A program made the translations under genes and the position numbers. This document shows positions 1 through 64,000 of a stretch of DNA of 64,000 nucleotides, one piece after another. Under the pieces are notes generated by a model. It was not told the origin of the DNA and did no database searches. It saw only the letters and a program-made list of their open reading frames with translations. This DNA comes from Thermoanaerobaculia bacterium (GTDB lineage: Bacteria > Acidobacteriota > Thermoanaerobaculia > Gp7-AA8): NCBI GenBank assembly GCA_017883205.1, contig JADGNZ010000011.1, forward strand, positions 62,001 through 126,000, written 5' to 3'. Numbering within the stretch: the first letter of the stretch is position 1; each line of letters opens with the position of its first letter.

Positions 1-2818
1 TCTTGTAGTACTGCAGGGCGTTGATCCAGTCGCCCAGCTTCCAGAGAGCGTTGCCGATGTTCGTCGTTGCCACTTTGGAGAGTTGCTCGGAGCCGACCTT
101 GTCAGCCACTTTCAGCGCTTCGAGCAGGAGTTCGCGTGCGGCCTGCCAGTTGCCAAGGTTGAACTCGAGACAGCCAAGCGTGTTCATCACGTACCCGAAG
201 ACTACGGTCGGCTCACTCGGATCAAGAAGAGCCAGCGCGCGCTCGGACGACGCACGCGCCGCCGCATAGTCGTCCCGCTCGCGATACAGCCACGCGATGC
301 GGTTCAGCAGTTCGGCGACGTCATCCCATCTGCCGAGCTTTTCGAATTGATCGATGGCGTTCTGGTAGTACGACTGCGCTGCTTCCTGTTCGCCTCGCTT
401 GGCCAGCACTTTCCCGATCTTCTTCATGACCCGGGCGAGATCGGCGTTCGGGGCGTCGTCTTTGCTGCGAGCTTGAATGCTCTTCAGCAGGAACTGGTAT
501 GCCTGCATCGCCGCGCGGTGATCGCTGCTGCGGTAGTAGGCGTCGGCCAGTTTCTCCCGGACCTCTGCCTTCTTCGCTTCTTCCGCTCCGGCCAGATCCA
601 TCAATTCGAGTGCGCTGCGATAGAACTCCGTCGCACCCTCATGCGCGATCGTGCGCATCGCCAGATCGCCCGCTTCAACCGAGTAGTGCACGCCCTTGAT
701 CTGCTCGTTGGCTCTGGCGTAGTGGTAGGCAACCTCGCCGAGAATGTGAGTCGCGCCGGCCGTCAGTGCGGTTTCCAGCACCGCCGCAATGCGGTGATGC
801 AACTCCGTGCGACGGCGTTCGGTCATCGCGTTGTAGATCGCCTCGCGCAAGTGAATCTGTGGAAACGTGATCGTCTTTCCGTCGTTGGACTCGTCGAGCA
901 GGCCGAGCGAGACGACGCCGCGCAACGCTACATAGGCGTCCTCCGCTGAAGCGCCGGCGACGGACGTGAGTCCGTCAACGCCGGAAGACTCGCCGAATAC
1001 TGCGGCGGCCTCGATCACCGACCGCAGCTCCGGAGGAAGCGCTTCAACTTTCTCCATCAGGATCGACCCCGCACCACCCGGAATCCGTAATCCTTCGATG
1101 CGATCCATATCCGCGACCCATCCGCCGGCCGTCCAGTAGAGATAGGAGTGAGCGATGAGATAGTCGACGACGCGGCGGATGTTCAGCGGCGATCCTGCCG
1201 ACTCCCACAGAGTCCAGCGCACCAGCTCGTCGGAGATGTTCTCTTCGCCGAGGAGAGACTGGAGGTGCTCGCGAACGAGCGGCTCGTTCAGCGCCTCGAC
1301 GCGGATGATCGGGAACGCTCCCTCGCGCGCGCGGCGCTCCCAGGCAGTGAAGTTCGTGCCCTGCTCCGCGGGGTCTTCGGTGGAGGAATCGATCGTGAGA
1401 GTCCCGATGACGAGAAGGCGATTCTGTTTCGCCTCCCCGACCAGAAACGAGAAAAGCTCCGTCGTCGGCGGATCCGCCCACTGCACGTCATCGATCACGA
1501 GGATCAGCGGCGATGCGTTCGACTCCCCTTCCGAGGTACCGGCGCTCAGGAAGCCGTACATATCCTGCACCGCCTGCACGATGCGGTTATAGAGCTGGTA
1601 CTTGCCGGTCGCCGGAGGCGCTTCGTCGCTCGATCCGTCTGGCGCTGTCGAGCGAAGCAGGCGGCGAAGCTCGGCGGAAACATCTGCTCCAGGATTCACC
1701 GCCAGAACCATCTGCTGAAAAATCTCGAAGAACGGCGCGTACGCGGTCTTGCGGTTGATCGGACAACGTCCGCAGAAAACGCGCGCTCCGTCGAGTTGTG
1801 CGCGCAGATTGGCGTCGCGGACAATGCGGCTCTTTCCCATTCCCTCCGCGCCGGCGATGATCACGCCGTTGCCACGTCCGTCGCGCGCCTCGGCAATCAA
1901 CGACCGGAGCTGCGCGACTTCGGCCCGGCGGCCGATCAGCGGAGCCGCGAAGAGCTCTCCACTGCCGAGGAGCAGTTCACCGGCGCCGACTTTCTTTCCC
2001 GCCGCTGATGCGACTTCCTGCAGCAGCGCCGCTGCCGAGGCGAAGCGTTGTCGCGGATCCTTCTCGAGCAACTTCATGATGATCTGCTCGAGCTCCGGGG
2101 GGATTCGCGGATTGATCGACGAAGGCGGACGCACTTCTTCGTCGAGATGCATGCGGATGACCTCGATCGCAGGCCGGCCGTAGCCTGGCAGCGCGCCCGT
2201 AACCGTCTCGTAGAGCGTCATGCCGAGCGCGTAGAGGTCAGCCCGCGAGTCGACGCGATCCTGTTTCAGCACCTCGGGCGGCATGTAGTGCAGCGACCCA
2301 CGGATCTGCCGGTCCAGCACCTGCCGGCTCTCGATCGCCACTCCGAAATCCATGATCTTGGCCTTGCCGCCCTCATCGACGAGGATGTTCGACGGCTTCA
2401 GATCGAGGTGGATGATCCCAAGATGGTGGATGTGATGCAGTGCCGAGGCGATCTGTAGAATCACATCGTAGAGTGATGACCAGCTGTGTCCGTCGAAGTA
2501 CTCCGAGATTTTCTTTCCCGCGAAGTACTCCATCGTGAAGTACGGGTAGGAGTTCGGCAGCAGACCGTAGTCGAAGACTTTGATGATGCTCTCGTGCTCG
2601 AGCGAGGCAAGTGTCGAAAACTCTGTTTTGAACCGTAAAAGTTGCTGTGGCTCCGACAACTCGTGCCGGAGGATCTTGATCGCTTCGTCCCTCTGGTCTG
2701 ATACGTCGAACACGCGATAAACACAAGTCGACGGCGTTTCCTTGAGGATCGCGCGAACCTGATACCGCGGAGGAAGGGAAAGGTCGGGCGCGAGCAGCGC
2801 TTCAAGTGTGGTCGTCAT
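1..2818 (-). CDS. Ser/Thr protein kinase fused to AAA-type ATPase and TPR array (3' end outside window)
   Basis: The frame is open from ATG at 2818 to the window edge, giving at least 939 residues. An N-terminal protein kinase domain (about residues 15-275) shows the ATP lysine in DEAIKIL, the catalytic loop HLDLKPSN and a DFG motif. It is followed by a P-loop ATPase with Walker A GAEGMGKS and Walker B LILVIDDVQWADP, then tandem TPR-like helices up to the edge. This resembles bacterial PknK / adenylate-cyclase-like regulators, in which the ATPase and TPR parts sense a signal and the kinase is the output. The catalytic loop has Leu in place of the usual Arg (HLD), so it is a non-RD kinase. It is divergent from the kinase at 2929, with a 110-bp shared upstream region. 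Substrate and stimulus are unknown. Confidence 0.9.
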   Translation of the reverse strand, partial: MTTTLEALLAPDLSLPPRYQVRAILKETPSTCVYRVFDVSDQRDEAIKILRHELSEPQQLLRFKTEFSTLASLEHESIIKVFDYGLLPNSYPYFTMEYFAGKKISEYFDGHSWSSLYDVILQIASALHHIHHLGIIHLDLKPSNILVDEGGKAKIMDFGVAIESRQVLDRQIRGSLHYMPPEVLKQDRVDSRADLYALGMTLYETVTGALPGYGRPAIEVIRMHLDEEVRPPSSINPRIPPELEQIIMKLLEKDPRQRFASAAALLQEVASAAGKKVGAGELLLGSGELFAAPLIGRRAEVAQLRSLIAEARDGRGNGVIIAGAEGMGKSRIVRDANLRAQLDGARVFCGRCPINRKTAYAPFFEIFQQMVLAVNPGADVSAELRRLLRSTAPDGSSDEAPPATGKYQLYNRIVQAVQDMYGFLSAGTSEGESNASPLILVIDDVQWADPPTTELFSFLVGEAKQNRLLVIGTLTIDSSTEDPAEQGTNFTAWERRAREGAFPIIRVEALNEPLVREHLQSLLGEENISDELVRWTLWESAGSPLNIRRVVDYLIAHSYLYWTAGGWVADMDRIEGLRIPGGAGSILMEKVEALPPELRSVIEAAAVFGESSGVDGLTSVAGASAEDAYVALRGVVSLGLLDESNDGKTITFPQIHLREAIYNAMTERRRTELHHRIAAVLETALTAGATHILGEVAYHYARANEQIKGVHYSVEAGDLAMRTIAHEGATEFYRSALELMDLAGAEEAKKAEVREKLADAYYRSSDHRAAMQAYQFLLKSIQARSKDDAPNADLARVMKKIGKVLAKRGEQEAAQSYYQNAIDQFEKLGRWDDVAELLNRIAWLYRERDDYAAARASSERALALLDPSEPTVVFGYVMNTLGCLEFNLGNWQAARELLLEALKVADKVGSEQLSKVATTNIGNALWKLGDWINALQYYK

Positions 2819-2893
2819 GTCTCGGTGGTCACATTACGTTTCTGTTACGGGTGTAAATATTAACCCGGCAATGTTCCATCGCGGGTCAGAAAG

Positions 2894-2919
2894 TTGACCA
2901 CTCGTCTGTCAAGTACAAT
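2894..2919 (+). promoter_or_regulatory. Possible promoter of the second kinase
   Basis: TTGACC (2894-2899) and TACAAT (2914-2919) lie just upstream of the GTG at 2929. The 14-bp spacer is short and the -10 box is only 9 bp from the start codon, so the transcript would be leaderless. This is a weak call, based on motif resemblance only. Confidence 0.25.
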
Positions 2920-2928
2920 ACCGACCGC

Positions 2929-5370
2929 GTGCCGAACCTGCCCCAAAACGTTGATCGATTCGACGTTATCCGCATCCTGGGCAAAGGCGGGATGGGGACG
3001 GTTTATCTGGCCCGCGATCAACGGCTCGACCGTCTGGTCGCAGTCAAGGTCCTGCACGCCGAGGACATGGGCGACGGGGACAAGCGCACGCGATTCATGC
3101 GGGAAGCGAGGACGGCCGCGGCAATCCGGCACCCCAACGTCGCCACGATCTACGAGGTTGGCGAGACTCCCGAGGGTGTTCCGTTCATCGTGATGGAGTA
3201 CTCGGAAGGAGAAACGCTGTCGCAGCGGATGCGGCGCCGGCCACCCGAGGCGGCTGAGTTTCTCTCGATTGCCAAACAGATCGCAGCGGGCGTCGCCGCC
3301 GCGCACGAGTGCGGCATCGTGCACCGCGATCTGAAGTCGGCCAACATCATGATCGAGCCGACGGGTCAGGTGAAGATCCTCGACTTCGGTCTGGCCAAGG
3401 CACTTCCGACACAACTACCCCGATTAACGGATTCCTCGAGCAGACGCCTTTTCGGAACACTGCACTATCTTGCGCCGGAACAGGTGCGCGGCCAGCCGGC
3501 CGATGAGCGCGCCGATCTCTTTTCGGTCGGCGTCATCCTGTATCAGATGGCGACGGGCCAGCTTCCGTTCAACGCCGACGCACCATTGATGGTGTTGGAG
3601 AAGATTCGCGACTCCGAGCCGGAGCCGTTCGTCGCGCGCGATCCCGCCTTCCCCGCCGCTGCCACGAAGATCATCGGCAAGCTCCTGAAGAAAGAACCGC
3701 AGGACCGCTACCAGACCGCTCGCGACCTTCTGAGCGACCTCGATGACATCGACACGCCGACCGCCCGATATTCGGCTTCGATGTCACCGACGCACTCGTC
3801 GATCGGCCGAACGCGCCCGCGGCCACGCTGGACCCGGCTCATCCTGACGATCGTCGCGTTCGCGGCTGGCGCAGCGGCGATCGTCTACTTCAATCGTCAC
3901 ACGCGGGTGGAACCTGTTCCTGCGCCGGCCACTCCCCCGCCTCCCATCCGCTCGATGGCGGTGCTTCCGCTCGACAACATCGCGAACAACGCGAACGATG
4001 ACTTCCTCTCCGTCGGTCTCGCCGACGCGCTCGTGACGAAGTTGCAGCAGATTCCGTCGCTGCAGGTGCGGCCAACGTCGGCGATCGTCGAATTTCACAA
4101 GAAGAAAATCGACATGAAGACTGCCGCCGAGCAGCTCCACGTCGACAGCGTGCTCGAAGGACACTTCCTGGCCGCCGGCGATCTCGTGCGCGTCAATCTT
4201 CAGCTCACCGACTCGCGAACCGGCTACAACGTCTGGGCCGACACGATCGACGGCAAACGCGGCGATCTCATCAAGCTGATCGACGACGTTTCGTCGCGCA
4301 CAGTCGCCGCACTGAATCAGAAGCTCGGCATGCAAAAGGCGGGAAACGCGTCGGAGCCGCGGTCGTCGAGTCCGCGCGCGTTCGAAGAGTACCTCCGAGC
4401 CCGCGCACTCAGCGGAAGTCTCGTACCCGCAGATCATCAGGCGCAGGAAGCCGATCTGCGCCGCGCCATCGGTTTCGATCCGAACTTCGCAGCCGCCTAC
4501 GCCGAGCTGGCCATCGCCATGTCCCTCGGGCAGGCTCGCGGGTTGGACACCGCGCCGGACACGACCGAGCGCGCCACCTGGTACGCGCACCAAGCCGTGA
4601 GGCTCGATCCGCATCTTGCCGCCGCTCATCTCGCGCTGGGCCGCGTATTCGTCCGGGTGCCGGAACGTTTCCGCGAGGCGGTACGCGAGAACCTGGCGGC
4701 GTTACAGTTGAACCCAAACGACATCAACGCGCTCAACAACGTCGCCAACTTCTTCGTCTCGATCGGCGACACGCAGCGCGTTCGATGCGTCGGCGACCGC
4801 CTGGTCAGCCTCGACCCCAACTCCAATGAAGCCAAGATCCGCGGCTATTGGTTCGTCAACGCCATCGATCCCGAGGGCGCGCTGTCGAACGCACCCGCAG
4901 CCTTGGCCGCGCGCGACACGGAGCTGGCAGGCCGCGACATCCGGGCCAACGCGTTCATCCTGATCGGCAACCTCGCCAGCGCGGAAGCGGAGGCCCAACG
5001 GATCTCCCAACTCGTGCCGCAGCACTACCTCGGCAAGAGTCTCCGCGCGATGATCGCGGCCGCGAAGGGGGATCGTCCGGCCGCGGAAGCGGCGCTCCAT
5101 TCGTTCGAAGCGGACGCCAACCGCCTTCACTGGGCCGCCATGCGCCAGGCCTTTTGCTACGCAAAGCTCGGTGATCGGGACAATGCCATGCGCTGGGTCA
5201 ACCGCGCCGCCGAGCTCGGGAACCACAGCTGGTTCGCCTGGATCAAGCATCCGTGGATGCAGTCGCTGCAGACCGATCCCGAGTATCAGACCGTCATCGG
5301 AAAGATGAAAGCCGATCTCGACGACGTTTCGGGCGACGTGATGGGCGTGTACCAGCTCATCTGCCACTGA
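2929..5370 (+). CDS. PknB-type Ser/Thr kinase with transmembrane helix, TolB/FlgO-like domain and TPRs
   Basis: This 813-residue receptor-like kinase starts at GTG. The kinase domain (residues about 9-275) has the glycine loop GKGGMGTVYLA, VAVKVL, catalytic HRDLKSANIM, DFGLAKA and APEQ. One membrane helix at about 305-325 follows a basic linker. Outside the membrane there is a domain beginning RSMAVLPLDNIANN, the type found in TolB/FlgO-like and adenylate-cyclase-associated regions, and then TPR repeats to the C-terminus. This architecture is frequent in Acidobacteriota. Unlike its divergent neighbour it is a canonical RD kinase. The gene is followed by a strong inverted repeat (5376-5447) that separates it from convergent nadA. 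Ligand and targets cannot be inferred. Confidence 0.93.
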   Translation: MPNLPQNVDRFDVIRILGKGGMGTVYLARDQRLDRLVAVKVLHAEDMGDGDKRTRFMREARTAAAIRHPNVATIYEVGETPEGVPFIVMEYSEGETLSQRMRRRPPEAAEFLSIAKQIAAGVAAAHECGIVHRDLKSANIMIEPTGQVKILDFGLAKALPTQLPRLTDSSSRRLFGTLHYLAPEQVRGQPADERADLFSVGVILYQMATGQLPFNADAPLMVLEKIRDSEPEPFVARDPAFPAAATKIIGKLLKKEPQDRYQTARDLLSDLDDIDTPTARYSASMSPTHSSIGRTRPRPRWTRLILTIVAFAAGAAAIVYFNRHTRVEPVPAPATPPPPIRSMAVLPLDNIANNANDDFLSVGLADALVTKLQQIPSLQVRPTSAIVEFHKKKIDMKTAAEQLHVDSVLEGHFLAAGDLVRVNLQLTDSRTGYNVWADTIDGKRGDLIKLIDDVSSRTVAALNQKLGMQKAGNASEPRSSSPRAFEEYLRARALSGSLVPADHQAQEADLRRAIGFDPNFAAAYAELAIAMSLGQARGLDTAPDTTERATWYAHQAVRLDPHLAAAHLALGRVFVRVPERFREAVRENLAALQLNPNDINALNNVANFFVSIGDTQRVRCVGDRLVSLDPNSNEAKIRGYWFVNAIDPEGALSNAPAALAARDTELAGRDIRANAFILIGNLASAEAEAQRISQLVPQHYLGKSLRAMIAAAKGDRPAAEAALHSFEADANRLHWAAMRQAFCYAKLGDRDNAMRWVNRAAELGNHSWFAWIKHPWMQSLQTDPEYQTVIGKMKADLDDVSGDVMGVYQLICH

Positions 5371-5375
5371 GGTTG

Positions 5376-5447
5376 ATCCGCAGATGTCGCAGATGGAACG
5401 CAGATTTGAAACGCCTTATCTGCGTTCCATCTGCGACATCTGCGGAT
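5376..5447. repeat. Perfect 30-bp inverted repeat between convergent genes
   Basis: Arms at 5376-5405 and 5418-5447 are exact complements with a 12-nt loop. Each arm contains the short motif CGCAGAT/GCAGATG several times. A variant of the same sequence family forms the inverted repeat at 9474-9541. It lies between the stops of the kinase and nadA, so it could serve as a bidirectional transcription barrier, although it has no T-tract. Confidence 0.9.
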
Positions 5448-5453
5448 AGAACG

Positions 5454-6443
5454 TTAACCCTCCGTTGCCTCGAACATCCGCCGTAATGCCCGCTCCGCCG
5501 GAACTCGGATGTCCTCGGGGACGTCGATCTCGTAGCGCATGAACTTGAGCGAATCGCGCACATCCTCGAGCGTGGTCACCTTCATGAACGTGCAAAGCTT
5601 GCAGCCTTTGACGAAGGTCTTTTCCGGCACTTCCATCGCCAGGCGGTCGGAGAGCCCGCACTCGGTGACGACGAGGAAGCGGTTGCCCGGTCGCTCCTTC
5701 GCGTACTTCACCATTCCCGACGTCGAGAGCACCGCGTCGGCCAGCGCGGCCACATCGGCGCGGCATTCGGGATGAACGAGGATCTCAATCTCGGGATCGG
5801 CTTCGCGGATGCGCGCCACCTCATACGGCGTGATCTGCTGATGCACGTAGCAGAACCCTTCCCACGGAATGATGTTCTTGTCCGGAACCTGCTCGGCAAC
5901 GTGACGCGCCAGGTTGCGGTCGGGAACGAAGAGGATGTTCTTGTTCGGCAGCGTACCGACAACTTTCGCCGCGTTTCCCGACGTGACGATGACATCCGAG
6001 AGCGCTTTCACCGCCGCGGTGGTGTTGACGTAGCTGACGACGGCCAGATCAGCGAGCTCCACCTTCAGCTCCGCGATCCGTTTGCGCAGATCCTCGGCCG
6101 GCGCTGAATCGGCAAGCTGGCAGCCCGCGGCAAGATTCGGAAGCAGCACGGTCCGCGACGGATTCACGATCTTCGCCGTCTCGGCCATGAAGTGAACGCC
6201 GCAGAAATCGATGACGTCGGCGTCGCGAACCTTCGACGCCATCAACGCCAGCTCCAGCGAATCGCCGACAAAGTCCGCAATCTTCAGAATCTCGGGACGG
6301 TAGTAGTTGTGCGCGACGATGACCGCGTTGCGCTCCTTCTTCAGCGCCCGGATCTCTTCGTGCAGCTCTTCAAACTCACGAACATCTTCCGCCGTGTACT
6401 CGTACGTCCGGACGCGGCTCAGTTCTTCGAACAAGGTAGACAT
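5454..6443 (-). CDS. nadA: Quinolinate synthase A
   Basis: This 329-residue protein condenses iminoaspartate with dihydroxyacetone phosphate to quinolinate in de novo NAD synthesis, using a 4Fe-4S cluster. Family landmarks are visible: VAHNYYRPEI near residue 43, DFCGVHFMAET with a cluster cysteine (about residues 99-109), ECRADV in the middle and KGCKLCTFMK near the C-terminus. Length matches the family. No nadB or nadC lies nearby, so the pathway genes are dispersed. The start ATG at 6443 precedes MSTLFEELSRVRTYEY, in line with other NadA N-termini. Confidence 0.95.
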   Translation of the reverse strand: MSTLFEELSRVRTYEYTAEDVREFEELHEEIRALKKERNAVIVAHNYYRPEILKIADFVGDSLELALMASKVRDADVIDFCGVHFMAETAKIVNPSRTVLLPNLAAGCQLADSAPAEDLRKRIAELKVELADLAVVSYVNTTAAVKALSDVIVTSGNAAKVVGTLPNKNILFVPDRNLARHVAEQVPDKNIIPWEGFCYVHQQITPYEVARIREADPEIEILVHPECRADVAALADAVLSTSGMVKYAKERPGNRFLVVTECGLSDRLAMEVPEKTFVKGCKLCTFMKVTTLEDVRDSLKFMRYEIDVPEDIRVPAERALRRMFEATEG

Positions 6444-6576
6444 GTCTGGGTGAGACTCTAGCGGATTCGATGACGATGATGAAATCGCAAACGCTGTACC
6501 GGCGCTCGCATCTCATCGCACCACTTCAAAGGCAAGGCGCCGGCCAGGTCCGAATCGGAAAATGCCGAAGTCCACG

Positions 6577-6819
6577 TCAAAGCTCGCCGCGCTCAAAAGC
6601 CTCCGCGATCATCGCATCCTTATTTGCCGCCACGCCGCCTCCAGTCGAACGGCCGAGCGCGAAAAGGATCGATGGATCGGCCGCAACCCGCGGAGAAGCT
6701 ATGTCACGGGCCACCAGCCTGCGGATGTATTCGGCGAACGACACTCCGAGGTCGGCGGCACGTTTGCGGGCACTTCTACGAGTCTCACGATCGAGGGTGA
6801 TCTGGGTGCGTGACATCAT
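6577..6819 (-). CDS. Ribbon-helix-helix (VapB/CopG-like) antitoxin-type protein
   Basis: About 80 residues beginning MMSRTQITLDRE (ATG at 6819 or 6816). The N-terminal SRTQITLDRETRRSARKRA is a typical RHH beta-strand plus helix, followed by LGVSFAEYIRRLVARDI; the C-terminal AMIAEAFERGEL resembles the toxin-binding tails of VapB proteins. The start overlaps the stop of the upstream Phd-like gene (TGATG), so the two are translationally coupled. VapB genes are normally followed by a PIN-domain toxin. Here the next bases lead directly into nadA, with no PIN reading frame. Confidence 0.7.
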   Translation of the reverse strand: MMSRTQITLDRETRRSARKRAADLGVSFAEYIRRLVARDIASPRVAADPSILFALGRSTGGGVAANKDAMIAEAFERGEL

Positions 6820-7076
6820 GATGGCATCCAGTCCAGTGTCTCCGAGCATTCTTCGAGCGGCTCAGCCATTCCTTCGCGAATCGACTCACGCAGGCCAGGA
6901 ACAGAAAGGATGTAGAGCGTCTCCTGGATCGCCTGCCAGTCAGAAAGAGGCACGAGTACTCCCGCAGCCCGCTCCCCCGTGATTCCGATCGTCGTGTGAG
7001 CAGCGGCGGCTTCCTCGATGAGAGATTCAAGGATACCCTGCGCCTGCTTCACACTAATTCGTTTCATGACGGTCAT
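6816..7076 (-). CDS. Phd/YefM-family antitoxin-like protein
   Basis: 86 residues, MTVMKRISVKQAQGILESLIEEA, then HTTIGITGERAAGVLVPLSDWQAI. This is the Phd/YefM fold signature: a beta strand, a helix, and the 'GxxxAGVLVPLSDW' strand-turn. These proteins autoregulate their promoter and neutralise a RelE/Doc-type toxin through the C-terminal tail. No such toxin follows; instead the coupled downstream gene is a second antitoxin-like RHH protein. The start could also be the internal ATG at 7067 (MKRISV). Confidence 0.7.
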   Translation of the reverse strand: MTVMKRISVKQAQGILESLIEEAAAAHTTIGITGERAAGVLVPLSDWQAIQETLYILSVPGLRESIREGMAEPLEECSETLDWMPS

Positions 7077-7094
7077 CGTAACATCGCCGCCACT

Positions 7095-7427
7095 TCAAAC
7101 CTGCCGCAGCACCACCACCGTCGCGCCCCACCCTCCCCCACTCCCGTCGGCATCGTGGAAGGCTTCCACGTAGTCGAGTGAAGCCAGCAGCTTGCGGATG
7201 CTTTCGCGCTGCATACCGATCCCGCGACCGTGGATCAGGCGTACCTGGCGGAATCCATGTTGCCGCGCTGCGATCAGGTACTCCGAGGCCACGTCGCGAA
7301 TCTCGCCGGGGCGGAACGGATGAAGATCGAGCGTGTCGGTGATCGGGATCTCGACCGGCTCATCGTGAGTCTCATCGGGCGTCTCATCGTCCGTCTCATC
7401 GGTGTCGCTCACCGGCTCGTCGTCCAT
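7095..7427 (-). CDS. Smr domain protein
   Basis: 110 residues. An acidic, low-complexity N-terminus (about 30 residues rich in D, E and T) precedes a complete Smr domain with the hallmark LDLHPF and HGRG motifs. Smr domains occur at the C-terminus of MutS2 and as stand-alone nucleases acting on nucleic acids or ribosome-bound mRNA. Here it is a stand-alone protein, and its target cannot be deduced. It is divergent from the MglA-like GTPase, with only about 50 bp between likely start codons, so the two promoters overlap. Confidence 0.85.
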   Translation of the reverse strand: MDDEPVSDTDETDDETPDETHDEPVEIPITDTLDLHPFRPGEIRDVASEYLIAARQHGFRQVRLIHGRGIGMQRESIRKLLASLDYVEAFHDADGSGGGWGATVVVLRQV

Positions 7428-7480
7428 GCCGCGATTCTATGTGCGATACTTTCGCTCCCGACACCGATCCGAGAAAACCG

Positions 7481-8563
7481 ATGGTCCTGTTCAATCACGC
7501 GACCCGCGAAATGACCGCCAAGATCGTCTACTACGGTCCCGGCCTTTGCGGAAAGACGACCAACCTGATGGTCATCTTCGACAAGCTCGACCCCAAGCAG
7601 AAGGGGAAGATGCTGTCGCTGGCGACGAAAACCGATCGCACGCTCTTCTTCGACCTCCTGCCGGTCGACATCGGGAGAGTCGGCTCGTTCAATCTCAAGA
7701 TCCAGCTCTACACCGTGCCCGGCCAGGTGTTCTACAACGAGACGCGCAAGCTGGTGCTGAAGGGCGCCGACGCCGTCGTCTTCGTCGCCGACTCGCAGCC
7801 TTCGATGGTCGAGTCGACCCGCGAGAGTTTCGGCAATCTGCTGGAGAACCTCGAGCAGAACAACATCGATCCGAACGACACGCCGATCGTCATCCAGTTC
7901 AACAAACGCGACATCCCCGGCGTCCTACCCATCGAGCAGCTCCAGGAGCGCCTTGGATTCGAAGGCTATCCGTACACCGAGGCCGCGGCGATCAGAGGCG
8001 AAGGCGTGATGGAGACGTTCAAGCTCATCTCCAAAATCACGGCCAAGCATCTCTACAGCCGCTTGCAGGGAAAACCGTTGCCGCCGGAAAAAGTGAAAGC
8101 CGATTCCGTCCGCGTGAAGGGGAAGGCGAAAGCGGAACCCGAGCCGGAGCCGGAGCCCGAGCCGTCCCCGACGCCGCAGGTCAATCCGTTCGCCGACTCC
8201 GTTCCTTTCCCCGAGTCGCAGATCGACAGCAGCTACGAGCGGATGGAAGAGGTCTCGCTCGAATCGCTGCTCTCCGAAGGGCGGGAACGTCCAGCCACGA
8301 TCTCGGGCAATGTCCCCATTCCAATTGACACCGACGAAATCGAAGAGCTCGACGCAGCCGCGCTGGTACCGGCCGAGGAGACTCCCTCACCGGACGTGGC
8401 AGTCACGGAAGTCCCCGATGCGGTCGCCAGCGACGCGGATGAGAAGGTCCGCCTGCTCGAAGCGCAGATCGACTCGATGCGCGCCGAGCACCGCGCCGAG
8501 CTCGAGTCCATCCTTCGCGAGCTCGATGCGCTCAGCGCGCGCGTGCGCGATCGCCTCGATTAA
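7481..8563 (+). CDS. MglA-like small GTPase with C-terminal extension
   Basis: A Ras-like GTPase of the MglA family: MVLFNHATREMTAKIVYYGPG, P-loop GPGLCGKTTN, switch II region YTVPGQVFYNETRKLVLKGAD and the NKRD specificity motif. In other bacteria MglA sets cell polarity and drives gliding or type IV pilus motility with an MglB partner; no mglB is seen nearby. After residue 200 the protein adds a Pro/Glu-rich linker and ends in a predicted coiled coil (VRLLEAQIDSMRAEHRAEL...). The family N-terminus matches the ATG at 7481; an upstream ATG at 7439 is possible but adds 14 atypical residues. Confidence 0.88.
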   Translation: MVLFNHATREMTAKIVYYGPGLCGKTTNLMVIFDKLDPKQKGKMLSLATKTDRTLFFDLLPVDIGRVGSFNLKIQLYTVPGQVFYNETRKLVLKGADAVVFVADSQPSMVESTRESFGNLLENLEQNNIDPNDTPIVIQFNKRDIPGVLPIEQLQERLGFEGYPYTEAAAIRGEGVMETFKLISKITAKHLYSRLQGKPLPPEKVKADSVRVKGKAKAEPEPEPEPEPSPTPQVNPFADSVPFPESQIDSSYERMEEVSLESLLSEGRERPATISGNVPIPIDTDEIEELDAAALVPAEETPSPDVAVTEVPDAVASDADEKVRLLEAQIDSMRAEHRAELESILRELDALSARVRDRLD

Positions 8564-8635
8564 TGAACCAAGGCGGTTGCCAATTCCGCCCGCTGACCCT
8601 AGAATCACGATCTATCTTTTATTTGGAGGATACCA

Positions 8636-9424
8636 ATGCGCCGGACGTTTTCCGCGGTACTCATGCTGTCAATCGCACTCGCAGGATGCAGGGCCAAAGA
8701 GGCTTACGACAAAGCGAAGATCTCCCAGGACCTCGACAAACACGGGACTCTGGACCTGATGAAGGACGTCTCGAAGGACAAGTACACCCCTCCCTCGGAC
8801 GGCAAACTGACCGAAGGGCAGATTCAGATGTATCTCAAGGTGCGCGAGCACGAAAAGGCGATCGCGCAGGTTGCGAGACAGGAAGCGCAGCAGCACGCCG
8901 ATGCCGCGAAGAAAGCGGGCGAGAAATCGATCGCCGGCATGATGGAGGGCTTCAAGACCATGGGCTCCGCCGCCGACATGCTCACCGCCGACATCCGCGC
9001 CGCGAAGGATCTCCACTACAACACGCAGGAGTACCTCTGGGTCAAAGGCCAGGTGCTGGCCGCCAGCACTGCCTCGCTGACGTCGAAAATGGCCGAGGCC
9101 ACGAATGCGTCGTTCGACTCCGCGTACGCGCAGATGAAGAAATCCTATGACGAAGCCAAAGACGATCAGACGAAGAAGATGTACAAAGAGATGCTCGACA
9201 ACTACGACAAGTCGCGCGCCGAGATGAAGCAGAGCTCAGCCGCGAACATCTCCCCCGCCATCGCCTACAACCAGCAACTCCTCGCCAAATACGACGGCGC
9301 GCTCAACGCCATCACGAACGAAGTCGCCAAGTACGAAGACAAACCCGGCGAGGCCCAGAAATCGATGGACGACATGCAGAAGAGCCTCGACAAGGCGGTC
9401 TCCGACGCAAAGAAGACGCAGTAA
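8636..9424 (+). CDS. Putative lipoprotein, helical
   Basis: 262 residues starting MRRTFSAVLMLSIALAGC, a lipoprotein signal peptide with a clear LAGC lipobox. The mature part is almost wholly helical and rich in Lys, Ala, Gln and Asp, with coiled-coil character and several Met-rich segments. The start is supported by GGAGG 8 nt upstream, and the gene ends before a rho-independent terminator. I do not recognise a family; attachment to the outer or inner membrane is likely from the lipobox. Function unknown. Confidence 0.8.
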   Translation: MRRTFSAVLMLSIALAGCRAKEAYDKAKISQDLDKHGTLDLMKDVSKDKYTPPSDGKLTEGQIQMYLKVREHEKAIAQVARQEAQQHADAAKKAGEKSIAGMMEGFKTMGSAADMLTADIRAAKDLHYNTQEYLWVKGQVLAASTASLTSKMAEATNASFDSAYAQMKKSYDEAKDDQTKKMYKEMLDNYDKSRAEMKQSSAANISPAIAYNQQLLAKYDGALNAITNEVAKYEDKPGEAQKSMDDMQKSLDKAVSDAKKTQ

Positions 9425-9444
9425 GCAAAATCGAATCGATCGTG

Positions 9445-9473
9445 AAGGGCCGCCGGCTTGGCGGCCCTTTTTT
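9445..9473 (+). terminator. Rho-independent terminator
   Basis: GGGCCGCC pairs with GGCGGCCC across a short loop and is followed by six T. It sits 20 bp after the lipoprotein stop codon. Confidence 0.9.
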
Positions 9474-9541
9474 CATCTGCGCACATCTGCGTATATCTGC
9501 GGATCAAGCCTTTCCGCAGATGACGCAGATGTGCGCAGATG
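9474..9541. repeat. Inverted repeat related to the one at 5376-5447
   Basis: Arms at 9474-9503 and 9513-9541 are complementary with a single bulge. They are built from repeated ATCTGCG/CGCAGAT units, the same family as at 5376-5447 but with different unit order. It lies directly after the terminator and 27 bp before the threonine synthase-like start. Confidence 0.88.
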
Positions 9542-9568
9542 AACCTGCCCTCGCGATACGATTCCCCC

Positions 9569-10702
9569 ATGACCGCCCGCCGCTTCCCTCTCCATCTCGC
9601 CTGCTCCCGCTGCGACGCAACCTTCGAGATTCGTGCGCTGATGAACCTCTGTCCGAACGACAGCGCGCCGCTGCTCGCGCAATACGACCTCACGCCTGCG
9701 CCTGAGCTGCGCGACGAAATCCGCAGCCGTCCGGCCACGATGTGGCGCTATCGCGAGCTGCTTCCCGCCGATGACGAGCGCGAGATCGTCACCCTCGGCG
9801 AAGGCATCACCCCGCTGCTCCGTTCGACGCAATTCGAGAACGTCTGGATCAAGGACGAGTCGAAGAATCCGACTCGCTCCTTCAAATCGCGCGGTATGGC
9901 TGCCGCTGTGACGATGGCCAAACGCCTCGGCGCGAAAACACTCGCCGCGCCGACCGCGGGAAACGCCGGCGCCGCACTCTCCGCGTACGGAGCCCGCGCC
10001 GGCCTGCCTGTCTTCGTAGCGATGCCGCGCGACACGCCGCAATCGATCATCGATGAATGCCGCAGCTATGGAGCGGAAGTCGAGCTCGTCGCAGGCGTCA
10101 TCACCGACGCCGGCAAACGCGTCGCGCAGTACATCGCTGCGAACGGCGGCTTCGATCTCTCGACGCTGAAGGAACCGTACCGCGTCGAAGGAAAAAAGAT
10201 CATGGGCTACGAGCTCCTCGAAGACCTCGGACGCCTGCCCGACGTCATCCTCTATCCCACCGGCGGCGGCACAGGCCTCATCGGCATGTGGAAAGCGTTC
10301 GACGAAATGCAACGCCTCGGCTGGATCGGCTCCGAGCGCCCCCGCATGTTCAGCGTGCAATCGAGCGGCTGCGCTCCGGTCGTCCGCGCGTTTAACGAAG
10401 GTCTCGAAACGGCGCCCGAGTGGGAATCGCCGGAGACCGGCGCCTGGGGACTGCGGGTTCCGAGAGCCGTCGGCGATCGCCTGATGCTCCGCGCCTTGCG
10501 CGATTCCAAAGGCGGCGCCATCGCCGTCGACGAATCGCAAATCGAGACCGCCGCCGCGGAGCTGCGCCACACCGAGGGCATCGACGCCGGCCCCGAAAGC
10601 GGCGCCGCGCTTCTCGCTCTTCGCGAATTGCAGAAAACAGGCGCCATCGCCACCAGCGACACCGTCGTTCTGTTCAGTACGGGGGGAAACAAGTACCAGT
10701 GA
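9569..10702 (+). CDS. thrC: Threonine synthase-like PLP enzyme
   Basis: 377 residues from ATG 9569. An N-terminal zinc-ribbon-like pair CSRC with a third Cys at NLCPND is typical of the threonine synthase branch with the short N-terminus. The PLP lysine lies in KDESKNPTRSFKSRG, followed by the phosphate-binding TAGNAGAALSAYGARAG and the glycine-rich YPTGGGTGLIGMWKA. The enzyme would convert O-phosphohomoserine to threonine, but related dehydratases and diaminopropionate lyases share the fold, so the substrate is inferred. NPTRSFKSRG has Arg where NPTGSFK is usual. The stop TGA is followed in the same frame by tandem array A. Confidence 0.85.
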   Translation: MTARRFPLHLACSRCDATFEIRALMNLCPNDSAPLLAQYDLTPAPELRDEIRSRPATMWRYRELLPADDEREIVTLGEGITPLLRSTQFENVWIKDESKNPTRSFKSRGMAAAVTMAKRLGAKTLAAPTAGNAGAALSAYGARAGLPVFVAMPRDTPQSIIDECRSYGAEVELVAGVITDAGKRVAQYIAANGGFDLSTLKEPYRVEGKKIMGYELLEDLGRLPDVILYPTGGGTGLIGMWKAFDEMQRLGWIGSERPRMFSVQSSGCAPVVRAFNEGLETAPEWESPETGAWGLRVPRAVGDRLMLRALRDSKGGAIAVDESQIETAAAELRHTEGIDAGPESGAALLALRELQKTGAIATSDTVVLFSTGGNKYQ

Positions 10703-10710
10703 CGGGGTTT

Positions 10711-11088
10711 TTCAGGCCCCGAGCAGAGCTTTTCTGATCAGGACCAAAATCTTTTGCTCCTGGAGGAAGACTTTCTGGTCCCGGAGGAAAACTTTTTGCT
10801 CCTGGAGCAAAAGTATTTGCTCTTGGAGGGAAACTTTTTCCTACTGGAGCAAAACTTTGTCCTCCCGGAGCAAAACCATTTGCTCCCGGAGCAGAACTTT
10901 CTCCTCTTGGAGGGAAACTTTTTCCTCCCGTAGGAAAACTTTTCCCTCCCCGAGCAGAATCATTTCCTCCTGGAGCAAAATCATTTCCTCCTGGAGCAAA
11001 ACTTTTTGATCCCGGAGCAGAATTCTTCAGAGCAGGAGCAGAACTTTCTCTCCGAGGAGCAGAATCTTTCGGACGCCGGCTCAGATCC
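10711..11088. repeat. Tandem array A: 18 units of exactly 21 bp, palindromic core
   Basis: Units begin every 21 bp from 10711 (10732, 10753 ... 11068) with no insertion or deletion. The consensus core TTTGCTCC-N-GGAGCAAA is self-complementary and is followed by ACTT. Units differ from one another at many positions and the last is degenerate. In the frame of thrC the units read as a heptapeptide close to L-L-P-E-Q-N-F, open apart from the thrC TGA (10700) and one TAG (10931). This is neither a CRISPR (no unique spacers) nor a known REP family as far as I can tell. Confidence 0.95.
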
Positions 11089-11317
11089 TCTCAGAATCAG
11101 CACTCGAAAATCGCCCGCCGCTGCTGCGGATCTCCCCATTCGCGGGGTGTTCGCGAAGGTTCCCATTGGTTTTGGAACATCCTTCGCCTCGGACCTAGCC
11201 GCCGTCGCGAAGAAGGCGCTGCCTGACCGTGAGGGAAGTCACTACGTTACGCACCGACTGGCGTTACAGTCACGTCAACGTCAGACGGCTTGGGTCGTCT
11301 AACCGGGAACCGAGGGA
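11089..11317. other. Leader region of the giant secreted protein
   Basis: About 230 bp between array A and the next gene. The array frame stays open until TAA at 11300, but the amino acid composition is no longer repetitive. A small hairpin GACGGCTTGGGTCGTC lies at about 11283-11298. I see no recognisable riboswitch. Confidence 0.4.
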
Positions 11318-14300
11318 ATGACCATGAACGTACGATCGACGGTACTGCTGTGCGCTGTTCTGGCGCTCGGCGGGCAAGCGCTTGCGCAGTGTCCGACCAG
11401 CGGTGCTCCGGTACCGCAATCGCCCATCGGAGCGAATGTCAACGCGAACGCGCCGGTCACCTTCAGTTGGGCGCTGTCGACGGCAGCCGGCATCACCGGT
11501 TATGACGTCTTTGCCAGCACGGGCAGCCCCTCGACGACCCTCGTTTGTTCCGCCGCCAGCTCGACGGCCAATTCCTGCAGCGGTCCGCCAGCCGGTCTTT
11601 CCTCCGGTACGTACAACTGGGTCGTCCGCGCCAACATCCCAACCTGTTCCGCCGGACTGCAATCAGCAACCAAGCAGTTCACCGTCGGCTGTCTCACCAG
11701 CCCTCCATCCGTGCAGTCGCCGTCGGACGGTTCGCAGAACGTCTTTGCCAATCCAACGCTGACGTGGAGTCCGGTCAGCGGCGCCGACACGTACGACGTC
11801 TACTTCGGCGTGTCGGGATCGGGAGCCTGCACAGGCACGCCGCAATTCACCACGTCGAATACCAGCTTCAATCCACCGACGCTGGCGGCCGGGACGACGT
11901 TCGAATGGCGCGTCGTAGCGAAGAAAACCACCGCCAGCACGTGTCCGTTCACAACCAGCGGGTGCGCAACGTTCAAGACCGCCGCCGCTACCTGCAATCC
12001 GCCCGGTTCGTTCAGCCTCGCCTCTCCGTCCGACAAGAGCACGGCCACCTCGACGCCGACACTGACGTGGTCCGCCTCCTCCAACGCGGACAAGTATCTT
12101 CTCCACATCGGCACGCAGAATCCGCCGGCTCCGAGCGCAAGCGACCCGATCGTCAACGGCAACTCGACGAGTTACAAATTCTCGCAGGCACTGCCGGCGG
12201 GAACCTACTACTGGTCGGTCGATGCCTATCCACCGAACTGCACGACCGCGAAGACGTCCAGCAACGTCTTCAGCTTCACCGTCGCCGCGACGGCCACCTG
12301 TCCGACAGCGCCTGCGTCCCTCATCACGCCGGCGAACAACACCACTGTCGATACACCCGTGAGCTTTGATTGGACCGACGTCTCCGGCGCGACCTCGTAC
12401 AAAGTATTCGCTTCGATCAACGGCGCCGCGGCAGCCGCCTTAGCGGTGACACGCGACTCCCACTACGAGGGCAGCCTTCCCGCCGGTGCGTCCGTAGACT
12501 GGTGGATCGAAACGGATGCGGACAACTGCACGCCGGTCACGTCGGCGCACTCGCACTTCAACGTCACCAACGCGGGCGTCTGCCCGAGCAGCCCCGGCTC
12601 AGCAACGCTCCTCTCACCCGCCGACGGCGCGACCGGCGTTACCTCTCCGGTCACGTTCAGTTGGTCGGTTGTGCAGGGTGCGACGAACTATGTCGTCTGG
12701 GGAGTAACCACGAGCGCCGTCAGCAGTAACGATCGATTCGTCATCGGTAAGACGCCCGGAACGCATGTCACCGCCGCGGTGCCGCAGGGCAGCCTCTCCT
12801 GGTATGTCGAAGCCGATTTCGGCGATTGCCCGACAGCAACGTACTCAAAGACTTCCACACTCTCCGTTGCCACGCAGGCCACCTGCAATAGCAATCCCGC
12901 TACGTTGCTCTCGCCCGTCAACGGGGCAACCGGCCTGACCTCACCGGTCACCTTCCAATGGACGGCTGTCAGTGGAGCCACCGGCTACAAGTTGTACATC
13001 GCACAAGGCAATGACTCCGGCGATCTGGCTGGCACGACGACCTCCACCTCTCTGACGACGTTGGTGCCGGGCGGGGCGGTGACCTGGTGGATCGTGACCA
13101 CATTCGCCGGCTGCCCGGACGTCGTCTCCGCGAAGTCGGCATTCACCAGCGGCACGCAGACAACCTGCGGAGCCACTTCTACGCTCAACTCTCCAGCCGA
13201 CGGCGCGACGGTTAGCTCGCCGGTGACGCTCTCCTGGAGTGCCGTCAGCGGTGCGAGTGGATACCGTCTCTGGATTGCCGTCAACGGCGGCTCGCCGATC
13301 CTTGCAGCGCGCAGCACGACGGCGGCCGGCACGTCGCAGCAGGTGCAACTGACGAGCGGTGCGGATGAATGGTACGTGGAGACGCTCTTCAGCAACGGGT
13401 GCGACTCGACCTTCTCCGCGCACCGCCACTTCACCGTCAGCGCCGCCGCGAACTGCGACACACACAAAGCGGCCACGCTTACCTCGCCCGCCGGCGGCGC
13501 GGTTGTGTCGAGTCCGATTACGTTCAACTGGGCCGCGACCGACTCATCCGCCCTTCAGTACCGCGTCTGGGTCTCGTTCAATGGCGATCCGTTCTCCGAC
13601 ATCGGTTTCTCGAAGGACACGAAGCTCCAGCATGATTTCGGGACGAGCACCGGCAACGGGCAGTGGTTCGTCGAAACGCTGTTCGAGAACTGCCCGGTGG
13701 TTGTCTCGGCGAAAGCAAACTTCGTCATCCCCCCGCCCGGCTGCGGAACCTCCGGTCCTCAGATCCTCTCGCCGCCCGATGGAGCGACGGCCAGCGCACC
13801 AGTCACGCTTGTCTGGAGCGCGGTCACAAACGCCACGGACTATCGGGTGATCTGGACGCTCAACGGCAACGACATGCCGGTGCTGCAGACGACGGATACG
13901 TCGATCACGCACATCGTTCCGCCGGGCCTGGTGGAGTGGCGTGTGCAAGCAGTCTTCGACGGCTGCCCGACGACGCGCTCGACCAAATCGCATTTCACGA
14001 TTCCTCCTGCACCGAGCTGCCCGCCCGACGGGCCAGTGCTCACCGCACCGGCTGACGGCTCTACGAATGTCGACTCGCCCGTCCGCTTCGATTGGAACCC
14101 GGTCAGCACGGCCATCGGATACGCGGTCTACGTCCGCCACAACGACGGCGCACCGACGGAACTGGCCGATACGACCACGCGTACGGCAGTGACCAAGGCC
14201 ATCCCGGAGGGCCAGACCGAGTGGTGGGTGGTGGCATTCTTCAATGGCTGCCCCCCGGCCGAGTCGAAGCACTCGACGTTCACCATCCCGGTGACGAGCT

Positions 14301-16669
14301 GCGACAACCCGCGGCCAATCCTCTTCACACCGGCAGACGACAGCACGGGCCTGGCATCACCCGTTCATTTCGAGTGGTCGCGCATCGACAACGCCACGAA
14401 ATACAAAGTCTGGGCCGCGGTCGATGACGACGATGCAAGCGTCATCGGCACGACAACGGTCAACAAGTTGACGGCCAGCGTGCCCAGCGGCACGATCCAC
14501 TGGCACGTCGAAGCCTTCTTCGACTCCTGCCCGTCGCTCGAGTCGGCCACCGGCAAGTTCACGGTGCGCAAATCGGCGCCGCCGTGTGACACGCCGGACC
14601 GGCCCAAAGCCACCGCTCCCGCGCAAGTGGCTTCGAACAGCAGCTACACCGTTCATTGGAGCGCCGTCCTGAACGCGACGAGTTACGAGCTGCAGGAGTC
14701 GTCGACCGCGGACTTCGCGGCGGCCACCACCCAGGTCATGACCAGCCTCTCCGCCAGCTTCGTCCACGCAGGCGGAGCCAATCCGCAGAAGTGGCGCTAC
14801 CGCGTACGCGCCATCAGCAGTTGCGACGACGAGCGCGGGCCGTACTCGCGCATCGTGATCGTGACTGTGCTTCCGGACGCGCCGGAGAAACAGACCAGCG
14901 TCGAGATCGGCACGCAGAGCACCATCCGCCAGACCATCTTCATCCCGGGCCATACGCCCTCGCTGCCGTTCACGGCCCGCACCGACAAACCGTGGGCCAC
15001 AGTGACGCCTTCATCGGGAACACTCGGCGCGCAGGGCGTGACGCTGACGATCGTCTCCGATCCGACAGCGCTGAAACTCGGCACGAATACCGCGACGGTG
15101 ATCCTCACCTTTGGCGCAGCAAGCAAGAACGGCGTCAGCGCCAGCGACACCACGACGCCACCCGGCAGCGTGCCGGTCTCGGTGACGACCGTGACGCCCG
15201 TCTCCTCCGGCGGCAAGAGCGGACCGCTCCCCAACTCGCTCATCATCCCCGCCGTCGGTCACGCCACCGGCGCCAACAGCTCGCTCTTCGAGTCAGACAT
15301 CCGCATCGCCAACATCACGGCCCAGGCGATGAAATACCAGCTCAATTTCACCCTGACGGCAACGGACGGCACGCAGTCCGGTCAGTCGACGACGATCCAG
15401 GTCGATCCCGGCTCCACCATGGCCCTCGACGACATCCTGACCAGTTTCTTCGGCGACGGTTCCGACGGCTCGAGCTCCCTCGGCGTGCTGGAGATCCGCC
15501 CGCTGACAACGACCACGCAGAGCGGTCCCCCGAGTGTGCAGACCGTCGCTTCCAGCCGTACATACAACTCGACGCCGACCGGCACCTTCGGGCAGTTCAT
15601 TCCGGCCATTCCGTTCTCGCAGTTCATCGGCCAGTCGCCCGATTCGTCGCCGAACCCGATCATCTCGCTGCAGCAGATCGCCCAGTCAGCCGCCTACCGG
15701 ACGAACTTCGGCATCGTCGAAGGAGCGGGCGAACCGGCCAACGTCCTCGTCCACGTCTTCAACAACCAGGGCATCGAGGTCGTGGCGCCGATTCCACTGT
15801 CGCTCCTTCCTGGCGAGCACCAGCAGCGAAACCTTCTCGCGGAGAACGGCATCACGCTCACCGATGGCCGTTTCGAAGTCGAAGTCGTGTCGCCGACCGG
15901 CAAGGTGACGGCATATGCGTCCGTCATCGACAATCTCACGAACGACCCATTGCTGGTCTTCCCTGTGCTGAAGGGTTCCGAGTCCGCTACGCGATACGTC
16001 ATCCCGGGCGTGGCCGACATCAACAACGGCTTCGCAAGTTGGCGCAGCGATATCCGTCTGTTCAATCCGACATCCGCACCCGTGACGGCGACGCTGACCT
16101 ACTTCCCCCAGCCCGGCAACACCGGCGCCAGCGGAACGAAGCAGGTGACGATCCCCGCCGGCCAAGTGATGCCGATCGACAACGCGCTGCAGAATCTCTT
16201 CACGCTGACCAACTCCGGCGGCTCCATGCTCGTCACCACGCCCGCGAGCTCGAAGCTCGTCGTCACCGCGCGGACATACAACCAGACATCGAACGGCACG
16301 TACGGTCAGTTCATCCCCGCCGTAACGCCGGCGGGATCAGTCGGCCTGTCCGACAACCGCGTCCTGCAACTGCTCCAGCTCGAGTCGTCGGACAAGATGC
16401 GCACGAACATCGGCTTCGTCGAGACGAGCGGCAATCCTGTCACGATCGAAGTATCGGCCATCCCGTCAGATTCGAAGGTCGCCGCCAAGACGCAGATCAC
16501 GCTCACCGCCAACCAATTCCTGCAAGTCTCCCTCGCCCAATTCGGCCTCGGCACCGCCTACAACGCCCGAGTAACCGTGAAGGTGCTGAGCGGCACCGGC
16601 CGTGTCACGGCGTACGGGTCAGTGATCGACGCAGCGACGCAGGACCCGACGTACGTGCCAGCGCAGTAG
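11318..16669 (+). CDS. Giant secreted protein with about 12 FN3/Ig-like repeats
   Basis: 1783 residues with signal peptide MTMNVRSTVLLCAVLALGGQ ending in ALAQ. Residues about 24-1190 hold twelve divergent repeats of about 97 residues. Each opens with a Cys-Pro or Cys-x segment, continues as SPADGAT-x-SPVTFSW, then GA-x-x-Y-x-VW, and closes with a second Cys, which suggests one disulfide per repeat. A BACON-like stretch (KPWATVTPSSGTLG) follows. The C-terminal 480 residues hold two copies of a module containing ESDIRIAN / RSDIRLFN, YNSTPTGTFGQFIPA / YNQTSNGTYGQFIPA and VTAYASVIDN / VTAYGSVIDA. Likely extracellular or surface-displayed and possibly adhesive; no catalytic site is seen. No sorting signal is apparent. 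Confidence 0.88.
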   Translation: MTMNVRSTVLLCAVLALGGQALAQCPTSGAPVPQSPIGANVNANAPVTFSWALSTAAGITGYDVFASTGSPSTTLVCSAASSTANSCSGPPAGLSSGTYNWVVRANIPTCSAGLQSATKQFTVGCLTSPPSVQSPSDGSQNVFANPTLTWSPVSGADTYDVYFGVSGSGACTGTPQFTTSNTSFNPPTLAAGTTFEWRVVAKKTTASTCPFTTSGCATFKTAAATCNPPGSFSLASPSDKSTATSTPTLTWSASSNADKYLLHIGTQNPPAPSASDPIVNGNSTSYKFSQALPAGTYYWSVDAYPPNCTTAKTSSNVFSFTVAATATCPTAPASLITPANNTTVDTPVSFDWTDVSGATSYKVFASINGAAAAALAVTRDSHYEGSLPAGASVDWWIETDADNCTPVTSAHSHFNVTNAGVCPSSPGSATLLSPADGATGVTSPVTFSWSVVQGATNYVVWGVTTSAVSSNDRFVIGKTPGTHVTAAVPQGSLSWYVEADFGDCPTATYSKTSTLSVATQATCNSNPATLLSPVNGATGLTSPVTFQWTAVSGATGYKLYIAQGNDSGDLAGTTTSTSLTTLVPGGAVTWWIVTTFAGCPDVVSAKSAFTSGTQTTCGATSTLNSPADGATVSSPVTLSWSAVSGASGYRLWIAVNGGSPILAARSTTAAGTSQQVQLTSGADEWYVETLFSNGCDSTFSAHRHFTVSAAANCDTHKAATLTSPAGGAVVSSPITFNWAATDSSALQYRVWVSFNGDPFSDIGFSKDTKLQHDFGTSTGNGQWFVETLFENCPVVVSAKANFVIPPPGCGTSGPQILSPPDGATASAPVTLVWSAVTNATDYRVIWTLNGNDMPVLQTTDTSITHIVPPGLVEWRVQAVFDGCPTTRSTKSHFTIPPAPSCPPDGPVLTAPADGSTNVDSPVRFDWNPVSTAIGYAVYVRHNDGAPTELADTTTRTAVTKAIPEGQTEWWVVAFFNGCPPAESKHSTFTIPVTSCDNPRPILFTPADDSTGLASPVHFEWSRIDNATKYKVWAAVDDDDASVIGTTTVNKLTASVPSGTIHWHVEAFFDSCPSLESATGKFTVRKSAPPCDTPDRPKATAPAQVASNSSYTVHWSAVLNATSYELQESSTADFAAATTQVMTSLSASFVHAGGANPQKWRYRVRAISSCDDERGPYSRIVIVTVLPDAPEKQTSVEIGTQSTIRQTIFIPGHTPSLPFTARTDKPWATVTPSSGTLGAQGVTLTIVSDPTALKLGTNTATVILTFGAASKNGVSASDTTTPPGSVPVSVTTVTPVSSGGKSGPLPNSLIIPAVGHATGANSSLFESDIRIANITAQAMKYQLNFTLTATDGTQSGQSTTIQVDPGSTMALDDILTSFFGDGSDGSSSLGVLEIRPLTTTTQSGPPSVQTVASSRTYNSTPTGTFGQFIPAIPFSQFIGQSPDSSPNPIISLQQIAQSAAYRTNFGIVEGAGEPANVLVHVFNNQGIEVVAPIPLSLLPGEHQQRNLLAENGITLTDGRFEVEVVSPTGKVTAYASVIDNLTNDPLLVFPVLKGSESATRYVIPGVADINNGFASWRSDIRLFNPTSAPVTATLTYFPQPGNTGASGTKQVTIPAGQVMPIDNALQNLFTLTNSGGSMLVTTPASSKLVVTARTYNQTSNGTYGQFIPAVTPAGSVGLSDNRVLQLLQLESSDKMRTNIGFVETSGNPVTIEVSAIPSDSKVAAKTQITLTANQFLQVSLAQFGLGTAYNARVTVKVLSGTGRVTAYGSVIDAATQDPTYVPAQ

Positions 16670-16676
16670 TTTTGTG

Positions 16677-16856
16677 GGGGGTGGGGAGTGGGGAGTAGGG
16701 GGTGGGAGTAATCGCGGATTACGCTCGCTCTCCCCCTACCCTCCGGCTAAAGCCGGTTCACGTTGCTGTTCATCTACTCTTCCCTAAATCAGACGCCCGC
16801 CGCGCGCATCACCAGCGACTCCTCTCCCACCCCCCACTCCCCACAACCCACTCCCC
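16677..16856. repeat. Long G-rich/C-rich inverted repeat
   Basis: A purine tract built from GGGGTGGGGAGT-like units at 16677-16709 faces its pyrimidine complement at 16827-16856, enclosing about 115 bp. A second copy of this family lies at 26614-26811. The G-rich arm could also form G-quadruplexes (inference). Confidence 0.8.
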
Positions 16857-16858
16857 CA

Positions 16859-16864
16859 TATAAT
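16859..16864 (+). promoter_or_regulatory. Probable -10 box of the dehydrogenase operon
   Basis: A perfect TATAAT lies 31 bp upstream of the lpdA start codon and directly after the C-rich arm of the inverted repeat. No good -35 box is visible at the right distance. Confidence 0.5.
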
Positions 16865-16894
16865 GCCCGCCGCGCAATTCACGGGAGGTTTTCC

Positions 16895-18292
16895 TTGGCA
16901 GAACAACAGTACGACGTGGTGGTCATCGGCAGCGGTCCGGGCGGGTATGTCGCCGGAATCCGCGCCGGACAGCTCGGCATGAAGGTCGCCGTCGTCGAGA
17001 AAGATCCATTCCTCGGCGGGACATGCCTGCACCGCGGCTGCATCCCCACCAAATCGCTTCTCGAAAATGCAGACATCTGGACCAAGATCCAGAAGTCGAA
17101 AGAGTTCGGCATCACCGTCGGCGACGTCACCATCGACTGGAGCGTCGTGCAAACACGCAAGCAGGGCGTCGTCGATGCCAACGCCAAAGGCATCGAGTTC
17201 CTCTTCAAGAAGAACAAGGTCGAGCGCATCACCGGCTTCGGCAAGCTGGCCGGAAAAGGCATCGTCGAAGTCACCGGCGAAGGCGGCGCGCAACGACTCA
17301 ATACGAAGAACGTCATCCTGGCGATGGGCTCCGTTCCGAAAGACCTGCCGCACATCAAGACCGACGGCAAGCGGATCATCAACTCCGATCACATTCTCCG
17401 CATCAGCTCGATTCCGAAGTCGATGCTCGTCATCGGCGCGGGAGCGGTCGGATGCGAGTTCGCTTCGATCTTCGCCCGCTTCGGCACGAAGGTGACGATC
17501 GTCGAAGTGATGCCGCTCCTCCTGCCGATCGAAGACGAGGAGATCTCGAAGGAGTTCACGCGCGTCTTCAAAAAGAAAGGCATCGAGGTGCTCACCGACG
17601 CGAAAGTCGAATCGGCCGAAGTCAACGACGCCGGCGTGAAGGTCGTCGTCAGCTCGAAAGGCAAGCAACAGACTTTCGATGTCGAAGTCGTCCTCTCCGC
17701 CACAGGGCGGCGCGCCGTCACGGAAAACTGCGGGCTCGAAGGGACAAAAGTCGTCATCGAGCGCGGCTTCGTCCAGATCGATCCGTACATGCGCACCGGC
17801 GAAGCGAACATCTACGCCATCGGCGACATCGTTCCCACCCCCGCCCTCGCCCACTGCGCCTCGGCGGAAGGCATCGTCGCCGTCGAGAAGATCAAAGGAC
17901 TCGACGTCCGCCCGCTCAACTACGACCACGTTCCCAATGCCACCTACACAGATCCGGAAGTCGCCTCGGTAGGTCTCACGGAAAAGAAAGCGAAGGAGCG
18001 CGGCTACGACGTGAAGATCGGCAAGTTCCCGTTCACCGCGAACTCAAAAGCAAAGATCATCGGCGAAGCGAACGGCCTGGTGAAGTTCGTGTCTTCCAAA
18101 AAATATGATGAGCTCCTCGGCGTCCACATCGTCGGCCCGAAAGCGACCGAGCTGATCGCCGAAGCGTGCGCCGCCCTCGAGCTCGAAGCAACAAGCGAGT
18201 CGATCGCCAAAACCATCCACGCGCATCCCACGCTGTCCGAGGCGATGATGGAGGCGGCGGAGGACGTGGGCGGGCATTCGATACATCAGTGA
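16895..18292 (+). CDS. lpdA: Dihydrolipoamide dehydrogenase (E3)
   Basis: 465 residues from TTG 16895, chosen because GGGAGG lies just upstream and the protein then begins AEQQYDVVVIGSGPGGYVAG, the family N-terminus. The FAD motif GSGPGG, the redox disulfide GGTCLHRGCIPTKSLL, the NAD motif VIGAGAVGCEFASIFARFG and the C-terminal HAHPTLSEAMMEAAED (active-site His-Glu pair) are all present. It reoxidises dihydrolipoyl groups of the E2 core and reduces NAD. It is the first gene of the cluster E3-E1alpha-E1beta-E2. Confidence 0.96.
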   Translation: MAEQQYDVVVIGSGPGGYVAGIRAGQLGMKVAVVEKDPFLGGTCLHRGCIPTKSLLENADIWTKIQKSKEFGITVGDVTIDWSVVQTRKQGVVDANAKGIEFLFKKNKVERITGFGKLAGKGIVEVTGEGGAQRLNTKNVILAMGSVPKDLPHIKTDGKRIINSDHILRISSIPKSMLVIGAGAVGCEFASIFARFGTKVTIVEVMPLLLPIEDEEISKEFTRVFKKKGIEVLTDAKVESAEVNDAGVKVVVSSKGKQQTFDVEVVLSATGRRAVTENCGLEGTKVVIERGFVQIDPYMRTGEANIYAIGDIVPTPALAHCASAEGIVAVEKIKGLDVRPLNYDHVPNATYTDPEVASVGLTEKKAKERGYDVKIGKFPFTANSKAKIIGEANGLVKFVSSKKYDELLGVHIVGPKATELIAEACAALELEATSESIAKTIHAHPTLSEAMMEAAEDVGGHSIHQ

Positions 18293-18304
18293 GCTTCAGA
18301 GACA

Positions 18305-18419
18305 GGAGATCAGAGACAAGAGATCAGGTTAAAGACTGATCGCATTGATCTCCGAATCTTCGATCTCCGATCTCCCGATTTCCGAGTCCCATGTCTCTGA
18401 TCTCTTGTCTCTGATCTCC
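18305..18419. repeat. Inverted repeat in the lpdA-pdhA gap
   Basis: Arms of 23 bp at 18305-18327 and 18397-18419 are exact complements, each made of the short repeat AGATCAGAGAC. The 69-nt interior repeats a related GATCTCCGA motif four times. It fills almost the entire gap within the operon. Confidence 0.88.
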
Positions 18420-18442
18420 AAGAAGCGATCCACCAACTTACG

Positions 18443-19459
18443 ATGACCGAACTCTCACTCGAAACCCACGGCCTCACCCGCGAGAACCTGCTCGCAATCG
18501 ACTACTTTCTCCGTCTGACGCGTACGCTCGAGGAGCGGCTCGTCGCGCTCTTCCGTCAGGCCAAAGTCATCGGCGGGCTGTATCGCTCGCTCGGGCAGGA
18601 AGGCGAATCGGTCGCTGCGGCGTACGCGCTCGACTACAAGCAGGGTGACGTCGTGCAGCCGCTGATCCGGAACATGGGATCGATCCTCGTCGCCGGCGCC
18701 AAGCCCTCCGACATCATCAAACAGTACATGGCCAAAGCCGACTCGCCCACGCGCGGGCGCGAGCTGAACATTCATTTCGGCCATCCGGACCGCGACGGTT
18801 TCATCGGCCAGATCTCCATGCTCGGCGACATGATCCCGGTGATGGCCGGCATCACCCTCGCCGGCCGGATGCAGAAACGCAACCTCGTCGGCATGGCCTT
18901 CATCGGCGACGGCGCGTCGTCAACCGGCGCGTTTTACGAAGGGATGAACTTCGCGACGGTGCAGCGACTCCCTCTCGTCGTGATTCTGGAAAACAACGGC
19001 TACGCCTACTCGACACCGACGGCGAAACAGAGCGCGGTGAAGACGCTCGCGGACAAAGCGCACGCCTTCGGATGCGCCAGTGAAGTCGTCGACGGCAACG
19101 ACGTCCTCGCCACGTACGCTGCCGCCAAGCGCGCCGTCGATCGCGCCCGCGCGGGCGAAGGCGTCACGCTCATCGAGGCGAAGACGTTCCGCATCAAAGG
19201 CCACGCCGAGCACGACAACCAGGCCTACGTTCCGTCTGCGCTGATCGAAGAGTGGTCGGCAAAAGATCCCGTCGTGCGATTTGAGAAAGCGCTCGTCGAC
19301 GCCGGCCTGGCCGCGACGTCCGACTTCGACGCGATTCAAGCGCGCGTACGCAGCGAAGTCGATACCGCCACCGACGAAGCGGAACGCTCGCCGATGCCGC
19401 GGCCGGAAGAAGCAGCGCTCGGATTGTTCGCCGGGGACGGCTATTGGGGGAAAGGATGA
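18443..19459 (+). CDS. pdhA: 2-oxoacid (pyruvate) dehydrogenase E1 alpha subunit
   Basis: 338 residues. The thiamine diphosphate site is visible as GDGASSTGAFYEGMNFA followed by ENNGYA, and RGRELNIHFG forms the conserved phosphorylation-loop equivalent. Together with the E1 beta gene 72 bp downstream it forms an alpha2beta2 E1 that decarboxylates a 2-oxoacid and acylates lipoyl-E2. Pyruvate and branched-chain oxoacid enzymes cannot be separated confidently by eye; the complete E3-E1-E2 set next to lipoate genes favours pyruvate. The ATG at 18443 gives the expected length. Confidence 0.9.
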   Translation: MTELSLETHGLTRENLLAIDYFLRLTRTLEERLVALFRQAKVIGGLYRSLGQEGESVAAAYALDYKQGDVVQPLIRNMGSILVAGAKPSDIIKQYMAKADSPTRGRELNIHFGHPDRDGFIGQISMLGDMIPVMAGITLAGRMQKRNLVGMAFIGDGASSTGAFYEGMNFATVQRLPLVVILENNGYAYSTPTAKQSAVKTLADKAHAFGCASEVVDGNDVLATYAAAKRAVDRARAGEGVTLIEAKTFRIKGHAEHDNQAYVPSALIEEWSAKDPVVRFEKALVDAGLAATSDFDAIQARVRSEVDTATDEAERSPMPRPEEAALGLFAGDGYWGKG

Positions 19460-19464
19460 ATGCG

Positions 19465-19509
19465 GAAGGATGAAGGATGAACAGCGCTGCGATTCATCCT
19501 TCATCCTTC
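19465..19509. repeat. Inverted repeat in the E1 alpha-E1 beta gap
   Basis: Exact 17-bp arms at 19465-19481 and 19493-19509, each containing the direct repeat GAAGGAT, with an 11-nt loop. The sequence differs from the repeat in the preceding gap, although both occupy the same operon position. Confidence 0.85.
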
Positions 19510-19531
19510 AATCTTCAGCCTTAAGGACACC

Positions 19532-20506
19532 ATGCCCGTAACCACCTACGTCGACGCCATCCGTGAGGCGATGATCGAAGAGATGCGGCGCGATCCGCGC
19601 GTTTTTCTCATCGGCGAAGACGTCGGCTCGTACGGCGGCGCGTTCAAGACCAGCGCCGGGATGATCGACGAGTTCGGCCCTGGCCGCGTCATCGACACTC
19701 CGATCTCCGAGGTGGCCATCGTCGGCGCGGCGTCGGGAGCGGCGCTCATGGGCATGCGCCCGATCGCCGAAATGCAGTTCATCGACTTCATCACCTGCGC
19801 GTACGACATGCTCGTCAACTTCACCGCCACATCGCGCTATCGCGTGGGCAGTTCATGCCCGATCGTCGTGCGCGGTCCTGCCGGCGGCGGGACGCATGGC
19901 GGGCCGTTTCATTCGCTGAATCCCGAGGCGATGTTTATGAATAGGCCGGGGATCAAGATCGTGGCACCGGGAACTGCGTACGACGCCAAAGGCCTGCTCA
20001 AAGCGGCCATTCGCGACGACGACCCTGTGCTCTTCATCGAGCACAAGTTTCTCTATCGACGCATCAAAGAGGATTTGCCGTCCGAGGATTACGTCGTGCC
20101 GATTGGGAAGGCGAATGTCAGGCGGACGGGTAAAGACATCACCATCATCACCTGGGGAGCGATGATCTACGTTGCCGACGATGCCGCGGCCGACTTGGCA
20201 AACGACGGCGTCTCGGCGGAAGTCATCGATCTTCGCTCGATCATCCCGTTCGATGAAGAAGCGATTCTGAACTCGGTAGCGAAGACGAATCGCGTCATCA
20301 TCCTTCACGAAGCGCCTCTCACCGGCGGCGCCGGCGCCGAGTTTGCCGCACGCATCGCCGAGAAAGCGTTCGACTACCTCGACGCACCGGTCAAACGTGT
20401 GGCCGCGCTCGACGTTCCCACGCCCTATTCACCGCCCCTCGAGGCTGCAGCACTTCCGGACAAGGCCCGCGTTCTCGCCGCGGCGCGGGAGTTGCTGCGG
20501 TACTGA
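19532..20506 (+). CDS. pdhB: 2-oxoacid (pyruvate) dehydrogenase E1 beta subunit
   Basis: 324 residues. The N-terminal TYVDAIREAMIEEMRRDPRV, then LIGEDVGSYGG with its conserved Glu, IDTPISE and the region RGPAGGGTHGGPFHS match E1 beta/transketolase-like pyrimidine domains, and the C-terminal half is the transketolase C domain (VIDLRSIIPFDEEAI). It contributes half of the thiamine diphosphate site formed with E1 alpha. It lies between the E1 alpha and E2 genes on the same strand. Confidence 0.93.
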   Translation: MPVTTYVDAIREAMIEEMRRDPRVFLIGEDVGSYGGAFKTSAGMIDEFGPGRVIDTPISEVAIVGAASGAALMGMRPIAEMQFIDFITCAYDMLVNFTATSRYRVGSSCPIVVRGPAGGGTHGGPFHSLNPEAMFMNRPGIKIVAPGTAYDAKGLLKAAIRDDDPVLFIEHKFLYRRIKEDLPSEDYVVPIGKANVRRTGKDITIITWGAMIYVADDAAADLANDGVSAEVIDLRSIIPFDEEAILNSVAKTNRVIILHEAPLTGGAGAEFAARIAEKAFDYLDAPVKRVAALDVPTPYSPPLEAAALPDKARVLAAARELLRY

Positions 20507-20542
20507 TACTTGCATTAAAAGCATTCCCGCCAGGAGATACCA

Positions 20543-21988
20543 ATGCCAATCGATGTCGTCATGCCGCAGATGGGCGAGTCAATCGCCGAAGGAACCGTCG
20601 TCAAATGGCTCAAGAAGCCGGGCGAGAAAGTCGAGCGCGATGAGCCGCTCCTCGAGATCTCGACCGACAAGGTCGACGCCGAGATCCCTGCGCCTGCCTC
20701 AGGCACCCTGACCGAGATCATCGCCCAGGAAGGCCAAACCGTCGGCGTCAACACAGTCGTCGCGCGCATCGCCGCCGAAGGCGAAGCAGCCGGCGCGAGC
20801 GCACCCGCACAAACAGCCGCAGCGCCGGTACCAGCTCAACCCACACAATCAGCTCAACCCGCAACCGCACCAGCACCAGCGTCTGCTCCGCCAGCACAAG
20901 CGCAAGCGCCAGCCCCGCCCCCGAAACCGGCCGCTCCCGCACCACAGGCGCCGCCTGCACCAAAACCAACCGAGCAACCGAGCAACGCAGCAACCGCGCA
21001 ACCGACAACCCAGCAACCCAGTGAAGAGAACATCACCTCTCTCGACGAGCGTCGGCGCACTAAATCCTCCCCGCTCGTCCGCAAGATCGCGCAGGAGAAC
21101 AACATCGACATCTCACGCCTGCAGGGTTCCGGCGTCTCCGGCCGGGTGACGAAGAACGACATCCTCGACTACCTCCAGCAGCCGGGATCCGATGCAGCGC
21201 CAGCACCCGCACTTGCCACCGGCAGCGAAGGAGTTCGACCGGCACCCGCGGAAGCCGCACCGCGCCCCGCCATGACCTTCGCGCCGGGCGAAGGCGATCG
21301 CATCGAGCCGCTCTCGATGATGCGCAAGAAGATCGCCCAGCACATGGTCCTCTCGAAGCAGACCTCGGCGCACGTGACGACCGTCTTCGAAGTCGACTTC
21401 ACCAACATCGACAAGCTCCGTCGCCGCTACAAGGACGCCTACACCGAGCGCGGCGCGAAACTCACGTTCCTGCCGTTCGTGATTCAGGCGGTGGTGCAGG
21501 GTCTTCGCGAGTTCCCCATCATCAATGCATCGATGGATGAGTCGTCGGTGACGTACCACCGCGATCTCAACATCGGAATCGCCGTTGCGTTGGAGTGGGG
21601 CCTCATCGTTCCCGTGGTCAAGAATGCCGACGAGAAGAACATCCTCGGCCTCTCCAAAGCGATCAACGACCTCGGCGAGCGCGCCCGCACGAAGAAGCTC
21701 TCGCCCGACGACGTTCAGGGCGGCACGTTCACGATCACGAATCCCGGCATTTACGGCGGCCTCTTCGGAACGCCCATCATCAATCAGCCGCAAGTCGCCA
21801 TCCTCGGCGTCGGCGGGGTGAAGAAGCGTCCAGTCGTTGTCGAGACGAAGGAAGGCGACGTCATCGCCATCCGCTCCATGTGCATCCTCGCGCTGACCTT
21901 CGATCATCGCCTCATCGACGGCGCCGTCGCCGATCAATTCATGGCGCGTGTCCGGTCGTTGATCGAAGCTGGTCAGTTCACGTTGTAG
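20543..21988 (+). CDS. pdhC: Dihydrolipoyl acyltransferase (E2)
   Basis: 481 residues in canonical E2 order. A lipoyl domain (residues 1-80) carries the modified lysine in EISTDKVDAEIPAP. A long Ala/Pro/Gln-rich mobile linker follows (about 85-165), then a peripheral subunit-binding domain SSPLVRKIAQENNIDISRL, a second linker, and the catalytic domain ending in DHRLIDGAVADQFM with the active-site His and Asp. It takes the acyl group from E1 to CoA. A good Shine-Dalgarno (CAGGAG) lies 9 nt before the ATG. Lipoate for this protein would come from lipB and lipA 2-4 kb downstream. Confidence 0.94.
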   Translation: MPIDVVMPQMGESIAEGTVVKWLKKPGEKVERDEPLLEISTDKVDAEIPAPASGTLTEIIAQEGQTVGVNTVVARIAAEGEAAGASAPAQTAAAPVPAQPTQSAQPATAPAPASAPPAQAQAPAPPPKPAAPAPQAPPAPKPTEQPSNAATAQPTTQQPSEENITSLDERRRTKSSPLVRKIAQENNIDISRLQGSGVSGRVTKNDILDYLQQPGSDAAPAPALATGSEGVRPAPAEAAPRPAMTFAPGEGDRIEPLSMMRKKIAQHMVLSKQTSAHVTTVFEVDFTNIDKLRRRYKDAYTERGAKLTFLPFVIQAVVQGLREFPIINASMDESSVTYHRDLNIGIAVALEWGLIVPVVKNADEKNILGLSKAINDLGERARTKKLSPDDVQGGTFTITNPGIYGGLFGTPIINQPQVAILGVGGVKKRPVVVETKEGDVIAIRSMCILALTFDHRLIDGAVADQFMARVRSLIEAGQFTL

Positions 21989-22009
21989 GCGCGTAGCGCC
22001 GAGACATGT

Positions 22010-22123
22010 GTAGCGCCGTCGGCTCGACGGCTGTGCCGCCAGCGGCTCGCTGGCGACCCTGTTCGCATGCGAGGAACCGCCGCCGGGCCGGCAGCGGTAC
22101 AGCCGTCGAGCCGACGGCGCTAC
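22010..22123. repeat. Inverted repeat with hairpin-forming arms
   Basis: Exact 25-bp arms at 22010-22034 and 22099-22123. Each arm contains the smaller hairpin GCCGTCG-GCT-CGACGGC. One arm of the same sequence recurs alone at 27634-27660. It lies downstream of the E2 gene and may contribute to transcription termination. Confidence 0.9.
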
Positions 22124-22138
22124 GATCGCGCGGCGCGT

Positions 22139-24037
22139 ATGATCTCTCGCAACAACATGCGCCGCATCCTCATGTTCGCGCTCGTGTTCGCAGCCGCATT
22201 GGCGGTGCATCCGCAGAATGCCGCTCCGGTCAAAGTCTCCAGAATCGCCGGCGCTGCGTCGCGCCGGATCGAAGCGCCGATTCCCTTCCCCGCCGCTAAC
22301 GAGTCCTGGTTCCGCGCGCGCTCGAAACACTTCGTCTTCATCAGCAGCGCGGATGAGAATCGCACGCGAACGATCGCCGCGGAGCTGGAGACGCTGGCGG
22401 CCGCCCTGACGAAGGTGGACGCCACGTTCAGCACTTCGTCGGGACCGCCGACACGCGTGATCGTTTTCACGAACCCCCGCGAGAGCAGGCCGTACTTCGA
22501 CATGCTGCGGGACCGGCCCAACTCCGATGTCAGCGGCGTTTTCGTCTCGCAACGGGAAGGCGGAACGATGCTGATCAACGACGGCTCGTCCTGGCGCGGT
22601 GGCGACCGTCCTCCGCTTCACGAGCTCGTCCACGATCTTCTGGAATCGGGCGGCGCACGCATCCCGCTCTGGCTCGACGAAGGGCTGGCCGAGTACTTCA
22701 GCAATGCCACGATCCGCCGCGGCTCCGTTTCGGCGGGCGAACCGATGCGGAATCACATCGCCACGCTCCGTCAGCGGACGCGCATTCCTCCGGCAGAGCT
22801 GTTCGTCATCACGCGGGAGTCCGATACGTACAACCTTCCGCCGGGGCAGGACGTCTTCTATGCGGAAAGCTGGGCCATCGTCGATTGGCTGGTGCGTTCC
22901 GCGTCCAGCAGCGGCGCCGAGTTCTACGCATTTGTCCACGACGTCGCGAACGGAGTTCCCGTCGCCACGGCGCTGCAGATGCGCTATCACCGCTCGCTAC
23001 GCGATGTTGATTGGGCACTCACTCGCTACATAAACGCCCCGCGCGCTGGATGGAGCATCACGATTCCGGTAGCGCAGGTTGATACGACCGCGACGCTGCG
23101 AGCGATCGATCGGGCCACGGTTCTGTACGAGCTTGGACACTTCATCGCCGGAATGGACGACAAGGCCGGCGAGGCCGAACGCCACTATCGCGCTGCGCTC
23201 GAAGTCAATCCGAAGCACGCGCCGTCACTCGCCGGCCTCGCCTCCTTGCGCGTTGCCGATGCAAAGTACGCCGAGGCGATGCCGCTGTTCGAGCGCGCCA
23301 TCGCCGAGGATCCGAACGACCTCGAGGTCGCGCTCACGTATGCCGAGGCGCTGATGCAGGATCAGGCCGGGCCTGCGGCGCAGACCGAAGCCTCGGCAGC
23401 GGACGACACGCGGCGCTTCCGCAAAGCGCGCGCTCTCATCCAACCGTTTTTCAGTCGTCGCGAAGAGCCCGACTTTCCGACCGGCCGTGTCATGGCCGAC
23501 CTCGGCGTCTCCTACACCGTCGAGGACGACGTGACGCCGGGCATTGCCGCGCTCGAACAGGCGCGCACGCTCCTTCCCAATCGCGTCGATCTTCCCATTC
23601 ACCTCCTCGGCATGTACCGGCGCAGCGGTAATCGCGAAAAGGCGGACCAGCTCTTCGCGCAGCTCGAGTCAATGCCCAACCCGCAGATCGCGATCGCTGC
23701 TCGTGCGGTCGTCGCGCGCGCGGACGTGATGCGCGCGAACGCGCTCACGCACGGGAATCGTCTCGACGAAGCGGCTGCCGTCGTGCGAGAGCTGGCGGCC
23801 GACGCCGGCGATACCGATGCGCGCCGCGACTTCGAAAAGCAAGCCGCCGACCTGACCCACGCCGCAACCAGAAACCGTCAGATCGAAGCCTACGAGCAGA
23901 TCGTCGCGCAAGTGAACTCCGGCATGTTCCGCGAAGCCATCAAAGCACTCAACGCGTTCCTGCCCACCGCCACCGAGCCCGACATCGTCCACGACGCAAA
24001 GGAGCTGCAGAAGCAACTGGCGGAGTGGAAGCCGTGA
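22139..24037 (+). CDS. Secreted gluzincin-like (peptidase MA-like) protein with TPRs
   Basis: About 632 residues from ATG 22139 (an ATG at 22157 starts closer to the signal peptide MRRILMFALVFAAALAV). The central region has LHELVHDLLESGG followed by PLWLDEGLAEYFS. This is an HExxH motif with a downstream Glu as in zinc gluzincins of the peptidase MA-like/DUF1570 type. The C-terminal half is TPR (AERHYRAALEVNPKHAPSLAGLASL and further units). Predicted to be periplasmic or extracellular. The upstream part of the reading frame derives from the preceding inverted repeat and was not used as a start. Substrate unknown. Confidence 0.8.
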   Translation: MISRNNMRRILMFALVFAAALAVHPQNAAPVKVSRIAGAASRRIEAPIPFPAANESWFRARSKHFVFISSADENRTRTIAAELETLAAALTKVDATFSTSSGPPTRVIVFTNPRESRPYFDMLRDRPNSDVSGVFVSQREGGTMLINDGSSWRGGDRPPLHELVHDLLESGGARIPLWLDEGLAEYFSNATIRRGSVSAGEPMRNHIATLRQRTRIPPAELFVITRESDTYNLPPGQDVFYAESWAIVDWLVRSASSSGAEFYAFVHDVANGVPVATALQMRYHRSLRDVDWALTRYINAPRAGWSITIPVAQVDTTATLRAIDRATVLYELGHFIAGMDDKAGEAERHYRAALEVNPKHAPSLAGLASLRVADAKYAEAMPLFERAIAEDPNDLEVALTYAEALMQDQAGPAAQTEASAADDTRRFRKARALIQPFFSRREEPDFPTGRVMADLGVSYTVEDDVTPGIAALEQARTLLPNRVDLPIHLLGMYRRSGNREKADQLFAQLESMPNPQIAIAARAVVARADVMRANALTHGNRLDEAAAVVRELAADAGDTDARRDFEKQAADLTHAATRNRQIEAYEQIVAQVNSGMFREAIKALNAFLPTATEPDIVHDAKELQKQLAEWKP

Positions 24038-24064
24038 TGCTGGTCTTCCCCCACGAAAAACCGT

Positions 24065-24126
24065 TTCACGCGGAGACGCGGAGGTCGCGGAGCACCCAAC
24101 TCCGCGACTCCGCGTCTCCGCGTGAA
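24065..24126. repeat. Inverted repeat (CGCGGAGA family)
   Basis: Arms at 24065-24091 and 24101-24126 are complementary with one bulge and have CACGCGGAGACGCGGAG at the outer end. The same outer arms recur at 37403-37463, and a single arm at about 35196-35212. Confidence 0.88.
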
Positions 24127-24197
24127 CGCTTTTTTTGTCGAGCAACCCAGCAACCCCAGGGAATGCCAACCAACTCCCGCGCGTATTCGAACGCGCG

Positions 24198-25334
24198 ATG
24201 CGCATCTGCGAATTACGGAACCTCGATCTCGTCACGTACGAGAACGGCATGCGGATGCAGCAGAAGCTGGTGGAGATGCGGCAGGAGGAGGCCATTCCGG
24301 ATCAGCTTCTCCTTCTCGAGCATCCACCTGTCATCACCCTCGGACGCGGCGGCGACGTGCGCAACCTCGTCGCTCCTCCCGCGTCGCTCGCGGCCGAGCG
24401 CGTTCGTTTCTTCGAGACCACGCGCGGCGGCGACATCACCTATCACGGACCCGGACAGCTCGTCGGTTACCCGATCGTCCACCTCGGCGAAGGGAAGCGC
24501 GACGTGCGCAAGTACGTAACGAAGCTCGAAGAGGTCCTCATCCGCACGGTCGCCGCGTACGGCATCACTGCGGAGCGGGCCGAGGGGAAGCGCGGCATCT
24601 GGGTCGGCAACGACAAGATCGCCGCCATCGGCGTGCGCATCGCGCGATGGGTGACCTCGCACGGATTCGCGCTCAACGTGACGACGAACCTCGATCACTT
24701 CCGCCTCATCACGCCGTGCGGCCTGCACGGAACGGGCGTGACCTCGATCGCGCGTCTGCTCGGACACGATGTGCCGATCGACGACGTGCGCGGCGTCGTC
24801 GCCGCGACGTTCGCGGACGTCTTCGAGCGCGAAGTCGTCCCGCACGAAGCAGGCATCCGCCTCGTCAAAGTGATGGTTCACGACGGCGAGCGCGTACTCC
24901 TTCTCCATCGCCGGCCGGAGCGTGGCAACTTCTGGCAGCCGATCACCGGCTCGATCGAAGAGGGGGAACTGCCCCTCGAAACGGCGCGCCGCGAGCTCAT
25001 CGAAGAAACCGGGAACGCGGGCGAGCCGCGCGCGCTCGATCTGCACCAATCCTTCCTGATCGATTCGCAGTTTCTGGCGGCCACGTATCCGCAGCCGATC
25101 ATCGCCTCCGAGACAGGCTTCGCGATCGAGATGAGCGCCACGGCGCCGATCCGCATCGACAAGGACGAGCACGATGACTACGGCTGGTTCACATTCGCCG
25201 AGGCATATGAAAAGATCCGCTGGACCGACGACCGCGAGGCGTTGGAGCAGTTGGAAAGAGGGTTGCTCAGTTCCAGGGTTGCTGAGTTGCTGGACGAACC
25301 ACCGCAGCAACCGAGCAACATAGCAACCAAGTAA
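24198..25334 (+). CDS. lipB: Octanoyltransferase LipB fused to a NUDIX hydrolase domain
   Basis: 378 residues from ATG 24198. The N-terminal about 215 residues are LipB, with RGGDITYHGPGQLVGYP and the acyl-binding cysteine in TPCGLHGTGVTS; it moves octanoyl groups from acyl carrier protein to lipoyl domains. The C-terminal part is a NUDIX domain with a complete box GSIEEGELPLETARRELIEETGN. NUDIX enzymes cleave nucleoside-diphosphate-X compounds, and the target here is unknown. The two domains are in one frame with no sign of sequencing error. lipA follows after 7 bp. Confidence 0.9.
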   Translation: MRICELRNLDLVTYENGMRMQQKLVEMRQEEAIPDQLLLLEHPPVITLGRGGDVRNLVAPPASLAAERVRFFETTRGGDITYHGPGQLVGYPIVHLGEGKRDVRKYVTKLEEVLIRTVAAYGITAERAEGKRGIWVGNDKIAAIGVRIARWVTSHGFALNVTTNLDHFRLITPCGLHGTGVTSIARLLGHDVPIDDVRGVVAATFADVFEREVVPHEAGIRLVKVMVHDGERVLLLHRRPERGNFWQPITGSIEEGELPLETARRELIEETGNAGEPRALDLHQSFLIDSQFLAATYPQPIIASETGFAIEMSATAPIRIDKDEHDDYGWFTFAEAYEKIRWTDDREALEQLERGLLSSRVAELLDEPPQQPSNIATK

Positions 25335-25341
25335 CCCAAAA

Positions 25342-26232
25342 ATGAGCGTCCCCCCGCCAACCCCCGCCCCCATCAACCGCCGCGCCGGGCATCGTCCCGA
25401 GTGGCTGAAGATTCGCGTGCCGGGCGATCTGGCGCAGCTTCCGGTCTCGAAGCTGATGAACGATCTGGCGCTGAACACGGTCTGCCAGGAAGCGCGCTGC
25501 CCGAACATTTTCGAGTGCTGGAGTGCCGGCACCGCCACCTTCATGATCCTCGGCGAGATCTGCACGCGGCGCTGCACGTTCTGCGCGGTCGGCAAAGGAA
25601 AGCCGCTCGGCGCCGACGCCGGTGAGCCGCGCCGCGTGGCCGAGGCGGTCGCAACGATGGGCGTGCACCACGCCGTCATCACGATGGTCAACCGCGATGA
25701 CATGCCTGACGGCGGCGCGGAGCATCTTGCGCAAACGGTCATCGCCGTTCGCGAGGAGACCGGCGCTGCGGTCGAAGTGCTGATCTCGGATCTGGAAGGT
25801 AACCGCGACGCCCTTCGCGTCGTCATCGCGTCCAATCCCGAGGTGCTGGGACACAACATCGAGACGGTGCCGCGCCTCTACTCCGCCGTTCGTCCGGTCG
25901 CGAAGTACCAACGCTCACTCGACGTGCTGCGCTGGGCATCGGAAGAGCGCGGCGTCAACATGTTGACCAAGTCGTCGCTCATGCTCGGCCTCGGCGAAAC
26001 CGAAGACGAGATCCTCTCCGTCGCCCGCGACCTGCGCGAAGCTGGTGTCGACATCTTTACGATGGGTCAATACCTGGCACCCACCGGCAACCATCACCCC
26101 GTGCGCCGCTACTACACCCCGGAGGAGTTCACGCAACTCGGAGCCGCCGCGAAGGCGCTGGGATTCCATCACGTCGAATCCGCTCCGCTCGTGCGCAGTT
26201 CATACATGGCGCACCGGGCGCTTGAGAAGTAG
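25342..26232 (+). CDS. lipA: Lipoyl synthase
   Basis: 296 residues. It is a radical SAM enzyme that inserts two sulfurs into protein-bound octanoyl chains. The auxiliary cluster ligands are in CQEARCPNIFECW and the SAM cluster in CTRRCTFCAV; the C-terminal VRSSYMAHRAL contains the conserved RSSY serine ligand. It is adjacent to lipB-NUDIX and completes the endogenous lipoylation route serving the E2 protein upstream. Confidence 0.96.
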   Translation: MSVPPPTPAPINRRAGHRPEWLKIRVPGDLAQLPVSKLMNDLALNTVCQEARCPNIFECWSAGTATFMILGEICTRRCTFCAVGKGKPLGADAGEPRRVAEAVATMGVHHAVITMVNRDDMPDGGAEHLAQTVIAVREETGAAVEVLISDLEGNRDALRVVIASNPEVLGHNIETVPRLYSAVRPVAKYQRSLDVLRWASEERGVNMLTKSSLMLGLGETEDEILSVARDLREAGVDIFTMGQYLAPTGNHHPVRRYYTPEEFTQLGAAAKALGFHHVESAPLVRSSYMAHRALEK

Positions 26233-26240
26233 GTTGGGAC

Positions 26241-26320
26241 TAACGTAGGTCGGACTCTCCAGTCCGACTCCGGTTTTGTCGGACTAGAGAGTCCGACCTA
26301 CGTTAGTCCGACCTACGTTA
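26241..26320. repeat. Inverted repeat with a third partial arm
   Basis: 28-bp arms at 26241-26268 and 26278-26305 have one mismatch. Each arm contains a smaller hairpin (GTCGGACT...AGTCCGAC). A third copy of the outer 15 bp (GTCCGACCTACGTTA) follows at 26306-26320. Confidence 0.9.
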
Positions 26321-26333
26321 GAATCCCCCGCCG

Positions 26334-26612
26334 ATGCCCCGGGTTATCTTCGTCGACGAGGGAAAGGCGGCGGAGTTTCCCGCGGGAAAGACGCTCCTCT
26401 CCTGCGCCGGCGAGATGGGAATCCGGGTCAGCAGCGTCTGCGGCGGCGACGGTGCGTGCGGGACGTGCAGGATCGAAGTCGTCGACGGTTGGGACAACCT
26501 GACACCGCCGACGCCCGATGAAACATACAAAGAGCTCGAAGCGCCGTACCGGCTGTCATGCCAATCGAAGCTGATCGGCGATGTGATTGTGAAAGTAGCG
26601 AAGATTGAGTGA
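26334..26612 (+). CDS. 2Fe-2S ferredoxin (plant/adrenodoxin-type fold)
   Basis: 92 residues. Cluster ligands are arranged as C-x5-C-x2-C in VCGGDGACGTC with the fourth in LSCQS near residue 76, typical of 2Fe-2S ferredoxins. It is a small soluble electron carrier. Its position directly after lipA, separated only by an inverted repeat, makes it a candidate electron donor for the radical SAM reaction, but this is inferred from context only. Confidence 0.9.
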   Translation: MPRVIFVDEGKAAEFPAGKTLLSCAGEMGIRVSSVCGGDGACGTCRIEVVDGWDNLTPPTPDETYKELEAPYRLSCQSKLIGDVIVKVAKIE

Positions 26613-26613
26613 T

Positions 26614-26811
26614 GGGGGGTGGGGTGTTGGGAGTGGGGGGTGGGAGAAACGAACGGTCGATTCGTATCCGTCGCCCACGTTCCAGTTCCGAGACCGCACG
26701 CTTCAATGAGCGAGACGTATAAGAAACAGGGACCAAGGAGTTTGGAGTAGCGGAGGAGAACGTGGTTTCGCATCGTTTCTCCCAAAACCCACCCCCCACT
26801 CCCCACCCCCC
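26614..26811. repeat. Long G-rich/C-rich inverted repeat
   Basis: The purine arm at 26614-26652 (units of GGGGTGGGAGT type, ending GGGAGAAACGA) is complementary, with small gaps, to the pyrimidine arm at 26773-26811. They enclose about 120 bp without a gene. Same family as 16677-16856. Confidence 0.8.
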
Positions 26812-26820
26812 GAGGAAAAC

Positions 26821-27330
26821 ATGACGACGATCGAAGCAACCCCCGCGATACTCACCAGCGAGCAGCTCAACACCCTCTACCAATACACCGTCGAGGCTTA
26901 CAAGACGTTCGAGAAGCTCGCTGAAAAACTTTCCAATCCGCTCACGGCGAATATGTTCAAGCAGTTCGCGGCGGACGAGCGCGCCACGCGCGATCTCATC
27001 GAGATGAAGATTGCCGCGCGGAACGGCGCGCGGTTACGCGTGACGCTGGCCAACGATCTCGCCTTCCAGGACATCCTCGAGGGTGACCTTTCGTACCGCG
27101 AGACCACCGAGTTCCTGATCGCCCGCGAGCGGACTATGGAACGAAAGCTGGCCGAGCTCGGCCGCGGCGCCACCGTCATCGACCGCGGCTTCGTCGTCTA
27201 CCTCGGCGCATCGAAGCGCTCTCACATCGTCGAGCTCGAGCGCGAGTTGGAGCTGACCAAACTCGATCGCGATTGGTTCAAACGCGAGGATGCCGAGGCA
27301 AGGCTCGTGCGCGGACCGGCCACGGAGTAG
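26821..27330 (+). CDS. Conserved hypothetical helical protein (ferritin-like appearance)
   Basis: 169 residues, almost entirely alpha-helical, with paired segments (EQLNTLYQYTVEAYKTFEKLAEKLS and YRETTEFLIARERTMERKLAEL) that look like a four-helix bundle of rubrerythrin/ferritin type. Glu, His and Asp residues are scattered rather than in an obvious ExxH diiron pattern, so metal binding is not shown. GAGGAAAAC just before the ATG serves as ribosome-binding site. It precedes the IscA-like gene, so a link to iron metabolism is possible but unproven. Confidence 0.65.
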   Translation: MTTIEATPAILTSEQLNTLYQYTVEAYKTFEKLAEKLSNPLTANMFKQFAADERATRDLIEMKIAARNGARLRVTLANDLAFQDILEGDLSYRETTEFLIARERTMERKLAELGRGATVIDRGFVVYLGASKRSHIVELERELELTKLDRDWFKREDAEARLVRGPATE

Positions 27331-27342
27331 CGCGAGTTGGAC

Positions 27343-27630
27343 ATGAACCTCACCATCACCCGGACCGCCGCCGAGCACTTGCATCGCGACCTCGACGGCC
27401 GCTTTCTCCGCATCGCCTTCACCACCGGCTGCGGCGGCAGCGGCTACCGGCTCGCGTATGCCGACGGCCCAATCGACGGAGACCAGATCGTCGACGTCAA
27501 CGGCATCCAAGTCGCCCTCGACGACATGTCCGCCTCCCGCCTCGACGGCGCCATCATCGGATTCAACGCCGACGACGACGGCTACCTGCTGGACCACCCG
27601 GACGCCATCAGCGCGGTATGGTGCGGGTGA
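27343..27630 (+). CDS. HesB/IscA-like (A-type carrier) protein, atypical cysteines
   Basis: 95 residues beginning MNLTITRTAAEHLHRDL. The strand pattern, TTGCGGSGYRLAY and the following DxxVxVNGI-VALDD fit the HesB/IscA fold used to carry iron-sulfur clusters. The first cluster Cys is present (TGCGG), but the canonical C-terminal Cys-Gly-Cys is replaced by a single Cys in AVWCG, two residues from the end. A carrier with altered cluster binding or a degenerate paralog is therefore likely. It follows the helical protein by 12 bp. Confidence 0.7.
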   Translation: MNLTITRTAAEHLHRDLDGRFLRIAFTTGCGGSGYRLAYADGPIDGDQIVDVNGIQVALDDMSASRLDGAIIGFNADDDGYLLDHPDAISAVWCG

Positions 27631-27633
27631 CAA

Positions 27634-27678
27634 GTAGCGCCGTCGGCTCGACGGCTGTACCGCCGCCGGCTCGGCGGC
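27634..27678. repeat. Solo arm of the 22010 repeat family plus adjacent hairpin
   Basis: GTAGCGCCGTCGGCTCGACG and the following bases match the left arm at 22010-22034. A second hairpin with CCGCCGCCGGCTCGGCGGC comes next. It lies between convergent genes, so it may terminate both transcripts. Confidence 0.75.
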
Positions 27679-27682
27679 GACT

Positions 27683-28708
27683 TTACCGCCGTTGAAGCTC
27701 CGCCCACTCCATCGCGTGATACGTGATGATCAGATCCGCACCCGCGCGTTTGATTGACGTCAGAATCTCATTCATCACGCGCGGTCCGTCGATCCAGCCC
27801 CGTTCCGCCGCCGCCTTCACCATCGAGTACTCGCCGCTCACGTTGTAGGCCGCCACCGGCAGATCGAAGTTCTCGCGCGCGACGCGGATCACATCGAGAT
27901 ACGACAGCGCCGGCTTGACCATGATCATGTCGGCTCCCTCTTCGATGTCGAGCTCCATCTCGCGGATCGCCTCGCGCACGTTCGCCGGATCCATCTGATA
28001 GGTGCGGCGGTCGCCAAACTGCGGCGCTGACTCGGCGGCCTCGCGGAACGGACCGTAGAAGCCGGACGCGTACTTCGCCGAGTAGGCCATGATCCCGACG
28101 TCGGTGAGGCTGGCGTCATCCAGCGCGCTGCGGATCGCGCCCACGCGCCGGTCCATCATGTCCGAGGGGGCGACGAAATCGGCGCCGGCCGCCGCGAAGG
28201 AAACCGCCTGCTTCGCCAGCAGCGGCAGCGTCTGATCGTTGTCGACATCCTTCACTCCGTTGTGATCGACGATGACGCCGCAGTGTCCGTGGTCGGTGTA
28301 CTCGCAGAGACAGACGTCGGCCATCACCATCATCTGCGGAACGGCGCGCTTGATCGCCTCGATCGCCGATTGCACCGGGCCGGCCGGATCCCACGATGCC
28401 GATCCGATCCCGTCCTTGTACTCGGGCAGACCGAAGAGCAGCAGCGCGCGGATGCCGAGGTCGTGGGCGCGAAGGGCTTCGTCAACGGCCTCGTGAGCGC
28501 GAAGCTGCCACACCCCGGGCATCGATCCGATCTCGATCTTCGGCCTGCTATTCGGCACGACGAACAGCGGATAGATCAGATCCTCGGCACGCACGATCGT
28601 CTCGCGGACCAGCGCCCGGATGGAATCGGTGCGTCGCAGCCGGCGGGGCCGCCGCGTCGTCTGCGTAGTCGTGGTCTCAACCGGCAACGTCATCGTTTTC
28701 GTCGTCAT
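27683..28708 (-). CDS. hemB: Delta-aminolevulinic acid dehydratase (porphobilinogen synthase)
   Basis: 341 residues from the ATG at 28708, which is preceded by GGAGAGA. It joins two 5-aminolevulinate molecules to porphobilinogen in tetrapyrrole synthesis. The zinc or metal segment is [15 protein letters not shown] with three cysteines, so a zinc-dependent enzyme is expected. The Schiff-base lysines lie in [22 protein letters not shown] and [10 protein letters not shown], and [13 protein letters not shown] is also intact. It overlaps the upstream zinc-finger gene by 32 bp, so the two are co-transcribed. Confidence 0.95.
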
Positions 28709-28883
28709 CACTCTCTCCGTAGAAAAAGGCACGTGCACACTCGGGGGAACAGAATCGCCGACCCGTGGCGCGGTAAGCGCAGTCGGTGCAGAAGTACTTC
28801 CCGCAGACCACGCAGCGTTCCAGCCGCGTACTCTCCTCGGGATCGCTGCAGCGGATGCATCGCCGCTCGTCAACGTCGGACAT
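28677..28883 (-). CDS. Small zinc-finger protein overlapping hemB
   Basis: 68 residues with seven or eight cysteines: [16 protein letters not shown] and [11 protein letters not shown], two likely zinc sites of treble-clef/B-box appearance. The C-terminus is acidic ([13 protein letters not shown]). The last 32 bp overlap the start of hemB in another frame. It reads as a genuine small gene because the Cys pairs are regularly spaced. Function unknown; a role linked to HemB metal supply would be speculation. Confidence 0.75.
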
Positions 28884-28952
28884 TCAGCCGCTCCGGCGCG
28901 AAATTTTTCACCGCGCGCCGGGTTGAGTATATCCTCCGGCAGCCCTCCCGAT

Positions 28953-29029
28953 GGCGGTGTAGCTCAGATGGTCAGAGCGGGCGTCTCATAAGCGCTAGGT
29001 CCCCAGTTCGACTCTGGGCACCGCCACCA
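28953..29029 (+). tRNA. tRNA with CAU anticodon (elongator Met, possibly Ile2)
   Basis: A full cloverleaf. The acceptor stem GGCGGTG pairs with CACCGCC, the D-arm is GCTCAGATGGTCAGAGC, the anticodon loop is CTCATAA with CAT at 28987-28989, the T-loop is TTCGACT, and CCA is encoded at 29027-29029. CAT can be elongator tRNA-Met or the tRNA-Ile whose C34 is changed to lysidine by TilS. The general pattern favours Met. It lies directly upstream of an accessory block (29.4-33.5 kb). Confidence 0.93.
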
Positions 29030-29410
29030 AGCGAACTTCGGTCACGCCGACCTGCCCGGACGCCGACGAAGCCTGACGGCCACTGCGACGAGGAAGAGAC
29101 ACTCGTCGGACTGGACTGCCGCGGCTCCCGTCGCCGGTCATGGGCTCGCTGACCGCAACCGCCCGAGGCCTTGAGCGCACGGTCGCCGGGTTACCTCGGG
29201 GGATGCAGCTCGTGACATCCGCCTTCGAACTTCGAGACGATTTCAAACTAGGCAACTGTTCACTCAAACCCCAGGGGGCGAACCGTGATGAGTCCGGCTC
29301 TCTCCCTTCGCAAGACAAAGGCGATGGACAAATGCGCCGTGCCCATGAGGATCGAGTGCGTACTACCGTGCGGCGGCGGCGCCACTTCTCCGGTCAGGTA
29401 TCATTCCCGC
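29030..29410. other. Gap between tRNA and methyltransferase
   Basis: About 380 bp. No convincing gene, no integrase and no repeat of the tRNA 3' end were found here or after the accessory genes. The upstream extension of the methyltransferase frame in this gap lacks family similarity. Confidence 0.4.
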
Positions 29411-30247
29411 GTGACGCGCACTCGCTCGACTCCAATTCCGTTCCTCAAGTGGCCCGGCGGCAAACGTTGGCTAACCGAGTACATCCTGACGATTCTGCGA
29501 GGTAAAGAAATCAAGCGCTACTTCGAGCCTTTTCTCGGCGGGGCCGCACTCTATTTTGCACTTAGACCGAAGCGAGCGCTCCTTTCCGATATCAACGTCG
29601 ATCTTATTAACACTTACACGCAGGTGCGCGACTCCCACAAACGCGTGATATCCATCCTAAAACGTATTCCGGTCACGGCGGAAACGTACTACACATTACG
29701 CGATGCCAGGAGTCGCTCGCTCGTTACCCGTGCAGCACACTTCTTGTTCCTAAATCGAACCTCCTTCGCCGGCATCTATCGCCTGAACCGGAGCGGAGCC
29801 TTTAACGTTCCTTACGGCGGAGGAGACCGCAAGCCGAACATTCTCTGGGACAAGAACATACTCGGCGCTGCATCCACAGCTCTTCAGGGCACAACCCTCG
29901 CCGCCTGCGACTTCGAATCGGCTATGCTGCGTGCAAAGAAGGGCGACGTGGTTTATTGCGATCCTACATACACAGTAGCTCATGACAACAACGGATTCGT
30001 TCGATACAATGAGCGCAACTTTACCTGGTCAGACCAAGAGCGTCTCGCTTTGGCTGCTGTGAGAGCAGCATGTGCTGGAGCACTGGTGCTTGTCAGTAAC
30101 GCACACCATCGAGACATCGCAGAACTCCATCGCGGAGCCAAACTCCATATCGTCACGCGCAAGAGCTGTCTCGCTCCGGCTCCTACTTATCGCCGTTCGG
30201 TACGCGAGTATCTTTTCGTGTACCCACCGTCGCCGACGGCTCGATAA
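29411..30247 (+). CDS. D12-class (Dam-type) DNA adenine N6-methyltransferase
   Basis: 278 residues from GTG 29411, which places FLKWPGGKRWLTEYI at the N-terminus as in Dam, DpnM and phage Dam proteins. The SAM-binding motif is FEPFLGGAALYFAL, followed by LSDIN and the family segment FLFLNRTSFAGIYRLNRSG; the catalytic motif is YCDPTY, where DPPY is usual. It would methylate adenine in a short site that cannot be read from sequence (GATC is common for the class). No restriction endonuclease adjoins it. Its 3' end overlaps the convergent Ham1-kinase gene by 65 bp. Base composition looks lower in GC than the flanks. Confidence 0.85.
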   Translation: MTRTRSTPIPFLKWPGGKRWLTEYILTILRGKEIKRYFEPFLGGAALYFALRPKRALLSDINVDLINTYTQVRDSHKRVISILKRIPVTAETYYTLRDARSRSLVTRAAHFLFLNRTSFAGIYRLNRSGAFNVPYGGGDRKPNILWDKNILGAASTALQGTTLAACDFESAMLRAKKGDVVYCDPTYTVAHDNNGFVRYNERNFTWSDQERLALAAVRAACAGALVLVSNAHHRDIAELHRGAKLHIVTRKSCLAPAPTYRRSVREYLFVYPPSPTAR

Positions 30248-31814
30248 CGCGGTCCATGTAGCGGAGATACGCACGACCAGCGCTTAGAATGTCATATCTG
30301 ACTCGCATACCGACCGTTTCCAATCGCGCCACGAGACCCGGGATCCGCTTCAGAACCTTGTTCGCATTATTATATCGAATCGGATGGCCTGCCGCGCTAG
30401 TGGCGGCTTCGATCTCATAGCAGTCCAATGGCCGACCGGCAATGTCAAGTACCCTCAGCGTGTGGTAAGCCTGACTTCGATCACGACCAAGGCGTGGCTG
30501 AACATCCCATGAAACGCCGGCCACTTTTGTATCGCGAACTATGACGGCATCGACTTGGGACCAGTATTGCTCAAGCGACCCTTCGTTCTCAATTCTGATG
30601 TCGGCGAACTCGTCTGCGACCCGCAGGAGCCCAAACATCCCCTGCTCGGCATCGAGCTTTCGAAACGCCTGCAAACTGTTAATTCCGTCGAGCCGGCCTC
30701 GCGCCAGATGGCGTTCAAAGCGAGTCCTCTCCGTCGAGTCGATTAGCACAGTCCGAGCGTCGGGAATCACTTGCTTCAGAAGATCAAGTTCTTCGACCGT
30801 ACGGAACCCGCCGATCACCACGTTACGTTCGGCCTCCGACTCCAGAAGTTCCAGAACCTTACGCGCTACAACATCTGCCCCATTTGCCTTGAGAAAAATG
30901 TCAGCGACCTGGAACGGCGTCAGACTCGGCTCGACTACACCGTCCGCCATCATTCTAAGGACAGCACTGGCCTCCAGGAATCGGTACCTGTGCCTCTCAG
31001 CCGCGCGTTCTCCGAATGTGGTCTTCCCCGCACACGTGTTTCCTAGTACCACAATTACGTCCCTGTCACGTTGCCAAAGCGATGTTTGCCCACTGCCGGC
31101 CACCCTTGCCCGACGTGAATACGCAGTCGGCGAAAGGTTTAGCATCAGAGCGTATTCCTCGAGCCGCTCTACCAACGCAAGCAGTGCGCGGATCCTGAAA
31201 TCATGCTTCCACGACTCCTCAAACGACATCTCGCCGAGTCGTTTGACGGCGCCCTCAGGCACAAACCACCCGTTGAATGTGTGTGGCGTCAGCCAGGGGT
31301 ACTGAATAGATGGGGAGAACGTCGGTCGCGTACTAGCGACCACACCTTGGGTCTCACCGTGAAAGAACACTGCGCGACGAAGAGCAGGAATGTGCAGCGC
31401 GATGTCCGATTTCACTGTGGCTCGGCGCTCACGGCCATGTCGCAATAACTCTTGATCCAACACATCGAAGCTCGTTCCCGCGAACCACTCCTTTACAGAG
31501 AGGCCCGGGAAGTCATCGGTGCCACTCAAGGCTTCGATTCTCAAGGAGGTGTCTTCGACAAAAAAAATCGACGCCCGTCCAACGCGGGCTTGGATCTCCT
31601 CCAAGGCTCGACCGAGCAGCCGCTCCTTGCCCAGAGAGTAGTCTTCGGCGTATGGCTCGGTGTTCGATTTGAAATGCTGGAGCACAAGCCCGACACGCTC
31701 GAAGACGGCTCGCGCCTGAAGGTACTTGTCGACGTTCGAGGTGTGAAATAGCACATCGATCGTGCGTTCGCCGAGCAAGAAGACTTCGCGGAGGTATGGG
31801 CGACCGTCAGTCAT
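30183..31814 (-). CDS. Ham1/RdgB-like NTP pyrophosphatase fused to P-loop kinase and C-terminal DNA-binding-like domain
   Basis: 543 residues. Residues about 18-225 fit the Ham1/ITPase family: SNVDK (26-30), FVEDTSLRIEAL (85-96, matching the family's DDSGLxVDAL), FPGLSV, GWFVPEG and a C-terminal HDFRIRALLAL. Residues about 252-410 form a nucleotide-kinase-like P-loop domain with GNTCAGKTT (258-266) and ERTRFERHLARGR, a possible lid. The last 120 residues (YHTLRVLDIAGRPLDCYEIEAAT...) look like a winged helix. Ham1 enzymes remove non-canonical purine NTPs, and the fused kinase suggests work on an unusual nucleotide. It is the last gene of a coupled operon with the two genes upstream. The combination is unfamiliar to me. 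Confidence 0.8.
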   Translation of the reverse strand: MTDGRPYLREVFLLGERTIDVLFHTSNVDKYLQARAVFERVGLVLQHFKSNTEPYAEDYSLGKERLLGRALEEIQARVGRASIFFVEDTSLRIEALSGTDDFPGLSVKEWFAGTSFDVLDQELLRHGRERRATVKSDIALHIPALRRAVFFHGETQGVVASTRPTFSPSIQYPWLTPHTFNGWFVPEGAVKRLGEMSFEESWKHDFRIRALLALVERLEEYALMLNLSPTAYSRRARVAGSGQTSLWQRDRDVIVVLGNTCAGKTTFGERAAERHRYRFLEASAVLRMMADGVVEPSLTPFQVADIFLKANGADVVARKVLELLESEAERNVVIGGFRTVEELDLLKQVIPDARTVLIDSTERTRFERHLARGRLDGINSLQAFRKLDAEQGMFGLLRVADEFADIRIENEGSLEQYWSQVDAVIVRDTKVAGVSWDVQPRLGRDRSQAYHTLRVLDIAGRPLDCYEIEAATSAAGHPIRYNNANKVLKRIPGLVARLETVGMRVRYDILSAGRAYLRYMDRVIEPSATVGTRKDTRVPNGDK

Positions 31815-32769
31815 CTAAAACCTCGAAGCCCGAGTTTCGCCCCGAGAAGGTGCCTAGCGCAGGGCTACCATTCTGCGCCGCTAAGGACGTTGCAAGATCA
31901 CGCTCCGCATCCGTACGCGTGACCACGTACAGCAGAGGACCCATGCTACTCATTCCTGCCGCAAGCGAGTTCGCTTGCAGTGAGCGGAGAAGTTCACGAA
32001 CACGAGCGCTTTGCCCCTCAAGCTCCTTACGCTTAAACCCTACGGTGTGAAGGTCAACTAGCGATCGAGTTAGCAGAGGAAGATCACATGTGGCAACGGC
32101 AGCCGCGACGCCATGGTACAGCAGTCCAATCGTGGCCAGAGCGTCGCGTTTCAGAATGGGTGCGTGAAGTCTGAAAAACTCGATTTCGTCCGAACCCGAG
32201 TAGTTTCGTCCGAGCGGAACGATTAGGGTAAATTTCCACTCCAGAGGAATGGGGTGTCTCGCTATCACCGGCGGCGGTGTATGTCCGTCAGAGGCGGACG
32301 AAGGAAGAAAAGGGGGCGAGCCGACTCCTTCTGCATGTCCGCCGTCGGTCAGGAAACCACCGTCGAAGAACGTGTTGACGCCAATTCCTGACGCGCCTCC
32401 CCGGCCGCTGATTCTCTGCAACTCCACACGTCGTGCGCTGCGCGCCTTGATCCGGTAAAGGCCGGTGGCTACAGCGAGAAGTAGCGCCGTCTTTGAGCCA
32501 AGGCCGCTGTGCTGGGGTGGCATCTTCTCGACCGTGATCTGGACATCGTCCGCCAACGGCCGCATACGTTCGCAGAGACTCCGCAACTGAGTGACAGTCA
32601 CGCTCTCTATCCCTTCCGGAAGAAGTAGACCATGGCCGTTCCCATGCCGAAAATCGACAATGGTCTGAGGCGCTTCGATAGCGAAGCCAGCACCACCGAA
32701 GCGCCGTGACGTGGCGCCCGCGAGATCCGCGAGTGCCACGTGGATGCGTGGGAAGGAGATGATCTTCAT
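31807..32769 (-). CDS. GHMP-kinase fold protein of the beta-RFAP synthase type
   Basis: 320 residues beginning MKIISFPRIHVALADLAG, the N-terminal pattern of beta-ribofuranosylaminobenzene 5'-phosphate synthases. The GHMP ATP-loop equivalent is PQHSGLGSKTALLLA (85-99), and SGRGGASGIGVNTFFDGG followed by DGGH (121-145) is the signature of that family. Beta-RFAP synthase couples PRPP with p-hydroxy- or p-aminobenzoate in methanopterin synthesis. No other methanopterin gene is seen here, so the enzyme probably makes a different C-glycoside-like or phosphoribosyl product (inference). It overlaps the upstream gene by 4 bp and the downstream gene by 8 bp. Confidence 0.8.
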   Translation of the reverse strand: MKIISFPRIHVALADLAGATSRRFGGAGFAIEAPQTIVDFRHGNGHGLLLPEGIESVTVTQLRSLCERMRPLADDVQITVEKMPPQHSGLGSKTALLLAVATGLYRIKARSARRVELQRISGRGGASGIGVNTFFDGGFLTDGGHAEGVGSPPFLPSSASDGHTPPPVIARHPIPLEWKFTLIVPLGRNYSGSDEIEFFRLHAPILKRDALATIGLLYHGVAAAVATCDLPLLTRSLVDLHTVGFKRKELEGQSARVRELLRSLQANSLAAGMSSMGPLLYVVTRTDAERDLATSLAAQNGSPALGTFSGRNSGFEVLDD

Positions 32770-33524
32770 TCACCCGCACGCAGGGCCGTCACACTGAGTG
32801 TTTCGTCGGACCAAATCGCGTCGAACTGGCCGACGATCCGGTCGAATAGGATTCCGCCGCGTCGAAAAAGAATCGTCGGAGAGTTTCGACTGGGCTGTTT
32901 CAAGAGGTAAGGGCCGAAGAACACTTCGTCATCAATGCGGAAGATGTTCATGGTTGGTAGGCATCGATACAATCGAACCTCGAAGGGGTGACGTCCCGAA
33001 GAATTCATGATAGGAGTCACAGCTCGCACAAAATCAAGAACTTCCTGTGTGATTGTGCCAACGGTCTGCCTCTCCTCGACGTCACGTTGCGACGCGTAGG
33101 GCGCGGCGTGCGGAAAGTGAGGATCGAGCAGGAGTATTCGGACATGAGCCTTCTCTCGCCATCTCGCAAAGTGATCGAAGTAATCTTCGCGAAATGCGCG
33201 AAGGCCGAAGCCCATAACGTCGATGTGTTCGCGCGCGTCCGTTAGGCGGCTGTCGTACTCCTCACGAATCCGCACCGATCGTGCGGCGAAGATATTGGAC
33301 AGGCCAAACTCGCTCAGAATACGCAGGCGAGCACTGACGTCTCTCGACAGAAAGATGTATAGGAACACCGTCCAGCCCGTGATCCCGGCCGCGACAAGGG
33401 AAGTTCCGACGCTAATCCACGTCGTGCTCTCGAGCCGAATTAGGAAGACTCCGACGCAAAACACGATCGCGTGCGTGAGCAGGTAAACCCAGTGCGTTGG
33501 ATCAATGCGAAAACGATGTTTCAT
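32766..33524 (-). CDS. Membrane-anchored PLD-superfamily-like protein
   Basis: 252 residues. Two adjacent membrane helices (WVYLLTHAIVFCVGVFLIRL and WISVGTSLVAAGITGWTVFL) are followed by a cytoplasmic domain: HIDVMGFGLRAFREDYFDHF, VRILLLDPHFPHA and ... NIFRIDDEVFFGPYLL. That strand order resembles phospholipase-D-fold domains of the DUF5919-like group, but the catalytic HxK motif is absent, so it may sense or bind rather than cleave. It is the first gene of the three-gene operon, with ATGA overlap into the GHMP gene. Confidence 0.7.
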   Translation of the reverse strand: MKHRFRIDPTHWVYLLTHAIVFCVGVFLIRLESTTWISVGTSLVAAGITGWTVFLYIFLSRDVSARLRILSEFGLSNIFAARSVRIREEYDSRLTDAREHIDVMGFGLRAFREDYFDHFARWREKAHVRILLLDPHFPHAAPYASQRDVEERQTVGTITQEVLDFVRAVTPIMNSSGRHPFEVRLYRCLPTMNIFRIDDEVFFGPYLLKQPSRNSPTILFRRGGILFDRIVGQFDAIWSDETLSVTALRAGE

Positions 33525-33787
33525 CGGGTGGCTCGCAGGTGCAGCGCGCCGAGATCCGTGTGAAGCGAATCCGGCGTGACCATCATTTCAATCTACCTTC
33601 CGCATAGGAGTACTTTACACCTCGACGGACGTGCCGTGCGTTTCGCGCCTCCACTTCTGTCACCACCAGTTCGCAAATCCGCTTGCACGCCGGAGAGTGG
33701 CGGCAGGCTCCATGGATGCGTACCGGACGCACAACTATCCCTTCCAGATCACGTGATTGGTGTTGGGCACGATTCGCCCGCGGCGAT

Positions 33788-35029
33788 TCAATGCCGCGCC
33801 GCCCTCCGCCGCTGCCCTGCGATCAAGTCGTCGTGCGCTTGAAACACCGCGCTTGGAAATGCGTTCGCGTTCGCTGGGAAGATTTCGATGTATTGAGCGC
33901 GCAGCGAGTTGGTTTGGCCGAGGGGGAAGATGCCGGTTTCCAGCATGCTGAGGAACGTCGCGTCGGTGCATGGAGTGGGGTTCGTGACGGGCTCGGAGCA
34001 TCCTGCGCCCTGTCCGGTCGATCCGAAATAGTTGTTGGTCTGGAAGGCCGCGAAGGTGCCGAGGGTCTGGGCGGCCTGGGTCACGGTGCTCGATGCTGTC
34101 TCACCGGGCATCAGGAAGTTGAACTGAACGACCAGCCGCGCGGGAAGCTTGTGGCTTGCCTGCGCGAGAAGCGCTTGATTCTGGTCGGGGGGCGTGCCTT
34201 TGATGACTGATCCATCCTCTCCGATCGGGGGGAACGCGTTCTGCGGGATGATGGCCACGCTGAACGACTTGTCGGGAAAACTCTTCACGAACGAGTTGGT
34301 GATTTGATCCCAGGCCTGGAGCAAGCGCGAAGGGCGGAAGCCGGCCTGCTGCCACGTCGCGACGGCATCGCTCACACACGCCAGCCCCGTGCTCTGCGGA
34401 GTCTCAGCGGGCAACCGAAACTCGTCGGTGGTCCGATTGACGCCTGTCAGGCGAAGAAGTGTAACCGCGCTGTACGTTCCATCGGCCTTCAGATGCGCGG
34501 CGACGGCCGCCAACAGCAGATCCCATCGGTTCAGAAACGCCGCATCCCAAGGCGCGGCGATCGTCTCCGTATCGCACACGCCGGTCGCGCCGCTGTGCGG
34601 AGAGATGGTGAAGGTCAGCGGGCTCGCCCCGGCACCCGAGGGCGCGGCCTGAAACAGCCACGACGGAGTATCGGTACCGGCAGTGATCGTCAGGTCGATC
34701 TTCTTCCCCGCGGCGACGGCGCGATGCGTCCATTGATCGAGCGTCGTCCATTGGTATTGCCCCATCGCCGGCTCGATCGAGCTCCAACTGATGACGAGCA
34801 CGATGCCATCCACTCCGGGCACGCCGAGCGATGCGGTGACGTTGTTGGCGTAGCCTTTGGAGATCTGCGAGACATCGCTGCTGTAGACGTAGATCCCCCG
34901 AAGGTCAGCAGCGTGGATCCGCGGAGCAACGAGCGCGCACGCCACGAACGTCGATGCGATGATTGCGCGCCGCGCAACGAGACCTCTTCCGCCCGACGGC
35001 GAAGCAACGCTGTTCCCTGCAAACCACAC
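33788..35029 (-). CDS. Secreted protein with glycoside-hydrolase-like TIM-barrel features
   Basis: 413 residues. An N-terminal signal region (RRAIIASTFVACALVAPRIHAAD) is followed by LRGIYVYSSDVSQISKGYANN and VDGIVLVISWSSIEPAMGQYQWTTLDQW. The phrase 'W-SxIEPAxGxYxW' is typical of beta-galactosidase or other (beta/alpha)8 glycosidases of families 5/42 at the second strand. Catalytic glutamates cannot be assigned with confidence. Alternative starts lie within the first 20 codons. Substrate unknown. No carbohydrate operon surrounds it. Confidence 0.65.
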   Translation of the reverse strand: MWFAGNSVASPSGGRGLVARRAIIASTFVACALVAPRIHAADLRGIYVYSSDVSQISKGYANNVTASLGVPGVDGIVLVISWSSIEPAMGQYQWTTLDQWTHRAVAAGKKIDLTITAGTDTPSWLFQAAPSGAGASPLTFTISPHSGATGVCDTETIAAPWDAAFLNRWDLLLAAVAAHLKADGTYSAVTLLRLTGVNRTTDEFRLPAETPQSTGLACVSDAVATWQQAGFRPSRLLQAWDQITNSFVKSFPDKSFSVAIIPQNAFPPIGEDGSVIKGTPPDQNQALLAQASHKLPARLVVQFNFLMPGETASSTVTQAAQTLGTFAAFQTNNYFGSTGQGAGCSEPVTNPTPCTDATFLSMLETGIFPLGQTNSLRAQYIEIFPANANAFPSAVFQAHDDLIAGQRRRAARH

Positions 35030-35235
35030 TGCTCCTCCTCACCGGGCGCGGGAAACATCGCGCAGGGACGGCGGGATTGTCAAGAGGCGACGACCAGGCG
35101 CGTGCGCTCGGCGGCGAGGACGCCGCCGGGCCAGCCGCCGGGACGGCGGCGTTCCATCCGCTCCGAGCGAATCTCCCCTGTTCATCCCTCCGCATCTCCG
35201 CGTCTCCGCGTGACCGCCTTTGATATCGTTCCAAA

Positions 35236-35835
35236 ATGCGTCAAACGTGCATCTCTGCGATCGTCGTATTGATACTGAGCACTCCCCTCTTCGCCGCCGA
35301 CGAATTCACGTTGTACGAGCTCCTGCCTCCGCAGAGCCACCAGTTCGCGATCACCTACGACGTGACGCAGGCGAAGGAAGGGGCGGAATGGTTTTTTAAT
35401 CCGATTCGTGTGGGCTCGATCGCCACCAAAGAGCGCGTGATCGCGCGGGCTTCCGGCGAGGATCTGAAGTTCGAGGTTGTCAGCGGCAAGGAGGCGAAGA
35501 CGAGCGGGCTCGTGTCACCGACGACGGCTGACGATGCGCAGTTCATTCGCGTTCATCTGCCGGGGCCGGTGCCGAAGGGTGGGCAGACGCGGATTCGCAT
35601 CATCAAGACGTATACCGACGCGAAGTCGTACGACGTGAAAGACGGCCTGCTCGTGTTCGAGCGGCCCCTTGGCATCAAGCGCAATGTCGTGCTGCTGCCG
35701 AAGGGATGGGAGCTGGTCGGCTGCGGGTCGCCGGGTATCGTTTCCACCGATGCCGATGGCCGCGTTCGCGTCAGTTTCCTCAACGATCGCGATGATCAGT
35801 TGCCTGTGAAGCTCGTCGCGAGGAGCCTGCCATGA
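35236..35835 (+). CDS. Secreted hypothetical protein
   Basis: 199 residues with signal peptide MRQTCISAIVVLILSTPLFA-ADE. The mature chain is beta-rich, with the features HQFAITYDVTQ, PKGGQTRIRIIKTYTDAKSYDVKDG and NVVLLPKGWELVGCGSPGIVS. The gene downstream encodes a protein with the same layout (HQFRISHDFTVT, RIRVQETYTDPVGY, NYVTLPPGWMLTSVNTPAVIS), so the two are tandem paralogs. The stop overlaps the next start (ATGA), implying coupled translation. No known family recognised. Confidence 0.75.
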   Translation: MRQTCISAIVVLILSTPLFAADEFTLYELLPPQSHQFAITYDVTQAKEGAEWFFNPIRVGSIATKERVIARASGEDLKFEVVSGKEAKTSGLVSPTTADDAQFIRVHLPGPVPKGGQTRIRIIKTYTDAKSYDVKDGLLVFERPLGIKRNVVLLPKGWELVGCGSPGIVSTDADGRVRVSFLNDRDDQLPVKLVARSLP

Positions 35836-36461
35836 GACGCGCGTTGATTCTGTTTCTCGCGCTCGTTCCCGCATCGCTCCTTGCACAGGAGTCGATTCAT
35901 CGCGCCGAGCAGGATCGGGAGATCAGCTACTGGCTTCTCGATCCGTCCACGCATCAATTCCGAATCTCGCACGACTTCACGGTGACGCGTGTTGGCCAGA
36001 AGTCGGTACACAGCTTCGTGCGCAAGGGCAGCGTGGTCTCGCCTGACGCGAAGATGACCGATCTCGATACGGGCAAAGACCTCGTCACGCACGCCGTTCC
36101 GGGCAAGGATGTCAACGCGTTGGGCTATTACCCGACGCCGGTCGATCCCGATTCCGTTGCCGTGCAGGGCGATCTCGAACATCCGGTGTCCGAGGGAAGG
36201 TCGGCGAGGATTCGGGTGCAGGAGACGTACACCGATCCGGTTGGCTACACGCTCGAAGGCGGCGACCTCGTTTGGAAGCGCACCCTCGGGCGGCCATTGA
36301 ACTACGTGACGTTACCTCCCGGCTGGATGCTGACCTCAGTCAACACGCCTGCCGTGATCTCACTCGACGAAGAAGGCCGGATCAAGCTGCGATTCACCAA
36401 CATTCGCAACGACGAGTTGTCGATCGTGATCAAGGCGCGGCGAAGAATCCCGAAGACGTAG
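35832..36461 (+). CDS. Secreted hypothetical protein, paralog of the preceding gene
   Basis: 209 residues with signal peptide MRRALILFLALVPASLLAQE. Shares the order of conserved segments with the upstream protein: an N-terminal 'YxLLxPxTHQFxIxxDxT' strand pair, a middle 'RIRxxxTYTDxxxY' strand and a C-terminal 'VxLPxGWxLxxxxxPxxIS' segment. Divergence is high, so the duplication is old. Likely periplasmic. The two proteins may form a heteromer, which would fit their translational coupling, but that is inference. Confidence 0.75.
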   Translation: MRRALILFLALVPASLLAQESIHRAEQDREISYWLLDPSTHQFRISHDFTVTRVGQKSVHSFVRKGSVVSPDAKMTDLDTGKDLVTHAVPGKDVNALGYYPTPVDPDSVAVQGDLEHPVSEGRSARIRVQETYTDPVGYTLEGGDLVWKRTLGRPLNYVTLPPGWMLTSVNTPAVISLDEEGRIKLRFTNIRNDELSIVIKARRRIPKT

Positions 36462-36475
36462 TCGCGGGCGCGTTC

Positions 36476-37207
36476 CTACACGTACATCGCGGCGGCGGAC
36501 TCCCACTCGTGCGCGATGTTGCGCATGATCAGGGCACAGTCGAAGGCGATGCTGCCGGCGGGGAAGAGCTCCTGATTCGAGAAGTAGCTCGACTCGACCG
36601 ATTCGACGTGGAGCGGCTGAACTTCCCACGTCGTTGTGCGGAGGACGATGCCGTCGAGCATGTGCCCCGAGGCGGTCGCGGAATAGCCGAGGGATCCAGG
36701 TTCGAAGAATGCGGAGGCGTCAGCCAGCGACCCGAAGATGGATCCAGCCGGTAACTCGGAAACGACGCTTGCCGCCACACGAACTCCTACTACATGGTCG
36801 CTCGACGCCATCTCGAGCCGAACGTGATTGCCGTCGTCGCTGACGTCGAATCGAGCGCGATGGTGCTCGCCGGGGAAGAGTCTCCCGCCAGCCAGTTGAT
36901 TCAGCAGCGAGCTGGAGTCGCGTCGCGGGATGTACACACCTTCGTGCTCGCCATCAGTGTCATTCCAGACGACTGCGAATCGGTGCGCGGCGTTCTCGCT
37001 CGATAGCCCCAGCATCTGGGGAAAGCGGCGCGGACGAATCCCTTCCAGGCGGATGAGGCAAATGCCGCCGACCGCGAAACCTGCGTGCAGCTTCGGCCGG
37101 AAGGGCGCTGGCAGTTGACGCTGTGCGGCGGCCGGATCGATACGAAAATTGACGAGTAACCTGCGACGAATGATGCCGTGCACCCGAGGGAGACGCATCG
37201 CTTTCAC
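36476..37207 (-). CDS. DUF2071 family protein
   Basis: 243 residues. The N-terminus VHGIIRRRLLVNFRIDPAAAQRQLPAPFRPKL and then GFAVGGICLIRLEGIRPRRFP match DUF2071, a family with an acetoacetate decarboxylase-like fold and no defined reaction. The central EGVYIPRRDSSS and VVGVRVAASV segments fit the same family. It overlaps by 4 bp the small gene upstream, so the two form a unit. Convergent with the secreted paralog pair, with only 14 bp between stop codons. Confidence 0.75.
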   Translation of the reverse strand: MKAMRLPRVHGIIRRRLLVNFRIDPAAAQRQLPAPFRPKLHAGFAVGGICLIRLEGIRPRRFPQMLGLSSENAAHRFAVVWNDTDGEHEGVYIPRRDSSSLLNQLAGGRLFPGEHHRARFDVSDDGNHVRLEMASSDHVVGVRVAASVVSELPAGSIFGSLADASAFFEPGSLGYSATASGHMLDGIVLRTTTWEVQPLHVESVESSYFSNQELFPAGSIAFDCALIMRNIAHEWESAAAMYV

Positions 37208-37371
37208 GCCTCGCCCGTGAATCGATCGCCGATCCAGGCATTCCGCGCCTTCTCATCGCGCGCCGAGTAGAGAAACTGCGTCCACGTCTTCTGTTCGTGG
37301 ATGACCGCGCCGAGCTCCCAGACGCAGAACACCGGGTAGTGCTTGTAGGAGTCGGGGACGTTGCCGGTCAT
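37204..37371 (-). CDS. Small hypothetical protein upstream of the DUF2071 gene
   Basis: 55 residues: MTGNVPDSYKHYPVFCVWEL, then GAVIHEQKTWTQFLYSARDEKARNAWIGDRFTGEA. Start ATG at 37371; the stop overlaps the DUF2071 start by 4 bp. Balanced composition and aromatic residues suggest a real small protein rather than a shadow frame. Family not recognised. Confidence 0.5.
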   Translation of the reverse strand: MTGNVPDSYKHYPVFCVWELGAVIHEQKTWTQFLYSARDEKARNAWIGDRFTGEA

Positions 37372-37402
37372 TCGCAAATCATATCCGCCGCAGTAAAACC
37401 GT

Positions 37403-37463
37403 TTCACGCGGAGACGCGGAGGGGCGGAGAAATCACTCCGCGGTCTCCGCGTCTCCGCGTGAA
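37403..37463. repeat. Inverted repeat (CGCGGAGA family)
   Basis: Outer arms TTCACGCGGAGACGCGGA (37403-37420) and its exact complement (37446-37463); inner parts pair partly. Same outer arms as 24065-24126, with a different interior. Confidence 0.88.
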
Positions 37464-37512
37464 AAATCTGGCAGTGGTGCCATACTGGATTCCGAACCTT
37501 AAGGAGGATTCC

Positions 37513-37989
37513 GTGCCGGCAAGAAAGAGCACTTCGATTCTTGTATTGACGCTGACCACGATCGCTTTGCTCGCCGCTGCGGCCCACGCCGGTGCGCCTC
37601 TCAAGGGTGTCGACGTCAAGCTGGGAAAGGCTCCCGGCGGAGGAGCTTCCGCACGCACGACCAACGCCGACGGGAAGCTCGACCTCGGCGTTCTGCCGGC
37701 CGGCTCGTATTACCTGATCATCAGCGCTCCAAAGGGGACGGACGTGACTCGCGATCCCGAGGCGCAGATCGAGATCAAGGGTGCGACGGGCGGCACGGTC
37801 AAGAAGCGTTGGGACTACGCGAAGAAGAAGGCGTTCGACGTCGCGCCTGCCGATTCGTCCGCGAGAGTCGCTGCGCCTGTCGGTGAGGAGAAGATCATCT
37901 TCACCTCCGACGGCATCCACCCGATCGTGATAGGCGCCAGCACCAACGCCACAATCGTCAAATCCAAATCGAACATCACCAACAACTGA
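37513..37989 (+). CDS. Secreted hypothetical protein with carboxypeptidase-regulatory-like fold
   Basis: 158 residues from GTG 37513, fixed by AAGGAGG 6 nt upstream. The signal peptide TSILVLTLTTIALLAAAAHA ends at AGAPL. The mature part has TTNADGKLDLGVLPAGSYYLIIS, the usual strand-turn of carboxypeptidase-regulatory (CnaB-like) beta-sandwich domains. The C-terminus is rich in Ile, Thr, Lys and Asn. Probably periplasmic. Function unknown. Confidence 0.75.
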   Translation: MPARKSTSILVLTLTTIALLAAAAHAGAPLKGVDVKLGKAPGGGASARTTNADGKLDLGVLPAGSYYLIISAPKGTDVTRDPEAQIEIKGATGGTVKKRWDYAKKKAFDVAPADSSARVAAPVGEEKIIFTSDGIHPIVIGASTNATIVKSKSNITNN

Positions 37990-38051
37990 CGAGGGTTAAC
38001 TCTATCGTCATCGTCGAGGCCATCCGCCGTTTCCTCGCTGCACACGAACTT

Positions 38052-39344
38052 ATGCAGCGGCCGATCGTGGCTGCCGTCTCGGGCGGCGGCGACTCCACCG
38101 CGCTTCTCGTTGCGCTCGTGGAGATCGGCGACATCAAATTCTCCGCCGCGCACGTCAACCATCACCTTCGCGGCGCCGAATCCGATGACGACGAGGCCTA
38201 CGTTCGCGAGCTCTGCGCGCGATATGACATCCCGCTGCGCGTCGCCGATGGCACGCTCGATCCCGAGGCCGTCCGGCATCGCGGCGTCGAGGCAGCGGCG
38301 CGCGAAGTGCGCCACGCACGGCTGCGCGAGATCGCCGGCGACGCGCTCATCGCCACTGCGCATCAGAAGAACGATCAGGCCGAGACGGTGATGATGCGCC
38401 TCATGACTGGAGGCGGCACCGCCGCGCTGCGCGGCATCCATCCCGTCCGCGACGACGGCATCATCCGTCCGCTGCTGGATGTGACACGCAAGGAGATCGA
38501 GCGTTTCCTCGCCGAGCGCAACATCACTCCCCGCTTCGATCGCTCGAACGCCGATCCGCGCTTCCTCCGCAACCGCGTCCGGGCCATGCTTCGCGACTTC
38601 GACGACAGCGTCATCGACAACCTCGCCGCCGTCGCCGATCAAGCGCGGCAACAGTGGCCCATTCTCGAACAGGCCATCGACGCCGCCGAGGATGTGATCG
38701 CGTCCGAGGAGGAGACGCGATTCCGATCGATGCCGGAGAACGCCTGGCTGCGTCAGGCCCTGCTCCTCCGCCACATCCGGCGTCTCGACCCCGAGGCGCG
38801 AGACATCTCCGCGGAGGATCTCGCCCGGCTGGTGCAGTCAACGAGTCGAACCTCCGTTACACGATCCGTCGAGCTGCTCGTCGAAGGCAACGAGATCGTC
38901 CTCCGTCGCCGGAACGGCGACACGCTCACCCCCGACTTCGAAATCGAGATCGAAGCAGGCACCGAGGTGCTCATCCCGGAGATCGCAACGAGGGTCCGCA
39001 TCCAACCGACAACCGACAACCGACAACGCACGCCGCCAGGCGTGCAGCTCATCCAGCTAAGCAAAGGCGCCAAACCCCACTTCACTATCCGCAACCGCCG
39101 CCACGGCGACCGCTTCCGCCCCCTCGGCATGTCCCACGACAAAAAGCTGAAGGATCTGCTGATTGATCGTAAGATTGCCGCTGCGTCGCGCGATCGCATT
39201 CCTCTCCTCATCTGGCAGGGAGCGATCGTCTGGGTGGCTGGCGTCGAAGTCTCGGATCTGTTCAAAGTGACAGGCGAGGCTGCCGACCTTTATGAGGTCG
39301 CGATTGAGAAAGTTCACGAAAGCCTTCAGCGCCCGGGAGATTGA
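38052..39344 (+). CDS. tilS: tRNA(Ile)-lysidine synthetase
   Basis: 430 residues. The PP-loop SGGGDSTALLVAL sits at residues 10-22, close to the N-terminus, followed by HVNHHLRGAESDDDE and HQKNDQAETVMMRLMTGGG, all TilS landmarks; the C-terminal GDRFRPLGMSHDKKLKDLLIDRKI is the substrate-recognition domain. It converts C34 of tRNA-Ile(CAU) to lysidine so that AUA is read as Ile. The start at 38052 leaves a slightly short N-terminus, but no better in-frame ATG or GTG exists upstream. The order tilS-hpt-ftsH is widely conserved in bacteria. Confidence 0.93.
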   Translation: MQRPIVAAVSGGGDSTALLVALVEIGDIKFSAAHVNHHLRGAESDDDEAYVRELCARYDIPLRVADGTLDPEAVRHRGVEAAAREVRHARLREIAGDALIATAHQKNDQAETVMMRLMTGGGTAALRGIHPVRDDGIIRPLLDVTRKEIERFLAERNITPRFDRSNADPRFLRNRVRAMLRDFDDSVIDNLAAVADQARQQWPILEQAIDAAEDVIASEEETRFRSMPENAWLRQALLLRHIRRLDPEARDISAEDLARLVQSTSRTSVTRSVELLVEGNEIVLRRRNGDTLTPDFEIEIEAGTEVLIPEIATRVRIQPTTDNRQRTPPGVQLIQLSKGAKPHFTIRNRRHGDRFRPLGMSHDKKLKDLLIDRKIAAASRDRIPLLIWQGAIVWVAGVEVSDLFKVTGEAADLYEVAIEKVHESLQRPGD

Positions 39345-39819
39345 ACAGCGCGTGGCCGCGCTGGCGGCGGAGATTCGCGACGATGCCGGCGACGCTCCCC
39401 TCTTCCTCCTCGGCATCCTCAAAGGCGCATCGTGCTTCCTGCCCGATCTCCTGCGCAGGATTCCGGGTGACGCCGGCTACGGCTTCATCGACGTTGTCCG
39501 CGACGTCGCCGACGCCGATACCGCCGCCGCGCTGGAGATCACCTACCTGAGCTGGATCGACATCCGCGACCGGAACGTCTACGTCGTCAAAGATGTCGTG
39601 TCGACCGGCGTCATCGAGACCTACCTGATGATGCAGCTTCGCCAGAAACAGCCGTCGAGCCTCAAGCTGGTCGCCCTCCTCGACCGCCCCGACGCGCGCA
39701 CCGTCGACTTGACGGTCGATTTCCGCGCTTTCGAGGCCAGCGAGGGCCCTTACGCCGGCTACGGCCTCGAGTTCGAAGGCCGTTTCGGAAACCTGCCGTA
39801 CATTGCGTCCGTTAAATAG
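39292..39819 (+). CDS. hpt: Hypoxanthine-guanine phosphoribosyltransferase-like protein
   Basis: 175 residues, overlapping the tilS end by 53 bp. LLGILKGASCFLPDLLRRI is the first PRTase loop, and VYVVKDVVSTGVIETYL occupies the PRPP-binding position, where VEDIxDTGxTL is usual; the acidic pair is thus reduced to one Asp. The C-terminal YAGYGLEFEGRFGNLPYIASV matches the Hpt tail YVGYGLD...YRNLPYI. It salvages hypoxanthine or guanine with PRPP. The weakened PRPP motif may change specificity. Position between tilS and ftsH supports the assignment. Confidence 0.87.
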   Translation: MRSRLRKFTKAFSAREIEQRVAALAAEIRDDAGDAPLFLLGILKGASCFLPDLLRRIPGDAGYGFIDVVRDVADADTAAALEITYLSWIDIRDRNVYVVKDVVSTGVIETYLMMQLRQKQPSSLKLVALLDRPDARTVDLTVDFRAFEASEGPYAGYGLEFEGRFGNLPYIASVK

Positions 39820-40019
39820 AACTTGTTGGCAGGGTTACGGGGTTTCGCGACCGGGACGCCCAGCAACCCAGAAACCATGCACCCCACCCACACCCCACAC
39901 CCTACCCCCCACCCCCCGACCACCCCCCGACCCAGAATTTCACCCCCCGCCGCCCCGTTCTTCGACACGGCAGTCAATGGCACGCACGAAGCATTCGCGT
40001 GCTCCCCTTGGAGGTTTGA

Positions 40020-41972
<1,953 letters not shown>

Positions 41973-41996
41973 CTTCACGAACCGAATCGCAATGTC

Positions 41997-42024
41997 AGGG
42001 CCGCCGCAATGCGGCCCTTTTTCT
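41997..42024 (+). terminator. Rho-independent terminator after ftsH
   Basis: AGGGCCGC pairs with GCGGCCCT around a short loop, followed by TTTTTCTT. It resembles the terminator at 9445-9473. Confidence 0.9.
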
Positions 42025-42050
42025 TCTCAGCGAAGTGCTACGATCGAGTC

Positions 42051-42289
42051 ATGAGTCCAACTGTTTTCCGAGATGGACCCTATCGGTTTTACTTCAACTC
42101 CCGGGAAGAGGATCGAATGCACGTGCACGTCGAATCGCCCGAGGGTGAGGTCAAGGTGTGGCTTGAGCCTCGCATCGAACTGGCGCAGAATCAAGGGTCG
42201 CAGAGCGAGAGGTAAGGAAGATCATTCGTATCCTGGAACAACGACATGTCGAAGTTGAAGAGCGCTGGCGTCAGCACAGGAGAAGTTGA
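42051..42289 (+). pseudogene. DUF4160 gene with frameshift
   Basis: MSPTVFRDGPYRFYFNSREE and RMHVHVESPEGEVKVWLEP are the DUF4160 signature (a small protein usually paired with DUF2442). The frame stops at TAA (42213-42215) after ELAQNQGSQSER. The expected C-terminus, EREVRKIIRILEQRHVEVEE and onward, is intact in another frame and ends at 42289, overlapping the DUF2442 start. The shift lies at about 42197-42205. It is either a recent inactivating indel, a sequencing error or, less likely, programmed frameshifting. Confidence 0.8.
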
Positions 42290-42530
42290 AGTTACCAGTA
42301 TCTCCAGGCACGGCTTCTGGCTGTACCTTGGCGGACGCGAGCTCTTCGTCGACTTTGGCGAGTTTCCCTGGTTCGCAGAGGCTCCTGTCAATAAGGTCCT
42401 GAATGTCCGCTGGCCAGCACCGGATCACTTGAACTGGCCCGAGCTGGACATCGACCTCTCCGTCGAATCGATTGAGAACCCTGAGCGATTTCCACTTCAC
42501 TTTGATCCTATGGAGCGAAGCGCGGAATGA
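42246..42530 (+). CDS. DUF2442 family protein
   Basis: 94 residues. SRHGFWLYLGGRELFVDFGEFPWF, then VNKVLNVRWPAPDHLNWPELDIDL is the DUF2442 pattern. DUF4160-DUF2442 pairs are common and behave like toxin-antitoxin-type modules in genomic distribution, though roles are not settled. The ATG at 42246 lies inside the 3' end of the broken DUF4160 frame, so the pair was translationally coupled. Confidence 0.85.
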   Translation: MSKLKSAGVSTGEVEVTSISRHGFWLYLGGRELFVDFGEFPWFAEAPVNKVLNVRWPAPDHLNWPELDIDLSVESIENPERFPLHFDPMERSAE

Positions 42531-42586
42531 TTCTCCGCGCGAGTGCTACCACTCCGACCAACTACCTTGGCGTGGGGTGAAGACTG

Positions 42587-43045
42587 ATGGGGACAATTGA
42601 TCCTGGATACTGGTTGAACCGACGAAGGCTGCTCGTCGTCGCGCTTTCTGTTCTTGCAGCGATGGTGGTTTGCGTCTGCAGACCCCAATCACCCAAATCC
42701 GAGATGCAGAAGCGCGCCTTTCAACGAAATCGCGAGGCCCTGAAAGAGGAGATGGCCACTGATGCCCGGCTTAGTTCCCTCTATCAGCGAAAGGCCGCGG
42801 ACGTATCAAAGGAAATGGGGCCCCCGGCAGCAACGTCTCCATGCCCCGGCGCCAATCGCTGCTGGTATTACGAGGCCAACCACGTACCCCGAGCCAACGC
42901 TCCGAAATACTTTGTCTGCCTCTCGAATGATGACTCAGTGATTTGCGAAGGACGCCTTCAGATCCTCCAACCCTCCGGCATGCACTCAAGCCGCGGGCCC
43001 GTGAAGACAGTGGTCCCGCGCCCTGCCGGGTCCCAAGTGCAGTAG
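42587..43045 (+). CDS. Hypothetical membrane-anchored protein
   Basis: 152 residues. One N-terminal membrane helix (RRRLLVVALSVLAAMVVCVC) is followed by a helical segment and a Cys-containing domain (SPCPGANRCWYYEANHVPRA, VCLSNDDSVICEGRL) with four cysteines that could form disulfides outside the cytoplasm. No family recognised. It is an isolated accessory gene between the DUF2442 gene and a zinc-ribbon protein. Confidence 0.55.
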   Translation: MGTIDPGYWLNRRRLLVVALSVLAAMVVCVCRPQSPKSEMQKRAFQRNREALKEEMATDARLSSLYQRKAADVSKEMGPPAATSPCPGANRCWYYEANHVPRANAPKYFVCLSNDDSVICEGRLQILQPSGMHSSRGPVKTVVPRPAGSQVQ

Positions 43046-43106
43046 CATTAGGCCTGCGGGTCCGCGCGACCGAACCTGGGTCCGTTGGACGACCAGGAGA
43101 CAGCCG

Positions 43107-43484
43107 ATGACGAACCCCTCACCGTCGGACTCCGGATCACCCCTTTTCGATACGCTGCCCTGTCCGCACTGCGCAGAGCCGATGCGCATTCAAATCCGGC
43201 TTCGAAGCCTGCCGTTTCGATGCCCTAAGTGTCGCGGGTACTCTGCTTTCCCGTTTGAATCGCGCGTTCAGTCGGCCTTCATACTCATCGTCGTCGGCCT
43301 TGCGACTGTGCTTCTGTGCAAGCTGTTCGCGCTGGATAAGGCATCGACCTTTCCCGAGATTGTTGCCTGGATGGGTGTACTTGTCGGTGGAATGCTCGTG
43401 GGCGCCCGTCTCGTCGCACGCTCAATGCGGGCAACGGCGACACACCTCGTCAAGGTCCGGCGGCCGTTGTGGTTGTTTTGGTGA
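43107..43484 (+). CDS. Zinc-ribbon membrane protein, hypothetical
   Basis: 125 residues. The N-terminal zinc ribbon has CPHC and CPKC knuckles 18 residues apart. Two membrane helices ([19 protein letters not shown] and [20 protein letters not shown]) follow, then a basic tail ending in LWLFW. Likely inserted in the inner membrane with the ribbon in the cytoplasm. Function unknown. Confidence 0.6.
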
Positions 43485-43558
43485 CCGCCAAACCGAGCGG
43501 CGAGCAGGCCGCCGATCCCACGTGCGTTACGACGATACCTCTCCGATCAACGACAGCC

Positions 43559-44017
43559 CTACTGCTGCCGCCCCGCGTACTTGCCCGGCTCGGCGCGGAA
43601 CGAGACGGCGACCCGGTTCCAGCCATTGATCACGACGACGGCCCAGGTGAGGTTCACCAGTTCCTCCTCGCTGAAATGGCGGCGTGCTTCTTCGTACACG
43701 TCGTCCGGAACGTGGGTCTCGCTGACGAGTGTGACCGCTTCGGTCCACGCCAGAGCGGCGCGCTCGCGATCGCTGTAGAAGGGAGCCTCGCGCCATGCGT
43801 CCAGCAGGAAGATTCGCTGCTCCGTCTCTCCCGCGGTGCGCGCGTCGATCGTGTGCATGTCCAGGCAGTACGCACAGCCGTTGATCTGCGACGCGCGGAT
43901 CTTGATCAGCTCCAGCAGGGAATGTTCGAGTCCACAGTTCTCCACGAAGGCGTTCAGCGCGAGCATCGCGCGGAGGCCTCCGGGAGAGGCCGATGCATAG
44001 TCGGGGCGGGCTTTCAT
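43559..44017 (-). CDS. Carboxymuconolactone decarboxylase / AhpD-like protein
   Basis: 152 residues. The redox motif [13 protein letters not shown] with the upstream [16 protein letters not shown] is the AhpD-core signature (Cys-x-x-Cys and a nearby His). Such proteins reduce alkylhydroperoxidase systems or act as small peroxidases. The C-terminal half ([21 protein letters not shown]) matches the family. It stands alone, on the opposite strand from its neighbours. Confidence 0.87.
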
Positions 44018-44114
44018 CGGATCGGCTCCTTCTCAATCGGCGAGTGGCCGCGATTCTATGCCGGCCATTCCAATCCTCCGCCCAGCTTTCGCTCGCAGCG
44101 GATCAAGAAAGTGC

Positions 44115-44356
44115 AAGCGATGCTGGCCGTGCTGATGGGCGGCCGTCTGGCCGAGGAGATCTTCATCGGCGAGATCACAACGGGCGCCGGCAACGACATC
44201 GAGCGCGCCTCGGCCATGGCCCGCCGCATGGTCTGCGAATGGGGCATGTCCGACCTCGGACCCGTCACCTTCGCCAAGAAAGAAGAAGCCATCCTCCTCG
44301 GCCGCGAGTTCGCCCAGCACCAGGACTTCTCCGAAGCCACCGCCGTCGAGATCGAC
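44115..44356 (+). pseudogene. Duplicated internal fragment of ftsH
   Basis: These 242 bp correspond to ftsH 41425-41666 at about 95% identity by eye, encoding [20 protein letters not shown] and on to TAVEID. Amino acid changes are few (for example Glu to Asp, Gly to Ala, Phe to Leu, Asn to Ala) and most base changes are at third positions. So it probably came from a functional FtsH of a related lineage, not from decay of this copy. It has no start and runs into a different gene. Confidence 0.9.
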
Positions 44357-44379
44357 GTTGCGCAGTATTCTAGGCAACA

Positions 44380-45336
44380 GTGGCTATTCTCGACTCCGGC
44401 GACAAGTTCTGCCTGCTCTCGGTCGAAGGGTGCGTATCGGCCCCGCAAACCGATGTTCAGCTCTCGGATGGTACTTGGGCACTAACCAAACTGCCGGTCG
44501 AACTTAGTCCAACCTGGCAGAAATCGATAGGCGAACTCCGGACGAATGCTCTGCAGCGTGCAAACTTTCTATTGCTTCGCACCTTGCCGAACGGAAGCCC
44601 AGGCAACCTGGACGACGAGCACGAGCAACTCAAACGGGAGGTCACGGATACTTTTTGGCTGCTTCAGCTTTCCGGCCCGCTCCGATATCAAACCGCAACA
44701 GCCATGCTCGGCCGAGCTGATTCGCAAGGCGACATCATCTCTCAAGTTATTCAGCTCAAACACTTCTACGAAACAAGGGGAACACCGCTGCCTGCTGTTA
44801 CGGAACAACGGCTGGAGGAGGCCGTCGCCTCTCGTCAGGTCAGAGCGCAAATGCGCGGCAAACCCGAGTTTGCGCGGTTCGGACGTGGCATATCCATTCT
44901 CACTGAAGGATTGGCGGAGTACGCTGGATCCGAGAGGCTTCATCAGTTTCTTCGCTCGCTCGAAGCGCTGATCCTTCCGGAAACCGGCAAAACTCGAAAA
45001 CAGCTAATTTCAAGGGCCAAGTTACTCACCACAGCGTCAGTCGGCACCGGTCTTGTGCTTGGTCAGCTCTTCGACATGCGGAGCGATATCGAACATGTCC
45101 ACGATCTCAGCCGAACGATTCAATACCTACCAGCCACCGATCGCGAAGCAGTTGCCCTTCGTCGAACCCGTCAGGCGGAGGCTCTCGCATGTTTTGCCTA
45201 CCGAAGAGTCTTCGCCGACGCAGCTCTGAGAGTCAACTTCGAGTCCGATCACACCATTCATGACTTTTGGGTGCAAGATCAGCTTGCAGTTCGGAAGGTT
45301 TGGAGCCAGTCGCTAGATCTGCTCGCGGTTCCGTAA
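44380..45336 (+). CDS. Hypothetical protein, possible HEPN/ApeA-like
   Basis: 318 residues from GTG 44380. Mostly helical, especially after residue 100. The segment [14 protein letters not shown] contains Arg-x4-His in a helix-rich setting, similar to the RNase motif of HEPN/Apea domains (usually R-x4-6-H); the N-terminal 110 residues are more beta-like, as in ApeA-type proteins. If correct it would be a candidate RNase used in defence or a toxin. The match is loose and could be chance. It begins 24 bp after the ftsH fragment, so it probably arrived with that rearrangement. Confidence 0.5.
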
Positions 45337-45440
45337 CCTAGGCGGCTGACGTTGCCGCCGACCACGGTGCCGTTCGTTGGCTCGGCGGTCGAGCTGCCTT
45401 CATGCGACCCCCAAACTTCCCGGCCTATATCTTCGCGGAA

Positions 45441-45468
45441 TAGACATCCGCCAGTCCTGACCTATACT
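45441..45468 (+). promoter_or_regulatory. Possible promoter
   Basis: TAGACA (45441-45446), a 16-bp spacer and TATACT (45463-45468). The GTG of the following split gene begins 6 bp later, so the transcript would be leaderless. Confidence 0.4.
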
Positions 45469-45474
45469 CGTGGT

Positions 45475-45756
45475 GTGAGCGAGACCTTGGCGCGACGATA
45501 TTTGCCGGCTACCCCCCCGAATGTCGCGATCACCGAGCAGGATCTTTGGAACGATGCATCGGAGCTTGCAAAATGGGGTCAGGTCCGAAGTTGAAAGTGA
45601 CGGACCACGAGTTCGGCCCGAGTCGCCATCTCTGACCGTCACTTTCAACTTCGGACCTGACCCTATTTCGCAAACTGTCGCCTTGGGCTTCGCCAACATC
45701 ACTCCGCCGCTTTCCTGGAGTCGACTAGTCTTTGTTCGCGATAAAATATCAGAGTG
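45475..45756 (+). pseudogene. Gene split by a palindromic element
   Basis: From GTG 45475 the frame reads SETLARRYLPATPPNVAITE, QDLWNDASELAKW and then runs into the inverted repeat and stops at 45594. After the repeat a second frame continues with QTVALGFANITPPLSWSRLV, FVRDKISE and stops at 45756, overlapping the next start (GTGA). Both parts look protein-like but are in different frames. The simplest reading is an approximately 100-residue protein interrupted by insertion of the element at 45571-45668. Family unknown. Confidence 0.6.
45571..45668. repeat. GGGGTCAGGTC palindromic element, copy 1
   Basis: 33-bp arms (45571-45603 and 45636-45668) with one mismatch and a 32-nt loop. Outer GGGGTCAGGTC, inner CGAAGTTGAAAGTGACGG. 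Nearly identical, loop included, to copy 2 at 48888-48978. Confidence 0.93.
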
Positions 45757-46449
45757 AGTTCGGGTCGTGATCGCGACGTCGACTTCGCCGCCGCGTTGAA
45801 CAAGCGCTGGTGGGCGAAACCTACCGTGTGGGTATCCGCCGTCTCAATGGCCGTATCGTGCGCAGCGCTTGTCATCGCAATCCGCGGAAGTTTTATCGCC
45901 GGCGCATCTTTAGAGTTATCGGCAAGGCAATTCGCGGCCGAGCGTCAACCCATCTGGCTCGCCTCGCCGGACGAACGACACGAATCGCTCGTCATAAAAC
46001 CTTTAGATCCTTCGATGGCCCTCCAGTCAGCGACAGTAATCTATCCGAAGGCTGTGTCGAACCAGGAGTGGGGGATCTTGCCTCCGGATTTTCGGGTATT
46101 CGTGGTTAGTCCGGCGTTCGACCTAGCCGCCGTCATCGGGAAAAGTCTGCCTACGAAACAAGCTTATACACAGCTCTCGCTGGGCGCTCACCTGCCGGTC
46201 GTGATCGCGTCGCACTATGCCGTTAAGGGCGAGGGGTTTGTGGATCATAGTTTATACGCACTAACTTACGATTTCGTCGTCAGCGAAACACCGCATAACC
46301 CAGTCTCCGTCAAGTTCACCGGCATGGAATTCGTTCGCCGCCTCGAACCTTCCGAAAACGAACGCCAAGTAGTCGAGGAGGCTTGGTCCAAGTTTGGTTT
46401 GCCGTCTCCAGCTACCACAACGCCTGGAGCGCAAAAGCCGGTTGCCTAA
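45754..46449 (+). CDS. Hypothetical single-pass membrane protein (integron cassette gene)
   Basis: 231 residues from GTG 45754. One membrane helix near the N-terminus (VWVSAVSMAVSCAALVIAIRG) is followed by a beta-rich domain (QPIWLASPDERHESLVIKPL and later FVVSPAFDLAAVIG). The start overlaps the stop of the split gene, so they were a coupled pair. The stop codon TAA lies inside GCCTAAC, the first box of an attC site, the typical end of an integron cassette gene. No family recognised. Confidence 0.7.
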   Translation: MSSGRDRDVDFAAALNKRWWAKPTVWVSAVSMAVSCAALVIAIRGSFIAGASLELSARQFAAERQPIWLASPDERHESLVIKPLDPSMALQSATVIYPKAVSNQEWGILPPDFRVFVVSPAFDLAAVIGKSLPTKQAYTQLSLGAHLPVVIASHYAVKGEGFVDHSLYALTYDFVVSETPHNPVSVKFTGMEFVRRLEPSENERQVVEEAWSKFGLPSPATTTPGAQKPVA

Positions 46450-46572
46450 CTCTTCGCTGCAGCCGACCCGCTGCCGTTCTTTGGCCCGCCGTTTTCGCGG
46501 CTCGCGCTTCGTCGGTTCGCGTGTCAGTAGTATTCCTATCGCCGCTAGTCGGCTGAGCGAAGAACGTTAGGC
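46444..46572. other. Integron attC recombination site
   Basis: Starts GCCTAAC (46444-46450) and ends GTTAGGC (46566-46572), complementary R boxes matching RYYYAAC and GTTRRRY. Inside, TCTTCGCTGCAGCCGAC (46451-46467) pairs with GTCGGCTGAGCGAAGA (46548-46563), leaving one extra G unpaired on one side, the extrahelical base expected of attC. About 80 bp of variable terminal structure lie between. The upstream gene's stop is inside the site, and the next gene starts 13 bp after it. Confidence 0.87.
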
Positions 46573-46585
46573 CTACACTATCGCG

Positions 46586-47620
46586 ATGTTGACCGGTAAC
46601 ATCCCGCCAAACCCGGACGCGCTCCGTGAAGCGCTTCGACTCTCAGATGAACTCCTCCGCAACATCGAGCTCGATGAGACACCTCTCTCGCGCGCGGTGC
46701 TGAAAGCCGTGCGCTTGGCTCGGCTTCTCAACGATTCGGAGAGTGAACGCATGTTCAGCCTTGAGTCCTCCGGCTATCCAACGACACCCGAGGGCGTTCC
46801 GCAGCCCGGTTGGAGCATCGCGGTAGGAGCGAAGCGGGGTTACATCGATCGTGATCCGCAGACGAAGGAGATGAGGGAGTTCGCATACACAGACTCCATC
46901 GAAGAAATCGAGCAGGAGATCGAGGCCAACAAACTTCGACTTCAGGCCGCCGGTAGCGCTCCGACTACGAGCAATGCGCAGCATAGCCCGTTCATCCCGC
47001 CGCCACACATGGCCTACATCCAAGAACGCGAGAACACCGTGGCCAACATCCGGAAGCTGACCGAGCGTCGTGCGGAGAGGCGAACGCTTATCCACGAGTA
47101 CGCACTCCGTGTTCATTACGAGCTCAAGTTTTCCGGTGTTGCGGCGGACGTTTTCGCTCGCCTCCGCGGGCGGGTTGACCATGCCGTTGGAGAGCGGGTG
47201 CCCGAGTCGGTGAAACGTTTCACGGCGGTTTACGACAACCTCGCCTCCGAAAACCCCGAGGACTGGTCGAATGCAGTACATAGCTGCCGTCGTATCCTCC
47301 AGGATCTGGCCGATGCTCTCTATCCGGAACGCGCAGATCGAGAGATAGAGGTAGACGGTCGCAAGAAGACAATCAAACTCGGGCCCGAGAACTACATCAA
47401 CCGGCTCGCTGCATTCGCCGAGGAGCGCTCCGCCTCCGCTCGCTTCGAAGAGATCGTCGGCTCCAACCTCAGCTACCTTGGCGAAAGGCTCGATTCAGTT
47501 TTTCAAGCCGCACAAAAGGGATCTCACACAACTATCGTGTCTCGCGAAGAGGCCGAACGCTACGTTATCTACACGTACCTGCTCGTGGGAGATTTGCTCA
47601 TTCTGACTGGTGAAGCCTAA
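46586..47620 (+). CDS. AbiTii-domain protein (integron cassette gene)
   Basis: 344 residues. The first 70 residues, with LLRNIELDETPLSRAVLKAV, RLARLLNDSESERMFSLESS and GYP, match the AbiTii domain, an N-terminal module found in abortive-infection-type and other phage-defence proteins. A coiled-coil middle (EEIEQEIEANKLRLQAAG and ENTVANIRKLTERRAERRTL) and a helical C-terminal domain with HSCRRILQDLADALYP follow. The latter occurs in proteins annotated as AbiTii-related effectors. It starts directly after an attC site and its stop TAA is embedded in another GCCTAAC box, so it is carried on a gene cassette. Confidence 0.75.
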   Translation: MLTGNIPPNPDALREALRLSDELLRNIELDETPLSRAVLKAVRLARLLNDSESERMFSLESSGYPTTPEGVPQPGWSIAVGAKRGYIDRDPQTKEMREFAYTDSIEEIEQEIEANKLRLQAAGSAPTTSNAQHSPFIPPPHMAYIQERENTVANIRKLTERRAERRTLIHEYALRVHYELKFSGVAADVFARLRGRVDHAVGERVPESVKRFTAVYDNLASENPEDWSNAVHSCRRILQDLADALYPERADREIEVDGRKKTIKLGPENYINRLAAFAEERSASARFEEIVGSNLSYLGERLDSVFQAAQKGSHTTIVSREEAERYVIYTYLLVGDLLILTGEA

Positions 47621-47690
47621 CTCTGGAGCATGCCAAGACGAGCTTTCACGTGCGCCCGTCCCCGCGTCGCCTAACTCAGCGGTTGAAGGC
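47615..47690. other. Degenerate or truncated attC-like site
   Basis: GCCTAAC overlaps the stop of the AbiTii gene at 47615-47621, and a second GCCTAAC lies at 47669-47675, followed by GTTGAAGGC. A proper GTTRRRY partner with matching inner boxes is not found. It is probably the worn end of the cassette. Confidence 0.45.
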
Positions 47691-47758
47691 AAGGCGGTCC
47701 GCTTCGTGGCTCCCGTCTGGATTGTTCTATCATCGGTCGCGGCCTGCGCGCCTGAACC

Positions 47759-48334
47759 GTGATCAAGCGTTTCTCAAAGTGGTTTGACGTGTCACCCTTG
47801 CACGACCCGGACGGCTCTGAGCGGAACAAGCCTTGTCGCTGTGGAAGTGGCAGAAAGTACAAGAGCTGCTGCCTGGAGAACGACGAGTGGTTATTTCGAG
47901 ATGCGCTCAGCCAGGCTTCCCGCTCGGCGCGTCCTCAATCGAGCCGCACTACAAAACACCATACTAAGGCAGCCTCTCGCAGGGCGCCGCGCAGCACGTG
48001 GCAGCGTGTCTGGTCATGGCTGGTCGTTGCCATCTTCGTGGTCGTCGTTGCGCTTTTCAGCGCGATGTGGGTTCGAAGTTGGCTCGGCAGAGCCCCGTAC
48101 GGCGGAAGCGTCGACGGCAGGATTGTCGCGAAGAATACTGTCGTCCACCAGAGCCGCTACGGTGCTCGCCTCGAGTATTTTGTGAGCGTGTCAACCGACG
48201 GTGGGGTCACGCGGACAGCCGTGCCCTGGCCCATCTACACTCTCGCGACCCCGGGTTCAACTTTGCACCAAAAGCAGAACGTGTTTCACCTCACGACTCC
48301 CGATGGGCTTACTACGAACGTAACCGCACCATGA
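47759..48334 (+). CDS. SEC-C motif membrane protein
   Basis: 191 residues from GTG 47759. The segment NKPCRCGSGRKYKSCC (about 22-37) is a SEC-C zinc-binding motif. A basic linker and one membrane helix (WSWLVVAIFVVVVALFSAMWV) follow, then a small extracytoplasmic domain (GARLEYFVSVSTDGGVTRTA). SEC-C motifs occur in SecA and in many unrelated proteins, so the motif gives no specific role. An accessory gene at the end of the cassette region. Confidence 0.65.
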   Translation: MIKRFSKWFDVSPLHDPDGSERNKPCRCGSGRKYKSCCLENDEWLFRDALSQASRSARPQSSRTTKHHTKAASRRAPRSTWQRVWSWLVVAIFVVVVALFSAMWVRSWLGRAPYGGSVDGRIVAKNTVVHQSRYGARLEYFVSVSTDGGVTRTAVPWPIYTLATPGSTLHQKQNVFHLTTPDGLTTNVTAP

Positions 48335-48444
48335 CCCGCACGCGCCCACTCAGCGTGGCATCGGGCCCGGAACTTTCATGCCGTCGACGGCTGCGATGAA
48401 GAAGCCGACGCCTCTGCCTGACACGATTCACGCCTGCGCGGCAC

Positions 48445-48600
48445 GCCATTGATGGCCATGCTCGATGCCATCGATGGCATCACCCATGGCATCGATGGCA
48501 ACACCCAATACCATCGATGGCATCCCCCTATGCCATCGATGGCATCGGTCATGGCCTGCGATGGCTTCCCCGGATGCCGCTGATGGTCTGCTCGATTGCG
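48445..48600. repeat. Tandem array D: about 7 units of 21-22 bp, palindromic core
   Basis: The GATGG step recurs at 48451, 48473, 48494, 48516, 48538, 48560 and 48582. Unit core GATGCCATCGATGGCATC is a perfect 18-bp dyad in the best copies; outer units are degenerate. No gene overlaps it convincingly. Confidence 0.88.
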
Positions 48601-48887
48601 GTTCACGCAGTAGCCCAACACCATAGAAACCAGCAACTTAGCAGAGGTGTGTGACCTTTCTCGACGTCTTACGTTTAAGTAATCAACTAGGCATCGTTTT
48701 GGGAAAGGCAGACACCCGGTCCCGCCCCCGTAAGAACGGCATGCAGTCGCGGCCCGGAGTGTCTTCACGCGGCACGGAACGGGACCGCCGCCGTTTCTGG
48801 GGCCGTTGGTTCCGCCGCACGCTCCGGGCCATCGACCGTTCGCTGCGGCTGATCGAGGCTTCATGCCGCGCCGTCTGGTTCGGAGCA
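48601..48887. other. Gene-free stretch
   Basis: About 290 bp between array D and the palindrome at 48888. Reading frames are short and without family resemblance on either strand. It may be the remnant of a mobile element, but I could not identify one. Confidence 0.4.
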
Positions 48888-48978
48888 GGGGTCAGGTCCG
48901 AAGTTGAAAGTGACGGACCACGAGTTCGGCCCGGGTCGCCATCTTTGACTCGTCACTTTCAACTTCGGACCTGACCCC
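48888..48978. repeat. GGGGTCAGGTC palindromic element, copy 2
   Basis: 28-bp arms at 48888-48915 and 48951-48978. Outer GGGGTCAGGTC, inner CGAAGTTGAAAGTGACG. The loop (GACCACGAGTTCGGCCCGGG and onward) is the same as in copy 1, so the whole element of about 90 bp has been copied. Confidence 0.93.
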
Positions 48979-49074
48979 ATTTCGAGCGACAGATACGAGG
49001 CGCGGGAGACGCGCGTTCCCTTCCGTTGCAGAACCATTGCACGCCGGACTCCACGGACGTGATCTTCTGGAGAG

Positions 49075-50412
49075 ATGACCCGACGGTCTCGCGTTGTGGC
49101 CGGAACATTGACCGCGCTTCTACTCATGGCGGTTGTTGCGCAAGGCGGCGAACTTCCTCGGGGCGGATTTCTCGGCTTGGCGGTCGGCGCCGTTTCGGCC
49201 GAGGAAGGGCGGGAGTTGGGGATCGCGAGCGGCGTCAAGGTGCTCAAGCTCGTCGATGGCGGGTCGGGGAAGGCGGCCGGCATTCAGCCGGGCGATGTCA
49301 TCACGCAAATCGACTCGAGCAATGTCGCGGGCACCGACGCGTTCGTCGATTTCGCGAGGCATCTCCACGCCGGCGACGTTGTGACGATCTCACTGCTTCA
49401 CGGCGGCAAGGCGAAAGACGTCCGGATGGAGGTGAGGCCGCGGCCGTTCGAGACTTCGCCCGATGCCGGCGTCTGGTACTCGTCGATCTCAATCGCGGAT
49501 GGCTCACGGCGACGCGTCATCGTCACGAAGCCGAAGCAGCCCGGAAGGCATCCGGCCGTCCTCTACATGACGGGCGTAGGCTGCTTTTCGCAGGAGTCGC
49601 TGGACCGCAGCTCACCCGATGCCAAGCTTCTGTACGGGCTGACGGCGGCGGGCTTCGTCACGATGAGGGTGGAAAAGAGCGGCATCGGTGACAGCGAAGG
49701 GCCGCCGTGCGCGAGTCCGGACGCCGATCTGGACAACGAGGTGCGGGGCTACCTTGCGGGTTTGCTCGCGCTGAAGCAATACGACTTCGTCGACTCCCGG
49801 AACATCTTTCTCCTCGGCCTCAGCATCGGAGGGGTCGAAGCTGCGCTCGTCGCGCGGCGGGAGCCCGTCCGAGGCGTCGTCGTCGTGAATACAGTGGCCA
49901 AACCGTTCCTCGAGTACCTGCTTGAAACGCGGAGGCGGCAACTGCAGCTCCGGCATGTGCCGTATGACGAGATCGATCGCCGGCTGCGCGAAAACGAGCT
50001 TTGCAATCACCGCTTGCTGATCGAGAAGGAGCCGGTGGAGCAGTTGGTCAAGGAGATCCCGTCCTGCCGCGAGCACGTGGACTATCCCGCGCCGGTAACG
50101 TTCATGCGGCAATGGGCTGCCATCGACCCAGCCGCGGAGTGGAAGGAGGTCAGCGCGCCGGTTCTGATCATCTATGGCCTGTCCGACTTCGTCGCCACCA
50201 TCGGCGATCATCCGTATCTCGCCTCGATCCTCAACAGCTTTCATCCGGGGCAGGGGACGCTGAAGCCGATCGCGGGCATGGATCACTACCTGACTCGGGC
50301 GGCCTCGATGGAAGAGAGCATCACCAGACCGGCAGGGACGCCCGGCCAGTTCGACTCCGACGTAGTGGACGCAATCGCTTCGTGGCTGCGCACGCAACGG
50401 ATTCCGACGTGA
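49075..50412 (+). CDS. Secreted PDZ-domain alpha/beta hydrolase
   Basis: 445 residues with signal peptide RRSRVVAGTLTALLLMAVVA. A PDZ domain (about 28-125; RGGFLGLAVGAVS, GSGKAAGIQPGDVITQID) precedes an alpha/beta hydrolase with the nucleophile elbow GLSIGG, an oxyanion region YMTGVGCFSQES and a likely catalytic His in AGMDHYL near residue 400. It is probably an exported esterase or peptidase that uses PDZ for partner recognition. Substrate unknown. The ribosome-binding site GGAGAG touches the ATG. Confidence 0.82.
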   Translation: MTRRSRVVAGTLTALLLMAVVAQGGELPRGGFLGLAVGAVSAEEGRELGIASGVKVLKLVDGGSGKAAGIQPGDVITQIDSSNVAGTDAFVDFARHLHAGDVVTISLLHGGKAKDVRMEVRPRPFETSPDAGVWYSSISIADGSRRRVIVTKPKQPGRHPAVLYMTGVGCFSQESLDRSSPDAKLLYGLTAAGFVTMRVEKSGIGDSEGPPCASPDADLDNEVRGYLAGLLALKQYDFVDSRNIFLLGLSIGGVEAALVARREPVRGVVVVNTVAKPFLEYLLETRRRQLQLRHVPYDEIDRRLRENELCNHRLLIEKEPVEQLVKEIPSCREHVDYPAPVTFMRQWAAIDPAAEWKEVSAPVLIIYGLSDFVATIGDHPYLASILNSFHPGQGTLKPIAGMDHYLTRAASMEESITRPAGTPGQFDSDVVDAIASWLRTQRIPT

Positions 50413-50610
50413 TGAAGATGTGATCAAGCCGCATGCGCGCGAGCTCCGGCGCTGGTCGAGATACTCCAACTTCATCCACTTCACCTCAAAGGCCGCGCGT
50501 TGCGCATCGAGCGGCTTCGCCGCGATGTCGAGGTATGAGAAGCCGCTATCCTTCCTCCGTCTTGAGAGGAGCGTCCGCACCCCGCGAAACTCGAAGATCG
50601 GTCCCCCGTA

Positions 50611-51528
50611 GTGACGACCATGCGCCCTCGGCTGCGAGCCTTACTCTCGTTCGTGCTCTTCCTTGTTGTGGCACAGCTCGTCAGCGGCGGATTGGAATGG
50701 GTGCTCGTGCGGAAGCTCCAATTAGTCGTGCCGACGGGCCGTCCGTGGGAACCATCCTTCTTTGTCTTATGGGAGGGAGCGGGCGTTGTCGGAGCTCTCG
50801 TGGCAACGTCGGTGCTCGCACGCGTGAGCGGACGCGGGTTCGCCGAGCTTGGCTATCGAACCGGCGGCGCATGGCGCCAACTGCTGGCCGGAGGCGCGAT
50901 GGGATTCATCGTTGTGACCGTTCTCGTGTTCATTGCCACCGCACTCGGGGCCTACGCTGCCGGTCAGCCGATGATGTCGCCCGCGGCGACAACGGGCTAC
51001 GCTTTTGCCTGGCTCCTTGCAATGGCAGGAACCTCGTTCGCCGGCGAGATGACGCTGCACGGCGCCGGGTTGTTCGCCCTCGCAGAAGTGATGGGGTTCT
51101 GGCCAGCGGCCGTGACACTTTCGCTTTTGGGTGCCGCGCTCGGTCTGGGATCTGGCGCGTCAGGACTCAACTATGCCGGCGCCGTGAACGCGCTCGGTAT
51201 CGGTCTCCTCTGCTGCTACGCGATTCAACGTACCCGCGCCATCTGGTTCGCGTGCGGACTGCACGCGCTCCTCGACTACACATCGCTCTTCGTATTTGGC
51301 TCGCCAAGTCGAGGAAACCAAGGCGGTGAACCTATTCTCACGAGGCTGTTCACCGGCGGATTCCATGGACCGATGTGGCTCACCGGTGGTTCCGCGGGAA
51401 TCGAGTCGAGCTGGCTCATGCTGCCGATCGTGGGCGTAGCGCTCGCCGGGTACTGGTACTCTTTCCGCGGGACGAACGCGGTCCAACTCATCGATAAAGT
51501 TGGGGTCGTATCTGGAAAAGTAACTTAG
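50611..51528 (+). CDS. CPBP-like intramembrane protease family protein, degenerate motif
   Basis: 305 residues with about eight hydrophobic segments. The segment AGEMTLHGAGLFALAEVMGF sits where CPBP (CAAX-protease/bacteriocin-processing) proteins carry EExxxR, and HALLDYTS matches the later HxxxD/N motif. The first motif has Glu-Met and a His in place of Glu-Glu and Arg, so activity is doubtful or the family assignment is distant. Start GTG 50611. Confidence 0.55.
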   Translation: MTTMRPRLRALLSFVLFLVVAQLVSGGLEWVLVRKLQLVVPTGRPWEPSFFVLWEGAGVVGALVATSVLARVSGRGFAELGYRTGGAWRQLLAGGAMGFIVVTVLVFIATALGAYAAGQPMMSPAATTGYAFAWLLAMAGTSFAGEMTLHGAGLFALAEVMGFWPAAVTLSLLGAALGLGSGASGLNYAGAVNALGIGLLCCYAIQRTRAIWFACGLHALLDYTSLFVFGSPSRGNQGGEPILTRLFTGGFHGPMWLTGGSAGIESSWLMLPIVGVALAGYWYSFRGTNAVQLIDKVGVVSGKVT

Positions 51529-51637
51529 CGGCGAAAGACGTGCGAAGACCGTGCTCCGTTACGTTGACTTTCCAGATCCGACGCCAACCCATCGGCTCTG
51601 CACGTCGGATGCGTTGTCGTTCTTCATGACCGTCATG

Positions 51638-51671
51638 GAACCCGGGCGCGCCTGTGGGCGCGCCCGGGTTC
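51638..51671. terminator. Strong GC hairpin between convergent genes
   Basis: GAACCCGGGCGCGCC pairs with GGCGCGCCCGGGTTC around a 3-4 nt loop. It lies 10 bp beyond the stop of the minus-strand gene at 51682. There is no T-tract, so intrinsic termination is uncertain. Confidence 0.6.
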
Positions 51672-51681
51672 ACAACCTCCC

Positions 51682-52233
51682 CTACTCTACGTTTTTCGGT
51701 TCCGTGGACGTTTCGTGTGCGGGTGCCGGCGTTGGAGGGGCCTGACTCGCCTTCTTACGGCGAGAGAGAGTCTTCAGACGCTTGATCTCCTCCACCTGCG
51801 GCACCAGATCGGCGTTGACCGGGTTGCGCGCGAGCTGCGATCCGAACGAGTACGCCTGCGACGCGATGAACGCGAGCTCCTCGCGACGTAGCAGATTCGC
51901 CCCTTCGATGCCTTTGAGGAACGAGCGCAGCTCATCTGCGACGAGGTTCCAGTGGACAGAGTCGCTCTGAAGCTGGAGAACGTCGCCGAGCGGCTGGCCT
52001 ACAGCCTGCGCCACTTTGTCCGACGAGCCGATCACGCTGATCGACGCTTCGACGACCGGCGCCGTCTGCGTCCGGAGACGCATTTTGACCAGCTTGCGCC
52101 GCTCCTTCGACAACGGCGCGACGTCATCGATCTGCGACCGCATGGTGCGCAACTGCGCGATGACCTCTTCGGCGGTCAGCTTTGCCGGATCCGGGTTCGA
52201 TGTAGCAGGGGTGTTATTGACGATAGTACTCAT
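51682..52233 (-). CDS. Conserved hypothetical helical protein
   Basis: 183 residues, mainly alpha-helical: LTAEEVIAQLRTMRSQID, ERRKLVKMRLRTQTAPVVEA and LRSFLKGIEGANLLRREELA. The tail is disordered and Ala/Pro-rich. AAGGAAGG lies 8 nt before the ATG. No signal peptide or membrane helix. Its upstream region holds an exact 24-bp dyad (52352-52375) and then array B. Family not recognised. Confidence 0.7.
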   Translation of the reverse strand: MSTIVNNTPATSNPDPAKLTAEEVIAQLRTMRSQIDDVAPLSKERRKLVKMRLRTQTAPVVEASISVIGSSDKVAQAVGQPLGDVLQLQSDSVHWNLVADELRSFLKGIEGANLLRREELAFIASQAYSFGSQLARNPVNADLVPQVEEIKRLKTLSRRKKASQAPPTPAPAHETSTEPKNVE

Positions 52234-52351
52234 GACATACCTTCCTTATGCGAGCTAACAGGCCGGAGGTGACGTCACGACTCGTCGACAAGTGCGAGCG
52301 GCCACCGGCTGGAAGTCCCGGCCACGCGCCGATTCTTCCGGTTGATGTTTG

Positions 52352-52375
52352 CCCGAGGTGTGTACACACCTCGGG
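52352..52375. promoter_or_regulatory. Perfect 24-bp dyad, possible operator
   Basis: CCCGAGGTGTGT is followed at once by its exact reverse complement. The centre GTGTACAC is the same 8-mer found in units of array C, and GTGTGCAC/GTGCGCAC variants fill array B, which starts about 200 bp away. It lies about 120 bp upstream of the gene at 52233. Confidence 0.65.
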
Positions 52376-52577
52376 TGCCCGCGGCAGGAGGAGCAAGCTC
52401 AACTCCCGCGCCGGTACGGGACACATCGTGCTTATCCAGCACGCCCATACCGCCGACAGCCGCCAAAGCCGGAGGTCTTACGATCTTCGACCTTTGTAGC
52501 GAAAAATATAGGCCGGTCGAGACGACGTGTCAAGGGCAATGCGGGGACACGCCGAGGTGTAACGCTGCAACACCATG

Positions 52578-52964
52578 CGCGCACACATGCGCACCACAGG
52601 TGCGACGATGCGGCATGGCCGGTGTGCACGTGTGCACCGAGGGTGCAACGCTGTGACATGGTGGGTGCGCACGTGCGCACCGAGGGTGTAACGCTGTGGC
52701 ATGGTGGGTGCGCACGTGTGCACCGAGAGTGCAACGCTGTGACATGGTGGGTGCGCACGTGTGCACCGAGAGTGCAACGCTGTGACACGGTGGGTGCGCA
52801 CGTGTGCACCGAGGGTGTAACGCTGTGACACGGTGCGTGCGCACGTGTGCCCCGAGAGTGCAACGTTGCGGCACGGTGGGTGCGCACGTGTGCACCGAGG
52901 GTGTCACGCTGTGACACGGTGAGTGCGCACGTGCGCTCCGGGGGTGCAACGTTGCGACACGGCG
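52578..52964. repeat. Tandem array B: nine units of exactly 43 bp, palindromic core
   Basis: Unit starts are 52578, 52621, 52664, 52707, 52750, 52793, 52836, 52879 and 52922; degenerate half-units flank both ends (from about 52535 and to about 52990). The core GGTGCGCACGTGTGCACC is palindromic or nearly so, followed by GAGGGTG, then AACGCTGTGACA. 43 is not a multiple of three, so the constant period is not due to coding. It is free of stop codons in several frames, which creates long spurious reading frames. Confidence 0.95.
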
Positions 52965-53035
52965 TACCGCACGTGCGCGCGGATGAAGTTGCGAGCGATC
53001 ACCGGAATAGACTGTCGCCGCAAGGAAGGATCAAC

Positions 53036-53464
53036 ATGCCCACGAAGACTACCCGCCAGTTTCTACTGATACCCATCATTCGAGAGAAGAGCCACCACAT
53101 CACCGTCGTGGCACGCTTAGCCGGCCGCCCCGCACGGTTCATCGTCGACACGGGAGCTGGAGGCACGATCCTCGATTCCCACGCTGTATCACGGTACAAG
53201 CTCAGGTTGTCATCGGCTTCGCGCAAAGGCGGAGGCGTCGGCTCGGTGGCGATGCGGATGAACTACGTGGCCAGGCACGACCTGACGCTCCTTGATCTCG
53301 ATCTTTCGGGCACAAAGTTGCTCACTCTGGACCTGTCCCATGTCAACGCCGGACTGGAGAAGGCCAAGGTTGAGCCGGTGGTCGGAGTCCTTGGTGCAGA
53401 CGTCCTGTGGCGCCGCCATGCGGTGATCGATTACGACAGGGGCCTTATGCTCCTTTCGACATAA
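53036..53464 (+). CDS. Retropepsin-like aspartic protease domain protein
   Basis: 142 residues from ATG 53036, with CAAGGAAGGA just upstream. The segment PARFIVDTGAGGTILD contains the Asp-Thr-Gly catalytic triad of clan AA aspartic proteases, followed by a hydrophobic-hydrophobic-Gly segment GVLGADVLWRRHAVIDY typical of the same fold. One active-site half per chain means it must dimerise. No signal peptide is obvious. Substrate unknown. Confidence 0.82.
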   Translation: MPTKTTRQFLLIPIIREKSHHITVVARLAGRPARFIVDTGAGGTILDSHAVSRYKLRLSSASRKGGGVGSVAMRMNYVARHDLTLLDLDLSGTKLLTLDLSHVNAGLEKAKVEPVVGVLGADVLWRRHAVIDYDRGLMLLST

Positions 53465-53547
53465 ACCATCGTGCTTCCCCTCGTCCAATCCATCGCCATC
53501 CTCGCCACACATTGTCTGCTGACGCCGCCATCTGCCGAGCTCCAGGA

Positions 53548-54537
53548 ATGCGCAAATCCATCCACTTCTCTTTTGTAGTTGCACTTTTGCTCGCCCACTC
53601 TTTGGCACAGGCGGAGGTCTGGCAACCATCATCAGGCCATGTGCAGGTGCCGATCTGGCCCGGCGCAGTTCCCGATGCGATACCTCATCCGAAACCGGAG
53701 TCTGCCGGTCCCGGCGCAGGACGCGCGTGGTGGCCCAGGGCCAACGATGTCAGCCGGCCGACGATGACGGTGTATGCGCCCAGGGACCACAACACCGGCG
53801 CGGCCGTGGTGGTGTTCCCCGGCGGGGGTTACAAGTTCCTGGCCATGGATCTGGAGGGCACGGAGATTTGCGACTGGCTGACATCGCGCGGGATCACCTG
53901 CGTACTGCTGAAGTACCGCGTACCGGGCTCGGGTCCGTGGTGGGACGACGCCCACAATCGGCGCGTATACCCGAAGGTGCAGACAGCGCTGCAGGACGCC
54001 CAGCGCACATTGAGGCTGGTGCGGCAGCACGCGGCGCAGTGGCATGTCGATCCGCACAAAGTCGGCGTGATCGGCTTTTCTGCGGGCGGGCACTTAGTGG
54101 CCGCGGTCAGTACGCATTTCGCGCAGCGGACGTATCCCCCGGTCGATGCCGCCGACAAGCTGAGCTGCCGCCCCGACTTCGCCATTGCCATCTACCCCGG
54201 CCACCTGTGGGCGCATGAGGACGAGGACCACGCCACCCGCGACGAGACGGATCTGAGCCTTCGCCCGGACATCCGCGTCCGCGCCGACACGCCGCCGACC
54301 TTCCTACTGCAAGCCGAGGACGATCACGTGGACGGCGTGGAGCAGTCGCTGGCCTACTATGTCGCGCTGCAGAAAGCCGGCGTCCCCGCTGAAATGCACC
54401 TGTACGCGCAAGGCGGTCACGCCTTCGGCATGCGGCCGGGCAAGCTGCCGATCGCGCAGTGGCCGCGGTTGGTGGAAACATGGTTGGGGACCATTGGGAT
54501 GGTGAAGGCGCCCCCCCACACGCTGACAACGCGCTGA
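53548..54537 (+). CDS. Secreted alpha/beta hydrolase (BD-FAE / acetyl-xylan esterase-like)
   Basis: 329 residues from ATG 53548 with signal peptide RKSIHFSFVVALLLAHSLAQ. The oxyanion motif VVFPGGGYKFLAMDLEG, nucleophile GFSAGGHLVAA, acid QAEDDHVDG and His in YAQGGHAFGM form a complete Ser-Asp-His set. This layout is typical of secreted carbohydrate-ester hydrolases, often annotated as endo-1,4-beta-xylanase B or BD-FAE. The substrate is probably a polysaccharide ester (inference). Confidence 0.87.
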   Translation: MRKSIHFSFVVALLLAHSLAQAEVWQPSSGHVQVPIWPGAVPDAIPHPKPESAGPGAGRAWWPRANDVSRPTMTVYAPRDHNTGAAVVVFPGGGYKFLAMDLEGTEICDWLTSRGITCVLLKYRVPGSGPWWDDAHNRRVYPKVQTALQDAQRTLRLVRQHAAQWHVDPHKVGVIGFSAGGHLVAAVSTHFAQRTYPPVDAADKLSCRPDFAIAIYPGHLWAHEDEDHATRDETDLSLRPDIRVRADTPPTFLLQAEDDHVDGVEQSLAYYVALQKAGVPAEMHLYAQGGHAFGMRPGKLPIAQWPRLVETWLGTIGMVKAPPHTLTTR

Positions 54538-54647
54538 CAGCGTTAGACGACGCAGGCTTAATTGTCCCGAAGTTCGAGCCCATGCTCGTCGCATTCAAGG
54601 CGGCGAGGCTACCCGCAGCTTCCGTGTGCATCCGGTGTCGTGTGGAA

Positions 54648-56360
54648 TTACTGGTTGTGCGCGACCGTGACGGTCACCTGGCTGGTCGCGGTGTGATCGC
54701 CACCATCGGTGCAAGTAATCGTGATCGTGTAGACACGGCCCGTGCTGTTGCCGCTGCGCTCGGCGCGCAGACGCAGGTGGTGAGCGTCGACGATTTGCCA
54801 GTCTGCCGGCGTGTTGCCGTCGCTGGTGCTCTTGAGTGCTTCGTTGCTCGTGATGGAGGTGATGCCACAATTCACGCTGCCACACCCACCCGAGCTCGTG
54901 TAGTTGAGCGTGATGTCGACCATCTTGTGGTCCGGCGGCCAGAGGGTGTTCGGGCTGGCGCTTGCCGCGCCGATCGTCAAACGCGGAGCGTTGACGGTGA
55001 CGGTTTGCGTGGCGGTGGCGCTGTTGCCGCTGGTATCGGTGGCCGTCCATGTGACGGTGGTCGTGCCGAGGGGGAACGGCGCAGCGAGCGGCTGAGCGTC
55101 GCTGCGCGTGCCGGCAACCGAGACGCCTGAGCAGTTGTCGCTAGCCACGGGCGTACCGACGCTGACCGTGGCGCTGCAGGTGGCGCCGGCAGTGACCGCG
55201 ATGTTGGCCGGGGCGTTGATCGCCGGTGGCGTGGTTTCATCTGTCAAATCGCACTTGGAATCTGAGTACAGCTCCGCGCTGGCGAGAGACGCTCCATTGG
55301 ACCCACCCGCAATCAGAACTTTCCCGCTTGGCAACACTGTGGCAGTGTGGGATACCCGTGGCGTGTCCATGCTTGCCGTGGCGGTGAAGACCCCGTCCAT
55401 CGGGTCATACAGCTCCGCACTGATCAGAGAACCGTTGTTCGAGCTCCACCCACCGGCTATCAGCACTCTTCCGCTCGGTAGCAGCGTGGCGGTGTGGGCG
55501 TCTCGTGCCGTTCCCAGGCTCCCGGTGACAAAGAAGGTCTCGGTTGCCGGGTCATATAGCTCGGCGCTGCTGCAATTGTACCCACCCACGATCAACACCT
55601 TCCCACTGGGAAGTAGTGTGGCGGTGAACGAGTACCGACCCGTGGCAAGGCTCCCCGTGAGTGTGGAGGTCGCCATCGCCGGGTCGTACAACTCAGCAGT
55701 GGTCAGAATACGCTCTCCAGTCCAGTTTCCGCCAGCCACGATCAGCACCTTCCCGTTGGGAAGCAATGTGGCGGTGTGCTTAGCTCGCGTGATCACCAGA
55801 CTTCCAGTCGGGGTGAAGGCGCCCGTTGTGGGGTCATACAGCTCCACGCCGGTGGTCGTTTCGTAGTTTCCGAGCTCCCCGCCTGCGATCAGCACTTTTC
55901 CTGTCGGCAACAGCGTCGCGGTGTGTTCTTCTCGCCTTGTCAGCATGCTTCCCGTTGGCGCAAAGGTCTCCCTTTCAGGATCGTACACCTCTGCGCTCGA
56001 CAGCACGTTGGACGAGGGACCCACTCCCCCTGCAATCAGCACCTTTCCGTTTGTCAGCAACGTCGCGGTGTGAGCGGACCTCGCTGCTCCCATACTTCCC
56101 GTTGGCGCAAACGTGCCCGTGGCCGGGTCGTATAGCTCCGCACTTGCAAGAGAATTGCTCGAGGGACCACCGCCACCTCCTGCGATCAGGACCTTCCCGC
56201 TCGGCAGCAACGTCGCCGTGGCGTCCGACCGCGCCGTTCCCATACTTCCGGTTGGTATAAAGGCCGGCACTCCGTCAGAGCCAAGAACCATCGGCGCAGT
56301 GGTCAAAAGGAAAGTAGCCAGCAGTAACCGCAGCAGACAGGCAAGACTATCCTTCTTCAT
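54648..56360 (-). CDS. Secreted Kelch-repeat protein with HYR domain
   Basis: 570 residues with signal peptide LACLLRLLLATFLLTTAPMV. About seven Kelch-type repeats of about 49 residues follow, each with TGSMGTAR-like start, HTATLLPSGKVLIAGG and SAELYDPATGTF, forming a beta-propeller. Residues about 385-465 are an HYR/Ig-like domain (PPAINAPANIAVTAGATCSA, GTTTVTWTATDTSGNSATAT). The C-terminus is another Ig-like region with SSGGCGSVNCGITSI. Extracellular; binding role only inferred. No sorting signal is seen. Confidence 0.85.
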   Translation of the reverse strand: MKKDSLACLLRLLLATFLLTTAPMVLGSDGVPAFIPTGSMGTARSDATATLLPSGKVLIAGGGGGPSSNSLASAELYDPATGTFAPTGSMGAARSAHTATLLTNGKVLIAGGVGPSSNVLSSAEVYDPERETFAPTGSMLTRREEHTATLLPTGKVLIAGGELGNYETTTGVELYDPTTGAFTPTGSLVITRAKHTATLLPNGKVLIVAGGNWTGERILTTAELYDPAMATSTLTGSLATGRYSFTATLLPSGKVLIVGGYNCSSAELYDPATETFFVTGSLGTARDAHTATLLPSGRVLIAGGWSSNNGSLISAELYDPMDGVFTATASMDTPRVSHTATVLPSGKVLIAGGSNGASLASAELYSDSKCDLTDETTPPAINAPANIAVTAGATCSATVSVGTPVASDNCSGVSVAGTRSDAQPLAAPFPLGTTTVTWTATDTSGNSATATQTVTVNAPRLTIGAASASPNTLWPPDHKMVDITLNYTSSGGCGSVNCGITSITSNEALKSTSDGNTPADWQIVDAHHLRLRAERSGNSTGRVYTITITCTDGGDHTATSQVTVTVAHNQ

Positions 56361-56411
56361 GGCATATCTCCGTTCTAATCGTTTCGTGATACAAGAAGCA
56401 TGGTCTCTTAT

Positions 56412-56512
56412 GAATTGGGGGGCAGGTCTAAAGTCTAAAGTGCCGAAGACGATCGTCGCTAAGGCGATCAGGCCAATTCGGCACTTTGGACTTTAGACCT
56501 GACCCCCAATTC
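56412..56512. repeat. GGGGTCAGGTC-family palindromic element, copy 3
   Basis: 36-bp arms at 56412-56447 and 56477-56512 with two mismatches. The outer part GAATTGGGGG-CAGGTC is shared with the family; the inner part (TAAAGTCTAAAGTGCCGAA) differs from the other copies but still pairs with its own opposite arm. Confidence 0.92.
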
Positions 56513-56517
56513 CGGAC

Positions 56518-57963
56518 TCACTTCCTCAAGATCAAGGCTCCGGCCAGGGCCAGCGAAGCGGCCAGGAGGATGAGACACCACTCCGCCAGAGCGGGAGTCG
56601 GAGCGGTGACGTTCAGCGTGTAGGCCTGGCTGCCTGTGCAGTTTCCCGAGTCTGTCGCTGTGATCGTGAATGGGTACGCTCCTGCCGATAGGATCTGCCC
56701 CGAGAGCAGGCCGGCCGGCGAAAGGGTGAGACCGCTGGGCAGGGACCCGCTTGTGACGCTGTAGGTGTAGGGTCCCGTTCCGCCGGCAGCGGTGACGGTC
56801 TGACTATAAGGGAGGCCCCCCGTCGCCGAGGGAATGGCCGACGGAGAGACGGTGATGGCCGGACAGACAGCGGCATCGGCGTATCCGATGGTGCGGTTTC
56901 CGCTGGCACTGGCTTCCCCGGTGAACCACATCTTGTAGGCGGCTGCCGCCCCGTGGCCGTCGAAGTGGGTAGACCTGTAGAGCACCGAGGGGGTGTAGCA
57001 ACGGGAGCTCCTCCATGCTACAGCCTGATAGATCGAGAAGATGGGGTTAGCGGGGTCCTTGGTCCAGTTGATACCGTCCGCGGAGGTGGCGTAACCAATC
57101 CCCTGTTCCGCGCCGGCAGAGGGACCGCTCCCCGAGTACCACATGCGCCAGGTTCCGTCGCTCCCCTTGATCACCGTTCCGTGGGAGGCGTAGTCGCTGT
57201 CCCAATCGCCGGGGTTGCCGTGAGGCAGAACCGGTGCGTTTCCGTATCGCGTCCAATGGATCCCGTCCGTCGAGAAAGCGAGGGCCACCGCTTCCTGGCC
57301 ACCGGTGGTCGCGTCGTAATACATGGAAAAGGTGTAGTCGAAGGGATTGGAGCCCGCGTTCGCGGCAGAGGGATGATAGAGGATGGTGACAGGTCCGTAC
57401 GAACCGGCACTCCAGTTGGAGGGGTCACCAGTGACCAGTGGCTTGGTGACGTCCTGGGTAAGGATCTGGTCGTTATGCCAGTTCTCGCCGTCCGCGGAAT
57501 CGGCTGTGCGCAAGGCGTTGATCGAATAGACGTTGGCGCTGGAGTCCCAATACCAGATTTTATAGTAGTAGGTCCCGCCAACCGCGCTGTAACCAGCCGG
57601 AATGTAGATGACCTTGGCGTGATACCCGCTGGCCATGATGCCCGTGGTCTGGACGGGTGAGCTCCAGCTCATGCCGTCGTCGGAGTAGGTCACGGCCTCA
57701 TCCTGCCCCTGGGCATCCGCGTACCACATCTTGTAATAGTGCAACGCTCCGCGGCCGGAGAATTGGCTCTCGTCATAGAGGACACTCGGATAGTAGGCCT
57801 TGTCACTCGAGGCAGGCGGATCGTAGACGGAGCCGTGATCGACGAATACGACATCCGAGGCCAGCGCGGGGATTGCGACCAGGAGCAGGCCCGTCACGAG
57901 GGCCAGAAACAGGAAGACGACAAGGGCGGAGCATGCCTTGGTGTGCAGACTTTCTGTTGCCAT
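56518..57963 (-). CDS. Secreted beta-propeller-like protein with IPTL-CTERM-like anchor
   Basis: 481 residues from ATG 57963. The signal region TKACSALVVFLFLALVTGLL is followed by a repeated propeller pattern (ALHYYKMWYADAQGQDEAVT, YSDDGMSWSSPVQ, YYKIWYWDSS, TWRMWYSGSGPSAG, GIGYATSADGINWTKDP) as in glycoside-hydrolase-type five-bladed propellers. A putative Ig domain ends in TYSVTSGSLPSGLTLSPAG. The last 27 residues, PALAEWCLILLAASLALAGA and LILRK, fit the IPTL-CTERM exosortase-like sorting tail. An extracellular, possibly carbohydrate-binding protein. Confidence 0.78.
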   Translation of the reverse strand: MATESLHTKACSALVVFLFLALVTGLLLVAIPALASDVVFVDHGSVYDPPASSDKAYYPSVLYDESQFSGRGALHYYKMWYADAQGQDEAVTYSDDGMSWSSPVQTTGIMASGYHAKVIYIPAGYSAVGGTYYYKIWYWDSSANVYSINALRTADSADGENWHNDQILTQDVTKPLVTGDPSNWSAGSYGPVTILYHPSAANAGSNPFDYTFSMYYDATTGGQEAVALAFSTDGIHWTRYGNAPVLPHGNPGDWDSDYASHGTVIKGSDGTWRMWYSGSGPSAGAEQGIGYATSADGINWTKDPANPIFSIYQAVAWRSSRCYTPSVLYRSTHFDGHGAAAAYKMWFTGEASASGNRTIGYADAAVCPAITVSPSAIPSATGGLPYSQTVTAAGGTGPYTYSVTSGSLPSGLTLSPAGLLSGQILSAGAYPFTITATDSGNCTGSQAYTLNVTAPTPALAEWCLILLAASLALAGALILRK

Positions 57964-58014
57964 ATGGCAACCCTGACGGATGGATCCATCAGAGTTGGAT
58001 GACGCGCGACACAC

Positions 58015-58326
58015 ATGCGTGTGATGCCCTGCAGTACCTCCATCCGAGCAATGGAGCGTTTAGGGTTAGAGCTTACCAATAACGATGCATAACGCCGAGC
58101 ATTGGTCACCACTGCGATCTTCACACCTTCGGAGTGAAGTTGGAGTCGTACTTGGAGAGCCGGTGACGAGTGTTGCACCGGAGGCCGACCGCGCCGCGAG
58201 TGCTCCGAGTGCGTTACTCTGTCTGTGCCGGTGAGCTTGGGGCCGTTGGGCCGCTTCGTGAGCCCGATGGGTCACGCTCGCAGGACGGGTGCTGTGTACC
58301 ACGACACACCTAGATCGGAGAAAACC
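58015..58326. other. Gap upstream of the M20 peptidase
   Basis: About 310 bp with no gene I can support. No clear repeat or terminator. Confidence 0.4.
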
Positions 58327-59721
58327 ATGGACCACGTCAGGAAATCGAGAACCTGGGCTTCTGCTACGACCCCCGACACCCGACATCCTACGACTCCCGC
58401 AAACTGGTTGATCGCGACACTCCTGTTCGCGACGCTGTTGTTCGCCGCCACAGCGTCGGCGCAAACGTCTCGCGCGGGCGATGGCATCGGCGCGGCGCAA
58501 GTCGATGCGATCTATCCGGATATCGAGAAGCTCTACATCGATCTGCACCAGAATCCGGAACTGTCGCTTCATGAGCAGCGCACGGCGGCGACCCTGGCGG
58601 CGCGCGTCAAGGCGTTGGGGTATGAGGTCACGACCGGCGTCGGCGGCACCGGTGTCGTGGCCATCCTCAAGAACGGCCCCGGTCCGGTGGTGATGTTGCG
58701 CACCGAGCTCGATGCGTTACCGATCGAAGAGAAGACGGGCTTGCCGTTCGCCAGCACGGTGAAGACGAAGAGCGATGCCGGCGACGTCGTCTCGGTGTCG
58801 CATATGTGCGGACACGATCTGCACATGGCGGCGTGGTCCGGTACGGCCGAGCTCATGGCGAAGAACCGCGCGCACTGGCATGGCACGCTGATGCTGGTCG
58901 GACAGCCTGCCGAGGAGATTGTGGCTGGTGCGACGGCAATGCTGCGCGATGGCCTGTTCACGCGCTTCCCGAAACCCGATTACGCGCTGGGCATTCACGA
59001 CGAGCCTGGACTGCCGGCCGGCGTGATCGGGTTCCATCCCGGTTACTTCCGCGCCAATTCGACCGGTCTCGACATGACGGTGTATGGCAAGGGAGGCCAT
59101 GGCGCGTATCCGCAGAGCGCGATCGATCCGGTCGTGATCGCCGCGCGCATCGTCCTCGGCCTCCAAACCATCGTGTCGCGCGAGAACGATCCGAACGATC
59201 CCGCCGTGGTCACGGTCGGCAGCATCCATGGCGGCAGCGCATCCAACATCATCCCCGACCAGGTGAAGCTCCAGATCACCGTGCGCTCGCTCGACCCCGC
59301 AGTCCAAAAGCGCCTGATCGCCGCAATCGAGCGCCAGGCGAAATTCGAAGCGCTCGCCGCGAACGCGCCGAAGGAACCGCTGGTCGAGACCAAGTCCAAC
59401 ACCGACGCCGTCTACAACGACCCCGCGCTGACCCAACGCATGGTCGCCGCCGCGCGAGCCGCTTTGGGCGCCGGCCAGGTGGTCGAGATGCCTGCCCAGA
59501 TGGGCGGAGAAGACTTCTCTCAATTCGGACTGGCAGGCGTGCACGCTGTGTTGCTGCACGTCGGCGCGGTCGATGCGGCGAAGCTGGAAGCCTCGCACAA
59601 GTCCGGCGTGCCGCTCCCGGGAGTGCACTCGCCGTTATGGGCGCCCGAGCGCGAGCCGACGATCAAGGCAGCGATGCGCGCGGAGACGGCGATCCTGATG
59701 GATTTGCTGCAAGGGCGTTAG
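58327..59721 (+). CDS. Secreted M20-family amidohydrolase
   Basis: 464 residues from ATG 58327; a hydrophobic signal segment LIATLLFATLLFAATASA precedes the mature chain. DLHQNPELSLHEQRTA, MLRTELDALPIEEKTGLPF and SHMCGHDLHMAAW (metal-binding Cys/His of the M20D type) are followed by QPAEEIVAGA (catalytic Glu pair), GKGGHGAYPQSAIDPV (dimer His) and a C-terminal GGEDFSQF metal ligand. It hydrolyses N-acyl amino acids or related amides in the periplasm. It stands alone before a palindromic repeat and tag. Confidence 0.9.
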   Translation: MDHVRKSRTWASATTPDTRHPTTPANWLIATLLFATLLFAATASAQTSRAGDGIGAAQVDAIYPDIEKLYIDLHQNPELSLHEQRTAATLAARVKALGYEVTTGVGGTGVVAILKNGPGPVVMLRTELDALPIEEKTGLPFASTVKTKSDAGDVVSVSHMCGHDLHMAAWSGTAELMAKNRAHWHGTLMLVGQPAEEIVAGATAMLRDGLFTRFPKPDYALGIHDEPGLPAGVIGFHPGYFRANSTGLDMTVYGKGGHGAYPQSAIDPVVIAARIVLGLQTIVSRENDPNDPAVVTVGSIHGGSASNIIPDQVKLQITVRSLDPAVQKRLIAAIERQAKFEALAANAPKEPLVETKSNTDAVYNDPALTQRMVAAARAALGAGQVVEMPAQMGGEDFSQFGLAGVHAVLLHVGAVDAAKLEASHKSGVPLPGVHSPLWAPEREPTIKAAMRAETAILMDLLQGR

Positions 59722-59746
59722 GGAAGGGTCAATTTGGAAACCGATC

Positions 59747-59803
59747 ACCACAGAGGCACAGAGGACACAGAGACCCCCTCAGTGTTCTCTGTGTCTCTGT
59801 GGT
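59747..59803. repeat. Inverted repeat (ACCACAGAG family)
   Basis: 22-bp arms at 59747-59768 and 59782-59803 with two G-T type mismatches. Each arm is built from the 9-bp repeat CACAGAGRC. Confidence 0.85.
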
Positions 59804-59827
59804 TGCCTTAACGCGGAAGAATCACAG

Positions 59828-60421
59828 GTGGCCGCCATTCAAGCAAAAGGCAAGACTGAGGAGGAGCCCGCGCGATGTGCCTGGGCTCGCACGCCGCTCA
59901 GCATTGCGTATCACGATCTCGAGTGGGGCGTACCCGTTCATGACGACAATACCCTCTTCGAGTTCGTTACTCTGGAAGGTGCGCAGGCCGGGCTGAGCTG
60001 GGAGACGATTCTCAAGAAACGCGAGGCCTATCGCCAGGCATTCGCCGGCTTTGACGCGGCGCTGGTGGCCAGGTTCCGAGCGGCACAAGTCGTGCGTTTG
60101 CTCGGGAATCCCGGCATTGTCCGCAATCGTCTGAAGATCGGCAGTACGGTGAGCAACGCCAAGGCATTCCTTGCAGTCCAGCGCGAGCTCGGGAGTTTCG
60201 ATGCCTATGTGTGGACCTTTGTTGGCGGGACGCCTCGCATGAACCGCCGGAGAACGCCCCGGCAAGTCCCTGCACAGACACCGCAGTCCGACGCCCTGAG
60301 CCGGGACCTGATGAGCCGCGGGTTCAAGTTTGTGGGGTCGACGATCTGCTATGCCTTCATGCAAGCAGTGGGCATGGTGAACGATCACACGATGAATTGT
60401 TTTCGATATGAACCGTCGTAG
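59828..60421 (+). CDS. tag: DNA-3-methyladenine glycosylase I
   Basis: 197 residues from GTG 59828. RCAWARTPLSIAYHDLEWG carries the first two zinc ligands (Cys, His); GLSWETILKKREAYRQAFAGF is the helix-hairpin-helix region with its active-site Glu; and MQAVGMVNDHTMNCFRY supplies the last His and Cys. It removes 3-methyladenine from alkylated DNA. An unusual Arg-rich, Gln/Pro insertion (RMNRRRTPRQVPAQTPQSDA) near residue 145 matches the variable linker of the family. It overlaps the upstream leader of the phosphoesterase. Confidence 0.93.
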   Translation: MAAIQAKGKTEEEPARCAWARTPLSIAYHDLEWGVPVHDDNTLFEFVTLEGAQAGLSWETILKKREAYRQAFAGFDAALVARFRAAQVVRLLGNPGIVRNRLKIGSTVSNAKAFLAVQRELGSFDAYVWTFVGGTPRMNRRRTPRQVPAQTPQSDALSRDLMSRGFKFVGSTICYAFMQAVGMVNDHTMNCFRYEPS

Positions 60422-60434
60422 GAGCTCCTCCCCG

Positions 60435-61220
60435 ATGCGAATCGCGGCGCTTTACGACATTCATGGCAACCTGCCGGCACTGGAGGCGGTGATCGAGGAG
60501 ACTCGCTCTGCCGGCGTCGACGAAATCGTGGTCGGCGGAGATGTCGTGCCCGGGCCGATGGTTCCGCAAGTGCTTTCTCTTCTGGCGGCGCTCGACGTGC
60601 CGGTGTCGTACATCGTTGGCAATTCCGAAGTGGCCGTGCTGGCGGAGGTCGAAGGCGCCCCTCAGGAACCGATGCCGGAAGCTGCTCGCGAGATCATCCG
60701 ATGGAGCGCCCGGGAGATCGGTCGCGATGCGATCGCGCTCTTCTCCGGCTGGCCGCGAACGATCCGGCGCGACATTCCCGCCCTCGGCCGCGTCCTCTTC
60801 TGCCACGGCACGCCGCGGCACGACAACGAGATCTTCACGTGCCGGACACCCGAGGCCGCGCTGATGCCGCTGTTCGAGGAAGTGGGCGCGGATGTCGTGG
60901 TCTGCGGACATACTCATATGCAGTTCGATCGGACAGTGGGAAAGGTTCGGGTCGTAAACGCCGGCAGCGTGGGGATGCCGTTCGGCGCACCGGCCGCGTA
61001 CTGGCTGCTCGTAGGTCCGGGCATCGAGCTTCGGCACACAACGTACGACCTGGAAGCGGCCGCAACAAGAATTCGGCATAGCTCCTATCCAGAAGCCGCT
61101 GCGTTCGCGTCGCGCAATGTCCTGGCGCCGCCCGACGCGGAGACCATGCTCGAGTTGCTTGGGCGCGCCGAGCTCCGTTACGGGCCGCGTGACGAGGGGT
61201 CAGGTCGAAACCGAAACTGA
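60435..61220 (+). CDS. Metallophosphoesterase (YfcE/MJ0936-like)
   Basis: 261 residues. ALYDIHGNLPALEAVI is the first metal motif (D-x-H), VVGGDVVPGP the second, VGNSE the third (N/E position), LFCHGTPR and VVCGHTHMQ the last two. These are calcineurin-like phosphodiesterases. The start ATG at 60435 is preceded by GGAG 10 nt upstream; an earlier ATG at 60408 lies in the end of tag. The last eight residues (EGSGRNRN) are encoded by the palindromic element at 61195-61287, which also supplies the stop codon. Confidence 0.87.
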   Translation: MRIAALYDIHGNLPALEAVIEETRSAGVDEIVVGGDVVPGPMVPQVLSLLAALDVPVSYIVGNSEVAVLAEVEGAPQEPMPEAAREIIRWSAREIGRDAIALFSGWPRTIRRDIPALGRVLFCHGTPRHDNEIFTCRTPEAALMPLFEEVGADVVVCGHTHMQFDRTVGKVRVVNAGSVGMPFGAPAAYWLLVGPGIELRHTTYDLEAAATRIRHSSYPEAAAFASRNVLAPPDAETMLELLGRAELRYGPRDEGSGRNRN

Positions 61221-61287
61221 CGACAACTTGCATCGAGCGGAATGGCTCCTAGCAGGTGTCGTCAGTTTCGGTTTCGACCTGACCCCT
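61195..61287. repeat. GGGGTCAGGTC palindromic element, copy 4
   Basis: Perfect 30-bp arms at 61195-61224 and 61258-61287. Outer AGGGGTCAGGTC, inner GAAACCGAAACTGACGAC, unlike the inner arms of the other copies. It joins the 3' ends of two convergent genes. Confidence 0.93.
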
Positions 61288-61290
61288 CCC

Positions 61291-61728
61291 CTATCGCGCA
61301 ATCCATTCAGTCCAGACAACGTAACCCAGATCGTGGCTGCGGATGCCGATGCGCACACGGCCGGATGCTCCGCCGATGTTTGCCTTCAATTGGAGGCGCT
61401 CACCCGCCGGCACTTCGTACGTCTGCTTGCTCCACGGCGAGATGGTGTGCCGCGAGCGCGTACTACCCGACTGCACCTCGATGATGAGCTGGGGCCGATC
61501 CGGCGCGCCTGAAAAGACGAACGGTTCCTCCGAATAGTTGCGCAGATCGAGGGTGACCGTGCCGTCGGCGGCGATGGATCCGGCGGAAAGAGTGAGCCCG
61601 CGCGGCGCTTCCTCCTCGTCCGCAGAGTCTCCGCGCGGAGCGAAGATTCCTGTGCCTGTGCGCGTGACGGACGTCGTTGTAACGCACCCGAGCGCCCCGA
61701 AAACGAGCGCAATCACAGCCCATCGCAT
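61291..61728 (-). CDS. Putative lipoprotein
   Basis: 145 residues, signal peptide MRWAVIALVFGALGC with a clear lipobox (ALGC). The mature part is a beta-sandwich-like domain (GLTLSAGSIAADGTVTLDLR, then PFVFSGAPDRPQLIIEV) with later KQTYEVPAGERLQLKANIGG. No family recognised. Its stop lies just after the palindromic element and its start is about 180 bp before array C on the minus strand. Confidence 0.7.
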   Translation of the reverse strand: MRWAVIALVFGALGCVTTTSVTRTGTGIFAPRGDSADEEEAPRGLTLSAGSIAADGTVTLDLRNYSEEPFVFSGAPDRPQLIIEVQSGSTRSRHTISPWSKQTYEVPAGERLQLKANIGGASGRVRIGIRSHDLGYVVWTEWIAR

Positions 61729-61906
61729 GGTCAGGATTCCCCTTCGCGGATTGTAGATGCATCAGTGCCCTTCGCGAGCCCATCGGCGCGAGCGCGTCAG
61801 CGACCAGCACGCCGAAGTCGGCGAAGGATGAGCGAGGCCACCGTGCGTCGCGAATTGGAAGCGGCGAAATAGGCGCGCGCATCGTCTCGCCGCACCGGTG
61901 AATCGT

Positions 61907-62347
61907 TCGGCCGGCACTGTGCAACGTCCGGCTTGCACTGTGCAACGTCCGGCTTGCACTGCGCACCGCACTGCTTGCACTGCGCACCGCACTGCTTGCA
62001 CTGCGCACCGCCTTGCTTGCACTGCGCACCGCCTTGCTTGCACTGCGCACCGCCTTGCTTGCACTGCGCAACACCCGGCTTCCACTGCGCAACGCTCAGC
62101 GTGCACGGAGACTCATCGGGTGTACGCGGAAAGTCATGGAGTGCGCACCGAAAGTCGTCGGGTGTGCACAGTAAGTCGTTGGGTGCGCACGGTAAGTCAT
62201 CGGGTGTACACGGCAAGTCGTCTAGTGCGCACCGTAAGTCATCGGGTGTACACGGCAAGTCGTCTAGTGCGCACCGAAAGTCGTCGGGTGTGCACGGTAA
62301 GTCGTTGGGTGCGCACGGTAAGTCATCGGGTGCGCACCGAGAGTCAT
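61907..62347. repeat. Tandem array C: 21 units of exactly 21 bp, two sub-families
   Basis: 441 bp without a single insertion or deletion. Units 1-9 (61907-62095) follow CTTGCTTGCACTGCGCACCG; units 10-21 (62096-62347) follow CGGGTGTGCACGGTAAGTCG. The second set alternates between GTGCGCAC and GTGTACAC or GTGTGCAC cores, giving a 42-bp higher-order period. The 8-mers GTGCGCAC and GTGTACAC are both perfect palindromes differing by a compensatory pair change. Several frames are stop-free on both strands, so long apparent proteins here are not reliable. Confidence 0.95.
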
Positions 62348-62496
62348 CGAGAGTGCCGGCGTCGGCGCCACGCAACGAGCGCCTTCTCCCAGAGCAGGAG
62401 GTTGTGCGCCGTCCGCCGACGCGCTCATACTTGATCCCTGCATGTCCCAAGGCTCGCTTTCCAAAGGAACAGGGCCTTCTCTTTCGGAGAAACACC

Positions 62497-62680
62497 ATGA
62501 AACATCGTGGCCTCTCGATTCCCGCCATCCTGCCGCTGTCCGTCTCTGCGTTCGCGCAATCCGTGCAACCATGCGCAGTTCACGTTCATCGACGGCGATC
62601 ATCACGCCGAGGAGTGGACGTACGTGATGCCCGACGGGAAGACCTCGCGCGCGCACATCGAGCTGGCGCGCACTAAGTAG
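62497..62680 (+). pseudogene. Remnant of a secreted DUF1579-like gene
   Basis: ATG 62497 begins KHRGLSIPAILPLSVSAFAQ, a signal peptide. The next 90% of the gene is missing, and from about 62573, in another frame, AQFTFIDGDHHAEEWTYVMP and DGKTSRAHIELARTK end at TAG 62680. The DHHxEEWTY tail is typical of DUF1579-type secreted proteins. So the gene has an internal deletion joining signal peptide to C-terminus. Confidence 0.75.
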
Positions 62681-62702
62681 CGTGAGATCTCAGGAGGGCG
62701 AA

Positions 62703-63077
62703 TTGACAGAGCAACCCTTACAAGAACAGATCGCGCACCGGTGGTACACGCGTCCCGTGCTCTTCGTCGCCGATATCACGCGTGCGCTCCGATTTTACAT
62801 AGACCTGCTCGGCTTCGAGAAGGCGTGGCACGAAGGCGATGGCGCCGGTAAGGTCTGCCAGGTCCATCGCGGAGAGTGCGAGATCATTCTCTGCGAGGAT
62901 GCCGATCGTAAGGACCGAGGGCGCCTCTTCCTATCGCTGACGAAAGATGGCATCGCGCAGCTTCGCGATGAGATCGCCGAGCGCTCGATTCCCAGCAGGA
63001 AGTCGTGGTGGGGTTACGACGTGATCCAGATCGACGATCCCGACGGCAACGAGTTGCTCTTCCCCTATTCCGAGTGA
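62703..63077 (+). CDS. VOC-superfamily (glyoxalase/bleomycin-resistance-like) protein
   Basis: 124 residues from TTG 62703, chosen because GGAGGG ends 4 nt before it; GTG at 62682 would remove the ribosome-binding site. RPVLFVADITRALRFYIDLLGFEKAW, CEIILCEDADRKDRGRLFLS and VIQIDDPDGNELLFPYSE form the two beta-alpha-beta-beta-beta modules with a C-terminal metal-type Glu. Such proteins bind or transform small molecules; specificity is unknown. Confidence 0.87.
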   Translation: MTEQPLQEQIAHRWYTRPVLFVADITRALRFYIDLLGFEKAWHEGDGAGKVCQVHRGECEIILCEDADRKDRGRLFLSLTKDGIAQLRDEIAERSIPSRKSWWGYDVIQIDDPDGNELLFPYSE

Positions 63078-63137
63078 GCGCTTCGAGCGGAGCAACTTCA
63101 ACGGCGCTTCTTCGTAGGCATTGCGAAAGGTTCATCA

Positions 63138-64000
63138 ATGCGCAAATTCCTGTCCGCCCTGGCCGACCTCTCGGCCGGCCTGCTATTCGTCCTGGTCGCG
63201 CTTCTCGACGCTCGCGTGCTGCTCCAGAGTCCTCACCTTGTCTATCTCTGCTTTCCGTTGCTGGTCACGGTTGCCCTGGCTGTCGGCTATTGGCGGGGCT
63301 TGAGGAACGTGCTGCCGTCCTGGCTGACCGCCGTTTTGACGAACATTCCGTTGCTTGTCCTCGCCCTCCAGTTCTTCTCCGGCCGGAACAAGCCCTTCAT
63401 CCTCTTTCCAGCCTTGACATTCGTGTTCGTCTCGGCCGGTATCGCCATGACGCGCCTGCGCGCAAGGGCGTGGGCGTTGACTGCGGTCATCGTGATCGCC
63501 GGTATTGCCGGCGCACTGGCCGGCCCTCGCTTCGTGCCATTGGTCGTCCCGAGCAAGAACGTCAAAGAGAAGCCGTTTCCATTCACAATCAACCTCGCGG
63601 ATGGCACGACGATCTCCTCCCGAGACCTCGGCGGGAAGATTGTCATACTCGATTTCTGGGCGACATGGTGCATTCCCTGCCAGCACGAATTGCCGGCACT
63701 TCAGCGCATCTACGAAAAGACGAAGGGTCAGAGGGACGTCGTGTTTGTCGCAGTCGACGGAGTGATCACCGATGCTCCAGGAGACAGCGGGGATTCGCTG
63801 GAACGTGCCACGGCCTATTTCCGGCGTTTCGGCTATTCCATTCCCCTGGCGTGGGACGGCGGCGCCGTGCTCGAGCGGTCCTTTGGGCTGGCCGGGTTCC
63901 CAACGCTGGTGGTCGTTGACGGCTACGGGCAAGTTCGCATGCGCCGGGTCGGGTATGTCGGCTCGGAAGATCTTGAAGCGATTCTGCTGGGAAAGATCGA
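63138..64000 (+). CDS. Membrane protein with TlpA/thioredoxin-like domain (3' end outside window)
   Basis: The frame is open from ATG 63138 to the window edge (287 residues). Four hydrophobic segments occupy about residues 8-145 (LVYLCFPLLVTVALAVGYW, IPLLVLALQFFSG, FILFPALTFVFVSAGIAM, ALTAVIVIAGIAGALAG). Then comes a periplasmic TlpA-like domain: KIVILDFWATWCIPCQHELPAL with the CxxC redox pair, and FGLAGFPTLVVVDGYG with the cis-Pro segment. A thiol-disulfide reductase role is likely (family knowledge). The membrane part may transfer electrons or simply anchor. Confidence 0.85.
   Translation, partial: MRKFLSALADLSAGLLFVLVALLDARVLLQSPHLVYLCFPLLVTVALAVGYWRGLRNVLPSWLTAVLTNIPLLVLALQFFSGRNKPFILFPALTFVFVSAGIAMTRLRARAWALTAVIVIAGIAGALAGPRFVPLVVPSKNVKEKPFPFTINLADGTTISSRDLGGKIVILDFWATWCIPCQHELPALQRIYEKTKGQRDVVFVAVDGVITDAPGDSGDSLERATAYFRRFGYSIPLAWDGGAVLERSFGLAGFPTLVVVDGYGQVRMRRVGYVGSEDLEAILLGKI

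Follow-up and report, generated by a model that had tools for sequence, protein, structure and literature searches.

The window, by which we mean the whole stretch of 64,000 nucleotides analysed here, belongs to a soil acidobacterium and carries a lipoate/PDH operon in which a gene for a LipB-Nudix fusion protein directly precedes lipA. The features of this region are as follows:

16763..18292, + strand: E3 dihydrolipoamide dehydrogenase, GGTCLHRGCIPTK motif in the translation (open-frame bounds, start uncertain)
18443..19459, + strand: E1 alpha (PF00676, E 1.5e-67)
19532..20506, + strand: E1 beta (PF02779/PF02780)
20543..21988, + strand: E2 acyltransferase with one lipoyl domain (PF00198, E 1.3e-83; PF00364; PF02817)
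22067..24037, + strand: DUF1570 (HELVH) and TPR protein in the E2-lipB interval (PF07607, TPR families)
24198-25334, + strand: LipB-Nudix fusion gene, a single open frame of 378 aa, ATG at 24198, TAA at 25332-25334
24198..24848, + strand: LipB (octanoyl-[ACP]:protein N-octanoyltransferase) domain, aa 1-217 (PF21948, TIGR00214, fold match 2qhs)
24849..25334, + strand: NudB-like Nudix hydrolase domain, aa 218-378, including the stop codon (PF00293, NF006961, fold matches 3son and 2o5w)
24948..25016, + strand: Nudix box GSIEEGELPLETARRELIEETGN, aa 251-273 (read from the sequence)
25342..26232, + strand: lipA, lipoyl synthase (TIGR00510, 336.7 bits against a cut-off of 310.25)
26334..26612, + strand: 2Fe-2S ferredoxin (PF00111, E 1.5e-12)
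26821..27330, + strand: DUF2383-like protein (PF09537, 25.9 bits, below the cut-off of 30.8), syntenic with lipA in the family
27337..27630, + strand: A-type Fe-S carrier-like protein (PF01521, E 3.7e-9), syntenic with lipA in the family

An earlier note on this DNA had named E3, E1, E2, lipA and a ferredoxin as the neighbours, and these assignments were borne out by Pfam and TIGR00510 and, for E3, by the GGTCLHRGCIPTK motif, which we take to be a sign of dihydrolipoamide dehydrogenase; the DUF1570/TPR gene and the two genes past the ferredoxin were absent from that note. E3 homologues head the cluster in several relatives, and the E2 acyltransferase is the likely client of LipB. Some relatives likewise have the DUF1570/TPR protein in the E2-lipB interval; in others it was not found. 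The start of lipA lies 7 bases past the fusion gene, and hemB, named from sequence, is convergent beyond the Fe-S carrier-like gene. The run of fusion, lipA, ferredoxin, DUF2383-like and Fe-S carrier-like genes recurs at 8 of 9 loci in the host's order, the exception (G018) belonging to another family, and at all 16 of the nearest named loci (L065-L080), the two sets sharing some genomes. Outside the order, the fusion adjoins PDH genes in families f80, f84 and f67 and is found elsewhere in f35 and f43. The ferredoxin, DUF2383-like and Fe-S carrier-like proteins may help to rebuild the Fe-S cluster consumed by lipoyl synthase; the carrier-like protein has the first cysteine region (GCGGSGY) and ends in AVWCG, the usual tail of A-type carriers being of the CGCG type.

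Two further regions of the window deserve mention. At 29285-33524, a D12 DNA adenine methyltransferase adjoins a Ham1-like pyrophosphatase of 543 aa, whose frame also gives a weak P-loop kinase-like match; a GHMP-kinase-like protein and one of 252 aa that matches nothing in Pfam accompany them. PADLOC returned only the methyltransferase among these four proteins, which may make up a small island with a role in nucleotide metabolism or base modification. At 11318-16669 lies a 1783-aa protein that, judged from its sequence, has a signal-like N-terminus and a large number of similar repeats, each about 90 residues long, and whose only Pfam match is GH85_C.

The earlier note had also described intact LipB motifs followed in frame by a NUDIX box, and the single 378-aa frame, the Pfam matches and TIGR00214 agree with this. 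In the N-terminal half, LplA-B_cat (PF21948) covers aa 14-205 (E 1.5e-50, above cut-off) and the LipB equivalog model TIGR00214 is passed with 168.1 against 83.55 bits; in the C-terminal half, NUDIX (PF00293) covers aa 224-350 (E 4.4e-14, 53.1 against 21.1 bits). Lys140 and Cys174, presumably the catalytic residues of LipB, occur in 43/43 fused and 27/27 unfused LipB rows of the tree set. The Nudix box (consensus GX5EX7REUXEEXGU) has all fixed residues, with N at the last, usually hydrophobic, position, and E257, R265, E266, E269 and E270 are invariant across 41 aligned sequences; the final 20 or so residues of the half align without conservation. An identity of the N-terminal half as LplA, the adenylating lipoate-protein ligase, was rejected, the NCBIfam matches of this half being LipB models and LipB structures scoring Z 31-34, compared with about 19-24 for entries of LplA type. 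On the evidence of profiles and model, the protein thus described is a complete LipB followed by a complete NudB-like Nudix domain.

An AlphaFold2 model built from 41 aligned fusions (pLDDT 94.0, pTM 0.91) has hardly any linker between the halves, which are predicted with confidence to pack as one body. Residues 2-214 match LipB 2qhs (Z 33.5, rmsd 1.5 over 209 residues), and residues 217-359 match Nudix enzymes, with 3son at Z 19.5, NudB (2o5w) at 18.9 and an Ap6A hydrolase at 18.2. Among the matches listed by Foldseek, NudB chains lead the Nudix entries. As Ap6A/Ap4A hydrolases (Z 18.2-17.9) come nearly level with 3son and NudB, the modelled fold by itself cannot tell NudB from diadenosine-polyphosphate (ApnA) hydrolases.

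The gene is present in 19/19 genomes of the host's order, with both halves matched in 18/19; the remaining copy (G003) ends at a contig end, and one of the 18 (G007, locus L012) loses register with the other fusions over roughly its final 25 residues. Across the phylum, 278 of 396 genomes match, and both halves are covered in at least 54, partial matches such as G375 and G164 being left out of this count; the remaining rows are, among the matches listed, mostly the LipB half alone. We also scanned genome contigs with two Nudix-domain patterns, G[NG][FN]WQP[IV]T and IRW[TS]DDR[ED]. Of 79 named loci, 53 have LipB in frame, 25 do not and one has no frame; the nearest are labelled Acidobacteriota, Thermoanaerobaculia or 'gp7', and those fused to LipB include Myxococcota (Anaeromyxobacter, Archangium, Myxococcaceae) and one Gemmatimonadota genome. 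At the 25 loci without in-frame LipB, no LipB match was found in the fetched stretch. Because the fusion is matched in 18/19 genomes of the order, in at least 54/396 of the phylum and in Myxococcota and Gemmatimonadota, it is not an artefact of assembly. In comparisons with four relatives in the family, dN/dS is 0.19-0.30 for the Nudix half and 0.13-0.17 for LipB (simple counting, with synonymous sites partly saturated), and the Nudix half evolves under purifying selection.

In the LipB tree (70 rows, L019 and L059 excluded), fused and unfused states change 4 times (3-4 in bootstrap trees) compared with 21.8 times with shuffled labels, and the starred branches force 2 changes. The Nudix tree (77 rows, including 43 LipB-fused domains, rooted on L022 and L024, with L026 and L027 dropped for want of a box match) has 3 changes for the LipB-fused domains, one of them at L138, which counts as standing alone and is cut at a contig end; its basal forks leave undecided whether the LipB-fused domains form a single clade. 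The trees would fit one old fusion followed by losses, with room left for several independent gains.

Several lines of evidence point to a NudB/FolQ-type Nudix half, namely its profile, its pocket residues, its FolP-fused relatives and the weakness of the next NF006961 match in the host. Taken alone, the half matches NF006961 (7,8-dihydroneopterin triphosphate (DHNTP) diphosphatase) best among NCBIfam Nudix models, with 72.7 bits against 21.8 for the next model, and the only other match to NF006961 in the host genome reaches 23.4 bits. Built on 35 Nudix rows (31 LipB-fused, 2 FolP-fused, 2 standalone), a profile finds, among PDB sequences, NudB (8e-24) ahead of 3son (2.8e-17) and human Ap4A hydrolase (5.7e-15). 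With the 31 LipB-fused rows only, the profile scores four FolP-fused domains at 110-130 bits, three Acidobacteriota NudBs at 115-119 and E. coli NudB at 81, compared with 20-33 for MutT, NudC, RppH, NudJ and NudF and 37 and 15 for two other Nudix domains of the host. In E. coli NudB, the residues R29, F35, Q37, T40, E56, E60, E100 and E117 are described, in the available part of a docking and crystal study, as binding metal or docked substrate (PMC5526541). All eight are identical in the window domain (where R29, Q37, T40 and E100 correspond to R238, Q247, T250 and E305), in the three Acidobacteriota NudBs and in three of the four FolP-fused domains; none of MutT, NudC, RppH, NudJ, NudF and the two other host domains shares the set. 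Among 38 fusions picked by whole-protein similarity (18 of the order and 20 of the 47 other fused genomes), E56, E60, R29 and E100 are kept in all, T40 and E117 in 37, Q37 in 34 and F35 in 26, the position of F35 being W in 9 and N in 3; 24 have the entire set, and within the 20 from other families S replaces Q37 in 4 and W replaces F35 in 9. Conservation of Q37 and T40 in L065-L143 is partly selected, since the scan patterns contain these positions; the counts given here rest on the 38 fusions.

Other observations weigh against NudB function. NF006961 is matched below its cut-off (72.7 against 103 bits), and we therefore call the protein NudB-like and not a NudB equivalog. Lys7 and S135 of NudB are kept in 0/38 fusions (I and W in the window), in ends that align less surely, and F84, L87 and Y91 have no conservation in the 38, also in less surely aligned regions. 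In the docking model, as far as the available text goes, Lys7 is predicted to contact phosphate and S135 the pterin (PMC5526541). Two genomes (G098 and G087) hold both a LipB-Nudix and a Nudix-FolP fusion, and the LipB-borne copy would be redundant there because of the FolP-borne one. The location of the fusion gene among genes for PDH and lipoate also counts against a folate role.

In the Nudix-FolP proteins, dihydropteroate synthase (FolP) is preceded in the same chain by a related Nudix domain:

L088, 5881-7245, + strand: Nudix-FolP fusion (PF00809, E 4.8e-78; TIGR01496 above cut-off)
L099, 915-2354, + strand: Nudix-FolP fusion (PF00809, E 1.8e-79; TIGR01496 above cut-off)

NF006961 reaches 99 bits in L088 and 95 in L099, and L172 and L173 likewise read as Nudix-FolP from their sequences. 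L088 comes from a Blastocatellia genome and shares its contig with the LipB fusion, at a distance of about 22 kb; the contig of L099 is named Acidobacteria, its record Actinomycetota. In the Nudix tree, the FolP-fused domains form one set with NudB and the standalone relatives (90/93, not starred). Two separate Nudix-FolP fusion events are possible, L173 grouping with NudB (not starred). Related Nudix domains were also seen in an archaeal MAG (L128, 5959-7599, + strand), fused to an apparent class-III aminotransferase (argD-like, from sequence) beside an amino-acid kinase (PF00696), and in a Patescibacteria MAG (L132, 4937-5758, + strand), fused to a nucleoside diphosphate kinase domain. Among viral contigs no relative was confirmed, the PHROGs matches being generic only.

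The standalone relatives have cyclophilin, HU, response regulator, CBS/CNNM, CheB, amino-acid kinase, Fic and nucleotidyltransferase genes as neighbours; no folate gene was found among the neighbours scanned, which weakens a folate label for all of these relatives. In all 54 fused genomes the fusion itself matches NF006961 above 45 bits, G098 and G087 having a second such match, and five unfused genomes (G048, G355, G279, G241 and G049) have one elsewhere, cases too few to judge complementarity between fused and other NudB-like domains. In G048 (contig 12) and G279 (contig 40), both of family f23, a distance of about 9-11 kb separates the standalone NudB from gcvH. Co-occurrence of folate and GcvH genes was rejected as folate evidence: between 31 of the 54 fused genomes and 31 hand-picked unfused ones, HPPK (30/31 in each) and GcvH (31/31 in each) are equally frequent, GTP cyclohydrolase I being found in 30/31 of the fused genomes (29 above cut-off). 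Proximity of folK was set aside as well; HPPK shares a contig with the fusion in G012, G010, G005 and G009, about 13-22 kb away, and is on a different contig in the window's genome. No E2 match was found in the fused genomes G356 and G332, where GcvH is thus the only one found of the two lipoyl acceptors looked for, an observation that is no more than suggestive. Two small relatives with genomes of 1.2 Mb, G207 and G340, have retained GTP cyclohydrolase I, GcvH and E2 alongside the LipB-Nudix fusion; of the two, only G340 gave a match to HPPK.

Other activities of the Nudix half have to be weighed against a role in folate synthesis. It could be a house-cleaning hydrolase of diadenosine polyphosphates or (oxidised) dNTPs that rides on LipB, and Ap4A hydrolases do follow directly after NudB and 3son in the profile search, as they do closely by fold; NudB itself was first described as a dATP enzyme. 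The human Ap4A hydrolase, however, aligns without counterparts of Q37..T40 and E100, and the Nudix-FolP fusions point to folate, so that we regard this reading as unlikely, if still a serious contender. In a tree of the Nudix clan, E. coli NudB falls among ApnA hydrolases, yet it was not assayed on them according to the available part of that work, which also calls the characterisation of NudB possibly incomplete (PMC5389931). A mainly regulatory or structural Nudix half, which would bind a nucleotide or pterin and tune LipB with catalysis secondary, would suit the fixed arrangement of the confidently modelled protein and the occurrence of LipB without Nudix in many Acidobacteriota genomes. 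A mere sensor would not need the catalytic residues, however, and the box glutamates are kept in 38/38 fusions and E117 in 37/38, which makes this account very unlikely. The same conservation, together with the dN/dS values, supports the earlier note in taking the Nudix part to be intact.

Its suggestion that this part hydrolyses lipoyl-AMP or a CoA derivative arising from lipoylation has in its favour only the location in a lipoate/PDH operon, and we find it barely credible. LipB transfers the octanoyl group from octanoyl-ACP and involves neither adenylation nor a nucleotide by-product; because the N-terminal half is LipB and not LplA, no lipoyl-AMP would be made, and lipoyl-AMP has no diphosphate bond to be cleaved. 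Outside LipB, moreover, some of the relatives sit on FolP, and the NCBIfam matches of the fusion up to E 0.1 include no CoA-hydrolase family, which leaves both proposed substrates unsupported. A functionally meaningless fusion through passive read-through of neighbouring genes would be compatible with fused and unfused forms in one phylum and the 4 state changes in the LipB tree. It is nonetheless highly improbable in view of the retention of both halves in nearly the whole order and their presence in three phyla, the constraint on the Nudix half, and the 25 loci where a related Nudix domain has no LipB in frame or elsewhere in the fetched stretch.

We return to the folate reading and consider it about an even call, on sequence and model evidence, that the fusion is a bifunctional LipB-FolQ-like cofactor-synthesis protein whose Nudix half acts on DHNTP. 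In this scheme, (i) the N-terminal half would take octanoyl groups from octanoyl-ACP and attach them to GcvH and to the E2 lipoyl domain; (ii) LipA would then convert the octanoyl group on these proteins; (iii) the C-terminal half, less certainly, would act as a metal-dependent pyrophosphohydrolase that converts 7,8-dihydroneopterin triphosphate to the monophosphate and PPi; and (iv) this reaction would fill the FolQ position in the folate pathway. The fusion may be old and kept or lost as a unit, which would tie the lipoate step to the folate step; we speculate that glycine cleavage, which needs both cofactors, is a possible reason for such coupling. A bolder version, which we hold to be possible but rather doubtful, is that the C-terminal half of LipB is the missing FolQ of whole Acidobacteriota and Myxococcota lineages, one ancient fusion coupling and perhaps balancing lipoate and folate synthesis. 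If the proposal is true, the two pathways are physically linked, and the NudB-like domain on LipB is a concrete folate-enzyme candidate in a place where searches for standalone Nudix proteins would miss it; such proteins may be annotated plainly as LipB and their second half overlooked. In the open-licence literature (titles and abstract starts) we found no earlier description of a LipB-Nudix fusion, which domain-architecture databases may list, and no paper evidently about a Nudix-dihydropteroate synthase fusion.

Compared with known systems, the N-terminal half shares its fold with LipB 2qhs and the M. tuberculosis enzyme 1w66 (Z 33.5 and 31.1, identity 44% and 43%), together with the Lys and Cys residues and the neighbouring lipA, but these chains are single-domain proteins of 210 and 218 residues, to which the window protein adds about 160 residues of Nudix. 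By fold, the Nudix half comes closest to the hypothetical or putative Listeria Nudix protein 3son, which ranks second by profile; 3son has A at the T40 position and stands alone, in contrast to the LipB-fused domain. NudB (2o1c, 2o5w, 5u7e) is the best profile match, and the window domain keeps its metal ligands, R29, F35, Q37, T40 and E100, although the two are only 28-30% identical and the window domain lies below the NF006961 cut-off, lacks K7 and S135 and is fused to LipB. E. coli NudB has, since 2007, been assigned to the DHNTP pyrophosphohydrolase step of folate synthesis. FolQ of Lactococcus lactis is a Nudix enzyme like the half described here, with demonstrated DHNTP pyrophosphatase activity, but is encoded in a folate gene cluster; the available text of this 2007 source describes the folate step after GTP cyclohydrolase as having no identified gene in most genomes (PMC1971073). 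The Nudix-FolP fusions carry the same Nudix subfamily as the window, the L088 domain being 42% identical to it, and the one of the four that departs from the eight-residue set, L173, carries S in place of T40 and Q in place of E100. Their Nudix domain is N-terminal and its partner dihydropteroate synthase, whereas in the window protein the Nudix domain is C-terminal and its partner is LipB.

Follow-up and report, generated by a model that had tools for sequence, protein, structure and literature searches.

What do three overlapping genes of a Thermoanaerobaculia bacterium do together, and why would they have been assembled into one operon? They lie in the 64,000-nucleotide stretch of DNA analysed here (the window), and a first-pass annotation, made from the sequence alone, had described them as an unrecognised operon that could make, sense or destroy a modified nucleotide in a conflict or signalling system. 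All three overlapping genes were confirmed as open reading frames, with the lengths and positions listed in Table 1. The lower GC content proposed for the block also held, with 57.0% in the operon and 62.4% in the window once 29030-33600 is set aside; GC as low as this was found in just 1.3% of equal-sized segments, every one of them overlapping the operon stretch.

Table 1. Features of the operon and of the adjoining interval in the window
Feature	Coordinates	Strand	Basis or remarks
tRNA-Met bordering the variable interval	28953..29029	plus	
Dam-family adenine methylase, cassette membership doubtful	29285..30247	plus	convergent; shares 65 bp with gene 3
Three-gene operon	30183-33524	minus	genes 1-2-3 overlapping by 4 and 8 bp
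Gene 3, 543 aa, Ham1 + AdkA/UPF0200-like P-loop kinase + winged-helix-like tail	30183..31814	minus	HMMs, folds
Gene 3, winged-helix-like C-terminal tail, residues about 443-525	30240..30488	minus	assigned solely from sequence conservation and secondary-structure prediction
Gene 3, AdkA/UPF0200-like kinase domain, residues about 251-430	30525..31064	minus	fold, sequence
Gene 3, Ham1/ITPase-like domain, residues about 19-224	31143..31760	minus	Pfam and fold
Gene 2, 320 aa, GHMP fold, ForT/beta-RFAP synthase-like, putative PRPP-dependent C-ribosyl synthase	31807..32769	minus	HMMs, structures, residues
Gene 2, GRGGASGIGV motif, PRPP contacts R123, S127 (ForT R135, S139)	32377..32406	minus	alignment
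Gene 2, GHMP loop, PRPP contacts H87, T94 (ForT H99, T106)	32488..32514	minus	alignment
Gene 1, type A membrane protein, 252 aa	32766..33524	minus	two transmembrane helices and PLD-fold domain without HxK
Gene 1, pseudo-PLD domain, residues 72-252	32769..33311	minus	predicted structure, fold matching
Gene 1, N-terminal membrane helices, residues about 9-60	33345..33500	minus	hydropathy and structure model

The arrangement is not due to chance, because the same genes in the same order, mostly overlapping, were found at all 25 loci examined; besides the window, the hosts belong to Chloroflexota, Chlorobi, Bacteroidota and Proteobacteria. The membrane protein encoded by gene 1 occurs in two types, type A as in the window (6 loci) and type B (19 loci), and the cassette often has four genes, with a D12 methylase of its own added. 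None of genes 1-3 matched a model of PADLOC-DB 2.0 (2023) up to E 1. The operon is indeed an unrecognised one, and no description of the gene set was found in the open-access literature, although a preprint or a subscription paper could exist. As far as could be found the cassette is therefore new to the literature, and it is a good candidate for a bacterial immune system of a new kind, since related copies lie on plasmids at a site where other strains carry known anti-phage systems.

The chemistry of such a system would depend on gene 2, annotated at first as a protein of the beta-RFAP synthase type. Its assignment to the family stands: the beta-RFAP synthase family HMM TIGR00144 gives 167.9 bits (cut-off 113.5), and the nearest solved structures are those of ForT (E 8e-28). 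ForT residues R19, H99, T106, R135 and S139 correspond to R8, H87, T94, R123 and S127 of the window protein. Among 21 tabulated cassette proteins R19, R135 and S139 are kept in every one, H99 in 19 and T106 in 20, and the positions of E211, whose loss abolishes ForT activity, and of K263 are kept in all 21; the window protein has all seven residues. This residue signature supports PRPP-dependent chemistry for the putative synthase. Like ForT and PyfQ, the C-nucleoside synthases of formycin and pyrazofurin, the cassette proteins combine the GHMP fold and the PRPP contacts with the catalytic Glu (E211), the Lys (K263) and the Ser174 position. However, S21 and Q266, which in ForT hold the carboxylate that is retained, are replaced by H and E in 21 of 21, the cassette proteins form a separate clade with this private acceptor-site signature, and formycin genes are not found around the cassette. 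ForT residue 138 is Ala in the window protein, a point against the reading favoured below; the T138A variant of ForT loses only about threefold in kcat.

Could gene 2 instead be the beta-RFAP synthase of the tetrahydromethanopterin pathway, standing among unrelated neighbours? The subfamily model TIGR00144 exceeds its cut-off, His occupies ForT position 21 as in beta-RFAP synthases, and the PRPP motif is shared, but the equivalog model NF040726 gives only 185.5 of the 328 bits required. The acceptor site differs in every case from that of proteins that belong to methanopterin clusters or group with them: at ForT position 138 the cassette proteins have T, A or V against R or H, at position 263 K against A (R in one), and at position 266 E against Q. 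Moreover, the cassette is outside any methanopterin cluster, gene 2 groups apart from the proteins of real clusters, and the H4MPT marker MCH (PF02289) was absent from the genome that carries the window, in a search whose controls were positive in three archaea. A role in this pathway was rejected on these grounds; the reading is already largely refuted and we regard it as almost certainly wrong. The cassette GHMP proteins are, judged by sequence, a third group, neither methanopterin-type beta-RFAP synthase nor ForT proper, which corrects the original description. The first-pass annotation had named two outcomes that would count against it, namely that the three genes do not co-occur elsewhere and that gene 2 clusters with a complete methanopterin pathway; neither was observed, because the genes occur together, gene 2 lies outside any such cluster and MCH is missing from the genome.

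Gene 3 was correctly read as a fusion of a Ham1 domain, a P-loop kinase and a winged-helix-like tail, with the kinase now refined to the archaeal AdkA/UPF0200 type. The Pfam model Ham1p_like matches at E 2.8e-12, with P-loop kinase matches just under the cut-off, and the Ham1 domain aligns in fold with PH1917 (Z 19.9) and with dITP-bound KomB (Z 18.6). AMP-bound SSO1041, a UPF0200/AdkA-like archaeal kinase, is closest to the kinase domain in both fold (Z 21.8) and sequence (E 7e-20), and the Walker A motif GNTCAGKT and the lid arginines are invariant; in the cassette, however, the kinase is fused to Ham1 and to the tail. No entry in the list of structure matches corresponded to the tail alone, though a match may still exist. 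Kongming (KomABC) resembles the cassette in having a Ham1-fold protein, KomB, which senses dITP, and in dealing with a non-canonical nucleotide by way of a kinase step. Unlike Kongming, the cassette has its kinase built in, and neither the KomA deaminase nor the SIR2 partner KomC was present among genes 1-3 of the window or the cassette genes of the examined loci; their place is taken by a putative C-ribosyl synthase and a pseudo-PLD membrane protein. If the Ham1 domain destroys the product, its role might be no more than house-cleaning, which is a point against the favoured reading.

Concerning gene 1, hydropathy (hydrophobic segments at residues about 10-37 and 41-60), fold matching and alignment agree with the earlier description of a two-helix membrane protein with a PLD-like domain lacking HxK. 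The predicted structure of residues 72-252 has the PLD fold, with VIA Z scores up to 13.7, and its best matches are the sensor domain of TrmBL2/TrmB (Z 13.1-13.7), FAM83B and the PLD domain of SauUSI. The catalytic motif HxK...D is not preserved, the K at +2 being missing in the alignment and type A having N for H, so that the domain looks catalytically dead. While the TrmB domain is attached to a DNA-binding domain, the cassette protein is tethered to the membrane. The folds of FAM83B and SauUSI score against gene 1 as well as that of TrmB/TrmBL2. As a tblastn query, gene 1 alone found no relative on plasmids even though plasmid operons contain one, because the membrane protein diverges fastest.

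The methylases associated with the cassette raise a further possibility. At 17 of the 19 type B loci the operon opens with the gene of a divergent D12 DNA methylase, R-M genes adjoin some copies, and the restriction nucleases SauUSI, NgoAVII and BfiI have the PLD fold; the cassette might then be a restriction-modification or DNA-hypermodification system, in which the methylase marks host DNA, genes 2-3 supply a modified nucleotide or cofactor, and the PLD protein is the nuclease. Yet none of the six type A loci, the window among them, has an intact cassette methylase, and the PLD domain lacks HxK in the alignment and is anchored in the membrane, which makes this account quite improbable. The tRNA and the Dam-type methylase reported ahead of the operon are both real; the Dam gene, however, is convergent with gene 3 and is not the cassette methylase. 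It gave no hit with the cassette-methylase HMM, and blastp against the methylase of locus L019 gives E 0.05, with about 20% identity in the alignment; it is probably unrelated to the cassette. The exchange of modules is seen in two Methylomonas genomes whose genes 2-3 are 91% identical. Across the larger branch, gene content indicates that the D12 methylase accompanies the type B membrane protein and that the pair can give way as a unit to the type A protein. Methylase and membrane protein therefore look like an exchangeable sensing or effector module on an invariant core of genes 2 and 3.

The distribution of the cassette is patchy: it was found in 2 of 18 genomes of the family to which the window belongs, in neither of two genomes of the same genus and in 9 of 237 genomes of a methylotroph family. 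A Rhizobium plasmid and a Mesorhizobium share the whole cassette at 83.6% identity over 4.49 kb and nothing else of the two loci, and at one site two Rhizobium plasmids differ in the cassette that they carry, the two lying in opposite orientation. At that same site, sibling plasmids carry Dsr1 (E 1e-111), GajA of Gabija (E 1e-239), an Avs3a-like gene (E 8e-53) and PDC-M65AB; defence hotspots carry other cargo as well, however, which counts against the favoured reading. Elsewhere the neighbours include HsdMS (L029), HsdR (L041) and AbiV with a serine recombinase (L027). At the site of the window, the interval between tRNA-Met and tilS, one sister species has a bSEFIR gene, and a duplicated tRNA-Met 3' end marks inserts at the equivalent site in two sister species; in the window itself, unlike those two, no repeat of the tRNA 3' end was found as an attachment site. 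By its patchiness, its mobility and the sites it has in common with known defence genes, the cassette has the profile of a candidate defence system.

A phage origin was considered and rejected. The phage collection gave no match to the cassette, and viral contigs scanned with single proteins yielded no match, so that an alignment was needed; the only IMG/VR copy lies on the L042 contig, where no phage hallmark was found among the eight proteins tested (PHROGs), which is also a point against the favoured reading.

Every enzyme part comes from a metabolic family, and the relative at L061 has a small-molecule O-methyltransferase at the same operon position. This would fit a cassette without a role in conflict, whose task is the synthesis of a specialised cofactor or small molecule or the removal of damaged nucleotides; but such a cassette would hardly be expected to be patchy and mobile, to sit at defence hotspots while missing from sister species, or to keep a membrane pseudo-PLD partner at every locus, and we consider such a function rather unlikely.

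From the cassette and its context, both directly observed, we infer a substrate, a signal and an anti-phage effect. Our tentative preference, which falls just short of an even chance, is for a mobile cassette of the defence type whose product is a C-nucleotide. This would be phosphorylated, its triphosphate would be hydrolysed or sensed by Ham1, and the membrane protein would give the response. Gene 2, to judge from its kept active-site residues, would join PRPP and an aromatic carboxylate to give a C-nucleotide 5'-monophosphate, PPi and probably CO2; the aromatic acceptor must come from the host, because the cassette has no gene for aromatic-acid biosynthesis, which counts against this reading. 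The kinase half of gene 3 would phosphorylate the monophosphate, with the host NDP kinase completing the triphosphate, and the Ham1 half, by analogy to KomB with dITP, may bind or cleave it, or both, for sensing or for switching off. Gene 1 could be the receptor, the membrane effector or both, its dead PLD domain acting like the TrmB sensor domain. The earlier proposal is thus partly supported, the idea of a conflict system gaining real weight from patchiness, mobility and the shared hotspot.

A modified nucleotide can also be the active principle itself: the viperin product ddhCTP poisons phage polymerases. The cassette is like viperin-type systems in this respect, but viperin uses radical-SAM chemistry against the PRPP condensation proposed here, and the cassette has no viperin homologue. 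Its C-nucleotide triphosphate might likewise poison phage polymerases rather than signal, with Ham1, whose relatives cleave non-canonical NTPs, protecting the host and the membrane protein only regulating or anchoring. The genomic context is the same as for signalling, and the C-nucleotides formycin and pyrazofurin are toxic and used by RNA polymerases according to PMC11474200. Against this, the membrane pseudo-PLD protein is conserved as much as the enzymes (25/25), and its exchange together with the methylase is easier to explain for a sensor or effector; we judge the poison unlikely.

The more complete signalling scheme, an immune system in which a C-glycosidic nucleotide is deliberately made from PRPP, phosphorylated within the operon and read or cleared through Ham1, with a membrane pseudo-PLD receptor in an exchangeable methylase-plus-receptor module, is doubtful in all its parts at once. 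The known nucleotide-based immune systems rearrange ordinary nucleotides, such as cyclic dinucleotides, NAD derivatives and dITP. If a C-nucleotide is made from PRPP here, it would be a new chemistry for immune signalling or antiviral metabolites. Nucleoside analogues could then also be sought from this third group of C-ribosyl synthases, and a UPF0200-like kinase would gain a function that can be put to the test. The swap of methylase plus receptor amounts to an experiment of nature on how the trigger of the module is sensed.

The three genes were found as a unit, in the order membrane protein, GHMP protein, Ham1-kinase, in all 25 distinct loci classified (counted after removal of L022, a near copy of locus L021, and of re-fetched copies). 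The first-pass annotation had proposed such an operon in the window, and its positions, order and overlaps of 4 and 8 bp were recovered exactly, with the genes on the minus strand; GC content is 57.0% in the operon stretch versus 62.4% for the window outside 29030-33600. The Dam-family gene of the window probably starts near 29430, judging from the usual N-terminus of Dam proteins, and did not match the profile of the cassette methylase. The window also carries a zinc-finger-like reading frame and a REP-like repeat; the latter is present in dozens of copies in sister genomes, many of them paired in inverted orientation at a distance of about 100 bp.

Coordinates of the features discussed, in the window unless a locus is named
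Feature	Position	Strand	Remark
Membrane protein (gene 1)	32766-33524	minus	First in operon order
GHMP protein (gene 2)	31807-32769	minus	Second in operon order
Ham1-kinase (gene 3)	30183-31814	minus	Third in operon order
Dam-family gene	29285-30247	plus	Convergent; 65 bp overlap with Ham1-kinase gene
tRNA-Met	end at 29029		
tRNA-Met to tilS interval	29030-38051		About 9 kb; holds the cassette
Cysteine-rich zinc-finger-like ORF	28677-28883	minus	68 aa; overlaps upstream end of long ALAD ORF; weak RING/B-box-like matches
REP-like palindromic repeat	about 35108-35169		About 50 bp
DUF5677-like gene	L020:13605-14426		Directly downstream of cassette (rhizobium)
AbiV (HEPN) gene	L027:11762-12469		Directly downstream of cassette (rhizobium)
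ForT-type synthase gene	L023:5965-6996		Mesorhizobium sp. L-2-11 plasmid MesoLjLa4
O-methyltransferase (PF00891)	L061:10769-11764		Overlaps membrane-protein gene by 4 bp

Adjacent GHMP and Ham1-kinase genes were detected by tblastn on two Rhizobium plasmids, and an alignment of four sequences, run against 84,980 genomes, added 16 loci; one more came from IMG/VR, one from the window's family and others from a methylotroph family. The 25 loci belong to the window's own phylum, Chloroflexota (Candidatus Chloroploca), Chlorobi, Bacteroidota and Alpha-, Beta- and Gammaproteobacteria, and their Ham1-kinases are 53% (Chloroploca), 48% (the IMG/VR contig L042) or 23-30% (elsewhere) identical to that of the window. 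Of 18 genomes in the window's family, 2 carry the cassette, as does 1 of 396 in the phylum sample; neither of two same-genus genomes has it.

Where the window holds the cassette, four of the family members compared have other genes, or only about 0.6 kb (genomes G042 and G029), between tRNA-Met and tilS. Elements integrated at tRNA genes leave a duplicated tRNA 3' end, and in two sister species a second copy of this end lies 5-7 kb away; in one of these species the interval includes genes for a bSEFIR protein and a GHKL ATPase. This interval (window, L062, L063) is an integration hotspot in the family, with unrelated cargo in the sister species. In Rhizobium, different cassettes occupy one shared site by an ABC-transporter operon on two plasmids, in opposite orientation. 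Among 11 further plasmids, this site holds Dsr1, GajA with a helicase, an Avs3a-like gene, or ThyX with PDC-M65A/B (one plasmid each), and several are empty, with an EAL or TraA gene next. The site, which adjoins an arabinofuranosidase/ABC-transporter operon (L019, L020, L075, L078, L079, L084), is a defence hotspot with Dsr1, Gabija, Avs3a-like, PDC-M65 or cassette cargo; the ThyX gene beside PDC-M65A/B is curious in itself. Between the Rhizobium and Mesorhizobium loci only the cassette matches, over 4.49 kb at 83.6% identity. Neighbours of the cassette elsewhere include HsdM/HsdS (L029), HsdR (L041), AbiV with a serine recombinase (L027), an Eco57I-type methylase (L042), an Xre/MbcA-type antitoxin (L061) and transposases (L026, L028). 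The DUF5677-like and AbiV genes are possible extra effectors.

Profiles made in this analysis sorted the membrane proteins into type A (six loci: window, L026, L042, L061, L031, L034) and type B (19 loci). A divergent D12 methylase lies upstream in 17 of the 19 type B loci, in most cases as the first gene of the operon and overlapping the next (L041 has a 174-aa ORF in between, and the L038 contig holds only the methylase C-terminus), while none of the six type A loci has an intact one, for which the chance is 28/177100, about 1.6e-4, if loci are taken as independent, which they are not. Comparison of the Methylomonas loci L031 and L032 shows 89% identity upstream, reaching into the methylase N-terminus, and 91% identity from inside gene 2 through gene 3; between these flanks L032 has the methylase and a type B protein, and L031 has instead a type A gene interrupted by an in-frame stop. 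In L034 a 76-residue methylase remnant adjoins the type A protein. From this swap, the remnant and the type-specific presence of the methylase, the cassette looks to be built of a constant core, genes 2 and 3, and of a unit of methylase plus type B protein that can be exchanged as a whole. In L061 an O-methyltransferase for small molecules takes the position of the D12 methylase, and perhaps modifies the nucleotide or its acceptor.

The AlphaFold model of gene 1 (17 sequences, mean pLDDT 81.9) predicts a PLD fold at residues 72-252, with best Z scores, tied within 1, to TrmBL2 (13.7), FAM83B (13.2), SauUSI and TrmB (both 13.1). D198, G204, P205 and S212 are kept and the lysine of HxK is lost; the domain is naturally read as one that binds a ligand or acts as a scaffold, and catalysis is unlikely.

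The only solved-structure relatives of gene 2 are ForT entries (E 8e-28). ForT contacts PRPP through R19, H99, T106, R135, S139 and S142 (PMC8183095), equivalent in the window to R8, H87, T94, R123, S127 and a glycine; its catalytic or acceptor residues S21, T138, S174, E211, K263 and Q266 (PMC9832568) correspond to H10, A126, S157, E195, K246 and E249. In ForT numbering, R19, R135, S139, S174, E211 and K263, together with a private E at 266, occur in all 21 cassette proteins aligned, H99 in 19 and T106 in 20. At position 138, proteins that belong to methanopterin clusters or group with such proteins carry R/H; at 263 they carry A (R in one) and at 266 Q; ForT and a Mesorhizobium relative share an S/T/S/K/Q signature, with T138 replaced by V in the crystallised ForT variant. 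In a maximum-likelihood tree a branch with support 90/84 sets the cassette proteins apart from the rest, and the methanopterin-like and ForT-like groups each have 100/99. Methenyl-H4MPT cyclohydrolase was not found in the window genome, control genomes being positive as expected. From the residues kept, we infer that the gene 2 protein is an active C-ribosyl synthase that uses PRPP and a different acceptor and belongs to a third group. The Mesorhizobium plasmid L023 carries a ForT-type C-nucleoside synthase gene with the ForT signature near genes for PurC, PurH and a HAD hydrolase, which together may be a formycin-like C-nucleoside cluster of a Lotus symbiont.

The Ham1 domain of gene 3 (Pfam E 2.8e-12) is modelled close to PH1917 (Z 19.9) and dITP-bound KomB (Z 18.6), with F23, K30, E57, E87-D88 and R207 invariant in cassette proteins. 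Its kinase domain resembles AMP-bound SSO1041 (profile E 7e-20, Z 21.8), which belongs to the UPF0200 group and is related to adenylate kinases; the Walker A G-K and the lid arginines R365, R368, R372 and R374 are likewise invariant. The conserved tail has a winged-helix-like pattern in sequence and predicted model, with no fold match of its own in structure comparison.

The analysis establishes the gene content and order of the cassette, its conservation and mobility, the module swap and the kept residues, and gives the folds as predictions. In the mechanism proposed from this, gene 2 would join PRPP and an aromatic acid into a C-nucleotide monophosphate, the kinase would phosphorylate it, Ham1 would hydrolyse or sense the triphosphate, and gene 1 would respond at the membrane. 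In Kongming, dITP made with kinase help binds KomB and triggers NAD loss (PMC12948488, PMC12774641), a precedent that makes a sensor Ham1 plausible here; KomB shares the Ham1 fold, as judged from PDB titles, but none of Kongming's other parts is in the cassette. We regard it as fairly probable that the cassette takes some part in conflict with phages or plasmids, and the C-nucleotide mechanism, in outline, as a tentative proposal with slightly less than an even chance. The parts come from known families and the novelty is the set, which is in no PADLOC-DB 2.0 model and was not found in open-access literature. We know of no nucleotide-based immune system using C-nucleotide-type chemistry; if confirmed, the cassette would be a new variant of such immunity.
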